From the NCBI GenBank assembly GCA_004293165.1, contig RDYL01000003.1, positions 186,001 through 250,000 on the forward strand: a stretch of 64,000 nucleotides of DNA, read 5' to 3'. A program made the translations under genes and the position numbers. Positions within the stretch are counted from its first letter, which is position 1. Each line of letters begins with the position of its first letter. The notes beneath the pieces are model-generated. The model was not told the origin of the DNA. It made no database searches and saw nothing but the letters and a program-made list of their open reading frames with translations. Shown one piece after another: positions 1-64,000 of this stretch. This DNA comes from Flavobacteriia bacterium. GTDB taxonomy: Bacteria; Bacteroidota; Bacteroidia; Flavobacteriales; Flavobacteriaceae.

Positions 1-2
1 TC

Positions 3-476
3 AAAATTCCTGCAGGTGTTGTAGACGGAATGCAGTTAAAAGTAGCAAACAAAGGGAATGAAGCGCCAGGAAGCAATAGTATTCCAGGGGATTTAATTGT
101 TGCTATTGAAGAAATTGAACATGAATTCTTAAAGCGTGAAGGCGAAAATTTACATTATGATTTATACATCAGTTTTGCAGAAGCAGCATTAGGAGTTTCT
201 AAAGAAATTGATACCGTTTCAGGAAAAGTACGTATCAAATTAGAAGAAGGAATTCAATCGGGTAAAATTTTACGTTTGAAAGGTAAAGGTGTACCAAGTA
301 TTAATGCTTATGGAAATGGCGATTTGTTAGTTCATGTGAACGTATGGACGCCAAAGACATTAAACAAAGAGCAAAAGCATTTTTTTGAAAAAATGCTTAC
401 CGATGAAAACTTCATTCCTAGACCTGAGAAATCAGATAAATCTTTTTTTGAAAAAGTTAAAGATATGTTTTCATAA
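3..476 (+). CDS. DnaJ/CbpA-type co-chaperone, C-terminal part (partial at window edge)
   Basis: The reading frame is open from the first bases of the window (KIPAGVVDGMQLKV...), so the true start lies upstream; the first ATG at 30 is internal. The visible part is the second DnaJ C-terminal beta-domain: the IPAGVVDGM strand, the GDLIVAIEEIEHEFLKREG hinge, the LYISFAEAALG segment and KGKGVPS, followed by a short tail. This region binds client protein and hands it to DnaK (Hsp70). The J domain and any zinc-finger region are outside the window, so full DnaJ cannot be told from CbpA here. The gene ends 25 bases before a strong hairpin terminator. Family identity is secure; the exact name is not. 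Confidence 0.85.
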   Translation, partial: KIPAGVVDGMQLKVANKGNEAPGSNSIPGDLIVAIEEIEHEFLKREGENLHYDLYISFAEAALGVSKEIDTVSGKVRIKLEEGIQSGKILRLKGKGVPSINAYGNGDLLVHVNVWTPKTLNKEQKHFFEKMLTDENFIPRPEKSDKSFFEKVKDMFS

Positions 477-500
477 TTAAATATAATTTAATACTTTTGA

Positions 501-526
501 AACTCACTTTTTTAGGAGAGTGAGTT
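501..526 (+). terminator. Rho-independent terminator after dnaJ/cbpA
   Basis: A perfect 8-bp stem (AACTCACT / AGTGAGTT) is followed by TTTTTC directly downstream of the co-chaperone gene. Confidence 0.75.
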
Positions 527-548
527 TTTCTTTTTCATAGCAATTTTT

Positions 549-574
549 CCCATCCTTTAGCAATGAAGGGTGGG
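549..574 (+). terminator. Second terminator-like hairpin before the ABC exporter
   Basis: The stem CCCATCCTT / AAGGGTGGG has one wobble pair and is followed by eight T. It lies between the first terminator and the ABC ATPase gene, so it is either a back-up terminator or a leader hairpin of the downstream operon. Confidence 0.55.
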
Positions 575-634
575 TTTTTTTTGTAACAAAAGCATTTTTT
601 TGCTACTAATAAGTAAATAAAATCAACTCAATTT

Positions 635-1555
635 ATGAGCAATATTCTCGAAGTACAAAACGTAGTGAAACAATATGGCGATTATACCGCTTTAAACAAC
701 GTTTCGTTGCAAGTTCCTAAAGGAAGTATATACGGACTTTTAGGTCCAAATGGTGCTGGAAAAACATCTCTTATTCGTATTATTAATCAAATTACGATGC
801 CAGATAGTGGAATAGTATTGTTAGATGGTGAAAAACTTAAACCACAGCATGTTCAATATATTGGCTATATGCCCGAAGAACGTGGTTTATACAAAACCAT
901 GAAAGTTGGCGAACAATGTTTGTATTTGGCACAATTAAAAGGAATGCCAGAAGCAGAAGCTAAAAAGCAACTTAAATATTGGTTTGAGAAATTAGAAATT
1001 CAAGGTTGGTGGGACAAAAAAATCCAAGAACTTTCTAAAGGAATGGCACAAAAAATTCAGTTTGTAGTTACTGTTTTGCACAATCCCAAATTATTGATTT
1101 TAGACGAACCATTTTCGGGTTTCGATCCAGTTAATGCAAATTTAATTAAAGACGAAATCATCGAATTGAATAAAAAAGGAACATCGGTAATTTTTTCTAC
1201 TCACAGAATGGAATCGGTTGAAGAAATGTGCGATTACATTGCTTTAATTCATAAATCCAATAAATTAATCGAAGGGAAGTTAGAAGATGTAAAACGCCAA
1301 CACAGAACTAATACGTTCCAAGTAGGTATTATTACAAACAATATTGAAGGTTTAATGTTGCAATTAACACATAAATTTACGTTGAATCAAACCAATTTTA
1401 AATCATTAAACGATGATTTAAAATTAGAAGTACATTTAGGTCAGTATAATTCAAACGAATTACTTTCTATTTTGACACAATTTGGGCAAGTAACTCACTT
1501 TGTTGAAAAAATTCCAAGTGTAAACGATATTTTTATTCAAACCGTAAGCCAATAA
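635..1555 (+). CDS. ABC transporter ATP-binding protein (NatA-like)
   Basis: This 306-residue protein is the ATPase of an ABC-2 exporter. It has Walker A GPNGAGKT near residue 38, the signature LSKGMAQK near 132, Walker B LLILDEPF and the H-loop FSTHR. After the ATPase (about 1-215) comes a C-terminal extension (about 220-306) of the type called DUF4162 in Bacteroidetes exporters. The stop is two bases before the start of the membrane partner gene, so the two are translationally linked and should form one complex in the inner membrane. NatA-type systems move Na+ or export other substrates; nothing in the sequence identifies the cargo here. Confidence 0.9.
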   Translation: MSNILEVQNVVKQYGDYTALNNVSLQVPKGSIYGLLGPNGAGKTSLIRIINQITMPDSGIVLLDGEKLKPQHVQYIGYMPEERGLYKTMKVGEQCLYLAQLKGMPEAEAKKQLKYWFEKLEIQGWWDKKIQELSKGMAQKIQFVVTVLHNPKLLILDEPFSGFDPVNANLIKDEIIELNKKGTSVIFSTHRMESVEEMCDYIALIHKSNKLIEGKLEDVKRQHRTNTFQVGIITNNIEGLMLQLTHKFTLNQTNFKSLNDDLKLEVHLGQYNSNELLSILTQFGQVTHFVEKIPSVNDIFIQTVSQ

Positions 1556-1557
1556 TC

Positions 1558-2865
1558 ATGAACATATTATACTTAATTATCAAGAGAGAATTTATTGCCA
1601 AAGTGCGTAATAAATCGTTCATCGTAATGACTTTTTTAAGTCCGCTTTTATTTGTTGGAATGGCTGTTCTAGTGGGGTATTTATCTACTATGAATAAAGA
1701 TTCGGTAACTCAAATAGCTATTCATGACGAAGCAGGTTTGCTAAGAAAAGAATTTAAAAACGACAAGTATACTAATTATACAGATTTGTCTGCATTACCA
1801 TTCAAAACAGCAAAAGATACTGCAAGTAAAAGCTATGAAGGATTGCTTTATATTCCAAAAGTAACTACTGTTCAAGATTTAAAAGAAAAAGTAGAATATA
1901 TTTCAGAAGATAGTCCAAGTTTAGACTTTATTTCGGATGTAGAAGAAGTTATAGATTCTGTAATTACGCAAGAAAATTTAAAGGTTTTGGGTTTTGATGC
2001 AGATAAAATTGATAAAGCTAAAGCCGATTCTTCCTTAAAACTTTCCAAATTTTCAGGAGAAGAAAGTTTAAAAGGCTTAAACGAAATTAAAGTCATCATT
2101 GGAGGTTTGTTTGGTTATTTAATTATGATGTTCATTGTTATTTACGGCAATTTTGTAATGCGAAGCGTTATTGAAGAAAAAACCTCAAGAATTATAGAAA
2201 TTATCATTTCTTCAGTGAAACCATATCAATTAATGATGGGGAAGATTATTGGAAATTCATTGGCAGGAATCTTACAGTTTTTAATTTGGGCAATTGTTGG
2301 AGCATTATTATTCTTTATCGCCTCCACATTCTTAGGTTTGCAAATGGGAGCTTCATCAACAATGTCTCCGGAAATGGTCGAAGCAGCAGGAAATATAGAT
2401 AAAATGGCTAAAATTCAATTGTATTTGAATGAAATTGCGAACTTGCCATTGGCTACATTAATTATTTCATTCATTATTTATTTTATTGGAGGTTATTTTT
2501 TATACAGCTCATTTTATGCCGCAATTGGTGCCGCAGTAGATTCTGAAACCGATTCGCAACAATTTTTATTACCGATTATTATGCCATTAATTTTAGGCGT
2601 TTATATCGGATTTTTTACTGTTATTAACGACCCGCATGGAACAATAGCTACAGTTTTTTCTATTATTCCATTAACCTCGCCAATTGTCATGCTAATGCGT
2701 ATTCCTTTTGGTGTGCCATTATGGCAATTAGCACTTTCTATAGTTTTATTGTACGGAACGTTTATCTTTGTAGTCTGGTTTGCGGCAAAAATCTACCGAG
2801 TAGGTATTTTAATGTATGGAAAAAAACCAACTTGGAAAGAATTATATAAATGGTTGAAATATTAA
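1558..2865 (+). CDS. ABC-2 type transporter permease (NatB-like)
   Basis: This 435-residue membrane subunit partners the ATPase just upstream. An N-terminal transmembrane segment (about 22-45) is followed by a large extracytoplasmic domain (about 50-175) and then five or more hydrophobic helices in the C-terminal half. The stretch RSVIEEKTSRIIEIIISSVK near residue 202 is the conserved cytoplasmic coupling segment of ABC2_membrane_3 / NatB-like permeases. The gene follows the ATPase by two bases, as usual for these pairs. Substrate is unknown. Confidence 0.88.
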   Translation: MNILYLIIKREFIAKVRNKSFIVMTFLSPLLFVGMAVLVGYLSTMNKDSVTQIAIHDEAGLLRKEFKNDKYTNYTDLSALPFKTAKDTASKSYEGLLYIPKVTTVQDLKEKVEYISEDSPSLDFISDVEEVIDSVITQENLKVLGFDADKIDKAKADSSLKLSKFSGEESLKGLNEIKVIIGGLFGYLIMMFIVIYGNFVMRSVIEEKTSRIIEIIISSVKPYQLMMGKIIGNSLAGILQFLIWAIVGALLFFIASTFLGLQMGASSTMSPEMVEAAGNIDKMAKIQLYLNEIANLPLATLIISFIIYFIGGYFLYSSFYAAIGAAVDSETDSQQFLLPIIMPLILGVYIGFFTVINDPHGTIATVFSIIPLTSPIVMLMRIPFGVPLWQLALSIVLLYGTFIFVVWFAAKIYRVGILMYGKKPTWKELYKWLKY

Positions 2866-2866
2866 A

Positions 2867-2903
2867 AGAGGTTAAGAGTTTGTAGTTTAGGAGTTTAAAA
2901 GTT
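2867..2903. repeat. Degenerate 7-8 bp tandem repeat (..AGTT unit)
   Basis: The gap between the permease and the next gene consists of AGAGGTT, AAGAGTT, TGTAGTT, TAGGAGTT and TAAAAGTT in succession. Similar period-7 tracts with other unit sequences occur in further gaps of this window (4531, 16438, 62013). Confidence 0.55.
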
Positions 2904-2908
2904 TTTCT

Positions 2909-3310
2909 ATGTTTTTTAAAATTTTATTTTATCTTTTGTTTTTAGTAGGTATTGTTTTTACAATATTTTCAAATGTGAAGTATAAAAGTTTGGATAGCAT
3001 AGAAAAAGAATGTAAGCAACAACTTTTTTTGAGTAGAACAAAATTTGTTATTTTAATAGGAATAGTGAATATTATTATACTTATTTTCCTATTTAGATTT
3101 TTTGGAGAATTAGCAAGATATTTTTTCTTGGTATTTTTTTTATTTTGGAGTTTATTTGATTTTTTTGATTCTAAAAATAAAATCGAAATTATGAAAGAGA
3201 ATAATTTTTCAAGTAATTTTTTAAGTGAATACAAATTATCGACAAGTTACCAAACTATTGGTTTGTTTTGCTTTTTCATTTTAATTGTAATGGCTTTTTT
3301 TAAAAATTAA
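2909..3310 (+). CDS. Small hypothetical membrane protein
   Basis: This 133-residue protein is not recognised. It has hydrophobic segments at about 1-20, 47-65, 70-87 and 113-131, which suggests four membrane helices, with lysine-rich loops. Base composition is extremely AT-rich (runs of T for Phe), but the frame is uninterrupted and sits between two co-directional genes with short gaps (43 and 23 bases). An overlapping minus-strand frame is less plausible because the plus-strand product has a clean membrane pattern. No function can be assigned. Confidence 0.5.
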   Translation: MFFKILFYLLFLVGIVFTIFSNVKYKSLDSIEKECKQQLFLSRTKFVILIGIVNIIILIFLFRFFGELARYFFLVFFLFWSLFDFFDSKNKIEIMKENNFSSNFLSEYKLSTSYQTIGLFCFFILIVMAFFKN

Positions 3311-3333
3311 TTAGTGTATAGATTAAATAAAAA

Positions 3334-4497
3334 ATGAGTAAAATCCTTATCATAGAAGACGAAGCAGCAATTCGAAGAGTATTGACTAAAATACTTTCCG
3401 AAGAAAATGATTCGTATAAAGTTGAAGAAGCAGAAGATGGTTTACAAGGAATCGAAAAAGTTAAAAATGAGGATTATGATTTAATTCTTTGCGATATCAA
3501 AATGCCAAAAATGGATGGTGTTGAGGTATTAGAAGCCGTAAAAAAAATAAAACCTGAAATTCCAATGGTCATGATATCAGGTCATGGCGATTTGGAAACC
3601 GCAATAAATACTATGCGTTTAGGTGCTTTTGATTACATTTCAAAACCGCCCGATTTGAATCGTTTATTGAATACGGTTCGAAATGCATTAGATAAAAAAC
3701 AATTGGTTGTAGAGAACAAAATCTTGAAAAAGAAAGTCTCTAAAAACTATGAAATGATAGGTAATAGTGAGGCAATTAATCATATCAAAACGATGATTGA
3801 TAAAGTTGCTCCAACTGATGCCCGAGTTTTAATCACGGGACCAAACGGAACTGGAAAAGAGTTAGTAGCACATCAATTACATGAAAGAAGCGAGCGTTGC
3901 AATGCTCCAATAATCGAGGTAAACTGTGCGGCAATTCCTTCTGAATTAATTGAAAGTGAATTATTTGGTCATGTAAAAGGTGCTTTTACTTCAGCGGTTA
4001 AAGATAGAGCAGGAAAGTTTGAAGCTGCAGATGGCGGAACCATTTTTTTAGACGAAATTGGCGACATGAGTTTATCTGCTCAAGCCAAAGTTTTACGCGC
4101 TTTACAAGAAAATTTAATTCAACGAGTTGGTGCAGATAAAGATATTAAAGTTAATGTTCGAGTTGTTGCAGCGACGAATAAGGATTTAAAAAAGGAAATC
4201 CAAGAAGGAAGATTCAGAGAAGATTTATATCATAGATTAGCTGTAATTTTAATCAAAGTTCCCGCTTTAAATGACAGAAGAGAAGATATTCCAGAGTTGA
4301 TAGCGCATTTTGCATCTAAAATCGCATCAGAACAAGGAAATACACAAAAATCATTTTCCAAAACAGCTATTAAACTATTACAAGAATACGATTGGACAGG
4401 AAACATACGTGAGTTACGAAATGTAGTAGAGCGCCTAATTATTCTAGGTGGAGCCGAAATTTCAGAACAAGACGTGCAACTATTTGCGAGTAAATAA
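3334..4497 (+). CDS. Sigma-54-dependent-type response regulator lacking a DNA-binding domain
   Basis: This 387-residue protein has an N-terminal receiver domain (about 1-120; phospho-acceptor D54 in LCDIKMPK) and an AAA+ sigma-54 interaction domain (about 140-375) with Walker A GPNGTGKE, Walker B GGTIFLDEIGDM and the arginine-finger region FREDLYHRL. The sigma-54 contact loop reads GAFTSA instead of the usual GAFTGA. The chain stops right after the AAA+ lid (WTGNIRELRNVVERL...), so the Fis-type helix-turn-helix of NtrC is absent. By family knowledge it should remodel sigma-54 RNA polymerase after phosphorylation, probably from solution or through a partner. No histidine kinase gene is adjacent. 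Confidence 0.88.
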   Translation: MSKILIIEDEAAIRRVLTKILSEENDSYKVEEAEDGLQGIEKVKNEDYDLILCDIKMPKMDGVEVLEAVKKIKPEIPMVMISGHGDLETAINTMRLGAFDYISKPPDLNRLLNTVRNALDKKQLVVENKILKKKVSKNYEMIGNSEAINHIKTMIDKVAPTDARVLITGPNGTGKELVAHQLHERSERCNAPIIEVNCAAIPSELIESELFGHVKGAFTSAVKDRAGKFEAADGGTIFLDEIGDMSLSAQAKVLRALQENLIQRVGADKDIKVNVRVVAATNKDLKKEIQEGRFREDLYHRLAVILIKVPALNDRREDIPELIAHFASKIASEQGNTQKSFSKTAIKLLQEYDWTGNIRELRNVVERLIILGGAEISEQDVQLFASK

Positions 4498-4530
4498 TAT
4501 CAAGTGAAGAGAGATTTGAAAATAGTTTGC

Positions 4531-4565
4531 TAATTACTAATCACTCTTCACTAATTACTAAATAA
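4531..4565. repeat. Period-7 intergenic tandem repeat
   Basis: The gap before the helicase-like gene reads TAATTAC, TAATCAC, TCTTCAC, TAATTAC, TAAATAA as consecutive heptamers ending next to the start codon. It has the same 7-base period as the tracts near 2867, 16438 and 62013. Confidence 0.6.
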
Positions 4566-4567
4566 AA

Positions 4568-5182
4568 ATGCAATTAAAAAAAATAAATCCCAACCTTCAG
4601 AAAGCGTTAATTGAAAATGACTTTATTGAAGCGAATGAGTTACAACAAGAGACATTTTCAACCATTAAAAGTGGGGTTGATGCGGTTATTCAGTCACTTA
4701 GTGGTTCAGGAAAAACAACAACTATTTTATTGAATGTAATTCAAAGAATGGAAAAACCAGTGGGCGAAAGTACCCGTGCTTTGGTTTTGGTTCAGGACAA
4801 AGAAAAAGTTTTGGAAGCTGTTGAGCAATTCAAAAAGTTAAACCATTACACTAATTTACGTGTTTTTGGAGTACATGAAAAAGGCGATATGGATTACGAT
4901 AAGAATCAAATTTCGTTAGGAATGGATGTTTTGATTGGAACACCTATTCGCATCAATGAAATGTTTTCTTCAGCTGGATTTAACATGAATACAATTAAAA
5001 TGTTTGTGGTAGATGATGTGGAAGAAATGTTACGCAAGCGTGAAGATTCTATTATACAAAGACTTTCTATGAGTGCCGAAAAAACACAACGTTTGTTTTT
5101 TTGTTCTCAAATCACAGAAAGAGTCGAAATTTTAGCGGATAGAATAATGATTGAACCACTTTTCTTCGAATCAGAAGATTAG
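4568..5182 (+). CDS. Half-size DEAD-box helicase-like protein with degenerate motifs
   Basis: This 204-residue protein corresponds to only the first RecA-like domain of a DEAD-box RNA helicase. It keeps a Q-motif-like start (ANELQQETF), Walker A SLSGSGKT (K49) and a GTPIRI motif Ib-like segment. Motif II reads DDVE (149-152) instead of DEAD, and the SAT motif is replaced by CSQ. The second RecA domain, with the arginine fingers, is absent, and the protein ends cleanly with a stop. It may bind ATP or RNA as an accessory factor; helicase activity is unlikely from the motifs. It is followed after 14 bases by a DUF2007 gene, so the two probably share a transcript. Confidence 0.75.
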   Translation: MQLKKINPNLQKALIENDFIEANELQQETFSTIKSGVDAVIQSLSGSGKTTTILLNVIQRMEKPVGESTRALVLVQDKEKVLEAVEQFKKLNHYTNLRVFGVHEKGDMDYDKNQISLGMDVLIGTPIRINEMFSSAGFNMNTIKMFVVDDVEEMLRKREDSIIQRLSMSAEKTQRLFFCSQITERVEILADRIMIEPLFFESED

Positions 5183-5196
5183 TTAAAAAGAGCAAT

Positions 5197-5415
5197 ATGG
5201 GAATAATGAAAGTATTTTCGGGAAGTGAAATTCTTGCCGATGCCTTGAAACAAAAAATTGAGGCAGTAGGAGTAGAGGTTGTTAAAAAAGACAACTTACA
5301 ATCGGCTCGAATGGCCGGATTTGGTTCTTCAGATTTAGCTGTTGAATTATTTGTAGACGAGCGTTACTATGGTAAAATTAGTCCCGTTTTAGAAGAATTT
5401 CGAATGAGTCTATAA
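5197..5415 (+). CDS. DUF2007-family small protein
   Basis: This 72-residue protein matches the small 'putative signal transducing protein' family DUF2007: an N-terminal strand (MKVFSG) and helix with SEILADALKQKIEAVGVEV, then a second half with DLAVELFVDERYYGKISPVLEEF. An in-frame ATG nine bases downstream (MKVF...) is an equally possible start. It lies 14 bases after the helicase-like gene and is followed by a shared bidirectional terminator. Biochemical function is unknown for the family. Confidence 0.7.
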   Translation: MGIMKVFSGSEILADALKQKIEAVGVEVVKKDNLQSARMAGFGSSDLAVELFVDERYYGKISPVLEEFRMSL

Positions 5416-5442
5416 ACGACTCTTCAACACACTATAAAAAAG

Positions 5443-5466
5443 AAGCTCCTGAATTTTCAGGAGCTT
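5443..5466. terminator. Bidirectional terminator between convergent genes
   Basis: The palindromic stem around AGCTCCTGAA / TTCAGGAGCT is flanked by A-rich sequence on the left and T-rich sequence on the right. It can serve both the DUF2007 transcript and the convergent M3 peptidase gene. Confidence 0.75.
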
Positions 5467-5473
5467 TTTAGTT

Positions 5474-7597
5474 TTATTTCACTTGGTCTAAACCTCTTTT
5501 TCGTAGTAGTGGCGCTACACTAGGTTCGGCACCTCTAAAGCTTTTGTATAATTCCATTGGATCTTCAGTTCCTCCTTTTTCCAAGACATTTTTTCTAAAT
5601 GATTTAGCATAATCGGAATTAAAAAGACCATTAATTTTAAATACTTCAAATGCATCGGTGTCCAATACGCCTGACCAAATATAACTGTAATATCCAGCTG
5701 AATATCCACCTGCAAAAATATGATTAAAATAAGTACTTCTATATCTAGGAATAATAGTATTTGGTAAATTAATTTTAGTCATTGCTTCTTTTTCAAACGT
5801 TTCAGCATCAACTGTAATTGCACCTTTTTGTGTATGATATTGCATGTCTAAAATAGAAGCTGCCAAATATTCAGTAGTTGCAAAACCTTGATCAAAAGTA
5901 CCTGCTTTTTGCATTTTTTCAATTAATGCATCAGGAATTACTTGTCCTGTTTTATAATGTTTGGCATAGATTCGCATTACTTCTGGTTCAGCAGCCCAAT
6001 TTTCCATAATTTGAGAGGGTAATTCTACGAAATCTCTCGGAACACTTGTTCCTGCTAAACTTTCATAAGTTACATTCGATAGTAATCCGTGTAAAGCGTG
6101 TCCAAATTCATGGAAGAAAGTACTTACTTCATCAAAAGTTAATAAAGCTGGAGCATTTTCAGTTGGTTTTGTAAAATTACACACTATTGAAACAACGGGA
6201 GCAATTCGTTTTCCATTTTCCATTTTTTGAGTACGGTAGGAGGTCATCCACGCACCACCACGTTTCGAAGTTCTTGGGTGAAAATCCATATATAAAATTC
6301 CAATATGTTTGCCATCTGCTTCGGTAACTTCCCAAACGGTTACATCTTCATGGTATTTTGGAACGTTATTTAAAGTTTTAAATTGCAATCCATATAATTT
6401 TCCACAAACCGTAAAAACACCTTCTCTTGTTTTTTCTAAACTGAAATAAGGCTTCATTTCTTGCTCGTCTAAATCAAATCGTTCTTTTCTGATTTTTTCT
6501 GAATAATATCTCCAATCATAAGATTGAACTTCATCTTTGATTCCGTCTTTCTGCATCATTACTTTAATGTCAGCTGCTTCTTTGTTTGCCATATTTAAAG
6601 CTGGAACCCACAAATCATTTAATAATTTAGTTGCTGTTTCTGGATTTTTTGCCATTGATTTTTCTAAAACATAATCAGCATGTGTAGCATATCCCAATAA
6701 ACGTGCTTTTTCACCTCTTAAATTTGCAATTTTAATAGCAAGTTCTTTATTGTCTTTATCATTGTTGTGATTTGCTCTCATTTGGTAAGCGTTCCAAATT
6801 TCCTTACGTAATTTTCTATTTGAACTGTATTGTAAAAAAGGCATCACACTAGAATTTGATAAAGTAAACATCCATTTTCCAGCTTTACCTTTAGCTTTTG
6901 CATCAGAAGCCGCAGTTTCAATTAGTTCATTCGGTAAACCTGCTAAATCATTTTTATTTGAAATCACCAATTCATAAGAATTTGTTTCCGCTAAGATATT
7001 CTGACCATATTTCAATGTAGCAACCGCCATTTCAGAATTGATTTCTCTCAATCTTTTTTTGTTTTCTTCGGATAAATTAGCACCACTTCGAACAAAATTC
7101 TTGTATAGATTTTCTAATATTTTGGTTTGCTCCTTGTTTAAATTTAAGTTGGCTTGGTTACTCCAAACAATCTTAATTTTTTTAAATAAAACTTCATTTA
7201 AGTTAATGTTATCATTATGTGCAGATAATTTTGGCGCTAACTCCTTTGCAATAGCTTGAATTTCTTCATTCGTATTTGCACTGTTTAAATTATAGAAAAC
7301 GGTACTTACTTTCGCAAGAAGCTTTCCTGAATTTTCCATGGCTAAAATTGTATTTTCAAAACTAGGTTTATCAGTGTTGGAAACAATTGCATTAATTTCT
7401 GCTTCTTGTTTTCTGATGCCTTCTAAAATAGCAGGTTTAAAATGCTCATTTTTAATTAAATCAAATGGAGGAACCTCATATGGAGTTGTGTACGTTTCAA
7501 AAAACGGATTCATAGTTGTTTGTTTTTTTTCTTGTGATTGCATAGAAACAGCACTAGTTAATGCTGAGAATAAAAGTATGGTTTTGATTTTCATCAT
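5474..7597 (-). CDS. M3 family zinc metallopeptidase (peptidyl-dipeptidase Dcp-like), exported
   Basis: This 707-residue protein starts with a signal peptide (MMKIKTILLFSALTSAVSMQ, cleavage likely near residue 20) and continues as a full-length M3 peptidase. The catalytic zinc site HEFGH lies near residue 495 within FFHEFGHALHGLL. The mostly helical N-terminal half and the YSYIWS segment near the C-terminus fit the Dcp branch, which removes dipeptides from the C-termini of peptides, here in the periplasm. The gene is monocistronic, convergent with DUF2007 and divergent from the ABC-F gene. The family call is firm; the exact specificity is inferred. Confidence 0.92.
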   Translation of the reverse strand: MMKIKTILLFSALTSAVSMQSQEKKQTTMNPFFETYTTPYEVPPFDLIKNEHFKPAILEGIRKQEAEINAIVSNTDKPSFENTILAMENSGKLLAKVSTVFYNLNSANTNEEIQAIAKELAPKLSAHNDNINLNEVLFKKIKIVWSNQANLNLNKEQTKILENLYKNFVRSGANLSEENKKRLREINSEMAVATLKYGQNILAETNSYELVISNKNDLAGLPNELIETAASDAKAKGKAGKWMFTLSNSSVMPFLQYSSNRKLRKEIWNAYQMRANHNNDKDNKELAIKIANLRGEKARLLGYATHADYVLEKSMAKNPETATKLLNDLWVPALNMANKEAADIKVMMQKDGIKDEVQSYDWRYYSEKIRKERFDLDEQEMKPYFSLEKTREGVFTVCGKLYGLQFKTLNNVPKYHEDVTVWEVTEADGKHIGILYMDFHPRTSKRGGAWMTSYRTQKMENGKRIAPVVSIVCNFTKPTENAPALLTFDEVSTFFHEFGHALHGLLSNVTYESLAGTSVPRDFVELPSQIMENWAAEPEVMRIYAKHYKTGQVIPDALIEKMQKAGTFDQGFATTEYLAASILDMQYHTQKGAITVDAETFEKEAMTKINLPNTIIPRYRSTYFNHIFAGGYSAGYYSYIWSGVLDTDAFEVFKINGLFNSDYAKSFRKNVLEKGGTEDPMELYKSFRGAEPSVAPLLRKRGLDQVK

Positions 7598-7674
7598 ATT
7601 GAATTTTAAAACGTAAAAATAATGGAATAATAGTATAATAGCAAAAGATAACTATATTTTATGAAATGACGCAG

Positions 7675-7709
7675 TTGCTTTCTTAAATCTAATTTAAAAT
7701 CTATCTTTG
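7675..7709 (+). promoter_or_regulatory. Bacteroidetes-type promoter for the ABC-F gene
   Basis: TATCTTTG at 7702-7709 fits the TAnnTTTG -7 element, with a TTG at 7675-7677 as a possible -33 element (spacing 24, slightly long). It lies about 65 bases upstream of the start codon. Confidence 0.5.
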
Positions 7710-7772
7710 CACCTTCAAAAATTTAAGGAATCACTTTTAACCTTTTAAACCTTAAACTTTTAAACTTACATT

Positions 7773-9407
7773 ATGATTACAGTTAACGACATTGCCGTAG
7801 AATTTGGAGGAACCACACTTTTTAGTGAAGTAACATTTGCCATTAATGAAAATGATAAAATTGCCTTAATGGGTAAAAATGGTGCAGGGAAATCTACACT
7901 ATTAAAAATTGTTGCTGGAGCAAATAAACCTACTCGTGGGGTTATTTCGGCGCCAAGTGATGCTGTAATTGCTTATTTGCCGCAACATTTGTTGACAGAA
8001 GATAATTGTACGGTTATGGAGGAAACATCAAAAGCATTTGCTTCGGTGTTGAATATGAAAAAAGAAATCGACGAAATCAATGAACAATTGACTATTCGTA
8101 CTGATTATGAAAGTGATGAGTACATGAAATTGATTGAAAAAGTTTCGGAATTGTCTGAAAAATATTATTCTATTGAAGAAGTGAACTATGAAGCTGAAGT
8201 TGAAAAAATTTTAAAAGGCTTAGGGTTTGAAAGAGAAGATTTTAATCGCCCAACAAAAGAATTTTCTGGAGGTTGGAGAATGCGAATTGAGTTAGCAAAA
8301 ATTCTATTGACTAAACCTGATTTAATTCTTTTAGATGAGCCAACGAATCACTTAGATATGGATAGTATTCAGTGGTTAGAAGAATTTTTGATTAACCAAG
8401 CGAAAGCAGTAATGGTTATTTCCCACGATAAAACCTTTGTTGATAATATTACCAATCGTACCATAGAAGTTACAATGGGACGTATATACGATTATAAAGC
8501 CGTGTATTCTGAATATTTAGAATTACGAAAAGACCGAAGAATTCACCAACAAAAAGCGTACGATGAGCAACAGAAATTCATTGCCGATAACCAAGCTTTT
8601 ATTGAGCGATTTAGAGGTACTTTTTCAAAAACAGAACAAGTGCAATCGCGTGTGCGAATGTTAGAAAAAATTGTTCCAATTGAAGTGGACGAAATAGATA
8701 ATTCGGCTTTGAAGTTGAAGTTTCCCCCTTCAGTTCGTTCGGGTCAATATCCTGTAATTGTTAAAGATTTAGAAAAATCATACGGTGATAAATTAATTTT
8801 TAAAGATGCGAATTTAGTTATTGAACGCGGACAAAAAGTTGCTTTCGTGGGTAAAAATGGTGAAGGAAAATCGACCATGATTAAAGCCATCATGAAAGAA
8901 ATTGAAATTAATAGCGGTTCTGTAGAAATTGGCCATAACTGTCAAATTGGTTATTTTGCTCAAAACCAAGCCGCAATGTTAGATGAAAATGCAACAATTT
9001 TTGAAACCATTGACAGAATTGCTGTTGGAGATGTTCGAACTCAAATAAAAAATATTTTGGGCGCATTTATGTTCCAAGGAGATGATATTCAAAAGAAAGT
9101 CAAAGTGCTTTCGGGTGGTGAAAAAACACGTTTAGCAATGATTAAATTGTTGTTAGAGCCTGTAAATCTATTGATTTTGGATGAGCCATCGAATCACTTA
9201 GACATGAAAACAAAAGACATTATTAAAGATGCTTTACGCGATTTTGACGGAACCTTAATTTTAGTGTCGCACGACCGTGATTTCTTAGATGGTTTAGCCG
9301 AAAAAGTATTCGAATTTGGACACAAACGTGTAAAAGAACATTTCGAAGACATCAAAGGATTCTTAGCACATAAGAAAATGGATTCTTTGAAAGAGATAGA
9401 AAAGTAA
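7773..9407 (+). CDS. ABC-F family ATP-binding protein
   Basis: This 544-residue soluble protein has two ABC ATPase domains joined by a charged linker and no membrane segments. Domain 1 has Walker A GKNGAGKS, signature FSGGWRMR and LLDEPTNHLD. Domain 2 has GKNGEGKS, LSGGEKTR and LILDEPSNHLD. The linker (about 240-310, rich in Lys, Gln and Arg) is the P-site interaction motif typical of ABC-F proteins, which act on the ribosome as translation factors or in antibiotic protection. The size suits the housekeeping Uup/EttA/YbiT-like group rather than a resistance determinant, but subgroup cannot be fixed by eye. The gene is monocistronic with its own promoter. Confidence 0.9.
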   Translation: MITVNDIAVEFGGTTLFSEVTFAINENDKIALMGKNGAGKSTLLKIVAGANKPTRGVISAPSDAVIAYLPQHLLTEDNCTVMEETSKAFASVLNMKKEIDEINEQLTIRTDYESDEYMKLIEKVSELSEKYYSIEEVNYEAEVEKILKGLGFEREDFNRPTKEFSGGWRMRIELAKILLTKPDLILLDEPTNHLDMDSIQWLEEFLINQAKAVMVISHDKTFVDNITNRTIEVTMGRIYDYKAVYSEYLELRKDRRIHQQKAYDEQQKFIADNQAFIERFRGTFSKTEQVQSRVRMLEKIVPIEVDEIDNSALKLKFPPSVRSGQYPVIVKDLEKSYGDKLIFKDANLVIERGQKVAFVGKNGEGKSTMIKAIMKEIEINSGSVEIGHNCQIGYFAQNQAAMLDENATIFETIDRIAVGDVRTQIKNILGAFMFQGDDIQKKVKVLSGGEKTRLAMIKLLLEPVNLLILDEPSNHLDMKTKDIIKDALRDFDGTLILVSHDRDFLDGLAEKVFEFGHKRVKEHFEDIKGFLAHKKMDSLKEIEK

Positions 9408-9441
9408 TTTAAAAAGCTCCAAATAGAGTTTTTTTTATGGC

Positions 9442-9783
9442 TTATTTCTTCTTCCACTTTTCAAATCCTAAAACACTAGGTTTAATTTCTTTTTGCCATA
9501 ATTTACCAAATGTTTTATTTAAGTATTCAAAAACCATAACATTTTTAGTTTCATATTCTTTAAAATTGGTAGGAGCAACACAACCAAAATCATGAAATTG
9601 GACATTATACTTTTTAGCAAAAGCCAAATCTTCTTTGGAAATCACCGATGCAATTCCGCCTAAAAGATAAATCGTTTTTGTATTCGAATTAATTTCGATT
9701 TTGATGGTGTCGTTTTGTTTTTTTTCTTGAGCTTGAAATGTTAAGCAGAATATAAGAGCTATTAAGGTTAGTTTAAAGTTCAT
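9442..9783 (-). CDS. Hypothetical exported protein
   Basis: The start chosen is the ATG at 9783 (MNFKLTLIALIFCLTFQAQ...), which gives a clean signal peptide; an upstream in-frame start would add a non-hydrophobic leader inside the previous gene. The 113-residue product has a mature part of about 95 residues with one Cys (FHDFGCVAP) and a basic tail (FEKWKKK). Its start overlaps the end of the upstream gene by 11 bases, so it belongs to the sigma/anti-sigma operon. Not recognised beyond being a typical flavobacterial secreted protein. Confidence 0.6.
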   Translation of the reverse strand: MNFKLTLIALIFCLTFQAQEKKQNDTIKIEINSNTKTIYLLGGIASVISKEDLAFAKKYNVQFHDFGCVAPTNFKEYETKNVMVFEYLNKTFGKLWQKEIKPSVLGFEKWKKK

Positions 9784-10930
9784 TGTTTTTAATTTTTGAC
9801 GAAACATCTGCACCACCCCATTCTATAAGAGTAAAACCTTTACGTTCTGTTTTTGGAAGTTGTTGTTCGTTGTAATTTATAAAATTTTCTAAACCATAAA
9901 ATTCCATATAAATTCTAATAGATGTTTCTGGTTTTGGATTGATTTTTAAATCAGCTATCTCATTGCATTTTTCATTTACTAAAAAATGAATAAAATTATA
10001 TTTGTTTCGTTCTAAAATTGGCAACCAATATTGTATAAATTCGTTTGTTTCTTGATTGTTTAGACCAACATATTCTAACTTTTCAATCAAAAATTCGACT
10101 AACTTATCTTTTGGAACTACAAAGCCATCATTATATTCGTAATGTTCTTTTGGGAAGTCAATTGTTCCATCCCAAAATAAAGAGTTGTAATAACGATTTG
10201 TTTTTTTATCGTAAATTTGTCCGTTTGGTTCTGCAATTACTTCCCAATTTTTATCGTATTTTGGAAAAGTAGTTAGTAGCTTTCCTTTTAAATTTAGTTT
10301 TATGTCAATTGTTGTTTTTTCTTTCGGATAAAGATAAATTACAGGTTTTTCAACCATAATTTGATGTTCTACTTTGAGATTAATAACAAGATTTTCTTTA
10401 TTTTTAATTTTAACTTTTTGAGATTCGAATTGAATAAAAGATATTTCTAAAACATCATTTATTTTAACTTCAATCGAAAATTTTCCATCAAAATCGGTTT
10501 GAGCAATTGCGTTTGAATTCAGATTTTTTATATATGCCCCGGGAATTGCAAGTTTTCCATAATCATAGACTATTCCAGAAATTTTAAAAATTTCGGTTTC
10601 ATTTTTTTGAACATTTTCTAAACTATATTCTTTATACATTTTTCGTAGTTTCCTCTTAGATAAATTTTTAGTTGTAATGGCAATAACTCCAAATTTACCT
10701 TTATCACCATATAAAGAAATAGCCTTTGCATCTTTCCAAACCGTTACCGATTCAATATCGTTTGGATTTAAGAATTCTAAAACTTCATATTTTAAGATGG
10801 AATCGTTTACAACAATTAATGGATCGTTTTTTTTGGAAACAATTTTTACATTCTTATCTTGACTAAAAGTGATATTTACTAAAAATAGTATAACAATTGT
10901 TAGTGTGAGTTTTAAAGTTTTCATTTTCAT
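9773..10930 (-). CDS. Exported protein with TonB-plug-like, carboxypeptidase-regulatory-like and KPVIYLYP domains
   Basis: The start at 10930 (MKMKTLKLTLTIVILFLVNI...) gives a proper signal peptide; the frame extends upstream to 10966 without one. Three parts can be seen in the 385-residue product. The first (about 25-95) contains NPNDIESVTVWKDAKAISLY and GVIAITTK, which resembles the end of a TonB-receptor plug domain. The second (about 110-185) is a carboxypeptidase-D regulatory-like beta-sandwich (ISGIVYDYGKLAIPGAYI). The third (about 195-380) begins KPVIYLYPKEKTTIDIKL and is unassigned. No outer-membrane barrel follows, so it is not a receptor itself. It follows the anti-sigma gene closely and may act in its signalling chain. 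Confidence 0.65.
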   Translation of the reverse strand: MKMKTLKLTLTIVILFLVNITFSQDKNVKIVSKKNDPLIVVNDSILKYEVLEFLNPNDIESVTVWKDAKAISLYGDKGKFGVIAITTKNLSKRKLRKMYKEYSLENVQKNETEIFKISGIVYDYGKLAIPGAYIKNLNSNAIAQTDFDGKFSIEVKINDVLEISFIQFESQKVKIKNKENLVINLKVEHQIMVEKPVIYLYPKEKTTIDIKLNLKGKLLTTFPKYDKNWEVIAEPNGQIYDKKTNRYYNSLFWDGTIDFPKEHYEYNDGFVVPKDKLVEFLIEKLEYVGLNNQETNEFIQYWLPILERNKYNFIHFLVNEKCNEIADLKINPKPETSIRIYMEFYGLENFINYNEQQLPKTERKGFTLIEWGGADVSSKIKNNEL

Positions 10931-10966
10931 AATTTGATTTTTGAATTTGACATTGACATTGAACAT

Positions 10967-11860
10967 TTAATTCTTAATCAAAATAATCACCACCCCTTTT
11001 TCTCCTTTTTTACCGTAAATTTTTACAGCATCTGCAGGTTGGATGACTTCAATTTTGTCAATTTTTTGTTTGTTTAAAGGAGCATACGGACTGGTAGGAT
11101 TTTCTCCAAATAATGATTCTTCCGAATATTCCATTCCGTTAATAAAATAAATTGGTTCTTTTAGTTCAACGATAGACTCTATTTCATTTGGATTAAGGTT
11201 CGAAAGCGATTCTTTACTCAATTCACCATTGATAAGTAGTATATCATCACTTGCTACTACTTTGTCTTTATCCTGATTAGTTGCTGCCAAATTCATCGAA
11301 ACATCGTAACGCTTTCCCTTTGCTAAATAACCTGCATTATTTATTGAGGCAGAATTAGACATGCTATTATTGTAACTCGGAACCAAACTCGTTTTTGCAG
11401 TTTCTTGAACTTCTTCCATAGCAATAGGTGCAGAAAGTGTAACTTCTTTTTTCGATTTGTAATTAATCGTATCATTAATCACAATATTGTTTTGAATCAC
11501 AATTTGTTGTTGCAAAATCTGCTCAGCCTCTTTTTTAATTTCTGGAGATGTATTTACTAAACCATTCGCCGATTCAGGTTTTGGAATGTTGTTTTTTGTG
11601 GTGTCAACCGTAGTAATAGTATTTTCAGGAATTACTACATTTTCTTTTTCTTGTAGTAAGAAAAAAGTAAGTGTTCCAACTAAAACTATTGATGCAGCTA
11701 CCGCTAATTTTTTCCACAAATGTTTTTCCTTTTTTAGCGTTTGTGTTTCTAGCTTATCTTCCACACGCGCCCAAATCTTCTCCATTCCAGGAAAGTCTTT
11801 CTGCTCGGCTTTTTCGGCAGCTTGTTGTATTTTTTTATATAATTTTTCTTCTGTTCCCAT
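10967..11860 (-). CDS. Putative anti-sigma factor with periplasmic plug-like domain
   Basis: This 297-residue protein has a cytoplasmic N-terminus of about 45 residues (EKLYKKIQQAAEKAEQKDFPGMEKIWARVEDKL), one membrane helix (about 49-67, LAVAASIVLVGTLTFFLL) and a periplasmic region. Its last about 95 residues (SKESLSNLNPNEIESIVELK ... KIYGKKGEKGVVIILIKN) resemble a TonB-dependent receptor plug end. It starts two bases after the stop of the ECF sigma gene, which supports an anti-sigma role. Attaching the plug-like module to the anti-sigma factor itself is unusual; FecR-type proteins normally contact the receptor with a different domain. Role inferred from context and topology. Confidence 0.6.
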   Translation of the reverse strand: MGTEEKLYKKIQQAAEKAEQKDFPGMEKIWARVEDKLETQTLKKEKHLWKKLAVAASIVLVGTLTFFLLQEKENVVIPENTITTVDTTKNNIPKPESANGLVNTSPEIKKEAEQILQQQIVIQNNIVINDTINYKSKKEVTLSAPIAMEEVQETAKTSLVPSYNNSMSNSASINNAGYLAKGKRYDVSMNLAATNQDKDKVVASDDILLINGELSKESLSNLNPNEIESIVELKEPIYFINGMEYSEESLFGENPTSPYAPLNKQKIDKIEVIQPADAVKIYGKKGEKGVVIILIKN

Positions 11861-11862
11861 GA

Positions 11863-12396
11863 CTATTTTGCTTTTTGATAATAAAAAGTTCTTACCAATT
11901 CTTTTAATTTACTTTTAGCGGCATTCAATTGTGATTTTGATGTTCCTTCACTAATACCTAGTTGCTCTGCAATTTCTTTGTGCGAATAGCCTTCAATCAC
12001 AAACAAATTAAAAATCGTTTGACATCCATCGGGAATTCGCGTTAGTAAATTGAGTAAATCTTCTTCTTCTAAATCGGTAACTTCATCGGCAAGTGGTTGC
12101 GAATTATAGCTTACATCTTCCAAATACAAATTAAAGTTGATGTTCTTTTTAATTTGCAATAAACAATTGTTCACAGTTATTTTTCGTGCCCAAGCTTCAA
12201 AAGCCAAATCTTCTTTCAATTGATCGATTTTTGTAAATAGGGTAAAAAAGGCATCGGCCAAAACTTCTTCTATTTCTTCCTCCTTTTTTAAATACCGTTT
12301 GCACAAACGATAGAGTTTGGGTGCCATAATTTCATACACCAAGCGTTGCGCTTCGCGGTGTTGTTTTCGGCAGCCTTGTATGTGTTTTACATCCAT
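11863..12396 (-). CDS. ECF-type RNA polymerase sigma factor
   Basis: This 177-residue protein has sigma region 2 (about 15-80, RLVYEIMAPKLYRLCKRYLK ... FEAWARKITVN) and region 4 (about 115-170, IPDGCQTIFNLFVIEGYSHKEIAEQLGISEGTSKSQLNAA), with no regions 1 or 3. That is the extracytoplasmic-function layout. It is the first gene of a minus-strand operon with a membrane anti-sigma candidate two bases downstream, so it is probably held inactive until an envelope signal arrives. Confidence 0.88.
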   Translation of the reverse strand: MDVKHIQGCRKQHREAQRLVYEIMAPKLYRLCKRYLKKEEEIEEVLADAFFTLFTKIDQLKEDLAFEAWARKITVNNCLLQIKKNINFNLYLEDVSYNSQPLADEVTDLEEEDLLNLLTRIPDGCQTIFNLFVIEGYSHKEIAEQLGISEGTSKSQLNAAKSKLKELVRTFYYQKAK

Positions 12397-12472
12397 TGGT
12401 AAACTTGCTTTTTTATATAGAGCAGAAAAGTTGGTAAAAGGTTGGGATGACTTTAAAATATTTTCAAAAAAA

Positions 12473-12498
12473 AATCGTAAGCTATGAAACTTACGATT
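12473..12498 (-). terminator. Terminator after the ABC ATPase gene (minus strand)
   Basis: A perfect stem AATCGTAAG / CTTACGATT is followed on the minus strand by a run of T. It separates the DUF5687/ABC operon from the sigma operon. Confidence 0.75.
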
Positions 12499-12522
12499 AT
12501 AAAAGTATGAAATAATATAGTG

Positions 12523-13218
12523 TTACACTGCGAAAAACGCTTCTAATTCTTTTAAAGTTTCTTCCGAAGTAATAATGTCTTTAACCACTTCACCTTTGTT
12601 TAAAGCTACAATTCGGTTACAAACTTCAACAGTGTGAATTAAATCGTGACTAGAGATTAAAACCGTAATTTCTGGGTTTTCGGCTAATTCTTTGACAATT
12701 TTCTTCAATCGGTTTACAGTTGTGGGATCTAAATTAGCAAACGGTTCATCTAAAATAACTACTTCTGGATTTCCAATTAAAGTAGCAATAATACCCACTT
12801 TCTTCATGTTTCCTTTGGATAAATCACGTAAGTATTTTTTAGTATTTAGAATTTCATTGTTAAAGAATTCTTCATATTTTTTTAGTAAAGCATCAACATC
12901 TGCTTTGTTTTGTCCACGTAATTCACCAATAAAATAAAAATATTCTTCGGCAGTTAAATAGCCAATTAAAAAACTCTCGTCTAAGAAAGCACCAGTGAAT
13001 TTTTTCCAATTTTCATTGATGTTTACTTGAATAGTATGATTGATAATTCCACCGGTAGTTGGTTCAATTAAATCTAATAACAAGCTAAAAAATGTTGTTT
13101 TTCCAGCGCCATTATTTCCCACAAGACCAAAACTTTGTCCTTTTGGAATTTCTAGTTCTTGAATATTTAAAACAGTCGAGTTATTATATTTTTTGGTAAG
13201 ATTGTTTACTTGTATCAT
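12523..13218 (-). CDS. ABC transporter ATP-binding protein
   Basis: This 231-residue single ABC ATPase has Walker A GNNGAGKT near residue 35, signature DLSKGNMKK near 128, Walker B EVVILDEPF and the H-loop SSHD. It lacks the long C-terminal extension of the exporter ATPase at 635. It follows the DUF5687 membrane gene by 20 bases on the same strand, so the two probably form an ABC-2 type exporter. Cargo is unknown. Confidence 0.88.
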   Translation of the reverse strand: MIQVNNLTKKYNNSTVLNIQELEIPKGQSFGLVGNNGAGKTTFFSLLLDLIEPTTGGIINHTIQVNINENWKKFTGAFLDESFLIGYLTAEEYFYFIGELRGQNKADVDALLKKYEEFFNNEILNTKKYLRDLSKGNMKKVGIIATLIGNPEVVILDEPFANLDPTTVNRLKKIVKELAENPEITVLISSHDLIHTVEVCNRIVALNKGEVVKDIITSEETLKELEAFFAV

Positions 13219-13238
13219 GATAATTTAGTATAATTAAA

Positions 13239-14702
13239 TTAATTTTTTTGTTTGTATGCAACGATTGTCTCGTATTTTTCTTTCTTATAAATTCTTTCAA
13301 TAAGCAAGAAAAGTCTCGATTTGAAAAGCAAGCCAAGAAGCCCAAAAACGGCAATTAATGCTATTCCAATGTAAATATTGTCTACCAAAAGTCCCACTCC
13401 AAAAAGTAAAATTGGAATAACCATTTGAGGTAACGAAAACAGTAAGGTTTTTACGTTGAAAGCTTTTTTATCCCCAAAAGCTCCTTTTGCCGATTCTAAG
13501 TCAATTGCGGTTCTGGTATAGGCACCAGTTAATAAGACTAAAAACGAGTTAAATCCAATATTGTAAATACCTGTTGCTAATATTGTAATGTATATATCCC
13601 AGCCAAAGTAAAGATAAAAAGAAGCCAAAAGCATACTAATTGCAGTTCCAATAACCATTAGCCACCATTTAGAATTCAAATATTCTTTATACGAAATACT
13701 TTGTGTCATCATAAGCTGATAATATGAACTGTCCCAACTTGGAACAAATTGTCCAAAGTTAATTAGGAAACCACCCGTTACAAATACCGCAGCAAATGCT
13801 TGCATTACCGAGTTTTTATAAATTTCTTGTGGAAAAAATATAAAACCATAAAACAAGAAAAATAAACTCATGTATAAAGTTGTTTTTGCTCGTTTATTTC
13901 GCATTAATAGCTTGATGTCGTTTTTTAGAAAAGTCCCTAAAGTTCCAAATTGATTCAACCAAGTTAAGTCGTTTGTTGAAGCTAAATTCTTTTTTATGTG
14001 CAATCTTTCATCTAACGTTAAATCTTTTTTAAAGAAATTAAAGGTAAAATAATAGATAATTATCAAGCCTAAAATTGGAAGTAAAACCATCCAAATATGC
14101 TCATACAAACCTTGAAAGAAAGGTTGGGTGTAAATAGTAATATCAAACAATTGATAATATTGTGAAGCAATTAATCCAACAACAATTGTGACAACGATGC
14201 CAAAAAGCACGTCTTTGTTATTGATTAAAATGTTTAAGAAATTAACGAATAAAATAACACTCAAAATACCTAAATGCCATGTGATTACACCCAATATGTC
14301 ATATCCGTTTAATAATAAAATAATACTAAAAGGGATAAAAAAGAAAGCATGTGTCGTGTTAAAATAGTTTAAAACTGTTTTCCCTAAAGAAAAATGTACA
14401 ATGGTATCTTTTTTTATAGGTAAAACCAATAAAGGACGAATAGTTAATGTGGGTATTTTTTGAAAAAAATAGCGCATCATCATATCCACAAAAAGATAGT
14501 AAATCATAAATTTATTTACCGTTTCTATGGGTTCCAGTCCGGCTTTTTTAAATCCGTAAAAGGCGCCAATTCCCATAAGAACAAACATAGCAGCAAAATA
14601 TAAGAATATTAATGCCATGAAAATTTTAAAAGCCAAATTGGTTTTAAACGATGCAGACCGAACAAAAGATCTCCATTCGAGCGTAAGAAAATATTTAATC
14701 AT
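13239..14702 (-). CDS. DUF5687-family membrane protein (ABC-2 type permease)
   Basis: This 487-residue protein has about ten to twelve hydrophobic segments and no signal peptide. It begins MIKYFLTLEWRSFVRSASFK, the amphipathic coupling helix common to ABC-2 permeases, and resembles the Bacteroidetes-specific DUF5687 family. The gene for an ABC ATPase follows directly, so this is the membrane half of that exporter. The family name is from memory of its typical N-terminus and context; the permease role is well supported by topology and pairing. Confidence 0.78.
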   Translation of the reverse strand: MIKYFLTLEWRSFVRSASFKTNLAFKIFMALIFLYFAAMFVLMGIGAFYGFKKAGLEPIETVNKFMIYYLFVDMMMRYFFQKIPTLTIRPLLVLPIKKDTIVHFSLGKTVLNYFNTTHAFFFIPFSIILLLNGYDILGVITWHLGILSVILFVNFLNILINNKDVLFGIVVTIVVGLIASQYYQLFDITIYTQPFFQGLYEHIWMVLLPILGLIIIYYFTFNFFKKDLTLDERLHIKKNLASTNDLTWLNQFGTLGTFLKNDIKLLMRNKRAKTTLYMSLFFLFYGFIFFPQEIYKNSVMQAFAAVFVTGGFLINFGQFVPSWDSSYYQLMMTQSISYKEYLNSKWWLMVIGTAISMLLASFYLYFGWDIYITILATGIYNIGFNSFLVLLTGAYTRTAIDLESAKGAFGDKKAFNVKTLLFSLPQMVIPILLFGVGLLVDNIYIGIALIAVFGLLGLLFKSRLFLLIERIYKKEKYETIVAYKQKN

Positions 14703-14751
14703 AATTTTTAGGTTTCTTATATGTATTATTTTCTTAGCAAACGTTACGATT

Positions 14752-15573
14752 TTATTTCTTAAAATTCAATTTATAAATTGTAGCCTCTAAATCTTCGGTG
14801 TCATTGTCTTCACATAATAAAAAGGTGAATTCGCTTTCTGTTTCCTTATACAAGGTTATTCCTTCAAATTTTTGATGTTCGGATAATAAGTGAACTTCTA
14901 TGATTTCAAAGGTTGGTGCATGCATGACACCTAAAATGGTTCCTAGCACTTCGCCATCTTCATAAGTTGATATTGTATTTTCGGCGCAAGCCAAGAAATA
15001 AATAGTATCGCCAACCAAAATTGCATCGGTAAAAGTGGTTTCAATGTCATCTAATGTTGGAAGCGAAATCGGCACAAAACGAATACCATCTTCTTGATGA
15101 TTAAGCACAATAAAAATTCCGTTTCTACTATTTTTTGAATTGCCTCTTTGAAAAAGCAACATGGTTTGATGCGCATAAATAGAGCCTTCTATATTCAATT
15201 GGTCGTCCGAAAAGGAACCAACATTTTTTAATTTGCGGTATAAAATACTCAAATCTTGCGATTGCAAGGTATCGGAACCTAAATCCAATGTAAACATAGT
15301 GTTCCGTTGATTGGTAGAGCCAGAGCCCAACATAATGAGCTGATTACCATACTGAGTGATGCTTTCTAAATCGGGTTTGTTTTCTTTGATAATGTTTTCT
15401 TTAGCCTCTTTTACCAATGGAAATTTGAGTAAAAGTTTTTTTTCAATATCATATTGATATAAAAATTGACTCGAATCTGAAATAACAAATAATACATTTT
15501 GAGAGTATAATAAACCAGATGGCGCTGCAATACCTTTTATAGTAAATAGATTACTAAGTTCAAATTTTTCCAT
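14752..15573 (-). CDS. Beta-propeller-like protein, DUF6929-type
   Basis: This 273-residue soluble protein has repeated short beta-rich segments such as SGLLYSQNVLFVISDSSQFL, LESITQYGNQLIMLGSGST, LNIEGSIYAHQTMLLFQRGN and FEGITLYKETESEFTFLLCE, which suggest a propeller fold. It resembles the family annotated as DUF6929 in Flavobacteria. No signal peptide is seen, so it is probably cytoplasmic. It is separated from the exporter operon by 49 bases. Function unknown. Confidence 0.6.
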   Translation of the reverse strand: MEKFELSNLFTIKGIAAPSGLLYSQNVLFVISDSSQFLYQYDIEKKLLLKFPLVKEAKENIIKENKPDLESITQYGNQLIMLGSGSTNQRNTMFTLDLGSDTLQSQDLSILYRKLKNVGSFSDDQLNIEGSIYAHQTMLLFQRGNSKNSRNGIFIVLNHQEDGIRFVPISLPTLDDIETTFTDAILVGDTIYFLACAENTISTYEDGEVLGTILGVMHAPTFEIIEVHLLSEHQKFEGITLYKETESEFTFLLCEDNDTEDLEATIYKLNFKK

Positions 15574-15659
15574 ATTTTTACCGATAAATTTGTGAAAATT
15601 TTAAGTCAGAAATTGCTCATAAAAGTACTATTTTTACACATATTAAGAAGCGATTGAAA

Positions 15660-15770
15660 ATGGAAAATATAAATATTGAAGATTTTAAAGTAAAAACAGC
15701 TAATAAATTAGCCAATTTTGCAACGAAATTAAATACCGAAGAATATAGAACACAATTAAAAAAAATGTAG
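15660..15770 (+). CDS. Small ORF, 36 residues, ending at a REP-like palindrome
   Basis: The frame MENINIEDFKVKTANKLANF... runs for 36 codons and ends in TAG, which is also the left edge of the palindrome at 15772. Its charged, helical composition looks like coding sequence, but there is no recognised family. It may be a short real gene or the head of a longer gene truncated by insertion of the palindromic element. Confidence 0.35.
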   Translation: MENINIEDFKVKTANKLANFATKLNTEEYRTQLKKM

Positions 15771-15771
15771 C

Positions 15772-15789
15772 GACAAGTCATGACTTGTC
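15772..15789. repeat. REP-like 18-bp perfect palindrome
   Basis: GACAAGTCATGACTTGTC is a perfect palindrome, preceded by GTAGC and followed by TTATC. The preceding GTAGC has lost its mirror copy on the right side. This form is like the repetitive extragenic palindromes of other Bacteroidetes, which are often linked to REP-associated transposases. Only one copy of this sequence was noticed in the window. Confidence 0.55.
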
Positions 15790-15817
15790 TTATCTATTGT
15801 TTAAAAAATTAAGTAAA

Positions 15818-16387
15818 ATGAAAGTATATACAAAAACGGGCGATACCGGAACTACAGCTTTATTTGGGGGAACACGTGTGCCAAAACATCACATACGAAT
15901 AGAAAGTTATGGCACAGTAGATGAATTAAATTCGCATATTGGATTAATTCGTGATCAAGATATAAGTGATTTGTATAAAAAAGTATTAATAGAAGTACAA
16001 GACAGATTATTTACCGTAGGAGCAGTATTGGCAACTCCACCTGAAAAAAAAACCTTGAAAAATGGGCAGCCTCGCTTACAAAATCTAGGAATAATAGAAT
16101 CAGATATTAAGTTTTTAGAAAACGAAATTGATATCATGGAAGAGTCTTTACCTCCAATGACGCATTTTGTTTTGCCGGGTGGTCATACTACAGTGTCATA
16201 TTGTCATATTGCTCGTTGTGTTTGTCGTAGAGCGGAGCGTTTAGCGGTGCATTTGAATGACATAGAACCTACAGATGAACGCGTAATCAAGTACCTAAAC
16301 CGACTTTCTGACTACCTTTTTGTCTTGGCACGAAAGTTGTCCTATGATTTGAACGCTGATGAGGTACAATGGATACCTCGAAAGTAG
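15818..16387 (+). CDS. Cob(I)alamin adenosyltransferase, PduO/MMAB type
   Basis: The enzyme transfers the adenosyl group of ATP to cob(I)alamin, making coenzyme B12. The start is placed at the ATG at 15818 (MKVYTKTGDTGTTALFGG...); a TTG start 33 bases upstream would overlap the palindromic repeat. The 189-residue product has the N-terminal ATP-binding TKTGDTGTTALFGG motif, ESYGTVDELNSHIG and the C-terminal CHIARCVCRRAERLAV with NRLSDYLFVLARKL, which make the trimeric helical active site. The gene stands alone, which suggests service to adenosylcobalamin-dependent enzymes such as methylmalonyl-CoA mutase elsewhere. Confidence 0.93.
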   Translation: MKVYTKTGDTGTTALFGGTRVPKHHIRIESYGTVDELNSHIGLIRDQDISDLYKKVLIEVQDRLFTVGAVLATPPEKKTLKNGQPRLQNLGIIESDIKFLENEIDIMEESLPPMTHFVLPGGHTTVSYCHIARCVCRRAERLAVHLNDIEPTDERVIKYLNRLSDYLFVLARKLSYDLNADEVQWIPRK

Positions 16388-16437
16388 TAAACAGAGTTTA
16401 GTTTTATGCTAAAAAAGAAGCCAAAAGGCTCTTAATG

Positions 16438-16465
16438 AACACTAAAAACTAATCACTGTAGACTA
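16438..16465. repeat. Period-7 intergenic tandem repeat
   Basis: Consecutive heptamers AACACTA, AAAACTA, ATCACTG and TAGACTA lie downstream of the adenosyltransferase gene, matching the 7-base period of other gaps in the window. Confidence 0.5.
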
Positions 16466-16511
16466 AAAAAATAAACGTTCTTAAATTTTTAAAAAAAAAG
16501 TAAAAAAAAAC

Positions 16512-16541
16512 TTGCCTTATTGGGTAATAAATTTATTTTTG
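16512..16541 (+). promoter_or_regulatory. Bacteroidetes-type promoter for the DUF2795 gene
   Basis: A TTG at 16512-16514 and TATTTTTG at 16534-16541 are spaced by 19 bases, matching the TTTG-N19-TAnnTTTG pattern. The start codon is 22 bases downstream. Confidence 0.7.
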
Positions 16542-16563
16542 CATAAACTAAAATCGATAAAAG

Positions 16564-16785
16564 ATGTATTGGACATTAGAATTAGCATCCTACTTAAGTG
16601 ATGCCCCTTGGCCAGCAACCAAAGATGAACTTATCGACTATGCTATCAGAACTGGAGCTCCATTAGAAGTAGTGGAAAACTTACAGTCTATAGAAGACGA
16701 AGGAGAAATCTATGAATCAATGGAAGAGATTTGGCCTGATTATCCTACTGACGAAGATTATCTTTGGAATGAGGATGAATATTAA
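16564..16785 (+). CDS. DUF2795 domain-containing small acidic protein
   Basis: This 73-residue, strongly acidic protein (MYWTLELASYLSDAPWPATK ... SIEDEGEIYESMEEIWPDYP) is the form of DUF2795 that is highly conserved in Bacteroidetes. A short helical DUF2795 core (about 8-45, DELIDYAIRTGAPLEVVENL) is followed by an acidic tail. It has its own promoter and terminator directly before secA. Function unknown; conservation suggests a basic cellular role. Confidence 0.8.
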   Translation: MYWTLELASYLSDAPWPATKDELIDYAIRTGAPLEVVENLQSIEDEGEIYESMEEIWPDYPTDEDYLWNEDEY

Positions 16786-16809
16786 AAAATAAATAAACAC
16801 AACAGAAAC

Positions 16810-16829
16810 AAGTCTCTTCACTGAGACTT
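16810..16829 (+). terminator. Terminator between the DUF2795 gene and secA
   Basis: The stem AAGTCTC / GAGACTT is followed by TTTTTTTG. A TATATTTG (-7 element) at 16840-16847 immediately downstream probably starts the secA transcript. Confidence 0.75.
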
Positions 16830-16839
16830 TTTTTGTGGT

Positions 16840-16847
16840 TATATTTG
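16840..16847 (+). promoter_or_regulatory. Putative -7 promoter element of secA
   Basis: TATATTTG fits TAnnTTTG and lies 26 bases before the secA ATG. No clear -33 TTG at the right distance is visible because the preceding terminator occupies that space. Confidence 0.45.
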
Positions 16848-16873
16848 CAAACCTATTTTAGAAAATAAAAATT

Positions 16874-19800
16874 ATGAGTATCATAAATTCAATATTGAAG
16901 GCTTTTGTGGGAGATAAATCCGAGAAAGATGTAAAAGCAATTCAACCACTTATTAACAAAGTAAGATCTTTTGAGAGTGCATTACAAGCATTATCTCATG
17001 ATGAATTACGTGCTAAAACGGCCGAATTCAAAGCTAAAATTCAACAAGCTCGTGCTGAAAAAGATGCTAAAATTGCCTCTTTAAAACAAGACGCTGAACA
17101 AACACAAGATATTGATGCTCGTGAAGATATTTATAGTGAGATAGATAAAATCGAGAAAGAAGCATATGAAATTGCTGAGAAAGTATTAAACGAAATTCTT
17201 CCAGAAGCATTTGCTGTAGTTAAAGAAACTGCGCGTCGATTCAAAGAAAATACTTCTTTAACAGTTACTGCCACTGCAAAGGATAGAGAATTATCAGCTT
17301 CTAAGTCATATATAACCATTGAAGGCGACAATGCTGTTTGGGTAAATTCTTGGAATGCTGCTGGAAAAGCAATTACTTGGGACATGATTCACTACGACGT
17401 ACAGTTGATTGGTGGAGTCGTGTTGCACCAAGGTAAAATTGCCGAAATGCAAACAGGAGAAGGAAAAACATTAGTAGCAACATTACCATTATACTTAAAT
17501 GCCTTGACTGGAAACGGTGTACATTTAGTAACTGTGAATGACTACTTAGCAAAACGTGATAGTACATGGAAAGCGCCCTTATTCGAGTTTCATGGATTAA
17601 CGGTGGATTGTATTGATAATCACCAACCAAACTCTCCAGAAAGAAGAAAAGCATACGAAGCCGATATTACTTATGGAACAAATAACGAATTTGGTTTCGA
17701 TTATTTGAGAGATAATATGGCACACGCACCAGAAGATTTGGTTCAACGTAAGCATAATTTTGCTATTGTTGATGAGGTCGATTCAGTTTTAATTGACGAT
17801 GCTAGAACGCCATTGATTATTTCTGGACCTGTTCCTCAAGGTGATCGTCATGAGTTTAATGAATTAAAACCGAAAGTTGATAACTTAGTAACTTTACAAC
17901 GTAAATTAGCTACAGATTGTTTAACAGATGCAAAACGTTTGTTCAAAGAAGGAAATGCTAAAGATGCTGGATTTAATTTATTACGTTCATACAGAGCGTT
18001 ACCAAAAAGTAAAGCCTTAATCAAATTCTTATCGGAAGAAGGAGTAAAACAATTGCTTCAAAAAACCGAAAATCAATACATGCAAGATAACAACAGAGAA
18101 ATGCCTAAAATTGATGAGGCGTTATACTTTGTTATCGAAGAAAAAAACAATCAAGTTGAGTTAACTGATAACGGAATCCAATATTTATCTCAAGATACGG
18201 ATTCGCAATTCTTTGTTTTACCAGATATTGGAACAGGAATTGCTCAAATTGAAAGAGAAAATTTAGAACCAGAAGTAGCTGCTGAACGTAAAGAAGAATT
18301 ATTCCGTGATTTCTCAATAAAATCAGAACGTATTCACACGTTAACGCAGTTATTAAAAGCATACACTTTATTTGAAAAAGATACCGAATACGTTATCATG
18401 GACAATAAAGTAATGATTGTAGACGAGCAAACAGGACGTATTATGGATGGTCGTCGTTACTCAGATGGTTTACACCAAGCAATCGAAGCAAAAGAAAACG
18501 TAAAAATTGAAGCTGCTACTCAAACCTTTGCAACGGTTACCTTACAGAATTATTTCCGTATGTACAGCAAATTAGGAGGAATGACAGGAACTGCGTCAAC
18601 TGAAGCGGGTGAGTTTTGGGAAATCTACAAATTAGATGTGGTAGAAATTCCAACCAACCGTCCAATGGCTCGTAAAGACAAAGACGATTTAATTTACAGA
18701 ACGGTTCGTGAAAAATTCAATGCAGTTATCGAAGATGTAGTGAAATTATCAGAGGAAGGAAGACCTGTGTTAATTGGAACCACATCGGTAGAAATTTCGG
18801 AATTATTAAGCCGAATGTTAAAAATTAGAGGTATTCAACACAATGTATTGAATGCTAAAATGCATAAAAGTGAAGCTGAAATTGTAGCTGAAGCTGGAAA
18901 ACCTGGCGTAGTTACGATTGCAACTAATATGGCAGGTCGTGGTACCGATATTAAATTATCTGACGAAGTTAAAAAAGCTGGTGGTTTAGCAATTATTGGA
19001 ACAGAGCGTCATGATTCGCGTCGTGTTGACCGTCAGTTAAGAGGTCGTGCAGGTCGTCAAGGTGACGTGGGTAGTTCACAATTCTACGTGTCTTTGGAAG
19101 ATAACTTAATGCGTTTATTCGGTTCAGAAAGAGTAGCGAAAGTGATGGATAGAATTGGTCTAAAAGAAGGTGAAGTTATTCAACATTCGATGATGACAAA
19201 ATCTATCGAAAGAGCTCAGAAAAAAGTAGAGGAAAATAACTTTGGTGTTCGTAAACGTTTGTTAGAATATGACGACGTAATGAACGCACAAAGAGAAGTA
19301 GTATACAAAAGAAGACGTCACGCTTTACACGGAGAACGCTTGAAAGTGGATATTGCAAACATGATGTATGACACTTGCGAATTAGTAGTAGAGCAAAACA
19401 AATTAGCAGAGGATTTCAAAAATTTCGAATTCGAATTGATTCGTTATTTTTCAATCAGTGCTCCTGTAACTCCAGCTGAATTTTCAAAATTATCAGCGAG
19501 AGAAATTACTGGAAAAACTTATAAAGCGGTTTTAGCACATTACGAAGAAAAAATTGCTAGAGATGCTCACGAAGCGTATCCAATCATTAAAAATGTATAC
19601 GAAAACAATAATGGTCAATACCAAAGAATTGTTGTGCCATTCTCTGACGGAATCAAATCTTTAAACGTAGTAACTGATTTAGAAAAAGCATATAGTTCAG
19701 AAGGTAAATCGTTGGTAGCTGATTTTGAAAAAAATATCACGTTAGCTATTGTAGATGAAGCATGGAAAAAACACTTACGTAAAATGGACGAATTGAAACA

Positions 19801-20230
19801 ATCGGTTCAGTTAGCGGTTCACGAACAAAAAGATCCATTGTTAATTTATAAGTTTGAAGCCTTCAACTTGTTCAAGAAAATGATTGATGATGTAAATAAA
19901 GAAGTAATTTCATTCTTATTCAAAGGTGATTTACCTTCGCATAATTCATCAGATATTCAGGAAGCTAAGCAAGTAAAGCAAAAAGAAAACTATACTGAAA
20001 CTAAAGAAGATTTAGATAATGAAGATACGGCAGCACAAGCAAAAAGAGCAGGAGAAATGGCAAGCCAAAGACCTCAAGTAACGGAAACGATTACAAGAGA
20101 AATGCCAAAAATCAATCGTAATGATACCGTTACTATCAAACATGTAATGAGTGGAAAAAGCGAAACCATGAAATACAAAAAAGCAGAAAGCATGATTGCT
20201 TCTGGTGAATGGGTTTTAGTTAACGAATAA
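16874..20230 (+). CDS. secA: Preprotein translocase ATPase SecA
   Basis: SecA drives unfolded preproteins through SecYEG. The 1118-residue protein is much longer than E. coli SecA (901) but normal for Bacteroidetes. Walker A MQTGEGKT lies near residue 190, VHLVTVNDYLAKRD and DEVDSVLIDDARTPL follow, and NBD2 has TNMAGRGTDIKL and ERHDSRRVDRQLRGRAGRQGD. The helical scaffold VDEAWKKHLRKMDELKQ is intact. The C-terminal tail (KINRNDTVTIKHVMSGKSET...) lacks the Cys-rich zinc motif used for SecB and phospholipid contact. It follows the DUF2795 gene and ends in a strong terminator. Confidence 0.98.
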   Translation: MSIINSILKAFVGDKSEKDVKAIQPLINKVRSFESALQALSHDELRAKTAEFKAKIQQARAEKDAKIASLKQDAEQTQDIDAREDIYSEIDKIEKEAYEIAEKVLNEILPEAFAVVKETARRFKENTSLTVTATAKDRELSASKSYITIEGDNAVWVNSWNAAGKAITWDMIHYDVQLIGGVVLHQGKIAEMQTGEGKTLVATLPLYLNALTGNGVHLVTVNDYLAKRDSTWKAPLFEFHGLTVDCIDNHQPNSPERRKAYEADITYGTNNEFGFDYLRDNMAHAPEDLVQRKHNFAIVDEVDSVLIDDARTPLIISGPVPQGDRHEFNELKPKVDNLVTLQRKLATDCLTDAKRLFKEGNAKDAGFNLLRSYRALPKSKALIKFLSEEGVKQLLQKTENQYMQDNNREMPKIDEALYFVIEEKNNQVELTDNGIQYLSQDTDSQFFVLPDIGTGIAQIERENLEPEVAAERKEELFRDFSIKSERIHTLTQLLKAYTLFEKDTEYVIMDNKVMIVDEQTGRIMDGRRYSDGLHQAIEAKENVKIEAATQTFATVTLQNYFRMYSKLGGMTGTASTEAGEFWEIYKLDVVEIPTNRPMARKDKDDLIYRTVREKFNAVIEDVVKLSEEGRPVLIGTTSVEISELLSRMLKIRGIQHNVLNAKMHKSEAEIVAEAGKPGVVTIATNMAGRGTDIKLSDEVKKAGGLAIIGTERHDSRRVDRQLRGRAGRQGDVGSSQFYVSLEDNLMRLFGSERVAKVMDRIGLKEGEVIQHSMMTKSIERAQKKVEENNFGVRKRLLEYDDVMNAQREVVYKRRRHALHGERLKVDIANMMYDTCELVVEQNKLAEDFKNFEFELIRYFSISAPVTPAEFSKLSAREITGKTYKAVLAHYEEKIARDAHEAYPIIKNVYENNNGQYQRIVVPFSDGIKSLNVVTDLEKAYSSEGKSLVADFEKNITLAIVDEAWKKHLRKMDELKQSVQLAVHEQKDPLLIYKFEAFNLFKKMIDDVNKEVISFLFKGDLPSHNSSDIQEAKQVKQKENYTETKEDLDNEDTAAQAKRAGEMASQRPQVTETITREMPKINRNDTVTIKHVMSGKSETMKYKKAESMIASGEWVLVNE

Positions 20231-20249
20231 TTAAAACACAACAATAGAT

Positions 20250-20281
20250 AAGCCCCTAATTACTGATGTAATTAGGGGCTT
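20250..20281. terminator. Bidirectional terminator between secA and the LETM1-related gene
   Basis: A perfect 14-bp stem, AAGCCCCTAATTAC / GTAATTAGGGGCTT, with loop TGAT is followed by TTATTTTTT. It can end secA and the convergent minus-strand gene. Confidence 0.85.
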
Positions 20282-20308
20282 TTATTTTTTAATTGTTACT
20301 AAAAAAAA

Positions 20309-21505
20309 TTAATCTTCTAAATTTTCATTAAAGGCAGAAGGCAATAATTGAGGAATAAATTTTATCAAAATAGGTAATAACAAACTGCCGCCTGGAAGTA
20401 AAAAAATGGTCAAAGAAGGGATGGTTTTACAAACATCTAAAAGTTGTTTTTTAACTTTCTTTTTTTCTTCTTTGCTTAAATCTTTTGTAGTAGATTTTGC
20501 TAAAAGTTGCATTAATTCACCACTTTCTTTAATTTCTTTCGTTAATCTATCTTTATTGCGAATGATTAGCTTGGTAACATTTTTATTAGCTTGTTCGTAA
20601 AAATGTTTTATAGGATTTGAATAATTAAAGAAAGGTATTTCTGCTTTGTACTGATTGATGAAAAAATTAATATCACTAATGCTTTTTTGAAGAATTATTC
20701 CTTCTAAGTTTAAATCGGTATTGATATTTTTTAAAAATACAACTTCATGCTCTTCTAATTTTTCATCGCTCCATAACGCCATTTGAGCAATATCCAATAG
20801 GTATAATTTCTCTAATAATTCGGTATATTTTAGCAGTTTAATATCTGAGAATTCAATAGAATCAATGGTTGAAAATTTGGTATAACGAATGGAGTTTTCA
20901 AACAGCTTTACCAATAATTCATCATATTTTGTTTTATTTACCTTCGTTTTTAGTGCTAAAGAAACAATTTTAATACAATCCGATTCTACATTTTTCAGGT
21001 AATCTGAAGCTAGTTCTTTGTTTTTTAAATAGGAATGAAATGCTAATACATCAATAAATAGTAACGCATTGGTTATAATATGCGAAAAGTTTTTAGTAAT
21101 ACTATTTTGATTCGTTTGAATTCGATCATCAATAACTTTTTCTAAGCGAGAACTATGAGAACCTTCGGGTAACATTTTTTTGATAAAATTCAGGTTTTCT
21201 GGCTGAATGATGTTGTAAAATTGGTAAACAGCACTAATAAAATCTTTCGAATTTGCGTCTTTATTTTCGAGGGAATAAATTGAAAATAAGGTATTTAAAA
21301 ATCCTACTTTTGTTATTTCATCATACGACCATTTGGTAGTATTTAGATTTTCTTTCAATTGAAAATTTACTACATAGCCATAAATAAAACCTGTTTTTCT
21401 ACAGCTCTCATAAAAAGACAAATAATCACCTTGAAAATCAATGAAATTATCACGATTCTCAGCAAAAAACTTGTCAATCCATCCGATTGTAGAAGGGTTT
21501 ATCAT
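20309..21505 (-). CDS. LETM1-related biofilm-associated protein
   Basis: This 398-residue protein carries at its C-terminus the LETM1-like segment TIPSLTIFLLPGGSLLLPIL, preceded by SKEEKKKVKKQLLDVCK. The rest is helical and charged. In Flavobacteria this family is named LETM1-related biofilm-associated protein. Its ATG overlaps the uvrA stop by one base (TAATG), so it is co-transcribed and translationally coupled with uvrA. Mitochondrial LETM1 is an ion-exchange factor, but no such activity can be inferred here. Confidence 0.72.
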   Translation of the reverse strand: MINPSTIGWIDKFFAENRDNFIDFQGDYLSFYESCRKTGFIYGYVVNFQLKENLNTTKWSYDEITKVGFLNTLFSIYSLENKDANSKDFISAVYQFYNIIQPENLNFIKKMLPEGSHSSRLEKVIDDRIQTNQNSITKNFSHIITNALLFIDVLAFHSYLKNKELASDYLKNVESDCIKIVSLALKTKVNKTKYDELLVKLFENSIRYTKFSTIDSIEFSDIKLLKYTELLEKLYLLDIAQMALWSDEKLEEHEVVFLKNINTDLNLEGIILQKSISDINFFINQYKAEIPFFNYSNPIKHFYEQANKNVTKLIIRNKDRLTKEIKESGELMQLLAKSTTKDLSKEEKKKVKKQLLDVCKTIPSLTIFLLPGGSLLLPILIKFIPQLLPSAFNENLED

Positions 21506-24297
21506 TATTTTAATTTTTCTTTTAAATATTTTCCTGTAATTGAATTCTTGTTTTTAGCTACTTCTTCTGGTGTGCCAAAAGCCATTAATTTTCCACCGTT
21601 TTCGCCACCTTCAGGACCAATGTCTAAAATATAATCAGCACATTTGATTAAGTCCAAATTGTGTTCAATTACGATAATTGAATGTCCTTTTTCTAGTAAA
21701 GCATCAAATGAAGCTAATAATTTTTTAATATCGTGAAAATGCAAACCAGTTGTGGGTTCATCAAATACAAATAATGCTTTATCTTTTATGGTTCCTTTCA
21801 CTAAGAACGAAGCTAATTTTATACGCTGTGCCTCGCCACCTGAAAGGGTAGAAGAAGATTGTCCTAATTGTACATATCCCAAACCAACATCTTGTAAAGG
21901 TTGTAATTTTTGCGTAATTTTTGTTTGTTTTTGTTCGGTAAAGAAATGCAAAGCTTCATCAATGGTCATTTTTAAGACATCATCAATGTTTTTTCCTTCA
22001 AACGTAACTTCTAATACTTCTTTTTTGAAACGTTTTCCATTACAAGCTTCGCACTCTAAATGAACGTCAGCCATGAATTGCATTTCAATGGTTACTTCGC
22101 CATCACCTTTACACACTTCGCATCTTCCACCATCTACGTTGAAGGAGAAATGCTTGGCTTGATAATTTCTTAGTTTCGATACGTTTTGTTTCGCAAATAA
22201 TTCACGAATATCATCATACGCTTTAATGTAAGTAACAGGATTCGAACGCGAACTTCTTCCAATTGGATTTTGGTCTACGTATTCAATATGTTTGATGTGC
22301 GAAAAACTTCCCGCTAATTCGGTAAATTGACCTGCTTTTTCACCAACACCTTCTAATTTCTTTTGAATAGCTGGAAACAAAATCTTCTTTACCAAGGTAC
22401 TTTTTCCACTTCCTGAAACACCTGTAATCACGGTTAAACATTCTAATGGGAAAGTGAAATTTTCATTTTTTAAATTATTTTCTCGTGCGCCAATAACTTC
22501 GATATGATTTTTGAAATTTCTTCTAGTTTTTGGTACCGAAATTTCTTCTTGACCATTCAAATATTTTGCGGTAAGCGAATCAAATTTCAGGATTTCTTCA
22601 TACGTTCCTTGTGCCACTAATTCGCCACCATGCGTACCGGCTTCAGGTCCAATATCGATAATCATATCAGCAGCTTTCATGATATCTTCGTCGTGCTCTA
22701 CTACGATGACAGTGTTGCCTAAATCACGTAGCTCTTTTAAAACTTCGATTAATCTTTCGGTATCTTTTGGGTGTAAACCAATACTTGGTTCGTCTAAAAT
22801 ATACATCGAACCTACCAAACTACTTCCTAAAGAAGTGGCTAAGTTAATACGTTGTGATTCACCTCCAGAAAGTGAGTTAGAGTTACGATTTAAAGTTAAA
22901 TAACTCAATCCTACGTTGAATAAAAAGTCTAAACGATTATTGATTTCGATTAACAAACGTTTGGCTACTTTAGTATCGTATTCGTTTAATTCTAATTTTT
23001 TAAAGAAATCTATCAAATTAACGATAGGTAAATCCACTAAATCAGAAACTGTTTTACCACCAACGGTAATGTAATTTGCTTCTGGACGTAATCTTTTTCC
23101 TTTACAGGTATGACATTTTGTTTTACCACGGTATCTTGAAAGTAAAACGCGGTTTTGAATTTTATAGTTTTTCTCTTCTAATTCAGCAAAGAAATCGTTT
23201 AATCCAGTAAAATAGTTATTTCCATCCCAAATCAACTGTTTTTGTTCGTCTGAAAGTTCAAAAAAGGGTTTATGTATAGAAAAATCAAATTTATAGGCAT
23301 TGTTTACCAATTGATCTCGGTACCAACCCATACTATCACCACGCCATGGAAATATAGCGTTTTCATAGACAGATAAAGCCGTGTTTGGAATTACTAATTC
23401 TTCGTCGATTCCAATGACACTTCCATAGCCTTCACAAGTGGGACAAGCCCCGTAAGGATTGTTAAAACTAAATAAATGAATATTTGGCTCCAAAAACGTA
23501 ATACCATCCAACTCAAAATTAGCACTATATTCTAAACGTTTTTTGGTATCCACTTCTTGCAAATAACAAACGCCTTTTCCTTCATAAAAAGCAGTTTGAA
23601 CAGCATCCGCCAGGCGATTGAAGAATTCTTCTTCTTCTTTGACAACAATTCGGTCTACAATTAATAAAACATCTTTATTGTCTAATTCATGTTGGTCTAA
23701 GGTATCTAAACGTACCATTTCGTTATTTACTAAAATACGAGCAAATCCTTGTTGTAATAAAACTTTTAGTTTGTCTTCTAGAGCGCGTCCTTCTTCTAAA
23801 TGAATAGGAGCAAGGAGTAGCCATTTACCATAAACTGGAAATGTTTTAATGTTATTGATTACATCAGAAACGGTATCTTTTTTAACTTCTTTACCAGAAA
23901 TAGGTGAGTAGGTTTTTCCAACTCGGGCAAAAAGAAGTTTTAAATAATCATAAATTTCGGTTGATGTTCCTACAGTTGAACGTGCATTGCTAGTATTTAC
24001 CTTTTGTTCAATAGCTATTGCAGGTGCAATTCCTTTGATGTATTCAACTTTTGGTTTGTCTAATCTTCCTAAAAATTGGCGTGCATAAGATGATAAACTT
24101 TCAACATATCTACGTTGACCTTCAGCATAAAGTGTATCAAATGCCAAACTTGATTTTCCAGAACCAGAAAGCCCTGTAATTACTACCAATTTATTTCTTG
24201 GAATAGCTACATCTAAATTTTTTAGGTTGTGCAATTGTGCCCCTTTTATAAGGATATTTTTTTTTGCTTCTAATGTTGAAAAATCGGGTTGTATCAT
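21505..24297 (-). CDS. uvrA: Excinuclease ABC subunit UvrA
   Basis: UvrA recognises DNA damage and loads UvrB in nucleotide-excision repair. The 930-residue protein has two ABC modules: Walker A GLSGSGKS near residue 43 and GVSGSGKS in the second half, with signatures LSGGESQRI and LSGGEAQRI. Zinc-binding pairs are intact ([24 protein letters not shown] with CEACNGKR). Length is normal for the family. On the minus strand a TATCTTTG -7 element (24318-24325) sits just upstream of the start. The LETM1-related gene overlaps its stop. Confidence 0.98.
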
Positions 24298-24317
24298 TCT
24301 TGATTTTAATAGTATTG

Positions 24318-24325
24318 CAAAGATA
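24318..24325 (-). promoter_or_regulatory. Putative -7 element of uvrA
   Basis: CAAAGATA on the plus strand is TATCTTTG on the minus strand, 21 bases upstream of the uvrA ATG, matching TAnnTTTG. The partner -33 element is not obvious. Confidence 0.5.
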
Positions 24326-24426
24326 ATTATTCTTACTTAAGTTATACCTTAACTTTAATTATCAATTGTTTTTTATTTTAAAATAACCAAATGAAAAAGT
24401 TATAGTTCAAATTCATATAAAATTAA

Positions 24427-24452
24427 AAACTATACATTTACTATACATTTTG
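24427..24452 (+). promoter_or_regulatory. Candidate operator: AAACTATACATTTA with tandem half copy
   Basis: AAACTATACATTTA (24427-24440) is followed at once by a second ACTATACATTTTG. An inverted relative, AAACTATACAATTTG, lies on the minus strand at 24542-24556. The same 14 bases recur exactly at 29627-29640, upstream of the enzyme-barrel gene. These sites flank the membrane-anchored LuxR-type regulator gene, which makes them candidates for its binding sites. Confidence 0.45.
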
Positions 24453-24541
24453 TAAAATAACTAGATAATATATTTTGTAACTATTTGATTATTATAATTT
24501 TATGTTTTTTATTTATTTTTTCTATTTATTCCTAAATAAAA

Positions 24542-24556
24542 CAAATTGTATAGTTT
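24542..24556 (-). promoter_or_regulatory. Inverted copy of the candidate operator
   Basis: CAAATTGTATAGTTT on the plus strand reads AAACTATACAATTTG on the minus strand, sharing AAACTATACA with the copies at 24427 and 29627. The remaining sequence from 24298 to 24639 is AT-rich, with no gene visible. Confidence 0.4.
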
Positions 24557-24639
24557 GTATATAATGGTTCGTAAATTGTTTAAAAATATTATCAATTAAA
24601 TTTACAATATTAATGTTTAACCAAATAAAATTCGATATT

Positions 24640-26712
24640 ATGAAAAAAATTACTTTTTTGCTATCACTTATGATAAGCTCATTGGGTTTTGCTCAAAACC
24701 TTGTGACTAATGGTGATTTTCAAACGGGTACCGCAGCACCCTGGTACAATAATGCTGCAAATGTAGTTGATTTAGGTGGAGGAAACTTTTTAAATCAAGC
24801 CAATGTGCAAGGTGTTGGTAATCCTTGGGATGTAAACTTAAGTCAAGAAATTTTATTAGACAATGGTAAAACATACAACTTTACTTTTGATGCTTTTACA
24901 GATGCAATAACGGGTTCAAGAACTATTCTAGCTGGTTTAGGACAAACAGGAGCTCCTTATTCTTCTTTAACATACACAACTACTTTAACTGCTACACCTC
25001 AGACTTTTACTTATCAAATTACTATTAATTATGGTAATGCTGTTCCTGATAGGGTTATTTTTGATTTAGGGGCTGCTTTAGGTTACGTTTTTATAGATAA
25101 TGTTTCTGTTACAGAAGTTATTAATACTTGTACCAATGGCGTTCAAGATGGAACTGAAACTGGTGTAGATTGTGGTGGAACTTGCACACCATGTTCATCA
25201 TTACCAACTACTAATGCGCCTATTCCTACTCATCTTGCAGCAAATGTTGTTTCAGTTTTTAGCGATTCTTATCCAAGTATTGCAACAAATTTAAATCCAA
25301 ATTGGGGTCAAAGTGGATCAGTTAATCCAAATTTTGTTGTTGCTGGTGGAAACAATATTTTAGCTTACACAAATTTTAATTATCAAGGAACAGAAGTTAC
25401 ACCTTCAAATTTATCAACTATGGAATTTTTACATGTTGATGTTTGGTCTGTTTCTAATCCAACAAATACCATTCTAAAAGTTAGTCCTATAAGCAATGCC
25501 GGTGGAGCAGTAGAAGTTTTAGTTACTTTAAATCATGTTCAAGGTAATTGGTATAGTGTTGATATTCCAAAATCATCATTTACTGGTATGACTTGGACAA
25601 ATGTATATCAAATTAAATTTGCAGCAAATGGACCTGGAAGTATAACACCTGCAAATTTTTATTTAGATAATATTTATTTTTGGAAAGTTGGCGTTGATCC
25701 AACTGCAGATGCAACTTTAAGTGACTTAAAAATTAATGGTTCAACAATTGCTGGTTTTGGTTCAGGTGTTGAAAATTATACTTATGAATTATTAACTGGC
25801 TCAACAGTTGTTCCTCAAATTACAAGTGTTACAGCCACTAACTCATCAGCTACTACTGTGATTACTCAAGCTACAGGTTTACCAGGAATCGCAACTGTTG
25901 TTGTAACTTCTGCAAATTCTGCAGTTACTAAAACGTATAGAGTTAATTTTGTGGTTACAGGTCCATCAACAAATGCACCTACGCCTCCAGCGAGACCAGT
26001 TAATGATGTCATTTCTTTATTTAGTGATGCATATACAAATATTGGTGTAACAGAATGGTCAACATCATGGGATGATTCAAGTATTCAAGATATTTCCCTT
26101 TTAGGTAATGCAATGAAAAAAGTAAATTTTGTAAACTTCTTAGGAGTTCAATTTGCTGAATATCAAAATGCAACTTCAATGACGCATTTTCACATGGATT
26201 ATTACATCGATGCAGGAACAAATTTAACAGGTAAAGTACTTAATCCAAAATGGTCAAATCATGCTGCTCAATCTGGTGAAACTTCTGCATTATTACTTAC
26301 AAACCTTCCAACTACAGCTGGTTCTTGGGTTTCTTTAGATGTTCCATTAACTACTTTTGGCGGAACAGGATCAGCAAAAAATGCATTATATCAGTTCTTA
26401 TTAACATCTAATTTATCGTCTGTTTATATTGACAATATTTATTTACATAAAAACACTATTTTATCTTCTGATAACTTTGCTGTTTCTCAAGTTAAATTAT
26501 ATCCAAATCCAACAGCAAGTACTTTAAATATTGAAGCTTTAGCAAATATCCAATCTATTGCTATTTACAATATTATAGGTCAAGAAGTAATGACTAAAGA
26601 AGTGAATAGCTCAACAATCAGTCTTGATGTTTCTAGCCTTAAATCAGGTGTTTATGTTATAAAAACTATGATTGATGGTAATTTATCTTCTACAAAATTC
26701 ATTAAAGAATAA
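24640..26712 (+). CDS. T9SS-exported multi-domain glucan-binding candidate
   Basis: The start at 24640 (MKKITFLLSLMISSLGFAQ) gives the signal peptide; an ATG 27 bases upstream would add a non-signal leader. The 690-residue product has no catalytic domain that I recognise. In order: a CBM4/9-like beta-sandwich (about 20-160, NLVTNGDFQTG ... VFIDNVSV), a Cys-rich spacer (TNGVQDGTETGVDCGGTC), a first module of about 155 residues (NAPIPTHLAANVVSVFSDSY ... FYLDNIYFWK), a cadherin-like beta-sandwich (ATLSDLKINGSTIAGF...), a second copy of the module (NDVISLFSDAYTN ... VYIDNIYLHK) and a T9SS type A sorting domain (VKLYPNPTAS ... LKSGVYVIK). It probably captures glucan at the cell surface. It is monocistronic with its own terminator. 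Confidence 0.78.
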   Translation: MKKITFLLSLMISSLGFAQNLVTNGDFQTGTAAPWYNNAANVVDLGGGNFLNQANVQGVGNPWDVNLSQEILLDNGKTYNFTFDAFTDAITGSRTILAGLGQTGAPYSSLTYTTTLTATPQTFTYQITINYGNAVPDRVIFDLGAALGYVFIDNVSVTEVINTCTNGVQDGTETGVDCGGTCTPCSSLPTTNAPIPTHLAANVVSVFSDSYPSIATNLNPNWGQSGSVNPNFVVAGGNNILAYTNFNYQGTEVTPSNLSTMEFLHVDVWSVSNPTNTILKVSPISNAGGAVEVLVTLNHVQGNWYSVDIPKSSFTGMTWTNVYQIKFAANGPGSITPANFYLDNIYFWKVGVDPTADATLSDLKINGSTIAGFGSGVENYTYELLTGSTVVPQITSVTATNSSATTVITQATGLPGIATVVVTSANSAVTKTYRVNFVVTGPSTNAPTPPARPVNDVISLFSDAYTNIGVTEWSTSWDDSSIQDISLLGNAMKKVNFVNFLGVQFAEYQNATSMTHFHMDYYIDAGTNLTGKVLNPKWSNHAAQSGETSALLLTNLPTTAGSWVSLDVPLTTFGGTGSAKNALYQFLLTSNLSSVYIDNIYLHKNTILSSDNFAVSQVKLYPNPTASTLNIEALANIQSIAIYNIIGQEVMTKEVNSSTISLDVSSLKSGVYVIKTMIDGNLSSTKFIKE

Positions 26713-26732
26713 TTTTTAACAATAAAATTTTG

Positions 26733-26756
26733 AAGACTGTCAGAAATGGCAGTCTT
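26733..26756 (+). terminator. Terminator after the glucan-binding candidate
   Basis: The stem AAGACTGTC / GGCAGTCTT with one wobble pair is followed by a run of T. Confidence 0.7.
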
Positions 26757-26820
26757 TTTTTTAAAATCATTTTTTTATGAAACTATTATTATATATCTTT
26801 AATTTCTAATATCATTGCAA

Positions 26821-29628
26821 ATGCAACTTCATAAAATTCTATTTAGACTTAGTTTATTTTTGGTTTCTTTAGTTTGTTCAGCTCAACAACTTCCTCCCAT
26901 TGTGAAATATTCTAAAGATATATATAATGCTGGCATTCAAAACTGGATGATTTCTCAAGATAATCATCGTTTTATGTATTTTGCTAATAATGAAGGATTA
27001 TTAGAATTTAATGGTTCAAAATGGATATTAAATCCTTCTCCCAATGAGACAATTATACGTTCGGTGAAATGTATAAATGATAAAATATATACAGGAGCTT
27101 TTATGGAATTTGGCTTCTGGGAACGCGGTGTTAATGGACAATTATTTTACAACTCATTGAGTGAAGCAATAAAGGATAAAATTAATGATGATGAACAATT
27201 TTGGGGTATCTTTCCATTTGATAATTGGATTCTTTTCCAATCTCTTGAAAAAATATATGCCTACAATACAAAAACAAAATCGTTTACTATAATTGATCCT
27301 AAAAGTACTATAAATAAAGCATTTAAAACATCTAATGGTATTTACTTTCAAACTACTAAAGGGCTTTACGAGATTGATCAAGGCAAAAGTAAATTATTCT
27401 TGAATCATGAAATTGTCAACCAAAACAAACTGATTAACATATATTATGCTAATAACGAGTTAATTTTAGTTACACAAAACCAAGGAATTTATAAATATAA
27501 AAATGGTTTGTTAAGTAAGTTTACGACTACTATTGATTCAGAAATTCAACAAAGTAATATATACAGTAGTCAACTATTGTCTGATGAAAGTATCGCTTTG
27601 GGTTCAATTTCAAATGGTATATTTATTATATCCAAAGAAGGTAAACTTATTTACCATATTACACAAAACGATGGATTGAGCAATAACACAGCGCTTTCAC
27701 TTTTTGAAGATATAGATAAAAACTTATGGATTGGTCTAGATAACGGCATTAATTGCATTAATCTAAAATCGCCTATAAAAATTTATTCTGATAATACAGG
27801 AATTTTAGGCACAACATATACTTCTATAACTCACAACAATAAATTATATATTGGAACAAATCAAGGACTATTTTGTAAGGATTTAAATTCAGCTACTAAA
27901 TTTGAATTTGTTCAAAACACTAAAGGTCAAGTTTGGTCTTTATTCTCGTACCAAAATACCCTCTTTTGCGGTCATGATTCCGGAACTTATATTGTTAAAG
28001 GTACAACTGCAAACTTTATTTATAAAGGCTCTGGTACCTGGAAATTTGAACCTTTTTTCAATGGAAGTAATTATATTTTACAAGGAAACTATAATGGAAT
28101 ATCTGTTTTAGAGAAAAAAAATAATTCTTGGGTTTTCAGAAATAAAATAAAAGGTTTTAATTACTCTTCAAAACATTTTGAGATTTTAGATGCTAAAGAA
28201 ATTTATATAAGTCACGAATATAAAGGGGTTTATAAAATTAAAATTGATAAATCTCTACTTAATGCCTATGATTTGTATAAATTTAAAAGTCCCAAAAAAG
28301 GGAAGAATGCAACTATTGCGAAGTATAATAATCAAATCTATTATGCTTCCAAAGAAGGAGTTTTTAAATTAAATACAAAATCAAAATTATTTGAATATAA
28401 TTCTATATTAAGTGTAATTTTTCAAAATGATGAATATGTTACAGGAAAAATGATTGTAGATAAGTCCAACAAATTATGGTTCTTTACAAAAAATTACATT
28501 CATTACTATTCATCAGGTAAGTTGTCTTCAGAATTAAAGAAAAATAGTTTGCCCATTCCTTCTTTTTTGACCAACACCATGCCTGGTTATGAAAACATTT
28601 TACAATTAAGCGATGATAGTTATTTAATTGGAACTACTGATGGTTATTACGTATTAAATAACAATGATATTAAATTTAATAATCATAAAGTATTGGTTTA
28701 TGGAATTTCAAATAATGTAATCAATGCAAAATCTACCAATATTTCACTGAACGAAAAGGGAACTTTTAAACATGATGAAAACAATATTGCGTTTAATTAT
28801 ACGGTACCAGAATTTGATAAATATATAAATGCGGAGTATCAATATAAATTGGACGGGCTTCATAACCAATGGAGTGATTGGTCGTTTGAATCCCAAGTTG
28901 TTTTTGAAAATTTACCAGCGGGTGAATATGAATTTAGTGTTAGAGCTAAAGTTGCTAATTCAATAACTGAAAATATTGCAACGTATTCATTTGTTGTGAA
29001 AAAACCATGGTATTCTAATAATTGGGCTAAGTTCATATATTTTATTTTACTTACAACTATCGGATATTATATCCATAAGTTTTACACAATTTATCATGAA
29101 AAACGCCACCAAAGAATTATTTCTGAAAACAACATTTTGTTAGAACTGAAAGAGTTGGAAAACGAGCAGAAAATAATGAAAATTAAAAATGAACAGCTTA
29201 CGTTAGATGTAGATAAAAAGAATAAAGAACTTGCTGTTTCAACAATGAATTTAATTAAAAAAACAGAACTATTAAATATTATTAAAGGCGATTTAAAAAA
29301 TTCTGCGGATAGTTCCACAAATAGTATTAAATCGGTTATTTCAACTATTAATAAAAACGTAAAAGAAGAAAATACTTGGAATATTTTTAAAGAAGCTTTT
29401 GATAGCGCCGATAATAATTTTCTTAAAAAAGTTAAAGAGATTCATCCATCTCTAACGCCAAATGATCTTAGACTTTGTGCTTATTTGAGATTGAATTTAT
29501 CATCTAAGGAAATAGCACCTTTACTAAATATTTCAGTACGTAGTATTGAAATTAAAAGATATCGTTTGCGTAAAAAAATGGATTTACCTCACGAACAAGG
29601 CTTAGTTGAGTATATCTTACAATTTTAA
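26821..29628 (+). CDS. Membrane-anchored two-component-propeller regulator with LuxR-type HTH
   Basis: The start is the ATG at 26821 (MQLHKILFRLSLFLVSLVCS, signal peptide); a TTG six bases upstream is possible. The 935-residue protein has a periplasmic two-component-regulator propeller (about 25-640, repeats such as NLWIGLDNGINCINL), a Y_Y_Y domain (about 650-735, EYQYKLDGLHNQWSDWSF), one membrane helix (about 742-760, FIYFILLTTIGYYIH), a coiled coil, and a C-terminal LuxR/GerE-like helix-turn-helix (DLRLCAYLRLNLSSKEIAPL ... SVRSIEIKRYRLRKK). No kinase or receiver domain is present. It should sense a glucan fragment in the periplasm and act on DNA while membrane-bound. It sits between the two transcription units it probably controls. 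Confidence 0.85.
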   Translation: MQLHKILFRLSLFLVSLVCSAQQLPPIVKYSKDIYNAGIQNWMISQDNHRFMYFANNEGLLEFNGSKWILNPSPNETIIRSVKCINDKIYTGAFMEFGFWERGVNGQLFYNSLSEAIKDKINDDEQFWGIFPFDNWILFQSLEKIYAYNTKTKSFTIIDPKSTINKAFKTSNGIYFQTTKGLYEIDQGKSKLFLNHEIVNQNKLINIYYANNELILVTQNQGIYKYKNGLLSKFTTTIDSEIQQSNIYSSQLLSDESIALGSISNGIFIISKEGKLIYHITQNDGLSNNTALSLFEDIDKNLWIGLDNGINCINLKSPIKIYSDNTGILGTTYTSITHNNKLYIGTNQGLFCKDLNSATKFEFVQNTKGQVWSLFSYQNTLFCGHDSGTYIVKGTTANFIYKGSGTWKFEPFFNGSNYILQGNYNGISVLEKKNNSWVFRNKIKGFNYSSKHFEILDAKEIYISHEYKGVYKIKIDKSLLNAYDLYKFKSPKKGKNATIAKYNNQIYYASKEGVFKLNTKSKLFEYNSILSVIFQNDEYVTGKMIVDKSNKLWFFTKNYIHYYSSGKLSSELKKNSLPIPSFLTNTMPGYENILQLSDDSYLIGTTDGYYVLNNNDIKFNNHKVLVYGISNNVINAKSTNISLNEKGTFKHDENNIAFNYTVPEFDKYINAEYQYKLDGLHNQWSDWSFESQVVFENLPAGEYEFSVRAKVANSITENIATYSFVVKKPWYSNNWAKFIYFILLTTIGYYIHKFYTIYHEKRHQRIISENNILLELKELENEQKIMKIKNEQLTLDVDKKNKELAVSTMNLIKKTELLNIIKGDLKNSADSSTNSIKSVISTINKNVKEENTWNIFKEAFDSADNNFLKKVKEIHPSLTPNDLRLCAYLRLNLSSKEIAPLLNISVRSIEIKRYRLRKKMDLPHEQGLVEYILQF

Positions 29629-29662
29629 ACTATACATTTAGTTGATTTAACCTATACAATAA
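29627..29662 (+). promoter_or_regulatory. Candidate operator copy upstream of the enzyme-barrel gene
   Basis: AAACTATACATTTA (29627-29640) is identical to the site at 24427 and overlaps the stop codon of the regulator gene. A related CCTATACAATAA lies at 29651-29662, and the same 12 bases recur at 46133-46144 before the ECF sigma gene. The rest of the 29629-29940 gap is AT-rich, with no gene, hairpin or clear TAnnTTTG element seen. Confidence 0.45.
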
Positions 29663-29940
29663 CTCATCACTAACGTTGTAGTTTATTTTTATTCATTTTT
29701 TCTACATTCTAATTTTTCCATGTTTTATTAATAATTTATTAGTAATATATGTAATTATTTATCATGTATGTTTTTTGTTGTGGTTCTTTTTCAATTTTAT
29801 ATAATAATTACTTTTATTTTTATAAAATGATTACGAGTTTATACAGTAGGTATTAATTAATTAGACAAATTATTACCCCATAATAAAATTAGATTGTAAT
29901 CATTTTTTCAAAACATTAAAAACGTTAATCAAATTAATAT

Positions 29941-32900
29941 ATGAGAAAAATTATTCTATTACTAACCTTTTGTTTTTCTTCTTCAATATTTGCTCAAGCA
30001 GATAAAATTGTTGTTGAAAATAATAATTCAGGTCATCGACTTAAAGTTAATGGTAAAGACTTTATGGTTAAAGGTATGAACTGGGATTATTATCCTATTG
30101 GTACTAACTATAATTATAGTCTTTGGAAGCAGTCAGATGACGTAATTATAACTGCACTAGATGCCGAAATGTCTTTATTGAAAAATATGGGTGTTAATAC
30201 CGTACGACAATATACAGGTGTTCCAGCTAAATGGATTAAATATATTTATGAAAAGTATGGTATTTACACCATGTTAAATCATTCGTTTGGAAGATATGGT
30301 CTTACAATCGATGGTACTTGGGTAGCTAATACGGAATATTCAGATAAAAGAACGCAAGAATTATTGTTATCTGAGGTGAAAAGTATGGTTACTGAATATA
30401 AAAATACTCCAGGGATATTGTTGTTTTTATTAGGTAATGAAAACAATTATGGTCTTTTCTGGGATGGTGCCGAAACAGAGGATATTCCAATTCAAAACAG
30501 AAAATCAACCGTGCGTGCTGAGTCGATGTACAAATTATTTAACAAAGCTGTTTTAGAAATGAAAGCTATAGATAATTCTCATCCAATGGCGATTTGTAAT
30601 GGTGATTTACTTTTCCTAGATATCATCGTAAGAGAATGTAAAGACATAGATATTTTGGGTACTAATATGTATCGAGGGGCAACTTTTACAGATGCTTTTG
30701 AAAGAGTTAAAAAAGAATTTGGAAAACCGTTATTATTGACTGAGTTTGGTTCCGATTCTTTTAATGCAATTGACAATCAAGAAGATCAAAAATCGCAAGC
30801 TTATTATATGATTGAGAATTGGAAAGATATCTATTCTAATGCTGCAGGACTTGGTAAAAATGAAAATTCATTAGGAGGTTTTACTTTTCAATTTAGTGAT
30901 GGTTGGTGGAAATATGGCCAAACTAAAAATTTAGAAGTGCATGATAATAATGCTTCTTGGTCTAATGGTGGTTATCCATTTGATTTTAAAGAAGGTCAAA
31001 ACAATATGAACGAAGAATGGTTTGGAATTTGTGCAAAAGGTCCTGTGAATTCTAGAGGTTTGTATGAATTATATCCAAGAGCTGCCTATTATGCTATTAA
31101 AGAAGTGCATAGAATTAGTCCTTATGATGAAGGGGTTACTGCTGATAATTTAAATGAATATTTTAAAAATATTAATTTAATGGACGCTTTGCTACGAGCA
31201 AGATCGGATAAGGCTGCTTTAGGAGGTAAAGAGGGTGAAATAGTAAAAATAAGTAATTTAAGAGCTGAGTTTACAACCTTCAACACTGGTGGAAGTTTGA
31301 TTACAACTCCAAATGTTGCGGATCCTGATAACGTTGTTTATCCAAATGAATTAGGCTTCGATCACATGGAATCATATTACATAGGTGTAGAGGGTAATCC
31401 TGCACCAAATATGAAAGCAAATGTGAATGTTAATATTTTAGGAAGAGTAGCTGAAAATCCAATCAACGAAATTTTTTACGAAAACAGAGGGCGTACGCAA
31501 ACAGTTGATACACCAGACGGACCTGTAGTTATAGGCGATAATAATAGAGTTCAAGTATATAATGCTTCTTATTCATGGAATGAAAAAGATTTTGAATTAA
31601 GAGGTTTTTACAGAACAGGTCATTACCACTGGGGGTATGAAGGTGATATTTTTGCACTATATCCTGAAGCAAATTATGGTCCTAACCTAGATATTTATAA
31701 TGGTGAAACACTAGGTTTCGAAATTGATGGTAAAAGAAGTTTAGACGGATTAAAAGTGGCTGTAGGTCCTCAATTATGGTGGGGCGCTAATCCAACTTAT
31801 TTATTAAAGTATAGTAAAAATGTTTTAAACTGGGATATAACAGGTATTTATCATAGAGATATAAATACAGATGTAGAATATGATTCAAGTGGTAAACGTA
31901 TTTTAAATCAAAATCAAGTTAGAACGGGTATCATTCCTGCTTGGCCAACTGAAAGAGCAACCATTGCATTACAAAGAAAATTTGGAGCTTTCGGAATTAC
32001 TTTAGGCGGTATATGGGGTGGAAGACCATTAAATGGAAGTACTTTCCAAATGTATGAAAATGGTATAGTGTATAATGATTACATTAATGCAAAAGATAAT
32101 TGGGGTGGTAAAGCTAAGTTTACTTTCTCCAAAGGAAGATTTAATATTTACACGCAAGGAGCAATTATGGGATTAGTTGCTAATGGAGGAGCAGATAATG
32201 TCCAAACATTTACAGGCTGGAGATTAAAAGATAGTGGAAGTGGAAACCAAATGAACTTTTTAACCGGTTTTACTTATAATGTGAACTCAAATTTACAAAT
32301 TGCACCTAACTTTTTATGGCAAAAACCATTAGTTGAGGCGATGCCTAATGGTGTTGACGCTCCTGGAAGATTAAGAAATTTTCAAGATGATCCATTTGTT
32401 GTTAGAGTGAATAGAGAAACAGTTGGAGGTGAGTTATTATTAACATGGGACCCAACTCCAGCAACTTGGATGTATGAATGGAATAATGATATGGTTGAAG
32501 ACGCAAAATTTGCTTTTAGTACTGGTTTTGTATACCGTCATTTACCAACAACAATGGATGCAGCTATTGGATTTTTAGCAAATCGTACAGCTTTTGCTTT
32601 TGAAAAATCAGCACCTGCACAAGATTTATGGGAGTCAAATACTAGAATTGTTTCTAAATTAACACCAGATCTTGGTTTAATTGCTAATGTTTATTTTGGA
32701 AATGGTCAAGGTAATGGTGATTCAGAACGAACTATTAATAGATCTGGAGCTGATGTTAGAATGATTTACAAAAAAGTTAAATTAACAAGTTCTATCAAAT
32801 TTAACGATTGGGGACCTTACGATTACCACCGCGATTTCAACTTAACTTATCCTGTACAATCATCAATCGATCTTTCAACTTCTGTTGGAAAACCAAGCTG

Positions 32901-33093
32901 GTTTATTTTACCTGATACTAGAATTGGAATCATGGGTATTTGGCGTTCATTAGATCAATATTCGCCACGTTATTCACCTAATGCTGTTCCTGCTAATACT
33001 TATCCTCCAGTACCTACAATTAGTCCTGTTGGATTTGGAAATGGTTCTGAATGGGAAATTAGAACATACATTCACATAAATATTGGTAAATAA
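29941..33093 (+). CDS. Clan GH-A glycosidase TIM barrel fused to an outer-membrane beta-barrel
   Basis: This 1050-residue protein has a signal peptide (1-19, ...SSSIFAQ) and a TIM barrel (about 22-395) that resembles GH2-C/GH5-like catalytic domains: FMVKGMNWDYYP, acid/base candidate E167 in LLGNENN and nucleophile candidate E268 in LLLTEFGSDS. The GH family is unassigned; a transglycosylase is possible. From about residue 405 to the end the sequence becomes alternating aromatic/polar beta-strands (RVQVYNASYSWNEKDFELRG, WNDMVEDAKFAFSTGFVYRH by type, ending EWEIRTYIHINIGK), as in outer-membrane porins. It heads the run of glucan genes, in a locus without SusC/SusD, so the barrel may anchor the enzyme or pass products. 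The channel role is inference. Confidence 0.72.
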   Translation: MRKIILLLTFCFSSSIFAQADKIVVENNNSGHRLKVNGKDFMVKGMNWDYYPIGTNYNYSLWKQSDDVIITALDAEMSLLKNMGVNTVRQYTGVPAKWIKYIYEKYGIYTMLNHSFGRYGLTIDGTWVANTEYSDKRTQELLLSEVKSMVTEYKNTPGILLFLLGNENNYGLFWDGAETEDIPIQNRKSTVRAESMYKLFNKAVLEMKAIDNSHPMAICNGDLLFLDIIVRECKDIDILGTNMYRGATFTDAFERVKKEFGKPLLLTEFGSDSFNAIDNQEDQKSQAYYMIENWKDIYSNAAGLGKNENSLGGFTFQFSDGWWKYGQTKNLEVHDNNASWSNGGYPFDFKEGQNNMNEEWFGICAKGPVNSRGLYELYPRAAYYAIKEVHRISPYDEGVTADNLNEYFKNINLMDALLRARSDKAALGGKEGEIVKISNLRAEFTTFNTGGSLITTPNVADPDNVVYPNELGFDHMESYYIGVEGNPAPNMKANVNVNILGRVAENPINEIFYENRGRTQTVDTPDGPVVIGDNNRVQVYNASYSWNEKDFELRGFYRTGHYHWGYEGDIFALYPEANYGPNLDIYNGETLGFEIDGKRSLDGLKVAVGPQLWWGANPTYLLKYSKNVLNWDITGIYHRDINTDVEYDSSGKRILNQNQVRTGIIPAWPTERATIALQRKFGAFGITLGGIWGGRPLNGSTFQMYENGIVYNDYINAKDNWGGKAKFTFSKGRFNIYTQGAIMGLVANGGADNVQTFTGWRLKDSGSGNQMNFLTGFTYNVNSNLQIAPNFLWQKPLVEAMPNGVDAPGRLRNFQDDPFVVRVNRETVGGELLLTWDPTPATWMYEWNNDMVEDAKFAFSTGFVYRHLPTTMDAAIGFLANRTAFAFEKSAPAQDLWESNTRIVSKLTPDLGLIANVYFGNGQGNGDSERTINRSGADVRMIYKKVKLTSSIKFNDWGPYDYHRDFNLTYPVQSSIDLSTSVGKPSWFILPDTRIGIMGIWRSLDQYSPRYSPNAVPANTYPPVPTISPVGFGNGSEWEIRTYIHINIGK

Positions 33094-33111
33094 TTTTAAA
33101 ATTAAATTAAA

Positions 33112-34536
33112 ATGAAAAATAAAACATATAATTATTTAAGAAATGCATTTCTTTTAGGATTAGTGGTAATTACTAATTTGAATTGTGAAAGAGAAATGTC
33201 TGACGATGCTACCTTGGCAACGTTTTCTAAAAATGGAGAAATCTTTACAGACAATTTTATTGGTCTCGGAAGTGATTTTTATTTTCCTTACGGTGATTCA
33301 AAATTTACTGCATTTTCTGTTGATGATAACGAAGCTTATCTTGGAAACGCTTCTATACGAATAGATGTGCCTAACGCAAATGATCCATTAGGAAGTTATG
33401 CTGGAGGTATTTTTAGAATAGATGGTGCTGGGAGAGATTTAACTGATTTTGATGCATTAACTTTTTGGGCTAAATCTTCGCAAGGGGTAACTATTGGTGA
33501 ATTTGGTTTTGGTGAAGATTTCTATCCTAATGAGTTCATGGTTACTATGAAAGATGTTAGTGTTGGTACCCAATGGACAAAATACATCATCCCAATTCCT
33601 GATGCTTCTAAACTTTTACACGAAAGAGGAATGTTCAGATTTGCAGCTGGTACTAATGGTACAAACGGATTTGGTTATACCTTGTGGATTGATGAATTGC
33701 GATTTGAAAAATTAGGTACTATTGCACATGGTCAAGCATCTATTGAAAACGGAAACAATGTGACTGAAACAACATTTGTTGGTGTTAATTCAAGAGTTGA
33801 AGGTGTAATAGCTACGTTTAATTTGCCAACAGGAATTAATCAATCTATTACCATAAGTCCATCTTACATGAACTTTACGTCTTCAAATCCTTCTGTTGCT
33901 TCTGTTGATGCTGCAGGTTTAATAACTTCCTTAAGTGCTGGAACTTCTACGATAACTGCAACATTTGGAAATCAATCTGCTACGGGCAGTTTAACCATCA
34001 ATTGTCAAGGAACATTCGTTGCTGCACCTATACCTACTAGACCACAGTCTAATGTAATTTCCATTTTTTCAGATAGGTATGCCAACGTTCCAGTAAATTA
34101 TTATAATGGCTATTGGGCTCCATGGCAAACAACTCTTTCAAATGATTTTTCAGTTAATGGCGACAATATTTTAAATTATACAGTTTTTAATTTTGTGGGA
34201 ATTGAATTTAGCAGTCCAACGATTAATGCTACAGCAATGACACACGTTCATTTAGATGCTTTTATTCCAGGTCCAATTGCTCCAGGTAGACAACTTAGAG
34301 TACTTCTTATTGATTTTGGTGCAGATGGGGCATATGGTGGCGGTGACGATACAAGACACTCTACTACTTTTACTGCATCAACACCAACAGCTGTTGTATC
34401 ACAAAATTGGATTTCTATAGATATACCTTTTTCTGCAATGCCAGGTCTAGTAAGTAGATCGCATTTAGCTCAACTTATTCTAGAAGGTGGTGATAGTTCA
34501 GTAATTTATGTTGATAACATTTATTTTTATAACTAA
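33112..34536 (+). CDS. Surface lipoprotein, candidate glycan-binding protein
   Basis: This 474-residue lipoprotein has a type II signal with lipidation at C25 (NLNCEREMSDD). The box is weak, but the acidic residues after Cys fit a Bacteroidetes surface-export signal. An N-terminal jelly-roll-like domain (about 40-235, DFDALTFWAKSSQGVTIGEF ... LWIDELRFEK) is followed by a bacterial Ig-like (Big_2) domain (ITISPSYMNFTSSNPSVASV) and a C-terminal module of about 160 residues (SNVISIFSDRYAN ... VIYVDNIYFYN). This last module is homologous to the two modules in the exported protein at 24640. No catalytic motif is seen. It lies 18 bases after the enzyme-barrel gene and 34 before GH16, so it probably plays the SusD/SGBP-like binding role. 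Confidence 0.75.
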   Translation: MKNKTYNYLRNAFLLGLVVITNLNCEREMSDDATLATFSKNGEIFTDNFIGLGSDFYFPYGDSKFTAFSVDDNEAYLGNASIRIDVPNANDPLGSYAGGIFRIDGAGRDLTDFDALTFWAKSSQGVTIGEFGFGEDFYPNEFMVTMKDVSVGTQWTKYIIPIPDASKLLHERGMFRFAAGTNGTNGFGYTLWIDELRFEKLGTIAHGQASIENGNNVTETTFVGVNSRVEGVIATFNLPTGINQSITISPSYMNFTSSNPSVASVDAAGLITSLSAGTSTITATFGNQSATGSLTINCQGTFVAAPIPTRPQSNVISIFSDRYANVPVNYYNGYWAPWQTTLSNDFSVNGDNILNYTVFNFVGIEFSSPTINATAMTHVHLDAFIPGPIAPGRQLRVLLIDFGADGAYGGGDDTRHSTTFTASTPTAVVSQNWISIDIPFSAMPGLVSRSHLAQLILEGGDSSVIYVDNIYFYN

Positions 34537-34570
34537 CACAAGACATTTAACATTATAAAAGATATCAAAA

Positions 34571-35377
34571 ATGACTAAAAAAATAAAGAAAAGTCTTCTC
34601 TTAGCAAGTACATTATTATTGTTATTGGGATGTTCTACCGATGAAAAACAAACCGTTACTACTATGAAACAATTGGTATGGCAAGATGAATTTAATGTAA
34701 ATGGCGCTCCTGATAATACATTATGGTCGTATGACATTGGTACAGGAAATAACGGATGGGGAAATAATGAATTACAATATTATACTAGTAGACCAGAAAA
34801 TATTGTTGTAGAAAACGGAATGCTTAAAATTACAGCAAAAAGAGAGCTGTACTTGGGTTCGGGTTATACTTCTGCAAAAATAGTAACCAAAGGAAAGTTT
34901 GAAAAAAAATACGGCCGTTTTGAAGCCCGTATTAAATTGCCTTGGGGCAGAGGATTATGGCCAGCATTTTGGATGTTAGGCTCTAATATTGACCAAGTAA
35001 GTTGGCCACAATGTGGTGAAATAGATATCATGGAATATTTAGGGAATCGACCAACATCTATTTTTGGAACAGTTCATGGTCCTGGTTATTCAGGTGGGGC
35101 TTCTATTTCTAAAACGTATACACTTCCTAACAATAGATTTGATAATGATTTTCACGTTTTTGGAATAGAATGGGGTGAAAATTACATCAATTATTATGTT
35201 GACGATGTTTTATACAACCAAATTACACCTGATGATGTGCCTGGAGATTGGGTTTTTAACGATTCCTTTTACATGATTCTTAATATGGCTGTAGGGGGTA
35301 ACTTACCAGGGAGTCCTAATAGCGATACCGTTTTTCCACAAGAAATGTTAGTGGATTATGTTAGAGTTTATCAATAA
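34571..35377 (+). CDS. GH16 family endo-beta-1,3-glucanase (laminarinase-like), surface lipoprotein
   Basis: This 268-residue lipoprotein (lipobox LLLGC, C21, then STDEK, which suits surface export) contains one GH16 domain. The catalytic motif EIDIME is complete (nucleophile E150, D152, acid/base E155), and the aromatic cleft WPAFWMLGSN and FHVFGIEW are present. The insertion-free EIDIME form is the laminarinase branch, which hydrolyses internal beta-1,3 bonds and often mixed-linkage glucan. It is in the same run as the glycan-binding lipoprotein. An unusual intergenic hairpin follows, before the phosphorylase gene. Confidence 0.92.
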   Translation: MTKKIKKSLLLASTLLLLLGCSTDEKQTVTTMKQLVWQDEFNVNGAPDNTLWSYDIGTGNNGWGNNELQYYTSRPENIVVENGMLKITAKRELYLGSGYTSAKIVTKGKFEKKYGRFEARIKLPWGRGLWPAFWMLGSNIDQVSWPQCGEIDIMEYLGNRPTSIFGTVHGPGYSGGASISKTYTLPNNRFDNDFHVFGIEWGENYINYYVDDVLYNQITPDDVPGDWVFNDSFYMILNMAVGGNLPGSPNSDTVFPQEMLVDYVRVYQ

Positions 35378-35409
35378 TTAAATTAATAGAAATAATTAAA
35401 ATTTAAAGT

Positions 35410-35449
35410 AATAACTACTAGGCTATTTACAAATGGCCTAGGTGTTATT
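35410..35449 (+). other. Long intercistronic hairpin
   Basis: The arms AATAACTACTAGGC and GCCTAGGTGTTATT pair at 12 of 14 positions around a 12-base loop. No T-run follows, so it is less like a terminator than an mRNA-processing or stabilising structure between the surface-protein genes and the cytoplasmic phosphorylase gene. Confidence 0.5.
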
Positions 35450-35486
35450 ATGAATAAAATAATATAGAATTACTTTAAAAATTACC

Positions 35487-38400
35487 ATGAACAATTGCCA
35501 AACTATATTTGTTGAAAATGAATTAGAAGATAAAAAGGTATCCATGGATATCGTTTTATTAAATGGAGAAAAATATTATAAAATCGCCAATAACGATAGT
35601 ATGCGCCCATTTTTCATGAGCATAGTAAGCGATTCGAATCATTGGATGTTTATTTCAAGTAATGGTGGTCTTACTGCGGGTAGAAAAAATGCTGAATTTG
35701 CGCTATTTCCTTACTATACAGATGATAAAATAACAGAATCTTATGATAGTACTGGAAGCAAGTCTATTTTTCAAATCCATTGGAACAATGAAATTAAAAT
35801 TTGGGAACCTTTTTCAGAACGTTTTTCAGATAATATTTATGCTATTTCAAGGAATTTATATAAAAACTTACACGGCAATAAGGTAATTTTTGAAGAAATT
35901 AACCATGACTTACAAATTACATTTCGATACCAATGGAATTCAAGCCATCAATATGGATTTATTAGAAAGTCAGAGTTAATTAATCATTCTAACATTGATT
36001 ATCAAATTTCATTCGTTGATGGAATTCAAAATATCATGCCTTATGGCGTTAGTAGCGATTTACAAAATGCCGCAAGTAATTTAGTAGATGCCTACAAACG
36101 AAGTGAATTAGATGCAGAAACAGGTGTAGGAATTTATGCTTTAAGTGCTATCATTGTTGATAAAGCAGAACCAAGTGAAGCGTTAAAAGCCAATATTGTT
36201 TGGTCATTAGGACTACAAAAACCTAATTATTTGGTTTCTTCATTACAACTTTCTACGTTTAGAAAAAAACAGCCTGTTGTTCCAGAATTTGATGTGAAAG
36301 GTGAAAAAGGAGCTTATTTTTTATCCTCTGAAATTTTATTACCTAAAAATTCTAAACAAAATTGGATGATTATTGCGAATGTAAATCAAGATCATTCAGA
36401 TGTTGCACAAATTCAAAAAATCATTCAGTCGGAAAACAATATTTTAGACTTAATTCAACAAGATATTGAGCAGGGTACAAAAAAACTAATTGAACTTAAT
36501 GCGTCTTCTGATGCTTTACAGCTAACAAATGACAATTTAAGAGATACCCGACATTTTGCAAATACGTTATTTAATATTATGCGTGGTGGTATATTTGATT
36601 TCAATTATCAAATTGAAAAACAAGATTTCCTCATTTATATAAAAAATGCAAATAGCAGCGTATTTCAAAAACTTGAAAATGACATAAATCAATTACCCAA
36701 TACATTTTCTTTAGAAACGTTAAAAGACTTTGCTGTTCAACATCATAATACTGATTTTGAGCGTTTAAGTTTAGAATATTTACCTTTAAAATTCAGTAGA
36801 CGCCATGGCGATCCTAGTCGTCCATGGAATAAATTTTCCATCAATACACAAAGCGAAATTGACGGTTCCAAAATTTTAGATTACGAAGGAAACTGGCGAG
36901 ATATTTTTCAAAACTGGGAAGCCTTAGCGCATTCTTTTCCTGATTTTATTGAAAATATGATTCATAAATTTCTGAATGCTACCACTTTTGACGGTTACAA
37001 TCCATATCGCGTTACTAAGGGTGGTTTTGATTGGGAAACGGTTGAAGAAGATAATCCTTGGTCCTATATAGGATATTGGGGAGATCATCAAATAATTTAT
37101 CTATTAAAATTTTTAGAATTTATTGAAAATCACCAGCCTAATAAACTGGAAGTTTATTTTAATAACGATATTTTTGTTTATGCAAATGTTCCGTATGTAA
37201 TTAAATCTTACGAGGATATTTTGAAAAATCCAAAAGATACAATTCTATTTAATCATGAATTGGATGGGAAAATTCGTGAAGAACGAAATATAATTGGTGC
37301 TGATGGTGCTTTATTAAAAGATGCCAACGGCGAAATTTATAAAGTCAATTTTATTGAAAAAATGTTGGCGACAGTATTGGCAAAAATGTCAAATTTTATT
37401 CCAGAAGGCGGTATTTGGCTAAATACACAACGACCAGAATGGAATGATGCCAATAACGCATTAGTTGGAAATGGAGTTTCTATGGTTACACTATATTACC
37501 TTAGAAGATTTCTAAATTATTTCCAAAATTTGATTGCTACGACCGATGTTGAGCAAATCAAAATTTCTAATGAAATGGTAGAATTCTATCATTCCGTTAG
37601 AGAAAATTTAATCAAATATGAACCTTTGTTAGCAGGTAAATTTACCGATGCCGATAGAAAAACAATATTAGATGCACTAGGTAAAGCGGCTTCAGAATAC
37701 CGTCACCAAGTATATCAAAATGGTTTTTGGGGTAACAAAAGAACACATTCTATGGACGGATTAAAGCGTTTCATAGCTGTAAGTATAAAATTTATTGATC
37801 ATTCTATTGCTGCCAATAAACGAACAGATAATTTGTATCATGCCTATAATTTAATGACGATTGTAAATGATAAAGAAGTTTCGGTTTCTTATTTAAGCGA
37901 AATGTTAGAAGGTCAGGTAGCTGTTTTAAGTTCAGGCTATTTATCTTCAAAAGAAGTGTTACAAGTATTAGATGGATTAAAAAACAGCAAGCTTTTTAGA
38001 CAAGATCAATACAGTTATATTCTGTATCCTAATAATGAGTTGCCAAAATTCAATGAGAAAAATACAATTCCAAATGAGATTGTTGCAAAATCAGCATTAC
38101 TTTCTGAATTAATTGCTGCTAACAACACCCAAATTATTGAAAAAGATTGTTTTGGAAAGTATCATTTCAATGGGAATTTTAAAAATGCGGCCGATGTAGA
38201 AAAAGCACTAGATGCATTATCAAATTCTTCCTATTCGATACAACTTAAAAATGATAAAAACCTTGTTTTACAAACTTATGAAACCGTTTTTAATCATAAA
38301 TCGTTTACAGGGCGTTCAGGTACTTTTTACGGGTACGAAGGTTTGGGCTCTATTTATTGGCACATGGTTTCTAAACTACAATTAGCAGTACAAGAATGTT

Positions 38401-38957
38401 GTTTAAAAGCTGTTGAAGAAAGAGAATCTCCTGAAGTTATTGGCAGATTGTTAGAACACTATTATGAAATTAACGAAGGAATTGGTGTTCATAAATCACC
38501 CGCTTTGTATGGTGCTTTCCCAACAGATCCTTACTCACATACACCTGCAGGAAAAGGGGCACAACAGCCTGGTATGACAGGGCAAGTTAAAGAAGATATA
38601 TTGAGCCGTTTTGGAGAATTAGGCGTTTTTGTGAAACAAGGAACTTTATTCTTCAATCCATGCTTATTGCGAAAAGATGAATTTTTGTCTGAAGAAACTT
38701 TATTTAATTATGTTGATATCAATTTTAAACATTCTTCAATTCAATTAAAAGCAAATTCACTTTGTTTTACGTATTGTCAAATACCAATTATTTATAAAAT
38801 AGCGCAACAAAATGAAATAGAAGTTACTTATAAAGATAATCACATTCAAAAGTTTGATGGTTTGAAATTAGATAGTAAAACCAGTTTAAAAGTTTTTAAA
38901 AGAGTTGGTGAAATTATTCAAATTACGGTAAGTGTTGTTGAAAATGAATTAAAGTAG
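35487..38957 (+). CDS. Inverting beta-glucan phosphorylase, GH94/GH149/GH161 type
   Basis: This 1156-residue protein has no signal peptide, so it is cytoplasmic. An N-terminal beta-sandwich (about 1-300) is followed by a helical linker and an alpha/alpha barrel (about 410-1060) with SIGYWGDHQ-like sequence (YIGYWGDHQIIYLL) and RPEWNDANNALVGNG, where D654 is the candidate general acid, equivalent to the Asp of the WND motif in cellobiose phosphorylases. A glycine-rich GMTGQVKED segment may hold phosphate. Size and context suit beta-1,3-oligoglucan phosphorylases of GH149 or GH161, which release glucose 1-phosphate from the chain end and so save ATP. Which of the two families applies cannot be settled by eye. 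Confidence 0.72.
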   Translation: MNNCQTIFVENELEDKKVSMDIVLLNGEKYYKIANNDSMRPFFMSIVSDSNHWMFISSNGGLTAGRKNAEFALFPYYTDDKITESYDSTGSKSIFQIHWNNEIKIWEPFSERFSDNIYAISRNLYKNLHGNKVIFEEINHDLQITFRYQWNSSHQYGFIRKSELINHSNIDYQISFVDGIQNIMPYGVSSDLQNAASNLVDAYKRSELDAETGVGIYALSAIIVDKAEPSEALKANIVWSLGLQKPNYLVSSLQLSTFRKKQPVVPEFDVKGEKGAYFLSSEILLPKNSKQNWMIIANVNQDHSDVAQIQKIIQSENNILDLIQQDIEQGTKKLIELNASSDALQLTNDNLRDTRHFANTLFNIMRGGIFDFNYQIEKQDFLIYIKNANSSVFQKLENDINQLPNTFSLETLKDFAVQHHNTDFERLSLEYLPLKFSRRHGDPSRPWNKFSINTQSEIDGSKILDYEGNWRDIFQNWEALAHSFPDFIENMIHKFLNATTFDGYNPYRVTKGGFDWETVEEDNPWSYIGYWGDHQIIYLLKFLEFIENHQPNKLEVYFNNDIFVYANVPYVIKSYEDILKNPKDTILFNHELDGKIREERNIIGADGALLKDANGEIYKVNFIEKMLATVLAKMSNFIPEGGIWLNTQRPEWNDANNALVGNGVSMVTLYYLRRFLNYFQNLIATTDVEQIKISNEMVEFYHSVRENLIKYEPLLAGKFTDADRKTILDALGKAASEYRHQVYQNGFWGNKRTHSMDGLKRFIAVSIKFIDHSIAANKRTDNLYHAYNLMTIVNDKEVSVSYLSEMLEGQVAVLSSGYLSSKEVLQVLDGLKNSKLFRQDQYSYILYPNNELPKFNEKNTIPNEIVAKSALLSELIAANNTQIIEKDCFGKYHFNGNFKNAADVEKALDALSNSSYSIQLKNDKNLVLQTYETVFNHKSFTGRSGTFYGYEGLGSIYWHMVSKLQLAVQECCLKAVEERESPEVIGRLLEHYYEINEGIGVHKSPALYGAFPTDPYSHTPAGKGAQQPGMTGQVKEDILSRFGELGVFVKQGTLFFNPCLLRKDEFLSEETLFNYVDINFKHSSIQLKANSLCFTYCQIPIIYKIAQQNEIEVTYKDNHIQKFDGLKLDSKTSLKVFKRVGEIIQITVSVVENELK

Positions 38958-39053
38958 TAATTTAAAATCACTAGTCAAAAAATGTTTGCGTAAGCTAAGA
39001 CCAATGTGTAAAATAGTGATTCAAGCTGTGACCATTAAAAATAAAAGTTACCA

Positions 39054-40334
39054 ATGAATATATTTGTTTATATAGAATCAACTTTCAAATATGTACTGAT
39101 AGCTACAGTACTATGTATCGTTTTTTCCTGTAAACAAGTGTATAATGGTAGTACCCAAAAAAAATATAACGTGACTGCAAAAGAAATACTCGGAAATCCA
39201 AACTATTTAGCCATTTGTTATGGCGGTTATAGAAAAAATAGTAGAGAAATTCAACCTACAGTGAATCAATTAAAGCAAGACTTATTGATTTTAGCAGCTA
39301 TGAATATTAAAATAGTGCGAACCTACAATGTTCATTTAGTGCATGCTTCTAATGTGCTAAAGGCAATTTCCGAATTAAAAAAGGAAGATAAAAATTTTGA
39401 AATGTATGTCATGCTTGGCGCTTGGATTGATTGTAAATATGCATGGACTGAGCAAACTCCAGATCATGATTTAGAAAGTCAGCGGAATGCAATTGAAATT
39501 AACGAAGCGGTTCGACTCGCTAACTTATATCCAGAGATTGTGAAAGTCATTGCAGTTGGAAACGAAGCAATGGTAAAATGGGCTACAGCGTATTATGTGC
39601 AACCAAAAGTTATTTTAAAATGGGTAAATTATTTACAACAATTAAAAAAGGAAAATAAATTATCAAAAGATTTATGGATTACTTCATCAGATGATTTTGC
39701 TTCATGGGGCGGAGGAGATGATAGTTATAAAACGAAAGATTTAGAAGATTTAATTAATGCAGTTGATTATGTTTCAATGCATACGTATCCTTATCATAAC
39801 ACCCATTATAACCCAAGTTTTTGGAACGTTCCTCAGGATGAAAATCAACTAACCGAACAAGAGCAAGTAACTAAGGCAATGCATCGTTCTATCGCATTTG
39901 CTAAAATGCAGTATGCAACTGTAAAAAATTATGTTCGAAGTATAAATCCTAGTAAACCTATTCATATTGGTGAAACTGGCTGGGCATCAAGTTCAGATGG
40001 TTTTTATGGAAAGGAAGGTTCTGGAGCATCTGATGAATACAAACAAGCTATTTATTACAAAGCCATGAGAGAATGGACAAATAGTGAAGGAATTTCTTGT
40101 TTTTTCTTTGAAGCTTTTGATGAACCTTGGAAAGACAGTAATAATCCGCTAGGTTCAGAAAATCATTTTGGGATTTTTACAGTAGATGGTAAAGCAAAGT
40201 ATGCAGTATGGGATAAAGTAGAGGAAAATGCTTTTTCTGGCTTAAAACGTGACGAAAAAGTAATTGTAAAAACATATTCTGGAAATAAAGAGTTACTAAT
40301 ACAAAGTGTTTTAGCACCACCAAAAAAAGGGTAA
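39054..40334 (+). CDS. GH17 family beta-1,3-glucanase, lipoprotein
   Basis: This 426-residue lipoprotein (IVFSCKQ, C26) carries a GH17 TIM barrel. Acid/base E171 lies in AVGNEAM and nucleophile E307 in IGETGW; substrate-cleft sequence VDYVSMHTYPYHNTH is also present. Bacterial GH17 enzymes cut or transfer beta-1,3-glucan chains. It is the first gene of a tightly packed block (next start one base after its stop). A second, non-exported GH17 lies at 43354. The membrane facing cannot be told from sequence; the residue after Cys is Lys and not acidic, so periplasmic retention is possible. Confidence 0.88.
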   Translation: MNIFVYIESTFKYVLIATVLCIVFSCKQVYNGSTQKKYNVTAKEILGNPNYLAICYGGYRKNSREIQPTVNQLKQDLLILAAMNIKIVRTYNVHLVHASNVLKAISELKKEDKNFEMYVMLGAWIDCKYAWTEQTPDHDLESQRNAIEINEAVRLANLYPEIVKVIAVGNEAMVKWATAYYVQPKVILKWVNYLQQLKKENKLSKDLWITSSDDFASWGGGDDSYKTKDLEDLINAVDYVSMHTYPYHNTHYNPSFWNVPQDENQLTEQEQVTKAMHRSIAFAKMQYATVKNYVRSINPSKPIHIGETGWASSSDGFYGKEGSGASDEYKQAIYYKAMREWTNSEGISCFFFEAFDEPWKDSNNPLGSENHFGIFTVDGKAKYAVWDKVEENAFSGLKRDEKVIVKTYSGNKELLIQSVLAPPKKG

Positions 40335-40335
40335 C

Positions 40336-41826
40336 ATGAAAGGGAAAAATTACATAGTAAGTCTTTTAATTTTTGTAACAATGATAAATTGCAAAGGTGT
40401 AAATAATGCTTTTGAAGTAACTGTATATGAAACTTCAGCCAACAAAAATGCTCTTACAGAAGTAAATCAATTTTCTACTTCAGAAAATAAGGCAAAAATT
40501 ACGATTAATACAGCGCAAAAGTTTCAAACGATTACGGGTTTTGGCGGGTCTTTTACAGAGGCTTCGGCCTACCTATTGAATAAATTAAGTAAAGAAAACA
40601 GGAAGAAAGTTTTAGAAGCTTACTTCAGTGAAAACGGAGCAAATTATTCATTAACACGAACAACAATAGCGTCTTGCGATTTTTCTCTCAATAATTATAC
40701 TTATGCTAAAGTAGAAAATGATGTAGCATTAGAGCATTTTACGATAGAAGACGATAAAGCAGATATTATTCCCATGATTTTAGAGGCGAAAGCTATTTCT
40801 AAAGAAGGATTTAACATCATTGCATCCCCTTGGTCATGTCCGCCTTGGATGAAAGATAATAAAAGTTATGTTGGTGGAAAATTACTTCCTGAATATAACG
40901 ACACTTTTGCCTTGTATTTTTCTAAATATTTACAAGCTTATCAAAAGGAAGGGATTGATATTTGGGGAGTTACTGTTATTAACGAACCACATGGAAATGG
41001 TAATAACTGGGAAAGTACTTTGTTTTCTCCGAAAGAAATGACCGATTTTGTACAAAATCACTTAGGTCCTAAATTAGAAAATGACGGATGGAAGGATGTT
41101 AAAATATTAGGTTACGATCAAAACAGAGCTGGCTTAAAAGAATGGGTTGATGAAATGTATCGTGATGAAAAGGCTTCAAAATATTTTGGAGGTACAGCCA
41201 TCCATTGGTATGAAAGTACCTATGAAGTATTTCCTGATGCACTACAATACGCACACCACAAAGCGCCTACTAAACATTTAATTCAAACCGAAGCTTGTGT
41301 TGATTCAGAAGTACCCCATTGGCAAGACGATGCTTGGTATTGGAAAAAAGAAGCTACCGATTGGGGCTGGGATTGGGCAAGTGAGCAAGATAAATATTTG
41401 CATCCAAAATATGCTCCCGTGAATCGTTATGCAGAAGACATTATTGGTTGTTTAAATAATCAAGTTGATGGTTGGGTAGATTGGAATATGGTTTTAGATA
41501 GACAAGGTGGCCCAAATTGGTTTAAAAACTGGTGTGTAGCTCCCGTAATTGTTGATGCTGAAAATGACGAAGTGTATTTTACCCCATTGTATTACGTAAT
41601 GGGACATTTTAGCAAATTCATGCGACCCGGAGCGGTTAAAATTGGTTGCGAAGTCAATAATAAACAACTTAAAGTTACTGCCGTTCAAAATCTAGATAAG
41701 TCAATTGCTCTTGTAATATTTAATCCAACAGCAACTAAACATACATTAGAATTACAAATTAACAATCAAAATACAATCCTTTCAATTGATGCACAAGCAT
41801 TACAAACTGTGATTATAAAAAAATAA
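40336..41826 (+). CDS. GH30 family beta-glucosidase/beta-1,6-glucanase, lipoprotein
   Basis: This 496-residue lipoprotein (TMINCKG, C19) has a GH30 TIM barrel plus the C-terminal side beta-domain. Landmarks are FQTITGFGGSFTEASAYLL, acid/base E217 in VINEPHGNG and nucleophile E319 in LIQTEACVDS. GH30_3-type members remove beta-1,6-linked glucose branches from laminarin, which suits the neighbours here; glucosylceramidase-like activity is the alternative within the family. It starts one base after the GH17 stop and ends four bases before the transporter gene. Confidence 0.9.
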   Translation: MKGKNYIVSLLIFVTMINCKGVNNAFEVTVYETSANKNALTEVNQFSTSENKAKITINTAQKFQTITGFGGSFTEASAYLLNKLSKENRKKVLEAYFSENGANYSLTRTTIASCDFSLNNYTYAKVENDVALEHFTIEDDKADIIPMILEAKAISKEGFNIIASPWSCPPWMKDNKSYVGGKLLPEYNDTFALYFSKYLQAYQKEGIDIWGVTVINEPHGNGNNWESTLFSPKEMTDFVQNHLGPKLENDGWKDVKILGYDQNRAGLKEWVDEMYRDEKASKYFGGTAIHWYESTYEVFPDALQYAHHKAPTKHLIQTEACVDSEVPHWQDDAWYWKKEATDWGWDWASEQDKYLHPKYAPVNRYAEDIIGCLNNQVDGWVDWNMVLDRQGGPNWFKNWCVAPVIVDAENDEVYFTPLYYVMGHFSKFMRPGAVKIGCEVNNKQLKVTAVQNLDKSIALVIFNPTATKHTLELQINNQNTILSIDAQALQTVIIKK

Positions 41827-41830
41827 AAAT

Positions 41831-43354
41831 ATGGAACAAAATAACCAAAACATAGTAACTAAAGTTCCTATTGTTCAAAAAGCAGCTTTTGGATCAGGAC
41901 ATTTAGTGAATAATTTATTACCGGGTGCACTTGGCGTTTTTTCGTTTTTCTTAATTACAGCCTTTGGAATTGAGCCAGCTATTGCAGGATTGTTATCGGC
42001 AATACCAAGATTTTTTGATGCTCTTTCCGATCCAATTATGGGGTTTATTTCCGATAATACTACTTCAAAATGGGGGAGAAGAAGACCGTATATTTTTTCA
42101 GGGGCTATTTTAGCTTCAATCTTGTTCGTGATACAATGGCAAATGTGGGAAGATAACGGGGCAACGTACAATTTTTGGTATTTTTTACTATTCTCTATTT
42201 TGTTCATTTTTGCGAATACCGTTTTTTCTACCCCTTTAATTGGAATGGGCTATGAAATGACTACAGATACTAAAGAACGTACAAGATTAATGGGAATTGC
42301 CAATAGTGTTGGACAAATTTCTTGGATGATAGTTCCTCTATTTTGGGTTTTAATTGCTAATAAAGATTTGTTTGATTCTCAAGCAGATGGAGTAAGAACT
42401 TTGTCAATTTTTGTGGGGTTTGCTTGTTTGTTTTTTGGTGTTATGCCTGCCATTTTTTGTAAAGAAATGGATGTTTCTGATGCAGAAAGTAAAGCCAATT
42501 TAACAATGAAGGATTTAACAAAAAACATGAAAATTCTATGGGAAACCATGAAGAACATGACTAAAAATAATCCATTCATGCGTTTGTGTGGAGCTACTTT
42601 TTTAGTATTCAATGGTTTTCAAATGGTAGCTTCTTTTAGTTATTTTATTATTGTTTTTTACATGTATAAAGGTAGTTACGAAATGGCGGGTACTGTTCCT
42701 GCAATATTTTCTATACTGGGAGCATTTCTAACCGCTGTGTTAATCATTCCTATTGTTTCATGGTTAGCCAATAAATACGGAAAAAGAAATGCCTTCATCA
42801 TTTCTACTATTTTATCCATTATAGGTTACAGTCTAAAATGGTGGGGCTTTGTAGTTGTAGATGAAAATACAGCCGTGCTATTTAATGATGTTGTATTGCA
42901 AATTGGCGTTGTAAAAATTTCTATTGAAATGCCATTAATTTTATTATTACCCATTCCATTTATAGCTTTTGGATTAGGAGGATTGTTTACTTTAATGATG
43001 AGTATGACGGCTGATGTATGTGATTTAGACGAACTTAAAAATGGATTACCAAGAAGAGAAGGAACTTTTGGAGCGGTATATTGGTGGATGGTTAAAATAG
43101 GACAATCTATTGCTTTAGCTTTAGGAGGATTAGTTTTGTCGATGGTAGGTTTTGATGCGGGTAACGCAACACAATCTTTTGAAACAATGAATCAATTGCG
43201 AATAGCAGATATTATCATTCCTTGTTTAACAGCAGCTTTAGCCGTATGGGTAATGTGGAATTACGACCTGAACGAAGATAAAGTAGCGGAAATTAAAAAG
43301 GAATTAGAACTAAAAAGAGCTGAAAAATCAAATACACCCAAAAATATTTCATAA
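41831..43354 (+). CDS. GPH-family sugar:cation symporter (MFS)
   Basis: This 507-residue inner-membrane protein has about twelve hydrophobic segments. GPH (glycoside-pentoside-hexuronide) landmarks are the N-terminal DALSDPIMGFISDNTTSKWGRRRPYI loop (in parts: SDPIMGFISDNT, KWGRRRPYI) and LGGLFTLMMSMTADVCDLDE in the C-terminal half. Such carriers import di- and oligosaccharides with Na+ or H+. It supplies the inner-membrane step for glucan fragments feeding the cytoplasmic phosphorylase and GH17. The stop overlaps the next ATG by one base. Confidence 0.88.
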   Translation: MEQNNQNIVTKVPIVQKAAFGSGHLVNNLLPGALGVFSFFLITAFGIEPAIAGLLSAIPRFFDALSDPIMGFISDNTTSKWGRRRPYIFSGAILASILFVIQWQMWEDNGATYNFWYFLLFSILFIFANTVFSTPLIGMGYEMTTDTKERTRLMGIANSVGQISWMIVPLFWVLIANKDLFDSQADGVRTLSIFVGFACLFFGVMPAIFCKEMDVSDAESKANLTMKDLTKNMKILWETMKNMTKNNPFMRLCGATFLVFNGFQMVASFSYFIIVFYMYKGSYEMAGTVPAIFSILGAFLTAVLIIPIVSWLANKYGKRNAFIISTILSIIGYSLKWWGFVVVDENTAVLFNDVVLQIGVVKISIEMPLILLLPIPFIAFGLGGLFTLMMSMTADVCDLDELKNGLPRREGTFGAVYWWMVKIGQSIALALGGLVLSMVGFDAGNATQSFETMNQLRIADIIIPCLTAALAVWVMWNYDLNEDKVAEIKKELELKRAEKSNTPKNIS

Positions 43355-44289
43355 TGTCAAATAGAACTACCTATAATTTTCATCTTTCTGATTTTAAAAA
43401 TGAGGAAAACTTCGGTATTCTTGATAGTTTTGAAGGCTTTCATTTTTCAAATTCAAAATCAGATTTGATTGATTTATTTGCAAATACTTTAGCACAAGGG
43501 ATGCACGGACTTTGTTTTAGTCTCTATGAAGATGGACAACAGCCAGGTGATACTATTTCTGAGGAACAAGTGCGAAGAAGATTAGAAATTATGGCTCCTT
43601 ATACGAAATGGGTGCGTTCTTTTTCTTGTACCGAAGGAAATGAATTTATTCCGAAAATTGCTCGTGAATTAGGAATAAAAACTCTTGTTGGTGCTTGGTT
43701 AGGAGATGATGCCAAAAAAAATAATAAAGAAATTAAAGCTTTAATTGAACTAGCAAATGAAGGTTTTGTTGATATTGCTGCGGTAGGAAACGAAGTAATG
43801 TACCGTAAAGATTTATCGGAACACGAATTGTTAGAATATATTGCAAATGTAAAAAATGATATTCCATCTCATATTCCAGTGGGTTATGTAGATGCCTATT
43901 ATGAATTCACAATTAAACCAAGGATAACAGAAGCTTGCGATGTGATTTTAACCAATTGTTATCCCTATTGGGAAGGCTCTAATCAAGATCATGCTTTGGC
44001 ACATATGAAAAGTATGTATTATCAAGCTAAAAGTGCAGCCCAAGGAAAAAAAGTAATCATTACCGAAACAGGCTGGCCTAGTCAAGGCGAAAGTTTTAAA
44101 GATTCGCATCCATCCAAAGAAAACGCAATGAAATATTTCATTAATACGCAACTTTGGTCAAAAGCATCCAATATTGATATTTTTTATTTTTCTTCTTTTG
44201 ATGAGTTATGGAAAGTAGGAGCTGAAGGTGAAGTGGGTGCTTATTGGGGTATTTGGGATAAAAACGAAAAACTAAAATATAATGATTAA
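43354..44289 (+). CDS. Cytoplasmic GH17-type glycosidase
   Basis: This 311-residue protein has a GH17 barrel with acid/base E147 in AVGNEVM and nucleophile E238 in VIITETGWP, and the cleft segment VILTNCYPYWEGSN. It has no signal peptide or lipobox (start MSNRTTYNFHLSDF), unlike the GH17 at 39054, so it should act on imported beta-1,3-oligosaccharides or rearrange them by transglycosylation. Translation is coupled on both sides: one base overlap with the transporter and eight with the following GH16 gene. Confidence 0.85.
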   Translation: MSNRTTYNFHLSDFKNEENFGILDSFEGFHFSNSKSDLIDLFANTLAQGMHGLCFSLYEDGQQPGDTISEEQVRRRLEIMAPYTKWVRSFSCTEGNEFIPKIARELGIKTLVGAWLGDDAKKNNKEIKALIELANEGFVDIAAVGNEVMYRKDLSEHELLEYIANVKNDIPSHIPVGYVDAYYEFTIKPRITEACDVILTNCYPYWEGSNQDHALAHMKSMYYQAKSAAQGKKVIITETGWPSQGESFKDSHPSKENAMKYFINTQLWSKASNIDIFYFSSFDELWKVGAEGEVGAYWGIWDKNEKLKYND

Positions 44290-45973
44290 TAAAATAAAAA
44301 AGTTAGTAGTACTGTTATTATTCGTGAACATTAGTTTTGCGCAGGTTGATGTCATTTATAACGATTTGGTATGGTCTGATGAATTTGATGTAAACGGAGC
44401 GGTAAATGCAACCAACTGGTTTCATCAAACACAATTACCCGCTGGCGGTAGTTGGTTCAATGGAGAAGTCCAACATTACACAGATCAGTTAACCAATTCG
44501 TTTGTAAATGGTGGTTTTTTAAATATTGTAGCCAAAAAAGAGCCTTACACCAGTCAAGGTGTTACGAAACAATATACATCGGCACGTTTAAATTCAAAAT
44601 TTGCGTTTAAATACGGAAGAGTAGATGTTAGAGCTAAATTACCTATACAAGCCGGTACTTGGCCTGCCATTTGGATGCTAGGAAAAAATGTTAATGAAGA
44701 TGGTGCTTTTTTTGATGCCGCTTTTGGAACTACCAATTGGCCTGCTTGTGGTGAAATTGATATTATGGAACACGGTATTACACCGTCGCAGCCTACTAAT
44801 TATATTCAAAGTGCTCTTCATACCCCTTCTTCCTTTGGAAATACATCAAATATTGGAGGCGCTATAGCCAATAATTTAGGAACTGATTATCATGTGTATT
44901 CTATGAATTGGTCACCCTATCAAATTACGTTTTTGTTAGATGGCGTAGCTTTTTATACCTACAATCCTGCAGTAAAAACACCAAGCAATTGGCCTTTCGA
45001 TTTAGAACAATATCTTTTATTAAATATTGCAATGGGGGGAATTGCAGGAACAATCGATCCAAGTTATACACAAAGTTCTATGGTAATTGATTACGTTAGA
45101 GTGTATCAAAATGTGCAAGTAGATACTCAAATTCCAATTAATTTTACAGCTACTGTTGGAAATGTAACAAGTTCATCTGTACAATTATTATTAAATGCTA
45201 CGGATAATTCTGGAAACATTGTTTATAATGTTACATATGGAAGTACAACAGTTACTTCTGCTGGAACATCGGGTGTTCAAAAGTCATTAGTTATTTCAGG
45301 CTTAAATTCAAATACAAATTATACTTTTTCTATAGCAGCAAGTGATATTTCAGGAAACAATGCAACCAATAATTCGATTGTGTTAAACGCAACAACTACA
45401 GGGGTTATAGGTTGTAACGGTACAGATACAGTCGCCTCTCAAGGTTCGTTTACTTCAGGTTACAATTATGCTTTTGAAACAATAGGGACAGATGTTAAAA
45501 TTACATTTGAATTATTAGATACGGATAAAGTAGGAGTGGTGGCTTATTTATGGAAACAATCACCTTTTACCGAAACACCAATGTCTAATGTCTCAGGAAA
45601 TATTTTTACGCATACGATTACGGGTCAAACGATTGGAGCTACCATTAACTATGCCGTTAAATTTGCGTATGCTAACGGAATGTCTGTAACCCGATATATA
45701 TCCTACGTAGTGGGAAGTAATTGTACAATGAGTCAAAATGATTTTATGGATTTTTCTGATTTTTATTTTACGAATCCAGCTCACAATTATATTTATATTC
45801 AATCCTCATCGAATATTGATAAAGTGGAAATGTACTCTCTCATCGGTGTAAAGGTAATTAGTCAAACCAACAATACAAATGAAATCGAAGTATCAAATTT
45901 ATCCAAAGGTGTGTATCTAATGGTGGTCTATTCTGGAAATAAAAAAGGGAGTAAGAAAGTAATTATCAATTAG
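44282..45973 (+). CDS. GH16 laminarinase with accessory domains and T9SS sorting domain
   Basis: This 563-residue protein has a signal peptide (...LLFVNISFAQ). The GH16 domain (about 25-280) has nucleophile E158 and acid/base E163 in GEIDIMEHG. It is followed by an Fn3 domain (about 285-375, SSVQLLLNATDNSG ... SDISGNNATNNS), a further beta-sandwich of about 100 residues bounded by two Cys (CNGTDTVASQGSFTSGYNYA ... ISYVVGSNC) and a T9SS-type sorting domain (VEMYSLIGVKVISQTN ... LSKGVYLMVV). It is therefore released or anchored by the type IX route, whereas its relative at 34571 is a lipoprotein. It is the last gene of the locus. Confidence 0.9.
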   Translation: MINKIKKLVVLLLFVNISFAQVDVIYNDLVWSDEFDVNGAVNATNWFHQTQLPAGGSWFNGEVQHYTDQLTNSFVNGGFLNIVAKKEPYTSQGVTKQYTSARLNSKFAFKYGRVDVRAKLPIQAGTWPAIWMLGKNVNEDGAFFDAAFGTTNWPACGEIDIMEHGITPSQPTNYIQSALHTPSSFGNTSNIGGAIANNLGTDYHVYSMNWSPYQITFLLDGVAFYTYNPAVKTPSNWPFDLEQYLLLNIAMGGIAGTIDPSYTQSSMVIDYVRVYQNVQVDTQIPINFTATVGNVTSSSVQLLLNATDNSGNIVYNVTYGSTTVTSAGTSGVQKSLVISGLNSNTNYTFSIAASDISGNNATNNSIVLNATTTGVIGCNGTDTVASQGSFTSGYNYAFETIGTDVKITFELLDTDKVGVVAYLWKQSPFTETPMSNVSGNIFTHTITGQTIGATINYAVKFAYANGMSVTRYISYVVGSNCTMSQNDFMDFSDFYFTNPAHNYIYIQSSSNIDKVEMYSLIGVKVISQTNNTNEIEVSNLSKGVYLMVVYSGNKKGSKKVIIN

Positions 45974-45995
45974 GTACTTTTTAAAGAACCATCTC

Positions 45996-46029
45996 AACAC
46001 CTTCAATTTTGCTATAAATTGAAGGTGTT
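45996..46029 (+). terminator. Strong terminator at the end of the glucan locus
   Basis: A perfect 14-bp stem, AACACCTTCAATTT / AAATTGAAGGTGTT, with loop TGCTAT is followed by TTGTTTTTTT. It marks the end of the 39054-45973 block. Confidence 0.85.
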
Positions 46030-46192
46030 TTGTTTTTTTATTGCTTTAAAAGTGTTAAATTTTTACTGAAAATTTGTTTTATAAAAAAAAATAATGTTAA
46101 ATTTGGCTTAAATAATCTTAAAAGCAACATTGCCTATACAATAAAAATACTTTTTAGAATTCCCGAATCTTAAACAACTAAAAGGTATTATT

Positions 46193-46777
46193 ATGGCTAA
46201 TCTTGTACTTCCTGATGCGGTATTGGTGAAAAATTATATGAGTGGAGATGAATCTGCTCTAGCAACACTAATACAAAGACACCAATCTAAAATATTTGGT
46301 TTTATTTATTCTAAAGTAAATGATAGAGATTTATCAGATGATATATTTCAAGATACTTTTATTAAAGTTATTAAAACATTAAAATCGCAATCCTATAACG
46401 AAGAAGGTAAATTTCTACCTTGGGTGATGCGTATTGCTCATAATTTGGTGGTAGATCATTTTAGAAAAGCCAAAAAAATGCCTTTGCAACGTGAAACAGA
46501 TGAATATTCTGTTTTTAATTTTATGACCGATAATGGTTTAAATATCGAAGGACAAATGATTTCAGACCAAGTAGCTTCTGATTTAACTAAATTGTTAGAT
46601 GAACTTCCAGAAGATCAAAAAGAAGTATTGGTAATGCGTATGTATCAAGACTTAAGTTTTAAAGAAATTGCCGAATTAACAGGAGTTAGTATTAATACGG
46701 CTTTAGGAAGAATGCGTTATGCGTTATTAAATTTGAGAAAGATTATTGAAAAAAATCAAATTATTTTAACCAACTAA
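46193..46777 (+). CDS. Sigma-70 family (ECF) RNA polymerase sigma factor
   Basis: This 194-residue protein has region 2 (about 20-90, LIQRHQSKIFGFIYSKVNDR ... DIFQDTFIKVIKTLKS) and region 4 (about 125-185, ELPEDQKEVLVMRMYQDLSF ... GVSINTALGRMRYALLNLRK). An AAAGG ribosome-binding-like sequence precedes the ATG. No anti-sigma gene is adjacent; the next frame is a 47-codon ORF. Its position after the glucan locus terminator does not prove a link, although the CCTATACAATAA 12-mer upstream is shared with the locus. Confidence 0.9.
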   Translation: MANLVLPDAVLVKNYMSGDESALATLIQRHQSKIFGFIYSKVNDRDLSDDIFQDTFIKVIKTLKSQSYNEEGKFLPWVMRIAHNLVVDHFRKAKKMPLQRETDEYSVFNFMTDNGLNIEGQMISDQVASDLTKLLDELPEDQKEVLVMRMYQDLSFKEIAELTGVSINTALGRMRYALLNLRKIIEKNQIILTN

Positions 46778-46828
46778 TACTAAAAGTAATTTTTTGCCGT
46801 TATTTACTTATAAATCAAAATAAGTTAA

Positions 46829-46972
46829 ATGGCAAAACTCTACTCTAAGAAAAAATTAGCGAATCAACAAATGAAACCTAAAAGAGAAACAATTTCTTTT
46901 TTGCTTAATTATTCAAAAGCGTTAAAGGTCTACAAAGTTGGAAATTCAACAATTGAAATTATAGCTAATTAA
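46829..46972 (+). CDS. Small hypothetical basic protein downstream of the sigma factor
   Basis: This 47-residue frame (MAKLYSKKKLANQQMKPKRE...) starts 51 bases after the sigma stop and ends in TAA just before a strong terminator. The sequence is basic, with a helical FLLNYSKAL segment, and reads like a genuine short gene co-transcribed with the sigma factor. Not recognised. It could be a small regulator of the sigma factor, but nothing in the sequence shows this. Confidence 0.55.
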   Translation: MAKLYSKKKLANQQMKPKRETISFLLNYSKALKVYKVGNSTIEIIAN

Positions 46973-46976
46973 AGAA

Positions 46977-47002
46977 AATGCCTCAAAGAGATTTGAGGCA
47001 TT
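46977..47002. terminator. Bidirectional terminator between the small ORF and nth
   Basis: A perfect 11-bp stem, AATGCCTCAAA / TTTGAGGCATT, with a GAGA loop is followed by TTTTATTT on the plus side and an A-rich flank on the other. Confidence 0.85.
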
Positions 47003-47004
47003 TT

Positions 47005-47661
47005 TTATTTCTTTGAATATTCTTCCAAAACACTTTTCCTTCCAATAGTTTGAGTAATAATATCTTTTTCTAAATTCCAGCCACGAGCAGGCGAATATTC
47101 GCGTCCGTACCAAATAATTTGCAAATGTAAGTCGTTCCAGCAGGTTTCTGGGAAAATGCGTTTGGCATCTTTTTCGGTTTGTTGTACGTTTTTTCCATTG
47201 GTTAAACCCCAGCGGTACATCAATCGATGAATGTGCGTATCAACCGGAAAGGCAGGAACTCCAAAGGCCTGACTCATCACAACACTTGCAGTTTTGTGTC
47301 CTACAGCGGGTAACGATTCCAATGCTTCAAAACTTTGTGGAACTTCGCCATTGTATTTGTCAATTAAAATTTCTGATAAACCATGAATTCCTTTCGATTT
47401 CATAGGCGATAACCCACACGGACGAATGATTTCTTTGATTTCTTCCACCGTCATTTTAATCATATCGTAAGGATTATCGGCTTTAGCAAATAGGAGTGGT
47501 GTAATTTGATTGACTCGAACATCGGTACATTGTGCCGAAAGCAACACTGCAATCAACAGAGTATAAGGATCTTTATGGTCTAACGGTATCGGAATCTCGG
47601 GGTATAATTCATTTAACGTATTTATAACAAATGTTACCTTCTGGCTTTTGGTCATTTTCAT
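47005..47661 (-). CDS. nth: Endonuclease III family DNA glycosylase lacking the Fe-S cluster cysteines
   Basis: The start at 47661 (MKMTKSQKVTFVINTL) is chosen because the frame upstream to 47829 is repeat-rich and non-homologous. The 218-residue product has the Nth fold: LLIAVLLSAQCTDVRVNQ, the helix-hairpin-helix LPAVGHKTASVV with catalytic Lys, and FPVDTHIHRL with catalytic Asp. It should remove oxidised pyrimidines and nick abasic sites. The usual C-terminal CX6CX2CX5C cluster is replaced by YSPARGWNLEKDIITQTIG, with no cysteine, so no [4Fe-4S] cluster can form there. The gene stands alone. Confidence 0.9.
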   Translation of the reverse strand: MKMTKSQKVTFVINTLNELYPEIPIPLDHKDPYTLLIAVLLSAQCTDVRVNQITPLLFAKADNPYDMIKMTVEEIKEIIRPCGLSPMKSKGIHGLSEILIDKYNGEVPQSFEALESLPAVGHKTASVVMSQAFGVPAFPVDTHIHRLMYRWGLTNGKNVQQTEKDAKRIFPETCWNDLHLQIIWYGREYSPARGWNLEKDIITQTIGRKSVLEEYSKK

Positions 47662-47718
47662 TACTTTTGAGAGTAAAAATAATATAAATTTTAAGTTTAA
47701 AGTAATTTTTAACGCAAA

Positions 47719-47734
47719 TCCCGAAGCCTCGGGA
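47719..47734. repeat. REP-like short palindrome in the nth-bcp gap
   Basis: TCCCGA-AGCC-TCGGGA is a perfect 6-bp inverted repeat, GC-rich against an AT-rich background. The gap from 47662 to 47934 also holds CACATAGG/CACATAGA (about 47769-47785) and AACATAGAAAACATAGAA (about 47831-47848) microrepeats and no recognisable gene. Confidence 0.45.
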
Positions 47735-47864
47735 GTAAAATTTTTAGCAAAGTCCTTGTAAATATTTAAACACATAGGCACATAGAATTTCTTTGTGGAT
47801 ATTTTAAGTTGAAGTTTAGGCCGTTTCACTTAACATAGAAAACATAGAATTGGCTTATCTGAAC

Positions 47865-47893
47865 TTGTCAAGACAAAGAAATCCTTACATTTG
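47865..47893 (+). promoter_or_regulatory. Bacteroidetes-type promoter for bcp
   Basis: TTG at 47865-47867 and TACATTTG at 47886-47893 are spaced by 18 bases. The bcp ATG lies 42 bases downstream. Confidence 0.65.
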
Positions 47894-47934
47894 CTTATAT
47901 GACTTATATGTTTTAAACCATAAAAAATAAAAAT

Positions 47935-48387
47935 ATGACAACATTAAAAACCGGAGATAAAGCACCCCAATTTTCAGGCTTAGACCAAAATGGGACTTCG
48001 CATACATTAGCCGATTATAAAGGAAAGAAATTAGTAGTTTTCTTTTATCCTAAAGCAAGTACTCCAGGTTGTACAGCCGAAGCTTGTGATTTAAGAGATA
48101 ATTTTGAGCGATTTAAAGCAAACAATTACGAATTATTAGGGGTAAGTGCCGATAGCGCTAAAGCCCAAGCTAAATTTATAGAAAAGTATGAATTACCATT
48201 TCCATTACTTGCTGATGAAGACAAATCGGTTATTCAGGCATTTGGAGTTTGGGGACCTAAAAAATTCATGGGTAAAGAGTACGATGGAATTCATAGAACT
48301 ACTTTTGTTATCGATGAAAACGGAATTATTGAAGAAGTCATTTCGGATGTTAAAACCAAAGCTCATGCTGCTCAAATTTTAAAATAA
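47935..48387 (+). CDS. bcp: Thioredoxin-dependent thiol peroxidase Bcp (peroxiredoxin)
   Basis: Bcp reduces hydroperoxides using thioredoxin. The 150-residue protein has the peroxiredoxin core with VFFYPKASTPGCTAEACDLR: peroxidatic C46 and resolving C51 in the CX4C spacing of the atypical two-Cys Bcp group. The conserved Thr/Pro of the active site and the C-terminal TFVIDENGIIEEVI strand are present. Length is normal. It has its own promoter and terminator. Confidence 0.95.
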   Translation: MTTLKTGDKAPQFSGLDQNGTSHTLADYKGKKLVVFFYPKASTPGCTAEACDLRDNFERFKANNYELLGVSADSAKAQAKFIEKYELPFPLLADEDKSVIQAFGVWGPKKFMGKEYDGIHRTTFVIDENGIIEEVISDVKTKAHAAQILK

Positions 48388-48390
48388 AAA

Positions 48391-48419
48391 AAAGCACGAA
48401 GTTAATTTCTTCGTGCTTT
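48391..48419. terminator. Bidirectional terminator between bcp and the OMP gene
   Basis: A perfect 11-bp stem, AAAGCACGAAG / CTTCGTGCTTT, with T-rich and A-rich flanks lies between convergent genes. Confidence 0.85.
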
Positions 48420-48437
48420 TTTTATCTATTTTTAAGG

Positions 48438-49283
48438 TTAGATTCTAAATATTCCGCCTATAGTTAGTATTCGTTGTAAAAACCAAAAGTTTTGTTCAGC
48501 TGAATCGGCACTATCCTTAGTTGTTCTAATGTTATTCATTTCAATATAACCGCCTTTTAATTCGGTTTGAATGAAGAAATATTTAAAGAAGGTAAAATTC
48601 AAGCCTACTTTAGCAGCTAATCCAAAACCCGCCACATTAAAATCGTCATGGCGTTCTTTGCCTAAGAGCGTAGTATTTGTTTTTGGATATAAAAATCCTC
48701 CTCCTATACCTTCGGTTAAATTAATCTGAAATTTATCGGTATTTCTAATTTTAAAAATGCTTGATATATCATCAACTCTTGCAATTTCGGTATTGATGTA
48801 ATTCAAACCATCGGTATGTTCAAAAAGTAAAAAGTCTTCGTCTAATGTTAGTTGACCATTCGCAGGGTTTTCATTGTAAGAACCTGCATTTGGGTAATAA
48901 CCAGAATAATCCACTCGTCGATCGTTATACATTACATATTTCATGTGGTCTAATCCAATAGAAATATTGTAATGGTCAGAAATAAAATAGCCTACCCTAA
49001 TGTTGGTTTGAGGAATAGTCATTCTGGCTGGATTAAAATAATCGATATGAAACCCTTTTGGTTTGTCGTGCGCTTCGATATTATAAATGGTGAAATCATA
49101 ATCAGCGCCTTTAAATCGTATATCAGATTTTGTAAACGATTCGCGATTTCCACCCCAAAAAATATAGAACTTACCTTTGTTATGAGCTGTGTATTTATCA
49201 GGATTTTCTACTGTTTCTTGCGAAAAGGCGTACTGTGAAAACACACAAAAAGTTAGTACAACCATTAAAAATGGATGTTTCAT
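48438..49283 (-). CDS. Hypothetical outer-membrane beta-barrel protein
   Basis: This 281-residue protein has a signal peptide (MKHPFLMVVLTFCVFSQYAFSQ) and a mature region of alternating beta-strands, for example GKFYIFWGGNRESFTKSDIR, TNIRVGYFISDHYNISIGLD and FFKYFFIQTELKGGYIEMNN, consistent with an 8- to 12-stranded barrel. No ligand or enzyme motif is seen. It is 17 bases downstream of kdsA on the same strand and may be co-transcribed. Function unknown. Confidence 0.65.
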   Translation of the reverse strand: MKHPFLMVVLTFCVFSQYAFSQETVENPDKYTAHNKGKFYIFWGGNRESFTKSDIRFKGADYDFTIYNIEAHDKPKGFHIDYFNPARMTIPQTNIRVGYFISDHYNISIGLDHMKYVMYNDRRVDYSGYYPNAGSYNENPANGQLTLDEDFLLFEHTDGLNYINTEIARVDDISSIFKIRNTDKFQINLTEGIGGGFLYPKTNTTLLGKERHDDFNVAGFGLAAKVGLNFTFFKYFFIQTELKGGYIEMNNIRTTKDSADSAEQNFWFLQRILTIGGIFRI

Positions 49284-49300
49284 TAAATAAAAAGAAATAA

Positions 49301-50119
49301 TTAAAATTGATTGATTGTTTGTCTGATGGCTACTAGTTTAGTCATTAAATTTTCAAAATAATCTAAGTGTAACATATTAGCACCATCACTTTTAGCATTT
49401 GCTGGATCAAAATGAGTTTCAATAAAAATTCCGTCAACACCAACCGCAATTCCTGCTTTTGCAATCGTTTCTATCATATCAGGACGACCACCAGTAACTC
49501 CTGTCATTTGGTTAGGTTGTTGCAAAGAATGTGTAACATCTAATACAGTAGTAGCTTGTTGTTGCATCGTAGGAATCCCTCTAAAATCTACAATCATATC
49601 TTGGTAGCCAAACATCGTACCTCTATCGGTAACCATAACATTTTCATTTTGGCAATCCAATACTTTTTGTACTGCATGTTTCATGCTTTCAGGACTCATA
49701 AATTGTCCTTTTTTTAAATTTACGGTTTTACCTGTATTAGCCGCCGCCACTACTAAATCTGTTTGGCGTACTAAAAAGGCTGGAATTTGTAAAACATCTA
49801 CATAAGCTGCTGCCATTGATGCATCTTCATTGGTATGAATATCAGTAACCGTTGGTACACCAAATTCTTTAGAAACTTTTTGAAGAATTTTAAGTGCTTT
49901 TTCATCACCTATTCCAGAAAAACTGTCAATTCGAGAACGATTTGCTTTTTTGAAAGAACCTTTGAATACAAATGGAATTTGTAATGTGTCTGTAATTGAA
50001 ACTAGTTTTTCTGCAATGCGCATTGCCATCTCTTCGCCTTCAATAGCGCAAGGACCTGCAAGCAAAAAAAAGTTACCACTTTCAGTATGTTTAATTTGTG
50101 GAATGTTTTTTAAATTCAT
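49301..50119 (-). CDS. kdsA: 3-deoxy-8-phosphooctulonate synthase (KdsA)
   Basis: KdsA condenses arabinose 5-phosphate and phosphoenolpyruvate into KDO 8-phosphate for lipopolysaccharide. The start is set at the ATG at 50119 (MNLKNIPQIKHTESGNFFLL) because an upstream TTG at 50143 lies within the -7 promoter element. The 272-residue product contains LLAGPCAIEGEE, FKGSFKKANRSRIDSFSG, DIHTNEDA and DVTHSLQQPN, all KdsA signatures. The Cys in AGPCAIE suits the metal-using class, but that is not decisive. Confidence 0.95.
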   Translation of the reverse strand: MNLKNIPQIKHTESGNFFLLAGPCAIEGEEMAMRIAEKLVSITDTLQIPFVFKGSFKKANRSRIDSFSGIGDEKALKILQKVSKEFGVPTVTDIHTNEDASMAAAYVDVLQIPAFLVRQTDLVVAAANTGKTVNLKKGQFMSPESMKHAVQKVLDCQNENVMVTDRGTMFGYQDMIVDFRGIPTMQQQATTVLDVTHSLQQPNQMTGVTGGRPDMIETIAKAGIAVGVDGIFIETHFDPANAKSDGANMLHLDYFENLMTKLVAIRQTINQF

Positions 50120-50140
50120 TTTGTGTTGATTTTGAAGTTG

Positions 50141-50148
50141 CAAAGATA
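50141..50148 (-). promoter_or_regulatory. -7 promoter element of kdsA
   Basis: The minus strand reads TATCTTTG here, 21 bases upstream of the kdsA ATG. The -33 position falls in the preceding terminator and is unclear. Confidence 0.5.
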
Positions 50149-50156
50149 AAAAGAAA

Positions 50157-50184
50157 AACCTTTCCTACAGCAGTAGAAAAGGTT
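50157..50184 (-). terminator. Terminator of the small lipoprotein gene
   Basis: The arms AACCTTTCCTAC and GTAGAAAAGGTT pair with one mismatch. On the minus strand TTTTTCTTTTT follows, directly ahead of the kdsA promoter. Confidence 0.65.
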
Positions 50185-50212
50185 ACATATGTTACAGATA
50201 GTGAAAATGTTT

Positions 50213-50674
50213 TTATTTAGCTTCTGCAAGCGATTTTTTTATAGAAAATCCTTTTGGGCATAAAATTTTACCTTTCTCATAAATATTGAAATAAAGGGTT
50301 GTTTTTTTGTTGCTGTCTTCAAAAGTTACTTCATAAATTCCAATAGTTCCAGCGCCCATTGTGTTGTTTTTTGTAGGGAATGGACAACAGGTGTCTACTT
50401 TTTTAAAACTAATTTTTTCGCCATTAGGACCTTCTATGCCATTAAAATAATAGGCAATATTAATATCTTCTTGATTTTCTCTAATGTTTCCAATGTTGAT
50501 TGGATAATCTTGATCGTATGCGTATTTTGAGTCCGTGGCATATTCAGTAATTACGTAGGCTTTGTCTTTTACCATTGGGCGAAGCGCAGTATTGTCTACG
50601 TTTTTTAAAGTGGAGTTAGTACTCACACAACTGACTAAAAGAAAGGCTGAAACGATAGCCAATAGGTATTTCAT
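50213..50674 (-). CDS. Small hypothetical lipoprotein
   Basis: This 153-residue lipoprotein (lipobox LLVSC, C16) has a mature beta-rich region with a CCPFPTKNN motif, GIYEVTFEDSNKKTTLYFNI and a late Cys (KILCPKGFSI). Proteins of this type next to kdsA have sometimes been given kdsA-related names; nothing in the sequence supports an aldolase. It ends before a terminator and follows the DUF4199 gene by one base. Function unknown. Confidence 0.6.
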   Translation of the reverse strand: MKYLLAIVSAFLLVSCVSTNSTLKNVDNTALRPMVKDKAYVITEYATDSKYAYDQDYPINIGNIRENQEDINIAYYFNGIEGPNGEKISFKKVDTCCPFPTKNNTMGAGTIGIYEVTFEDSNKKTTLYFNIYEKGKILCPKGFSIKKSLAEAK

Positions 50675-50675
50675 T

Positions 50676-51179
50676 TTATTTTGATTTATTGGTTGATACT
50701 TGTTCTTTAGGTTTTAAAATGTAAGCAACAATCGCGCCAATTACCACACCAAATGATAATCCTCCTGAAATGCTTTGCCAAATATAAGCGGTTAAATTAA
50801 AATAATTTTGAGCGTCCGCTAACGTTAATTTTTTGCTTTCTACAGAATACGCAATTAATTTATCGAAGTAATTGGGTGAAATGAATTCATGCGTAATGAA
50901 TTGTGTAATCGGACTAAAGAATACAACAATGAATGAAAGTACCACACCCGATATAAAGCCTTGTCTCCAATTCATCACGCCATTGTAGTAGTTTTTCTTC
51001 TTATCGCTTAATGCTAAATAATACAATAGAAAATTGGGTAATATAATCAGCATCGTAAAGGCTATTTGCCATTTGATTTTTTCGTCATGAAAACCCAATT
51101 GCTTTTCTAATGTCATCCAAGCCAAAAATATAATAGACATAATTACAGCCCATTTGAATTCTATTTTAAACTTTTTCAT
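50676..51179 (-). CDS. DUF4199-family membrane protein
   Basis: The start at 51179 (MKKFKIEFKWAVIMSIIFLA) is preferred; the frame extends upstream without a membrane-protein-like sequence, and a TAATTTTG -7 element (51203-51210, minus strand) lies just upstream. The 167-residue product has four hydrophobic helices (about 8-22, 35-55, 72-95, 130-155) and the GVMNWRQGFISGVVLSFIV loop typical of DUF4199. Function unknown. The stop is one base before the lipoprotein start. Confidence 0.75.
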   Translation of the reverse strand: MKKFKIEFKWAVIMSIIFLAWMTLEKQLGFHDEKIKWQIAFTMLIILPNFLLYYLALSDKKKNYYNGVMNWRQGFISGVVLSFIVVFFSPITQFITHEFISPNYFDKLIAYSVESKKLTLADAQNYFNLTAYIWQSISGGLSFGVVIGAIVAYILKPKEQVSTNKSK

Positions 51180-51202
51180 CTTGTTTCTGTTTTTTGTTGC
51201 TT

Positions 51203-51210
51203 CAAAATTA
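51203..51210 (-). promoter_or_regulatory. -7 promoter element of the DUF4199 gene
   Basis: The minus strand reads TAATTTTG, 24 bases upstream of the chosen ATG, matching TAnnTTTG. Confidence 0.45.
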
Positions 51211-51253
51211 GCCAAAATTGTATGATTTGTTATAAAAACCGATCTTAAATTTC

Positions 51254-51261
51254 TATTTTTG
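51254..51261 (+). promoter_or_regulatory. -7 promoter element of the YeeE/YedE pair
   Basis: TATTTTTG lies 20 bases upstream of the ATG at 51281, with TTTG at 51226-51229 (spacing 24, longer than usual). Confidence 0.45.
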
Positions 51262-51280
51262 CACAAAATTTTATATCGGT

Positions 51281-51847
51281 ATGGAATATATTTATGGTAC
51301 TTGGCATTGGGCTATTTCTGGTTTTTTAATCGGATTTACGATGTTATTGTTGACCTACTTTGGAAAATCGTTTGGGATGTCGTCTAATTTGCGCACAATG
51401 TGTACTATGGTGGGCGCTGGGAAGTTTAGTGATTTCTTTAAGTTTGATTGGCGTGAACAAAAATGGAGTTTAACCATTGTTTTAGGTGCTTTTGTTGGCG
51501 GATTTATTGCCTTCTATTTTCTTTCTAATGGAAGTGGCGTGAATATCAATCCAGATACAATTTCGCAATTACAAACATTAGGGATTGATGCTCCCAATGG
51601 TAAATTAATGCCTGATGCTATTTTTAGTGTGGAAACGCTTCAATCTCCAAAAGGTTTCGCCATTTTATTGATTGGGGGATTATTAATTGGTTTTGGAACG
51701 CGCTATGCAGGGGGCTGTACTTCTGGTCATGCTATTTCTGGATTAAGTAACTTTCAATTGCCTTCTTTGGTAGCCGTCATCGGATTTTTTATTGGAGGCT
51801 TGCTTATGGCACATTATCTTTTACCATTAATTATTAAAACACTATAA
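51281..51847 (+). CDS. YeeE/YedE family transporter, first half
   Basis: This 188-residue inner-membrane protein has four to five helices and the diagnostic GTRYAGGCTSGHAISGLSNF motif, whose Cys is used in YeeE-type transporters to pass thiosulfate or related sulfur species. In Bacteroidetes the transporter is commonly split over two adjacent genes, and the second half starts four bases later. A small heavy-metal-binding gene (now frameshifted) follows. The sulfur substrate is inferred from the family. Confidence 0.85.
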   Translation: MEYIYGTWHWAISGFLIGFTMLLLTYFGKSFGMSSNLRTMCTMVGAGKFSDFFKFDWREQKWSLTIVLGAFVGGFIAFYFLSNGSGVNINPDTISQLQTLGIDAPNGKLMPDAIFSVETLQSPKGFAILLIGGLLIGFGTRYAGGCTSGHAISGLSNFQLPSLVAVIGFFIGGLLMAHYLLPLIIKTL

Positions 51848-51851
51848 GCAC

Positions 51852-52265
51852 ATGAAATTAGCTAGATTTTTTTTAACTGGAATTTTTTTCGGAATAGTTT
51901 TAACTAAAGCAGAGGCTGTTTCTTGGTATCGTATCTATGAAATGTTTCACTTTCAATCGTTTCATATGTTTGGAATTATTGGAATGGCTTTATTTACGGG
52001 TGTTATTGGACTTCAAATTATTAAACGATATAAGATTAAAGATTACAAAGGGTTTCCAATTCATGTGATTGATAAGGAACGTGGTTTTTGGCGTTACATT
52101 ATTGGAGGTACTTTGTTTGGCTTAGGTTGGGCATTAGTAGGAAGTTGTCCAGGGCCTATTTTTATTTTGTTAGGAACCGGAAGTTATGCAATTGCCGTAG
52201 TGTTAATTGGTGCTTTACTAGGGACTTATATTTACGGCTTGCTAAAAGACAAATTGCCTCATTAA
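51852..52265 (+). CDS. YeeE/YedE family transporter, second half (DUF6691-like)
   Basis: This 137-residue membrane protein has four hydrophobic helices and the second conserved Cys motif GWALVGSCPGPIFILLGTGS. It completes the YeeE/YedE fold together with the upstream partner, from which it is separated by four bases. Together they probably import thiosulfate or another reduced sulfur compound. Confidence 0.82.
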   Translation: MKLARFFLTGIFFGIVLTKAEAVSWYRIYEMFHFQSFHMFGIIGMALFTGVIGLQIIKRYKIKDYKGFPIHVIDKERGFWRYIIGGTLFGLGWALVGSCPGPIFILLGTGSYAIAVVLIGALLGTYIYGLLKDKLPH

Positions 52266-52293
52266 AGTTAAGTTAAAGTATGTTGTCTTTTAC

Positions 52294-52322
52294 TTTGTTT
52301 AGTGTTATATTATGTAAATTTG
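52294..52322 (+). promoter_or_regulatory. Bacteroidetes-type promoter before the metal-binding gene
   Basis: TTTG at 52294-52297 and TAAATTTG at 52315-52322 are spaced by 17 bases, 19 bases ahead of the ATG. Confidence 0.6.
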
Positions 52323-52341
52323 TAGTTATAAATGAAATACA

Positions 52342-52607
52342 ATGAATACTACAATAAACATACAAAATTTAAAATGTGGCGGTTGTGCTAACACTATCAC
52401 AAAGAATTTAGCTCAACTAGAAGCTATTACTGAAGTAACAGTAAATGTTGAAGAAAGTTCGGTTTCTTTTGCTTATCCTACAGAGGAAAGCTTATGGAAG
52501 TAAAAGAGAAATTAAAAACACTAGGATATCCTGAGGATGGCGAAGCAAATAATTTAGGTTCAAAAGCTAAATCGTATGTGAGCTGTGCCATTGGAAAAAT
52601 GAGTTAG
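52342..52607 (+). pseudogene. Heavy-metal-associated (HMA) domain protein, frameshifted
   Basis: The first frame (52342-52503, 53 residues) is an HMA domain with the metal site C12-G-G-C15 in NLKCGGCANT and ends ...PTEESLWK-stop. A second frame (52494-52607) continues with MEVKEKLKTLGYPEDGEANN and then SKAKSYVSCAIGKMS, which is the expected second half of the domain (strand, KLKTLGYP) plus tail. A single-base deletion near 52490-52496 would explain the break. The two halves together have normal HMA length. It may be a real mutation, a sequencing error or, less likely, a programmed shift. Confidence 0.7.
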
Positions 52608-52733
52608 TTTTCAAAAAAAAGTGCTAATTTATTTTAAGTTTAGAATTTGACTTTTTTTAGTAAATTTTCAAGATTTTAAATTTGAAGTATAGTAATTCCT
52701 GAATTTTTATCTTTAAAAAGAAATCAACTCTTG

Positions 52734-53495
52734 TTAAATAATCTTTTTAATAACTCTTAATTTGTGAGTATGTCGATTGGTATCTGCATTGTATATTCCT
52801 AAATGGTCTAAACGATCTATTCTTACTTGTCCAGAAGCATGAATGATGTAGTTATTTTCCATCATAATTCCAACGTGAATAATGTTGCCTTCCTCGTTAT
52901 CAAAAAATGCTAAATCACCCGGTTCGCTTTCTTCAATAAAACTTAGTGCTTCTCCTTGACTTGCTTGCTGTGAAGCATCGCGTAATAGTTTATATCCATT
53001 TAGTTTGTATACCATTTGAGTAAAACCAGAGCAGTCAATTCCAAAAGGTGTTTTTCCTCCCCATAAATAGGGTGCATTCAAATACAAAAATGCGGTTTTA
53101 ACAATTTCAGATTTTGGCTTTTCTCCACACACTTTAATTCCTTCAAAAGAATATTTATTAATGTTGATTTCCTCATTATCTAAAAAGGATAACGAAGCGC
53201 CTAGAGTTATTGAGGTTAATTGATTGGTTGGAGCAGTAATATATTCTACAAATTCAGCATTTAAAACAATAGTAGTATTGTTTAAAATGGTATACTGTTG
53301 TTCAGTAATTGTTTGAAATTGTTTTGTGTCAATCCAACCGTTGTAGCCATCATAAGCCAATTCTACTTGCGCCCATTTGGCAGTCATTTCAATTATTTTA
53401 AAGTGTTCACCAAAGAGTAATTGCGAAACTTGTTCGCTTTTATCACTGGCTTCTGCTCTTATGGGTACTATGGCTAAATTACAAATTCCAAACAT
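52734..53495 (-). CDS. NlpC/P60 family cysteine peptidase with SH3-like domains
   Basis: This 253-residue protein has an N-terminal SH3b-type region (about 1-120, including WAQVELAYDGYNGWID) and a C-terminal NlpC/P60 domain (about 128-253) with catalytic C155 in GIDCSGFTQMVY, H207 in IIHVGIM and a third polar residue near H219. It resembles gamma-D-glutamyl dipeptidases that trim cell-wall peptides. No signal peptide is visible, which suggests cytoplasmic recycling of muropeptides. A TACATTTG -7 element lies on the minus strand at 53536-53543. Confidence 0.85.
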   Translation of the reverse strand: MFGICNLAIVPIRAEASDKSEQVSQLLFGEHFKIIEMTAKWAQVELAYDGYNGWIDTKQFQTITEQQYTILNNTTIVLNAEFVEYITAPTNQLTSITLGASLSFLDNEEININKYSFEGIKVCGEKPKSEIVKTAFLYLNAPYLWGGKTPFGIDCSGFTQMVYKLNGYKLLRDASQQASQGEALSFIEESEPGDLAFFDNEEGNIIHVGIMMENNYIIHASGQVRIDRLDHLGIYNADTNRHTHKLRVIKKII

Positions 53496-53582
53496 GTTGG
53501 TCGAAATAAAAAATGATGAATTAAGAATTTAATTACAAATGTAACTAAATTTCAAAATTCATCATTAGTAAATATAAATAAA

Positions 53583-54761
53583 TTATGCTTTTTCAATTAC
53601 AATTGCCGAAGCACCACCACCGCCATTACAAATTGCGGCAGCACCAATTTTAGCATTGTTTTGTTGTAATACATTAATTAATGTTACGATAATTCTTGCA
53701 CCAGAGCATCCTAGAGGATGACCTAAAGAAACTGCACCACCGTTTACATTGATTTTATTATTGTCTAATCCTAAGATTTGCGCATTAGCTAATCCAACCA
53801 CAGCAAAAGCTTCATTGAATTCAAAGAAATCAACATCAGCAACGGTTAAACCAGCTTTGTCTAATGCTTTTGGTAAGGCTTTTGCAGGCGCTGTTGTAAA
53901 CCATTTTGGTTCTTGAGCTGCATCAGCGTATGATTTTATGTAAGCTAAAGGAGTTAATCCTAGAGATTGTGCTTTTTCTTCACTCATTAAAACCATTGCA
54001 GCAGCCCCGTCATTAATAGTAGATGCATTTGCAGCAGTTACAGTCCCTTCTTTAGTAAATACAGCTGCTAAAGATGGGATTTTTTCTAATTTTACATTAG
54101 TGAATTCTTCGTCTTTAGAAACTATGATAGCGTCACCTCTTCTTTGAGGAACTTCAACAGGAACAATTTCTGCATCAAACTTACCAGCTTCCCACGCAGC
54201 CGCAGAACGCTCATACGATTGAATTGCGAAGTTATCTTGCGCTTCTCTTGTGATATTGTATGTAGCAGCACATAAGTCAGCAGAAACACCCATAGCGTTA
54301 TTGTCGTATGCATCTGTTAAGCCGTCTTTTTGCATTCCGTCTACTAAAGAAGTTGGACCGAATTTTACGCCATTTCTTAAATGAACATAATGCGGAATTA
54401 AACTCATGTTTTCCATACCACCCGCTACTACGATTTCAACATCTCCAGCGATAATTGCTTGAGCTCCTTGCATCACAGCTTTCATACCACTAGCACAAAC
54501 TTTATTTATGGTAGTACAAGCAACACTTTCAGATAAACCAGCATATAAAGCGGCTTGTCTAGCAGGAGCTTGGCCGTTTCCAGCTTGAACTACATTACCC
54601 ATTAATACTTCGTCAACTAATTTAGGGTCTAAATTGATTTTATTTAAAGCGCCTTTGATGGCAGCAGCACCTAACTTAGTTGCAGGTACACTAGATAAAG
54701 CTCCCATGAAACTTCCAATTGGAGTTCTTACGGCAGAAACGATAACTACTTTTTTGTTCAT
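53583..54761 (-). CDS. Acetyl-CoA C-acetyltransferase (thiolase)
   Basis: This 392-residue thiolase has nucleophile C89 (NKVCASGMKAVMQG), the late GHPLGCSGARI His motif and CNGGGGASA with the second active-site Cys. The length and the NEAFAVV motif are normal for biosynthetic/degradative acetyl-CoA acetyltransferases, which condense or cleave acetoacetyl-CoA. It is monocistronic. Whether it serves beta-oxidation or ketone metabolism cannot be told. Confidence 0.94.
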   Translation of the reverse strand: MNKKVVIVSAVRTPIGSFMGALSSVPATKLGAAAIKGALNKINLDPKLVDEVLMGNVVQAGNGQAPARQAALYAGLSESVACTTINKVCASGMKAVMQGAQAIIAGDVEIVVAGGMENMSLIPHYVHLRNGVKFGPTSLVDGMQKDGLTDAYDNNAMGVSADLCAATYNITREAQDNFAIQSYERSAAAWEAGKFDAEIVPVEVPQRRGDAIIVSKDEEFTNVKLEKIPSLAAVFTKEGTVTAANASTINDGAAAMVLMSEEKAQSLGLTPLAYIKSYADAAQEPKWFTTAPAKALPKALDKAGLTVADVDFFEFNEAFAVVGLANAQILGLDNNKINVNGGAVSLGHPLGCSGARIIVTLINVLQQNNAKIGAAAICNGGGGASAIVIEKA

Positions 54762-54919
54762 GATAGAAAGGTTTTTTATTTGAATTGCGAAATTACTATT
54801 TTTATTCGAATTTTGATAAAGAAAACACTATAATTCTTCCTTAAAAAGGAAATGAAATTGATTTTTAATAATTAAAATGGATTTCTACTATTTAGACTTT
54901 ATTTTTGATTTTCTATGAA

Positions 54920-55012
54920 ATGCGAATTATTCCTGAATTTTTAATCATTGTTATTGCATTGACTATTAGTGCTTTTAAAATTTATATTAAAAAAATATTA
55001 AAAAATCTCTAA
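54920..55012 (+). CDS. Possible 30-residue membrane micropeptide
   Basis: MRIIPEFLIIVIALTISAFK... runs 30 codons to TAA, with one hydrophobic helix and a Lys-rich tail (YIKKILKNL), like small single-pass membrane peptides. It is the only coding candidate in the 54762-55084 gap, and no family is recognised. In DNA this AT-rich, such a frame can arise by chance. Confidence 0.25.
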   Translation: MRIIPEFLIIVIALTISAFKIYIKKILKNL

Positions 55013-55018
55013 TAATAG

Positions 55019-55049
55019 TTGTATATTAAGGAATGAAAACATACATTTG
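55019..55049 (+). promoter_or_regulatory. Promoter of the tRNA cluster
   Basis: TTG at 55019-55021 and TACATTTG at 55042-55049 are spaced by 20 bases, 36 bases ahead of the first tRNA. Confidence 0.65.
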
Positions 55050-55084
55050 CAACCGCAAAAAAGATAAGTTCTTACAGAATAATA

Positions 55085-55168
55085 GGAGAGGTGCCGGAGT
55101 GGTAACGGAGCAGATTGCTAATCTGTCGACGGGTAACCGTCGCCAGGGTTCGAGTCCCTGTCTCTCCG
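55085..55168 (+). tRNA. tRNA-Ser (GCT anticodon)
   Basis: A full cloverleaf can be drawn: acceptor GGAGAGG / TCTCTCC with discriminator G, anticodon stem GCAGA / TCTGT around loop TTGCTAA (anticodon GCT), a long variable arm and T-arm CAGGG TTCGAGT CCCTG. The long variable arm is as expected for serine. CCA is not encoded. Confidence 0.95.
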
Positions 55169-55181
55169 CTTTTTTTGTTTT

Positions 55182-55256
55182 CGGGGTGTAGCGTAGCCCG
55201 GTTATCGCGCCTGCTTTGGGAGCAGGAGGCCGCAGGTTCGAATCCTGCCACCCCGA
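55182..55256 (+). tRNA. tRNA-Pro (TGG anticodon)
   Basis: Acceptor CGGGGTG / CACCCCG with discriminator A, anticodon loop with TGG, and T-arm GCAGG TTCGAAT CCTGC. The C1-G72 acceptor pair is characteristic of proline tRNA. Confidence 0.95.
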
Positions 55257-55270
55257 CGATAACAATTTTA

Positions 55271-55344
55271 GGTTGCGTAGCTCAGCTGGATAGAGCAACT
55301 CACTTCTAATGAGTAGGTCCCAGGTTCGAATCCTGGCGCGATCA
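55271..55344 (+). tRNA. tRNA-Arg (TCT anticodon)
   Basis: Acceptor GGTTGCG / CGCGATC (with G-T pairs), anticodon stem ACTCA / TGAGT around CTTCTAA (anticodon TCT), T-arm CCAGG TTCGAAT CCTGG and discriminator A. Confidence 0.94.
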
Positions 55345-55350
55345 CAAAAA

Positions 55351-55370
55351 AGCCTTGCAAACGCAAGGCT
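55351..55370 (+). terminator. Terminator of the tRNA cluster
   Basis: The stem AGCCTTGC / GCAAGGCT with an AAAC loop is followed by TTTTTG. Confidence 0.85.
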
Positions 55371-55478
55371 TTTTTGTTTTTACTAGTTTTTGTGTTTTTT
55401 TTGTTAAAAAGTATGGTATATTTGGTGATATATACAAGTTATGGGCAAGGCTAACAAAACGACAAACAGAGAATAATA

Positions 55479-56327
55479 ATGAAACAATTGACGAAAAGAA
55501 TTTTATTAGCGACACTTGTATTAAGTGTTAATTTATCGTTTGGACAGTCGAGAAAGCTGACAGCAATAGTTGAAAAAATTGCAAAAATCAATGAAGTTCA
55601 GGAAGAACAAGTAGGCTTTGCGGGGTCTGAAAGTGAAAACTATAAAAACTTTAAGCAATTAAAAGAAATCGCAACAACAGAAGAATTGATTCAATTGACT
55701 GATAACAAAAATGCAACGGTAGCCTGTTACGCAAGTTGGGCTTTAGCTGACAATGCATATCCAGACTTAAAAGCAATTTTTCAGAAATTCGTTTTACAAG
55801 ATAAAGAAGTTGTAACTTTTAGTGGTTGTATAGTATCTGAAAACAATATTTCTAGCGAATTATATCATAGATATTGGAACAAAGTGGATGTTTCAAAAAG
55901 GCCAAACGACAAAATACTTTTGGAACTTGACAGAATCGTTATATTTAGTAAAAAACCATACTGGTTGCTTTTAAATAGAGCATTGGAAAATAGAATTTAT
56001 GCAGAACCCTATAAAACACAAATCTCAATTTTAGCGTTTGAACAAGGACAAAGAGAAGCAATTTTCTATCTAAGCAATTGGCACAAAGCTGAATTTGTGG
56101 ACAGAATAAAGATAGCTCTTGTTAAATATCTCAACGAAACAGAATTTAAAAATACTGGGACAACTGACTATTACAAAACAGTGGAAGAACTTTTTAAGTT
56201 CAATGACCTTGAAATAAGAGAAGTCATAATTGCTAAAATGAAGAAGGACAGACATTGGGAAATGGGAAAAGTACGTTTCGAAATTTTACTTTCTGATAAC
56301 TACATTTACGATATTGACAGTGAATAA
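55479..56327 (+). CDS. Exported HEAT-like hypothetical protein (cassette-like setting)
   Basis: This 282-residue protein has a signal peptide (MKQLTKRILLATLVLSVNLSFGQ) and a helical mature region with HEAT-like pairs, for example EELIQLTDNKNATVACYASW followed by ALADNAYPDLKAIFQKFV, and DLEIREVIIAKMKKDRHWEM. No catalytic motif is seen. It is flanked by imperfect inverted sequences, TTATGGGCAAGGCT at about 55439 and AGCCCAGTCCATAA at about 56336, and a gene remnant follows, so it may belong to a mobile cassette-like unit. A TATATTTG -7-like element lies at 55417-55424. Confidence 0.65.
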   Translation: MKQLTKRILLATLVLSVNLSFGQSRKLTAIVEKIAKINEVQEEQVGFAGSESENYKNFKQLKEIATTEELIQLTDNKNATVACYASWALADNAYPDLKAIFQKFVLQDKEVVTFSGCIVSENNISSELYHRYWNKVDVSKRPNDKILLELDRIVIFSKKPYWLLLNRALENRIYAEPYKTQISILAFEQGQREAIFYLSNWHKAEFVDRIKIALVKYLNETEFKNTGTTDYYKTVEELFKFNDLEIREVIIAKMKKDRHWEMGKVRFEILLSDNYIYDIDSE

Positions 56328-56473
56328 TGGTAGAAGCCCAGTCCATAACAGCAGTTTGCAAAAATGACGGTTTTTGGGCTTAATTTAAAGTTGGTTTTGT
56401 ACTTGCAAAGTCAGTGTTTAACCGAAAGTTTTAGGCTTCTTTAATCCGCCACTTCTGCAAGTCACATTACTTT

Positions 56474-56658
56474 TTACTCCACACACTTCAAAAACTCCAT
56501 AAAATAATTAGCTGGATTTGTTTTTGTTTTCAAAGATTCCGATACTAATTCGCTTTTAATTACATAATCTTTAGAGGCGCCAGAAAATTGAATTCTAACT
56601 AATGAAATGGAACTGTTTTTTTAATTCTTCAAAAATTGTTTTTGGTAAAATATAAATA
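56474..56658 (-). pseudogene. Gene remnant on the minus strand
   Basis: On the minus strand LPKTIFEELKKQF (about 56648 downward) is followed, after a frame change, by SSISLVRIQFSGASKDYVIK and SELVSESLKTKTNP, then ANYFMEFLKCVE with a TAA at 56474-56476. The composition is convincingly protein-like, but there is no start codon and the frame is broken, so this is the decayed 3' end of an unidentified gene. The rest of the 56328-56724 gap holds only the cassette-like flank and AT-rich sequence. Confidence 0.4.
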
Positions 56659-56724
56659 TATTATTTATTTTTTTATTTTTCTAGATTTATTATTCATTTA
56701 ATATATTGTATACAAATAAATACA

Positions 56725-57588
56725 TCACAAAATCTCTTCCACATGCTTTTTAATATTAGAAGCAATTTTTGTCATCGGTAAATCGTTCGCGTCGTTGCCA
56801 AATGGGTCTTCGATTTCTTCGGCAATTAATTCTAAACTCGCTAACACATAAAAGATGAAAATCACCACAGGAATTACATAGTAGCCCAAACTAAATACAA
56901 ATCCGAATGGTAAGGTCATCACAAAAAAGAAGATGAATTTTTTGATAAACGAACTATACGAGTAGGGAATAGGCGTGTTTTTAATCCGCTCGCAAGCACC
57001 ACAAATATCTGTAAATGATTGTAATTCCGAATTGATGATGTAAAATTGGTCACCTGTAATTTTTCCAGATTTATACAAATCATTTGCTTTTTGAAACAGC
57101 ATTTTTGCTACTTGATTTGGTCTGTGTTTGTGATGATCCATTTCTAAATCTAAACCATCAAACAACATTTTGCTTACTTCTTCATTTAATAAATGTTTAG
57201 AAAGTACTGAAGCATAAGCAGGAATTACTTTTCTGAAAAAATTTCTATCATTTTCATCAGATAAATAGGCTGAAAATTTCAAAGCGAGGTTTCGACTATT
57301 ATTTACTAAGGCGCCCCATTGTTTTCTACCTTCCCACCAACGGTCGTAAGCGGTATTGGTTCTGTAAGCTAATAATAACGACAATACGAAACCAACTGTT
57401 GTATGCATTACGGTTAGGTTTTTAACATGACTACTTTCGGAAAGATTCCAATATTCTAACTCTAAATAGGCGATGCCTCCTGCATAAAATCCAATGAAAA
57501 TCATCATCGGAATCAACTGACGAAAGGTGTCTGATTCGTGAAAACGGAAGATGAATGTAATCCAGTCTTTTGGGTTGTATTGAACCAT
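56725..57588 (-). CDS. Bestrophin-like (UPF0187/YneE) membrane channel
   Basis: This 287-residue membrane protein belongs to the bacterial bestrophin family, pentameric ion channels of the inner membrane. Conserved segments are LLAYRTNTAYDRWWEGRKQW, NNSRNLALKF and a C-terminal IEDPFGNDANDLPM motif, and the membrane helices match the family. It follows the TolC-type gene by 24 bases on the same strand and may be co-transcribed with the efflux operon. Ion selectivity is not predictable. Confidence 0.88.
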   Translation of the reverse strand: MVQYNPKDWITFIFRFHESDTFRQLIPMMIFIGFYAGGIAYLELEYWNLSESSHVKNLTVMHTTVGFVLSLLLAYRTNTAYDRWWEGRKQWGALVNNSRNLALKFSAYLSDENDRNFFRKVIPAYASVLSKHLLNEEVSKMLFDGLDLEMDHHKHRPNQVAKMLFQKANDLYKSGKITGDQFYIINSELQSFTDICGACERIKNTPIPYSYSSFIKKFIFFFVMTLPFGFVFSLGYYVIPVVIFIFYVLASLELIAEEIEDPFGNDANDLPMTKIASNIKKHVEEIL

Positions 57589-57612
57589 TTGTAAGTAAAA
57601 AGTTTAAATATA

Positions 57613-58917
57613 TTAATTTAATTGTAAAGTGCCTGCTAATTCTTTTAGGTTAATTTCGGAAAGTTTGGTTGCATATTGTGCATTTGAATACCGAACGGCA
57701 GCTTCTACAAAATTTTGTTGTGCGGTTCTGAATTCGATAGTGGTTATGGTTCCAATTTTGAATTTAGCTAAGGTGATATCTAAGTTTTGTTTGGCGATTT
57801 CTAGGTTTTTTTCTTCCAATTTTACCAACTCTAAATTGGTTTGATAACTGTTAAACAAGGAAGCTAATTGTGAGTTTAGCGATAGTTTTTGCTGTTCTAA
57901 AAGTAAACCTGCATTTTCCACTTGATATTTCGCTACTTTTTCGTTTTTGTTTTGAAGAAAGCCATTAAAAATGGGTATAGTAGCTGTTACTCCATAAACA
58001 AAACCTTGCCCAGAAGATTGCGTGATGAATCCCAAAGAAGCTTCTGAACGCGTGAAATTGTAACCCGAAGTAATTCTAACCGTTGGATAACGATTGCCTC
58101 TGACTTGTTTCAAATTCAAATCGGCTACTTTTTTAGTCAGGATTTGCGCTTGCAATTGCGGATTTTGTTTTTCGGCTGTGGATTTTAATTCGTTGAAATC
58201 TAAATTTTGTTCGAATGTAACTTCGTTAGCGACTTTAAAATAGGTTTGTGTATCACGCACTAATAATTCGTTCAATCTAATTTTACTGATTTTGATGAGT
58301 TCTTTTTGTCTTAATTGTAAACTCAAATCGCTATTCAAATCTACTTGCGCATTCAAAACTTCTAATTTCGAAGCTTTTCCAATACTAAAACGATTTTGAG
58401 CGGTAGTTAAGCGTTGGTTTGAAATCACAATCGCCGTATCAATCGAAGCTAAAACTTGTTGTTGTTGTACCAAATCGAAATAGGTAGTATACACATCACT
58501 AATTCGAGTTAAAATAGCTGCTTGTAATTCTGCTTTTCCTTTTTGTTCTAAAACATTTAGCTGTTCTTTTCGGGCAAACATACTCAACCCATCAAAAATA
58601 GTCCAATCTAAACCCACACCATAGGTTAAGTTCATGTTTTTGGCTCCGTCTAATTCACGAACTGTTCCATCGCCTTGTGTTTGTTTGGTATCTAACTGAC
58701 TGTTATTGTTGGTGAAATTTGCATTCAACGATGGCAACATTCCAGCGTTCGCTAAATTGTTATTGGTGGCATCAATTTTGGAATTATTATCCGCAATTTT
58801 AATATCGTAATTGTTTTCTAAAGCAATTTTTACAGCAACTTCAAGCGAAAGTAATTCTTGCGCTTGTGCTGAAAATCCAATGATGAAAAGGAATACTATT
58901 TTATATAACTGTTGCAT
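57613..58917 (-). CDS. TolC-family outer-membrane efflux protein
   Basis: This 434-residue protein has a signal peptide (...FLFIIGFSAQAQ) and the duplicated long-helix/strand pattern of outer-membrane efflux ducts: SLEVAVKIALENNYDIKIAD near the N-terminus, GVGLDWTIFDG and ATIPIFNGFLQNKNEKVAKY for the two strand-helix halves. It forms the outer-membrane exit of the tripartite RND pump, with the permease gene four bases upstream. Confidence 0.92.
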   Translation of the reverse strand: MQQLYKIVFLFIIGFSAQAQELLSLEVAVKIALENNYDIKIADNNSKIDATNNNLANAGMLPSLNANFTNNNSQLDTKQTQGDGTVRELDGAKNMNLTYGVGLDWTIFDGLSMFARKEQLNVLEQKGKAELQAAILTRISDVYTTYFDLVQQQQVLASIDTAIVISNQRLTTAQNRFSIGKASKLEVLNAQVDLNSDLSLQLRQKELIKISKIRLNELLVRDTQTYFKVANEVTFEQNLDFNELKSTAEKQNPQLQAQILTKKVADLNLKQVRGNRYPTVRITSGYNFTRSEASLGFITQSSGQGFVYGVTATIPIFNGFLQNKNEKVAKYQVENAGLLLEQQKLSLNSQLASLFNSYQTNLELVKLEEKNLEIAKQNLDITLAKFKIGTITTIEFRTAQQNFVEAAVRYSNAQYATKLSEINLKELAGTLQLN

Positions 58918-58921
58918 ACTA

Positions 58922-61900
58922 TTATTTCTCTAAAGCGTCTAAATTATCAAATTCTGGTCGGTGTTTTTTGGCTCTTGACCACATTAAATAAATGGCTGGA
59001 ATTACAAATAAAGTTAAGATTAATGAAAACATCGTTCCACCAACGATTACAACTCCCATTCCCATTCTACTTGCCGAAGCGGCTCCAAGCGACAAAGCAA
59101 TTGGTAATGCTCCTAATGCAATGGCTAAACTTGTCATTAAAATTGGTCGTAAACGGGCTTCCGAAGCTTCTAAAATGGCATCGTATTTCGATTTTCCTTG
59201 TTCTCGAAGTTGGTTCGCAAATTCGACAATCAGAATTCCGTTTTTGGTAACGAGTCCAATTAACATCACGGTTCCAATTTGACTAAAAATATTCCATGTT
59301 TGCCCAAACAACCAAAGCGAGAATAATGCTCCAGCCACCGCCATTGGTACAGTTAAGATAATAATAAACGGGTCGATGAAACTTTCAAACTGTGCAGCTA
59401 GAATCAAATAAATCAACAATAAAGCCAATCCAAAAGCGAAAGAAGTATTCGAACTACTTTCTACGAAGTCACGTGATTCACCACCTAAATCAGTTGTAAA
59501 GGTATCGTCTAATACTTTTTCTTTGATTTCGTCCATGGCGTTGATGCCGTCAATCATACTTTTTCCAGGTGCTAAACCAGCAGAAACCGTTGCCGACATG
59601 TAGCGATTGTTATGAAATAATTGTGGTGGATTACTTTGTTCTTCTACCTCAACTATGTTGTCTAATTGAATTAATTCACCCGCTTTGTTTTTCACGAACA
59701 TTGAAGTCAAATCCAAAGGAGCATCTCTATCTTTTTCATCAAATTGTCCAATGACTTGGTATTGTTTTCCATTTTGCATGAAATAACCAAAACGTTGTCC
59801 GCTTAACGATAATTGTAAAGTTTGCGCCACATCTAAAACTGAAATCCCTAAACTTTCTGCTTTTTCACGATTAATCGTTACGTTGATTTCTGGTTTATTG
59901 AATTTCAAATTCACATCTACATTCGAGAAAGTTTCGTTTTTACTCGCTTCTTCCATGAATTGCGGAATCTTTTCTCTTAATTTTTCAAAGTTTGGCGCTT
60001 GAATAATGTATTGGATGGGTAAACCACCACGTCTGTTTACCGAAATAGTAGGTTGTTCGGATACGTTTACTTTGGCTTGCGGATATTTTTTTGCCCATTT
60101 GTTCAAATCATCTACCACTTCTTTTTGCGATTTTTCTCTTTCACTTGGGTCCACCAATGCCAAACGAACCCTACCAGCATTTACTGATGAAGACATAAAA
60201 CCTGGTGAAGTAATTACTAACGCCACTTTCTTTTCAGGAATGGAATCATTAATCAATTTTGATAACTCATCCATAAATTTGTCGGTGTATTCAAAAGTAG
60301 CACCTTCGGGAGTTGTAACACTCACAACTCCTAAACTACGGTCATCATAAGGAGCAGTTTCTTTCGGAAGAATAGCAAAGAATAATACAATTAATCCGAT
60401 ACAAACTCCGATAATTGGAAAACTCAACCATCTTCTTTTTAAGAAATTAGTTAATGAATTCGCATATCCTTTATTCAGATTCACAAAAAATGGCTCAGTA
60501 AATTCATAGAATTTGGTTTTCTTTTGTTCGCCACCTTTCATTAAATACGCATTCAACATAGGTGTTAAGGTCAACGATACGAAGGCGGAAATCAATACAG
60601 CAGCACCAATGACAACACCAAACTCTCGGAACAATCGTCCTACAAAACCTTCTAAGAAAATAATCGGTAAGAATACTGCAGCTAAGGTTACCGAAATAGA
60701 AATTACAGCAAAGAAAATTTCGTTGGAACCTTTAATAGCCGCTTCAATTGGCGACATACCTTCTTCTACTTTTTTGAAGATATTTTCTGTTACTACAATT
60801 CCGTCATCTACTACTAATCCTGTGGCTAAAACAATGGCTAAAAGTGTTAATACATTGATGGAAAAGCCACACAAATACATGATAAAAAACGTAGCAATCA
60901 ACGAAATCGGAATATCAATTAATGGTCTAAATGCAATTGACCAATCTCTAAAGAATAAAAAGATAATAATAATTACTAAAACAATTGAAATGGCTAAGGT
61001 TTCCGCTACTTCAATTACTGATTTTTTGATAAAAAGAGTATTGTCTAGTGCAATATCTAATTTGATGTCACTTGGTAAATCTTTCTTTAATTTTTCCACT
61101 TCGGCATAAAACTGTTCCGCAATTTCTAAATAATTGGTTCCAGGTTGTGGAATAATTGCCACCGCCACCATTGGATTTCCTGATTCGGTAAACTTAGTTT
61201 CTAAATTTTCAGAAGCTAAAACGGCATAACCAATATCACTTAATCGAACGGTTTTATTCGCATCAGCTACTATGATTATATCATTAAATTCTTTTTCAGT
61301 AGAAAGATTCCCAAGGGTTTTTACCATTAATTCGGTATTGGCACCTGTCAATTTTCCCGAAGGCAATTCCACGTTTTGTTTGTCCAAAGCATTTCGAACA
61401 TCAGCCACCGTGATTTCGTAAGCATTTAATTTGATGGGATCCATCCAAATTCGCATCGAATAACGTTTTTGTCCCCAAATTTGCACACTACTCACGCCTG
61501 GAATCGTTTGCATTCGCTCGGAAATTACGTTTTCAGCATAATCACTTAATTCTAAAGCATTTCTAGATTGACTCTGAACGGTCATCGAAATAATAGCATC
61601 TGAATCGGCATCTGCTTTTGCTACAACGGGTGGTGCATCGATATCTTGCGGTAAGCTTCTAACAGCTTGTGAAACTTTGTCACGCACATCGTTGGCAGCT
61701 TCTTCTAAATTTTTTTCTAATTTGAATTCGACCGTAATATTACTCGAACCTTGGTTACTTGAAGAGGTAATATTTCGAATTCCATCAATAGAGTTAATGG
61801 CTTTTTCAAGTGGTTCGGTGATTTGTGATTCTATAATTTCGGCATTAGCGCCTGTATAATTGGTTCGCACATTGATAACAGCTGGGTCAATCGATGGGAA

Positions 61901-62008
61901 TTCACGAACACCTAAATAACTATAGCCTAAAATACCAAAAAGTATAATCAATAAATTGATTACAATGGTAAATACGGGTCTTTTTATACTTAAAGTAGAT
62001 AAACTCAT
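58922..62008 (-). CDS. RND efflux permease (AcrB/HAE1-like)
   Basis: This 1028-residue inner-membrane pump subunit has a normal length for HAE1 transporters: twelve membrane helices, two large periplasmic loops and the proton-relay aspartates in ATGLVVDDGIVVTENIF of helix 4. The N-terminus SLSTLSIKRPVFTIVINLLI is typical. It extrudes drugs or other amphiphiles using proton motive force. It lies 21 bases downstream of the adaptor gene. Confidence 0.95.
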   Translation of the reverse strand: MSLSTLSIKRPVFTIVINLLIILFGILGYSYLGVREFPSIDPAVINVRTNYTGANAEIIESQITEPLEKAINSIDGIRNITSSSNQGSSNITVEFKLEKNLEEAANDVRDKVSQAVRSLPQDIDAPPVVAKADADSDAIISMTVQSQSRNALELSDYAENVISERMQTIPGVSSVQIWGQKRYSMRIWMDPIKLNAYEITVADVRNALDKQNVELPSGKLTGANTELMVKTLGNLSTEKEFNDIIIVADANKTVRLSDIGYAVLASENLETKFTESGNPMVAVAIIPQPGTNYLEIAEQFYAEVEKLKKDLPSDIKLDIALDNTLFIKKSVIEVAETLAISIVLVIIIIFLFFRDWSIAFRPLIDIPISLIATFFIMYLCGFSINVLTLLAIVLATGLVVDDGIVVTENIFKKVEEGMSPIEAAIKGSNEIFFAVISISVTLAAVFLPIIFLEGFVGRLFREFGVVIGAAVLISAFVSLTLTPMLNAYLMKGGEQKKTKFYEFTEPFFVNLNKGYANSLTNFLKRRWLSFPIIGVCIGLIVLFFAILPKETAPYDDRSLGVVSVTTPEGATFEYTDKFMDELSKLINDSIPEKKVALVITSPGFMSSSVNAGRVRLALVDPSEREKSQKEVVDDLNKWAKKYPQAKVNVSEQPTISVNRRGGLPIQYIIQAPNFEKLREKIPQFMEEASKNETFSNVDVNLKFNKPEINVTINREKAESLGISVLDVAQTLQLSLSGQRFGYFMQNGKQYQVIGQFDEKDRDAPLDLTSMFVKNKAGELIQLDNIVEVEEQSNPPQLFHNNRYMSATVSAGLAPGKSMIDGINAMDEIKEKVLDDTFTTDLGGESRDFVESSSNTSFAFGLALLLIYLILAAQFESFIDPFIIILTVPMAVAGALFSLWLFGQTWNIFSQIGTVMLIGLVTKNGILIVEFANQLREQGKSKYDAILEASEARLRPILMTSLAIALGALPIALSLGAASASRMGMGVVIVGGTMFSLILTLFVIPAIYLMWSRAKKHRPEFDNLDALEK

Positions 62009-62012
62009 TTGT

Positions 62013-62054
62013 AAGTGGGAAGTTAGAAGTTAGAAGCTGGAAGCTGGAAGTTTA
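62013..62054. repeat. Heptamer tandem repeat spanning the end of the adaptor gene
   Basis: Six successive heptamers, AAGTGGG, AAGTTAG, AAGTTAG, AAGCTGG, AAGCTGG, AAGTTTA, fill the gap between adaptor and permease and continue across the stop codon at 62030, supplying the last codons of the adaptor (KLPASSF). It is the clearest of the period-7 tracts in this window. Confidence 0.75.
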
Positions 62055-63115
62055 GATTGTTTGACTTTAACTTTAATTTCGGCTTCATCTTTTAGAGCCA
62101 TAACGCCAGAAGTTAGAATTGTATCGCCAGATTTTATGCCTTGTGTAACGATAACGTCTTTATCTGTTCTGGCAATGGTTTCAATTTTTACTTCTTTTGC
62201 TTTTCCATTATTGGCAATGTACACCACTTTTCCGTCTTGAACAGGAACTACTGCTTCTGAAGGAATTTTAATAGCACCTTTGATATTTTTTAAAGGAAGT
62301 TCAATAGTAGCGAATGTTCCCGCTAATAATTTTCCACTTGGATTTTCGGCAATCGCTCTGATTTTTAAAGTTCGTGTAGAAGTTTCAATCTCAGGTTCGA
62401 TAGCGTAAATTTTAGCTGTGAATTTTTCAGGATTATTTGGAATTGTAAATTGAATAGGTGAGTTGTTTTCCACTTCTGAAGCATATTTTTCAGGAATTGA
62501 AAAACTTATTTTTACTTGATTTGCACTTACTAATTTAGTGATTAGCGTAGTTGGAGTTAGATACGTTCCAGGAGAAATATTTCGCAATCCAATTTTTCCC
62601 GAAAAGGGAGCTTTTAGAGTTGTTTTAGCAATTTGCGCTTGAATTAATTGCGTTTGCGCTTTTAAACTTCTGAATTCGGCACTTGCAATATCGTATTCTT
62701 CTTGACTAATGGCTTCTTTTTGTAATAATAGTTTAGCTCTTCTTTCATTTTCTGAAGCTAAACTTTGACGGGTTTGAGCTTGCGAAAGTTGGGCACGTAA
62801 TTCGATATCATTTACTTTTAATAAAACTTGACCTTTTCTCACATTGGTGCCTTCTGTAAAATATATTTTCTCTACGATTCCAGAAACTTCACTTCTTATT
62901 TCTACATTTTCATTGGCTTCAATAGACCCTGAAAGCGAAATGGTATTCGCAAAATTAGTTTCTGAAACGACTATAGCATCGACCATCATAGGTGGTTTTT
63001 TATCTCCTTTTCCACCGCCTTTTTCAGATTCTTCACTATTTTTTGTAATTCGATATCCAATTAAACCTAAAAGAGTTAAAGTAATTAACGTGATGCTTAT
63101 AGTTTTTATTTTCAT
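62030..63115 (-). CDS. RND efflux periplasmic adaptor (membrane fusion protein)
   Basis: This 361-residue adaptor has an N-terminal membrane anchor (about 5-22, ISITLITLTLLGLIGYRI), a lipoyl-like half-motif (GSIEANENVEIRSEVSGIVE), a coiled-coil hairpin (about 105-160, rich in Glu, Gln and Lys), the second lipoyl half (APFSGKIGLRNISPG), a beta-barrel and a C-terminal membrane-proximal domain (GVMALKDEAEIKVK). It bridges permease and TolC-type duct. The last residues come from an intergenic heptamer repeat. It is the first gene of the operon. Confidence 0.92.
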   Translation of the reverse strand: MKIKTISITLITLTLLGLIGYRITKNSEESEKGGGKGDKKPPMMVDAIVVSETNFANTISLSGSIEANENVEIRSEVSGIVEKIYFTEGTNVRKGQVLLKVNDIELRAQLSQAQTRQSLASENERRAKLLLQKEAISQEEYDIASAEFRSLKAQTQLIQAQIAKTTLKAPFSGKIGLRNISPGTYLTPTTLITKLVSANQVKISFSIPEKYASEVENNSPIQFTIPNNPEKFTAKIYAIEPEIETSTRTLKIRAIAENPSGKLLAGTFATIELPLKNIKGAIKIPSEAVVPVQDGKVVYIANNGKAKEVKIETIARTDKDVIVTQGIKSGDTILTSGVMALKDEAEIKVKVKQSKLPASSF

Positions 63116-63145
63116 AATATGATTTGATTCTTATTGATGTTGCTA

Positions 63146-63174
63146 CAAAGTTAGCTTTTACAGCATAATTTCAA
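63146..63174 (-). promoter_or_regulatory. Promoter of the RND efflux operon
   Basis: The minus strand reads TTG at 63174-63172, 18 bases of spacing and TAACTTTG at 63153-63146, a good match to TTTG-N19-TAnnTTTG. The adaptor ATG is 30 bases downstream. No adjacent repressor gene is visible. Confidence 0.7.
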
Positions 63175-63277
63175 CTCAAACTTACGATTTATTTAACATA
63201 GTTGTAGGTACAAATGTTGGAAAAATTTAAAAGTTTAGTTGTTTAAAAGTTTAAAAGGGGAAATGTTTTAAAAAGAA

Positions 63278-64000
63278 CTAACTAATATAGTTCCAAATAG
63301 TTTTCTTCTTGCTTAATTCGATAAAAGCTTCACGTAGTTTTGCATGTTCTGGTTTTTCCATTGGCGCATCGTCTTTTAAGAGTTTGATAGCATGATGACG
63401 TGCTAATTGCAAAATATCTTTGTCTTTAACTAAATCAGCAATTTGAAGGTTTAAAACGCCACTTTGTTGTTTGCCCATGATATCACCCGGACCACGTAAT
63501 TTTAAATCGACTTCTGAAATTTCAAAGCCATCATTCGTACGAACCATCGTTTCCATACGGATTTTACTATCGTTGCTTAGTTTGTGACTTGTCATTAAGA
63601 TGCAATAACTTTGTTCGGCACCTCGACCCACACGACCGCGTAACTGATGCAATTGTGATAACCCAAAGCGTTCTGCACTTTCAATCACCATTACGGAAGC
63701 ATTTGGTACATTCACACCAACCTCAATTACAGTCGTTGCAACCATAATATTGGTTTTTCCTTCTGAAAATCGTCGCATTTCTTCATCTTTATCAGCTGGT
63801 TTCATTTTTCCGTGAACAATGGAAATAGAATATTGAGGTAAAGGAAAATCCCTTGAAATACTTTCGTAACCATCCATCAAATCTTTGTAATCCATCTTCT
63901 CCGATTCTTGAATTAACGGATATACAATGTACACTTGGCGCCCTTTTGCAATTTCATCTTTTAAGAATTTCCAAACCTTTAAACGATTACTATCATAACG
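63278..64000 (-). CDS. recG: ATP-dependent DNA helicase RecG, C-terminal part (partial at window edge)
   Basis: The frame is open to the end of the window, so the N-terminal wedge domain and helicase motifs I-III lie outside. Visible are the second helicase domain with VHGKMKPADKDEEMRRFSEG, VATTVIEVGVNVPNASVMVI, QLHQLRGRVGRGAEQSYC and the RecG C-terminal signature DLKLRGPGDIMGKQQSG. RecG remodels stalled replication forks and Holliday junctions. An internal GTG start near 63934 is not the true start. Confidence 0.95.
   Translation of the reverse strand, partial: RYDSNRLKVWKFLKDEIAKGRQVYIVYPLIQESEKMDYKDLMDGYESISRDFPLPQYSISIVHGKMKPADKDEEMRRFSEGKTNIMVATTVIEVGVNVPNASVMVIESAERFGLSQLHQLRGRVGRGAEQSYCILMTSHKLSNDSKIRMETMVRTNDGFEISEVDLKLRGPGDIMGKQQSGVLNLQIADLVKDKDILQLARHHAIKLLKDDAPMEKPEHAKLREAFIELSKKKTIWNYIS

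Follow-up and report, generated by a model that had tools for sequence, protein, structure and literature searches.

Gene content of the locus

The window, which is the whole stretch of 64,000 nucleotides that was analysed, contains a gene cluster which, judging by its annotated domains, is of the laminarin (beta-1,3-glucan) type (Table 1). Algae use laminarin as one of their main storage sugars. One gene of the cluster encodes a fusion of a GH-A glycosidase with a predicted outer-membrane beta-barrel. The fusion lies in a single uninterrupted frame of 1050 amino acids and a stop codon, has one N-terminal signal sequence as read by eye (MRKIILLLTFCFSSSIFAQ) and is single-copy in its own genome. 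From the fusion to the last GH16 gene all genes are on the same strand and either overlap or lie no more than 109 bases apart, so that this part of the cluster is likely one operon.

No SusC/SusD pair was found in the window's cluster, which places it outside the definition of a canonical susCD-type PUL. The genome itself has two SusD (PF07980) and two SusC (TIGR04056) genes above cut-off, on contigs C1 and C7, and the window is on contig C10. One of these SusCD pairs adjoins GH97, GH65, alpha-amylase, SusE and LacI genes, the other (L100, C7:195000-214999) a Porin_10 protein, a PNGase F homologue and a tRNA synthetase; beta-glucan genes are found beside neither pair.

Table 1. The fusion, its parts and the neighbouring genes in the window.
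Feature	Position	Strand	Basis
CBM_4_9 protein with type IX secretion tail	24613..26712	+	Pfam
Reg_prop / Y_Y_Y / LuxR-type regulator, directly upstream of the fusion	26815..29628	+	Domain annotation
Fusion of GH-A enzyme and predicted 24-strand outer-membrane barrel, 1050 aa	29941..33093	+	Frame, Pfam, alignment, AlphaFold2
Signal sequence, residues 1-19, ending SIFAQ, no lipobox seen	29941..29997	+	By eye
GH-A TIM barrel, residues ~22-400, E167 and E268	30004..31140	+	Pfam, alignment, fold and profile searches
Linker, residues 401-434, helix at 413-426, lowest conservation (0.51)	31141..31242	+	AlphaFold2, conservation
Predicted 24-strand outer-membrane beta-barrel, residues 435-1050	31243..33090	+	AlphaFold2, topology, fold searches, conservation
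Partner lipoprotein with Big_2 domain, lipobox by eye; putative surface glycan-binding protein	33112..34536	+	Pfam, by eye
GH16	34571..35377	+	Pfam
GH149 beta-1,3-glucan phosphorylase	35487..38957	+	NF058639, 1800.8 bits, cut-off 1150
GH17	39054..40334	+	Pfam
GH30	40336..41826	+	Pfam
MFS_2 sugar transporter	41831..43354	+	Pfam
GH17	43354..44289	+	Pfam
GH16 with type IX secretion tail	44282..45973	+	Pfam

The enzyme domain

The Pfam model GH2_C (PF02836) matches residues 33-278 with an E-value of 9.4e-9 and 35.3 bits, against a cut-off of 21. Neither the GH2 N-terminal sandwich domains nor any further GH2 domain were detected by Pfam at E ≤ 0.01, and the TIM barrel starts immediately after the signal sequence, unlike in the GH2 layout with its N-terminal sandwich domains. 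A first-pass annotation of this DNA had described one frame with one signal peptide and a GH-A barrel with the glutamates E167 (in LGNEN) and E268 (in LTEFG). All of this holds, and both glutamates are invariant in 28 and 79 rows of fused proteins as well as in 36 rows of the enzyme domain.

A plain phmmer search against solved structures gave one weak match (1yq2, E-value 0.024). The 36-row profile of the enzyme domain matched the BuGH158 endo-laminarinase (6pal) with a whole-sequence E-value of 1.1e-7, the best single stretch reaching only 0.0022, a second GH158 at 1e-4 and the GH157 structure 9fz9 at 3.5e-4 over residues 184-346. In both of the GH158 alignments reported by this search, the glutamates of the GNE and TEWG/TEFG motifs of 6pal and 9oro, which we take to be the catalytic residues of GH158, are in register with E167 and E268; in the aligned GH157 stretch the second glutamate alone is in register.

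The fold searches lead to the same families. Foldseek ranks 1 to 11 are all GH157 or GH158. VIA-align gave a Z-score of 28.6 for GH157 (313 residues, rmsd 3.1), 27.8 for human beta-glucuronidase and 27.6 for GH158 (303 residues, rmsd 5.2), scores so nearly tied that the fold alone does not assign the family. The GH-A fold is shared with GH158 (BuGH158, 6pal) and GH157 (LaGH157) at 17-19% identity over the fold alignment, and some entries of both families have bound laminari-oligosaccharides, judging by the entry titles. Among solved relatives the enzyme half thus appears nearest to the beta-1,3-glucanase families GH158 and GH157, a placement by profile and fold which does not fix its CAZy membership. 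The solved GH158 and GH157 chains have 399-528 residues and no space for a membrane barrel, unlike the fusion.

GH72, GH5 and GH17 are absent from the Pfam matches at E ≤ 0.01, which refers to Pfam and not to CAZy models. Of the families named for comparison in the first-pass annotation, GH2 is matched by its TIM-barrel model and GH158 by the profile, and GH5 and GH72 drop out of the Pfam matches. Its proposal of a glucan as the target is supported by the gene cluster and by GH158 and GH157 as the nearest solved relatives.

The barrel domain

Neither Pfam nor NCBIfam has a model that matches residues 405-1050 at E ≤ 1. AlphaFold2 models of the full chain and of the barrel alone, built on 79 sequences, have 24 long strands in residues 435-1048, counted by hand with two short loop hairpins excluded. 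The confidence of the models is middling, with a pLDDT of 78 and pTM of 0.60 for the full chain and a pLDDT of 77 and pTM of 0.75 for the barrel alone. The connections alternate in length, with 12 loops after odd strands (mean 23.7) and 11 turns after even strands (mean 5.2; Mann-Whitney p = 8e-5), and the hydrophobic/polar alternation in the strands exceeds that of all 5000 shuffles; as the strands were taken from the model, both are consistency checks rather than independent tests. In the model the N- and C-termini of the barrel are both on the short-turn side. The predicted barrel is therefore porin-like in its even strand number, long outer loops, short turns and the position of its termini.

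Each of the 50 matches that Foldseek lists for this half is itself an outer-membrane barrel, with TonB receptors, MOMP, Occ porins, AlgE, FimD and LptD among them. The 50 matches listed by VIA-align are likewise outer-membrane barrels and include chitoporin, LamB, FimD, PapC and the complex of mitochondrial Tom40; ushers align over model residues 30-646. With 50 rows per search, absence of a protein from these matches carries no evidential weight. The first-pass annotation had proposed an outer-membrane barrel for this half and a soluble beta-sandwich as the contrary outcome. The prediction bears out the former, and the sandwich is not supported by the strand topology, the barrel-alone model and the Foldseek matches.

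The highest VIA-align Z-scores are 15.4 for AlgE, 14.9 for the Occ porins and 14.7 for MOMP. AlgE as the best structural match would fit an AlgE-like export or remodelling of a glucan made by the cell itself, with the enzyme as an editing hydrolase. We regard this as very improbable, since the three scores lie within 1 of each other and are to be read as tied, and no glycosyltransferase was detected among the ten cluster proteins (Pfam, E ≤ 0.01).

SusC or TonB-dependent receptor models did not match the fusion, neither in NCBIfam (whole chain and C-terminal half, E ≤ 1) nor in Pfam (whole chain at 0.01, C-terminal half at 1). Furthermore, no model of an N-terminal plug was matched, the order being TIM barrel, short helical linker and strand 1, and there is no obvious source of energy for uptake. 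This order also resembles the passenger, helix and C-terminal barrel of an autotransporter, in which case the enzyme would pass through the barrel to the surface, leave the helix before strand 1 in the pore and serve as a surface laminarinase. Autotransporters usually have 12 strands. An autotransporter-like route is unlikely, given the 24 predicted strands, the absence of a match of the C-terminal half to the autotransporter (type Va) translocator model at E ≤ 1 and the passage that it requires of a folded TIM barrel.

In 28 sequences the conservation is 0.78 for lumen-facing and 0.66 for lipid-facing residues (p = 4e-6), a contrast that is partly built in because the two sides were assigned by hydropathy. 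Invariant positions make up 39 of 135 lumen-facing and 14 of 138 lipid-facing residues in the same sequences. The outer loops (0.71) are about as conserved as the barrel overall (0.72), with the linker conserved least. The main rival to a transport function is that the barrel merely holds the glucanase at the outer membrane, a task that a lipid anchor may have in several barrel-less relatives, and passes no sugar. Against this, 24 strands are large for anchoring, and the conservation of the lumen-facing residues and outer loops suggests that the barrel half is probably more than a membrane anchor.

A barrel profile matched 35 of the 395 phylum genomes. All 35 also hold a fused or broken-up enzyme match, and hence no stand-alone barrel family is seen at that sensitivity.

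The first-pass annotation had the enzyme-channel process glucan and pass the products inward. An outward-facing enzyme is not supported, because with both barrel termini predicted on the short-turn side the enzyme is most simply periplasmic. A periplasmic location also draws on the barrel-less relative L101, whose signal sequence is plain and in which neither Pfam nor NCBIfam detects a type IX tail; four other barrel-less relatives are lipoprotein-like by eye.

Spread of the fusion and its partner lipoprotein

The full-length fusion is found in 25 of 121 genomes of the genus, 78 of 397 of the family and 32 of 395 of the phylum, counted by hand from match rows with the own genome included and with overlapping samples. 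Counting any match, the tallies are 29, 131 and 57 genomes. A contig scan with two enzyme-domain patterns found at least 584 relatives, which is a lower bound for the enzyme domain and not a count of fusions. The best 80 of these, the top matches to the window protein, are all fusions and are referred to here as the named loci. Of these, 70 are from Flavobacteriaceae, and the taxa include Flavobacterium, Kordia, Winogradskyella, Polaribacter, Tenacibaculum, Cloacibacterium and a Lewinellaceae genome. In a 28-row alignment spanning the phylum the lowest identity to the window protein is 57%, and 54% for the barrel alone. The recurrence across genus, family and phylum genomes, together with the alignment, rules out a chance or misassembled fusion. 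In two genomes the fusion gene is in pieces (G181:C1:1624682-1627806 and G706:C27:883-3888), possibly through frameshifts or assembly errors.

The gene of the partner lipoprotein, which the first-pass annotation did not mention, starts 18 bases past the fusion and is its constant companion. It is directly downstream in 78 of the 80 named loci, and the other two (L151, L170) end there at a contig edge. Of 30 phylum loci, 29 have it immediately after the fusion, and in G648 it occurs at another place in the cluster. These 30 loci were seen with about 18 kb of flank per side, one side being cut by a contig end in G557, G633, G527 and G535, and exclude G801 (short contig) and G706 (split gene). 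The search for the lipoprotein used the copy in the window as query and may have missed distant forms. By best phmmer match labels, the 80 named loci also have GH16-like genes in 73, GH149 in 61 and SusC in 17 cases.

The lipoprotein of the relative L112 has a weak CBM30-like stretch. In L173, L189 and L155 the partner lipoprotein is far longer (787-842 amino acids), and that of L155 has a weak CBM_4_9-like stretch near its end, below Pfam's cut-off.

Relatives without the barrel

There are also relatives of the enzyme that stop near residue 425 of the window protein. Ten barrel-less genes, drawn from three samples, were judged, with G828, G832, G625 and G733 excluded for short contigs or stops. 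By eye, L104, L106, L107 and L108 resemble lipoproteins, and L101, L102, L103 and L109 have plain signal sequences. In L103 (7382-9436) the barrel-less enzyme is in one frame with a GH16-like domain, 685 amino acids in total. No match to the partner lipoprotein was found in any of nine barrel-less loci.

SusC or SusD is near seven of the ten barrel-less genes, namely SusC in G377, G295, G318, G612, G629 and G030, and a SusD fragment alone on the 3.4-kb contig of G168. The other three (G862, G794, G740) have neither nearby, with weak SusC-like matches further off in G794 (42 bits) and G740 (19 bits). Near the fusion, SusC is found in 4 of the 30 phylum loci, all four belonging to the family of the window (0 of the 26 others), and in 17 of the 61 named loci with enough flank to be judged, where the fusion is intact; L179, with a SusD-like fragment at its edge, was counted as having no SusC. 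SusC and SusD were sought by phmmer at 1e-5 with the two pairs of the own genome, so distant forms may escape.

In raw comparisons that ignore kinship, SusC is near 4 of 30 fused and SusC or SusD near 7 of 10 barrel-less genes (Fisher p = 0.0015). Outside the own family the numbers are 0 of 26 and 2 of 5 (p = 0.02), and the 17 of 61 named loci, mostly Flavobacteriaceae, compare with 5 of 5 barrel-less genes of the own family (p = 0.003). On a tree of the enzyme, which took nine of the barrel-less genes and left out G562 and G753, the barrel label changes seven times, although 38 of the 120 internal branches are open and a number of barrel-less rows are long. In all 6 independent tree pairs the lipoprotein accompanies the barrel (p = 0.03), as it does in 5 of 5 when two long-branch rows are removed (p = 0.0625). 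SusCD and barrel are opposite in 2.6 of 6 pairs and never change the same way (p = 0.25), which is a trend only. After correction for kinship the link between lipoprotein and barrel thus holds weakly.

Judging from these loci, barrel and lipoprotein behave as one module that tends to replace SusCD without excluding it. The first-pass annotation had regarded SusCD as missing at this locus and the fusion as its replacement. The absence is true for the window, and 26 of the 30 phylum loci have no SusC within about 18 kb. It does not extend to every relative, as SusC in 17 of the 80 named and four own-family phylum loci means that the fusion is not only a substitute. The fusion recurs in many genomes of the family and phylum, and the accompanying lack of susCD is a tendency rather than a rule among them.

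These loci also bear on the anchor. A lipid anchor can apparently take the place of the barrel in the four lipoprotein-like relatives, and the presence of SusC beside 17 of the 80 named fusions would be compatible with a barrel that passes no sugar. Conversely, the partner lipoprotein is missing from the nine loci without the barrel, and four barrel-less relatives have plain signal sequences. On balance we consider a mere anchor improbable, though the least so among the alternatives.

Proposed role of the fusion

Our preferred reading, with a probability of roughly 0.6, is that the fusion acts as an outer-membrane enzyme-channel for beta-1,3-glucan (laminarin-type) oligosaccharides, with periplasmic trimming and capture by the lipoprotein; it draws on gene content and predicted structure. 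A secreted GH16 would cleave the laminarin-type polymer, and the lipoprotein encoded by the adjacent gene would catch the pieces where the pore opens. They would enter through the 24-strand barrel, whose outer loops and lumen are conserved, and the GH158/157-like domain, held by the short linker on the periplasmic side, would shorten the oligosaccharides as they emerge. The shortened products would be blocked from exit and passed on to GH17, GH30, the MFS transporter and the GH149 phosphorylase.

A broader view, to which we give somewhat less than even chances, is that Bacteroidota have a second outer-membrane glycan route independent of SusCD and perhaps of TonB, in which a glycosidase-porin fusion with its own lipoprotein achieves one-way uptake trapped by hydrolysis. 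If it is a widespread alternative entry route, searches based on susCD would miss it. The fusion also opens a testable question, whether oligosaccharide import in Bacteroidota can be driven by hydrolysis through a plug-free pore without TonB.

Comparison with known systems

The arrangement resembles a SusC/SusD pair in having a big outer-membrane barrel with a neighbouring lipoprotein in a glycan cluster. It differs in that no SusC model is matched, no plug is found, the lipoprotein is another one and the enzyme is built in. AlgE, the Occ porins, chitoporin and maltoporin, the best fold matches of the barrel half, are outer-membrane barrels, several of them for sugars. They have 16-18 strands, in contrast to the 24 of the fusion, and no enzyme domain.

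Passages from PMC10108472 describe an unclassified glycosidase, 'GH0', beside GH149, GH17, GH30 and GH16 in variant 1 laminarin PULs; in one MAG its expression ranks in the top 10%, and susCD is absent from one variant 1 PUL (PMC10108472). The passages give neither sequence nor barrel, and it is a guess that this 'GH0' is the fusion seen in the window. The laminarin PUL variants are defined in PMC6298971, parts of which also propose that SusC/SusD expression can serve as a proxy for the use of polysaccharides in blooms. A glycosidase-porin fusion is not mentioned in the passages from PMC10108472, PMC6246565, PMC6298971, PMC10811738 and PMC12915301, and searches of the open-licence literature found no description of one.

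In marine Flavobacteriia an MFS-GH17 fusion joins a transporter with a beta-1,3-glucanase in laminarin clusters, according to passages from PMC6246565. That fusion belongs to the inner membrane and the one described here, by prediction, to the outer; in the window the MFS gene overlaps the GH17 gene next to it but remains a gene of its own. If the broader view above is right, the glycosidase-porin route would be the outer-membrane counterpart of MFS-GH17. The MFS and GH17 genes of the window (41831-44289) touch and are unfused. In L103 a single frame of 789 amino acids matches the two, and the MFS frame of L289 is 783 amino acids long.

A more distant relative of the enzyme, about 30% identical, is found in L290-L294 and L297. 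It has 335-352 amino acids, a lipobox-like cysteine by eye and no barrel match, and shares its clusters with GH149, GH17 and MFS. It is perhaps a sister family in the same pathway.
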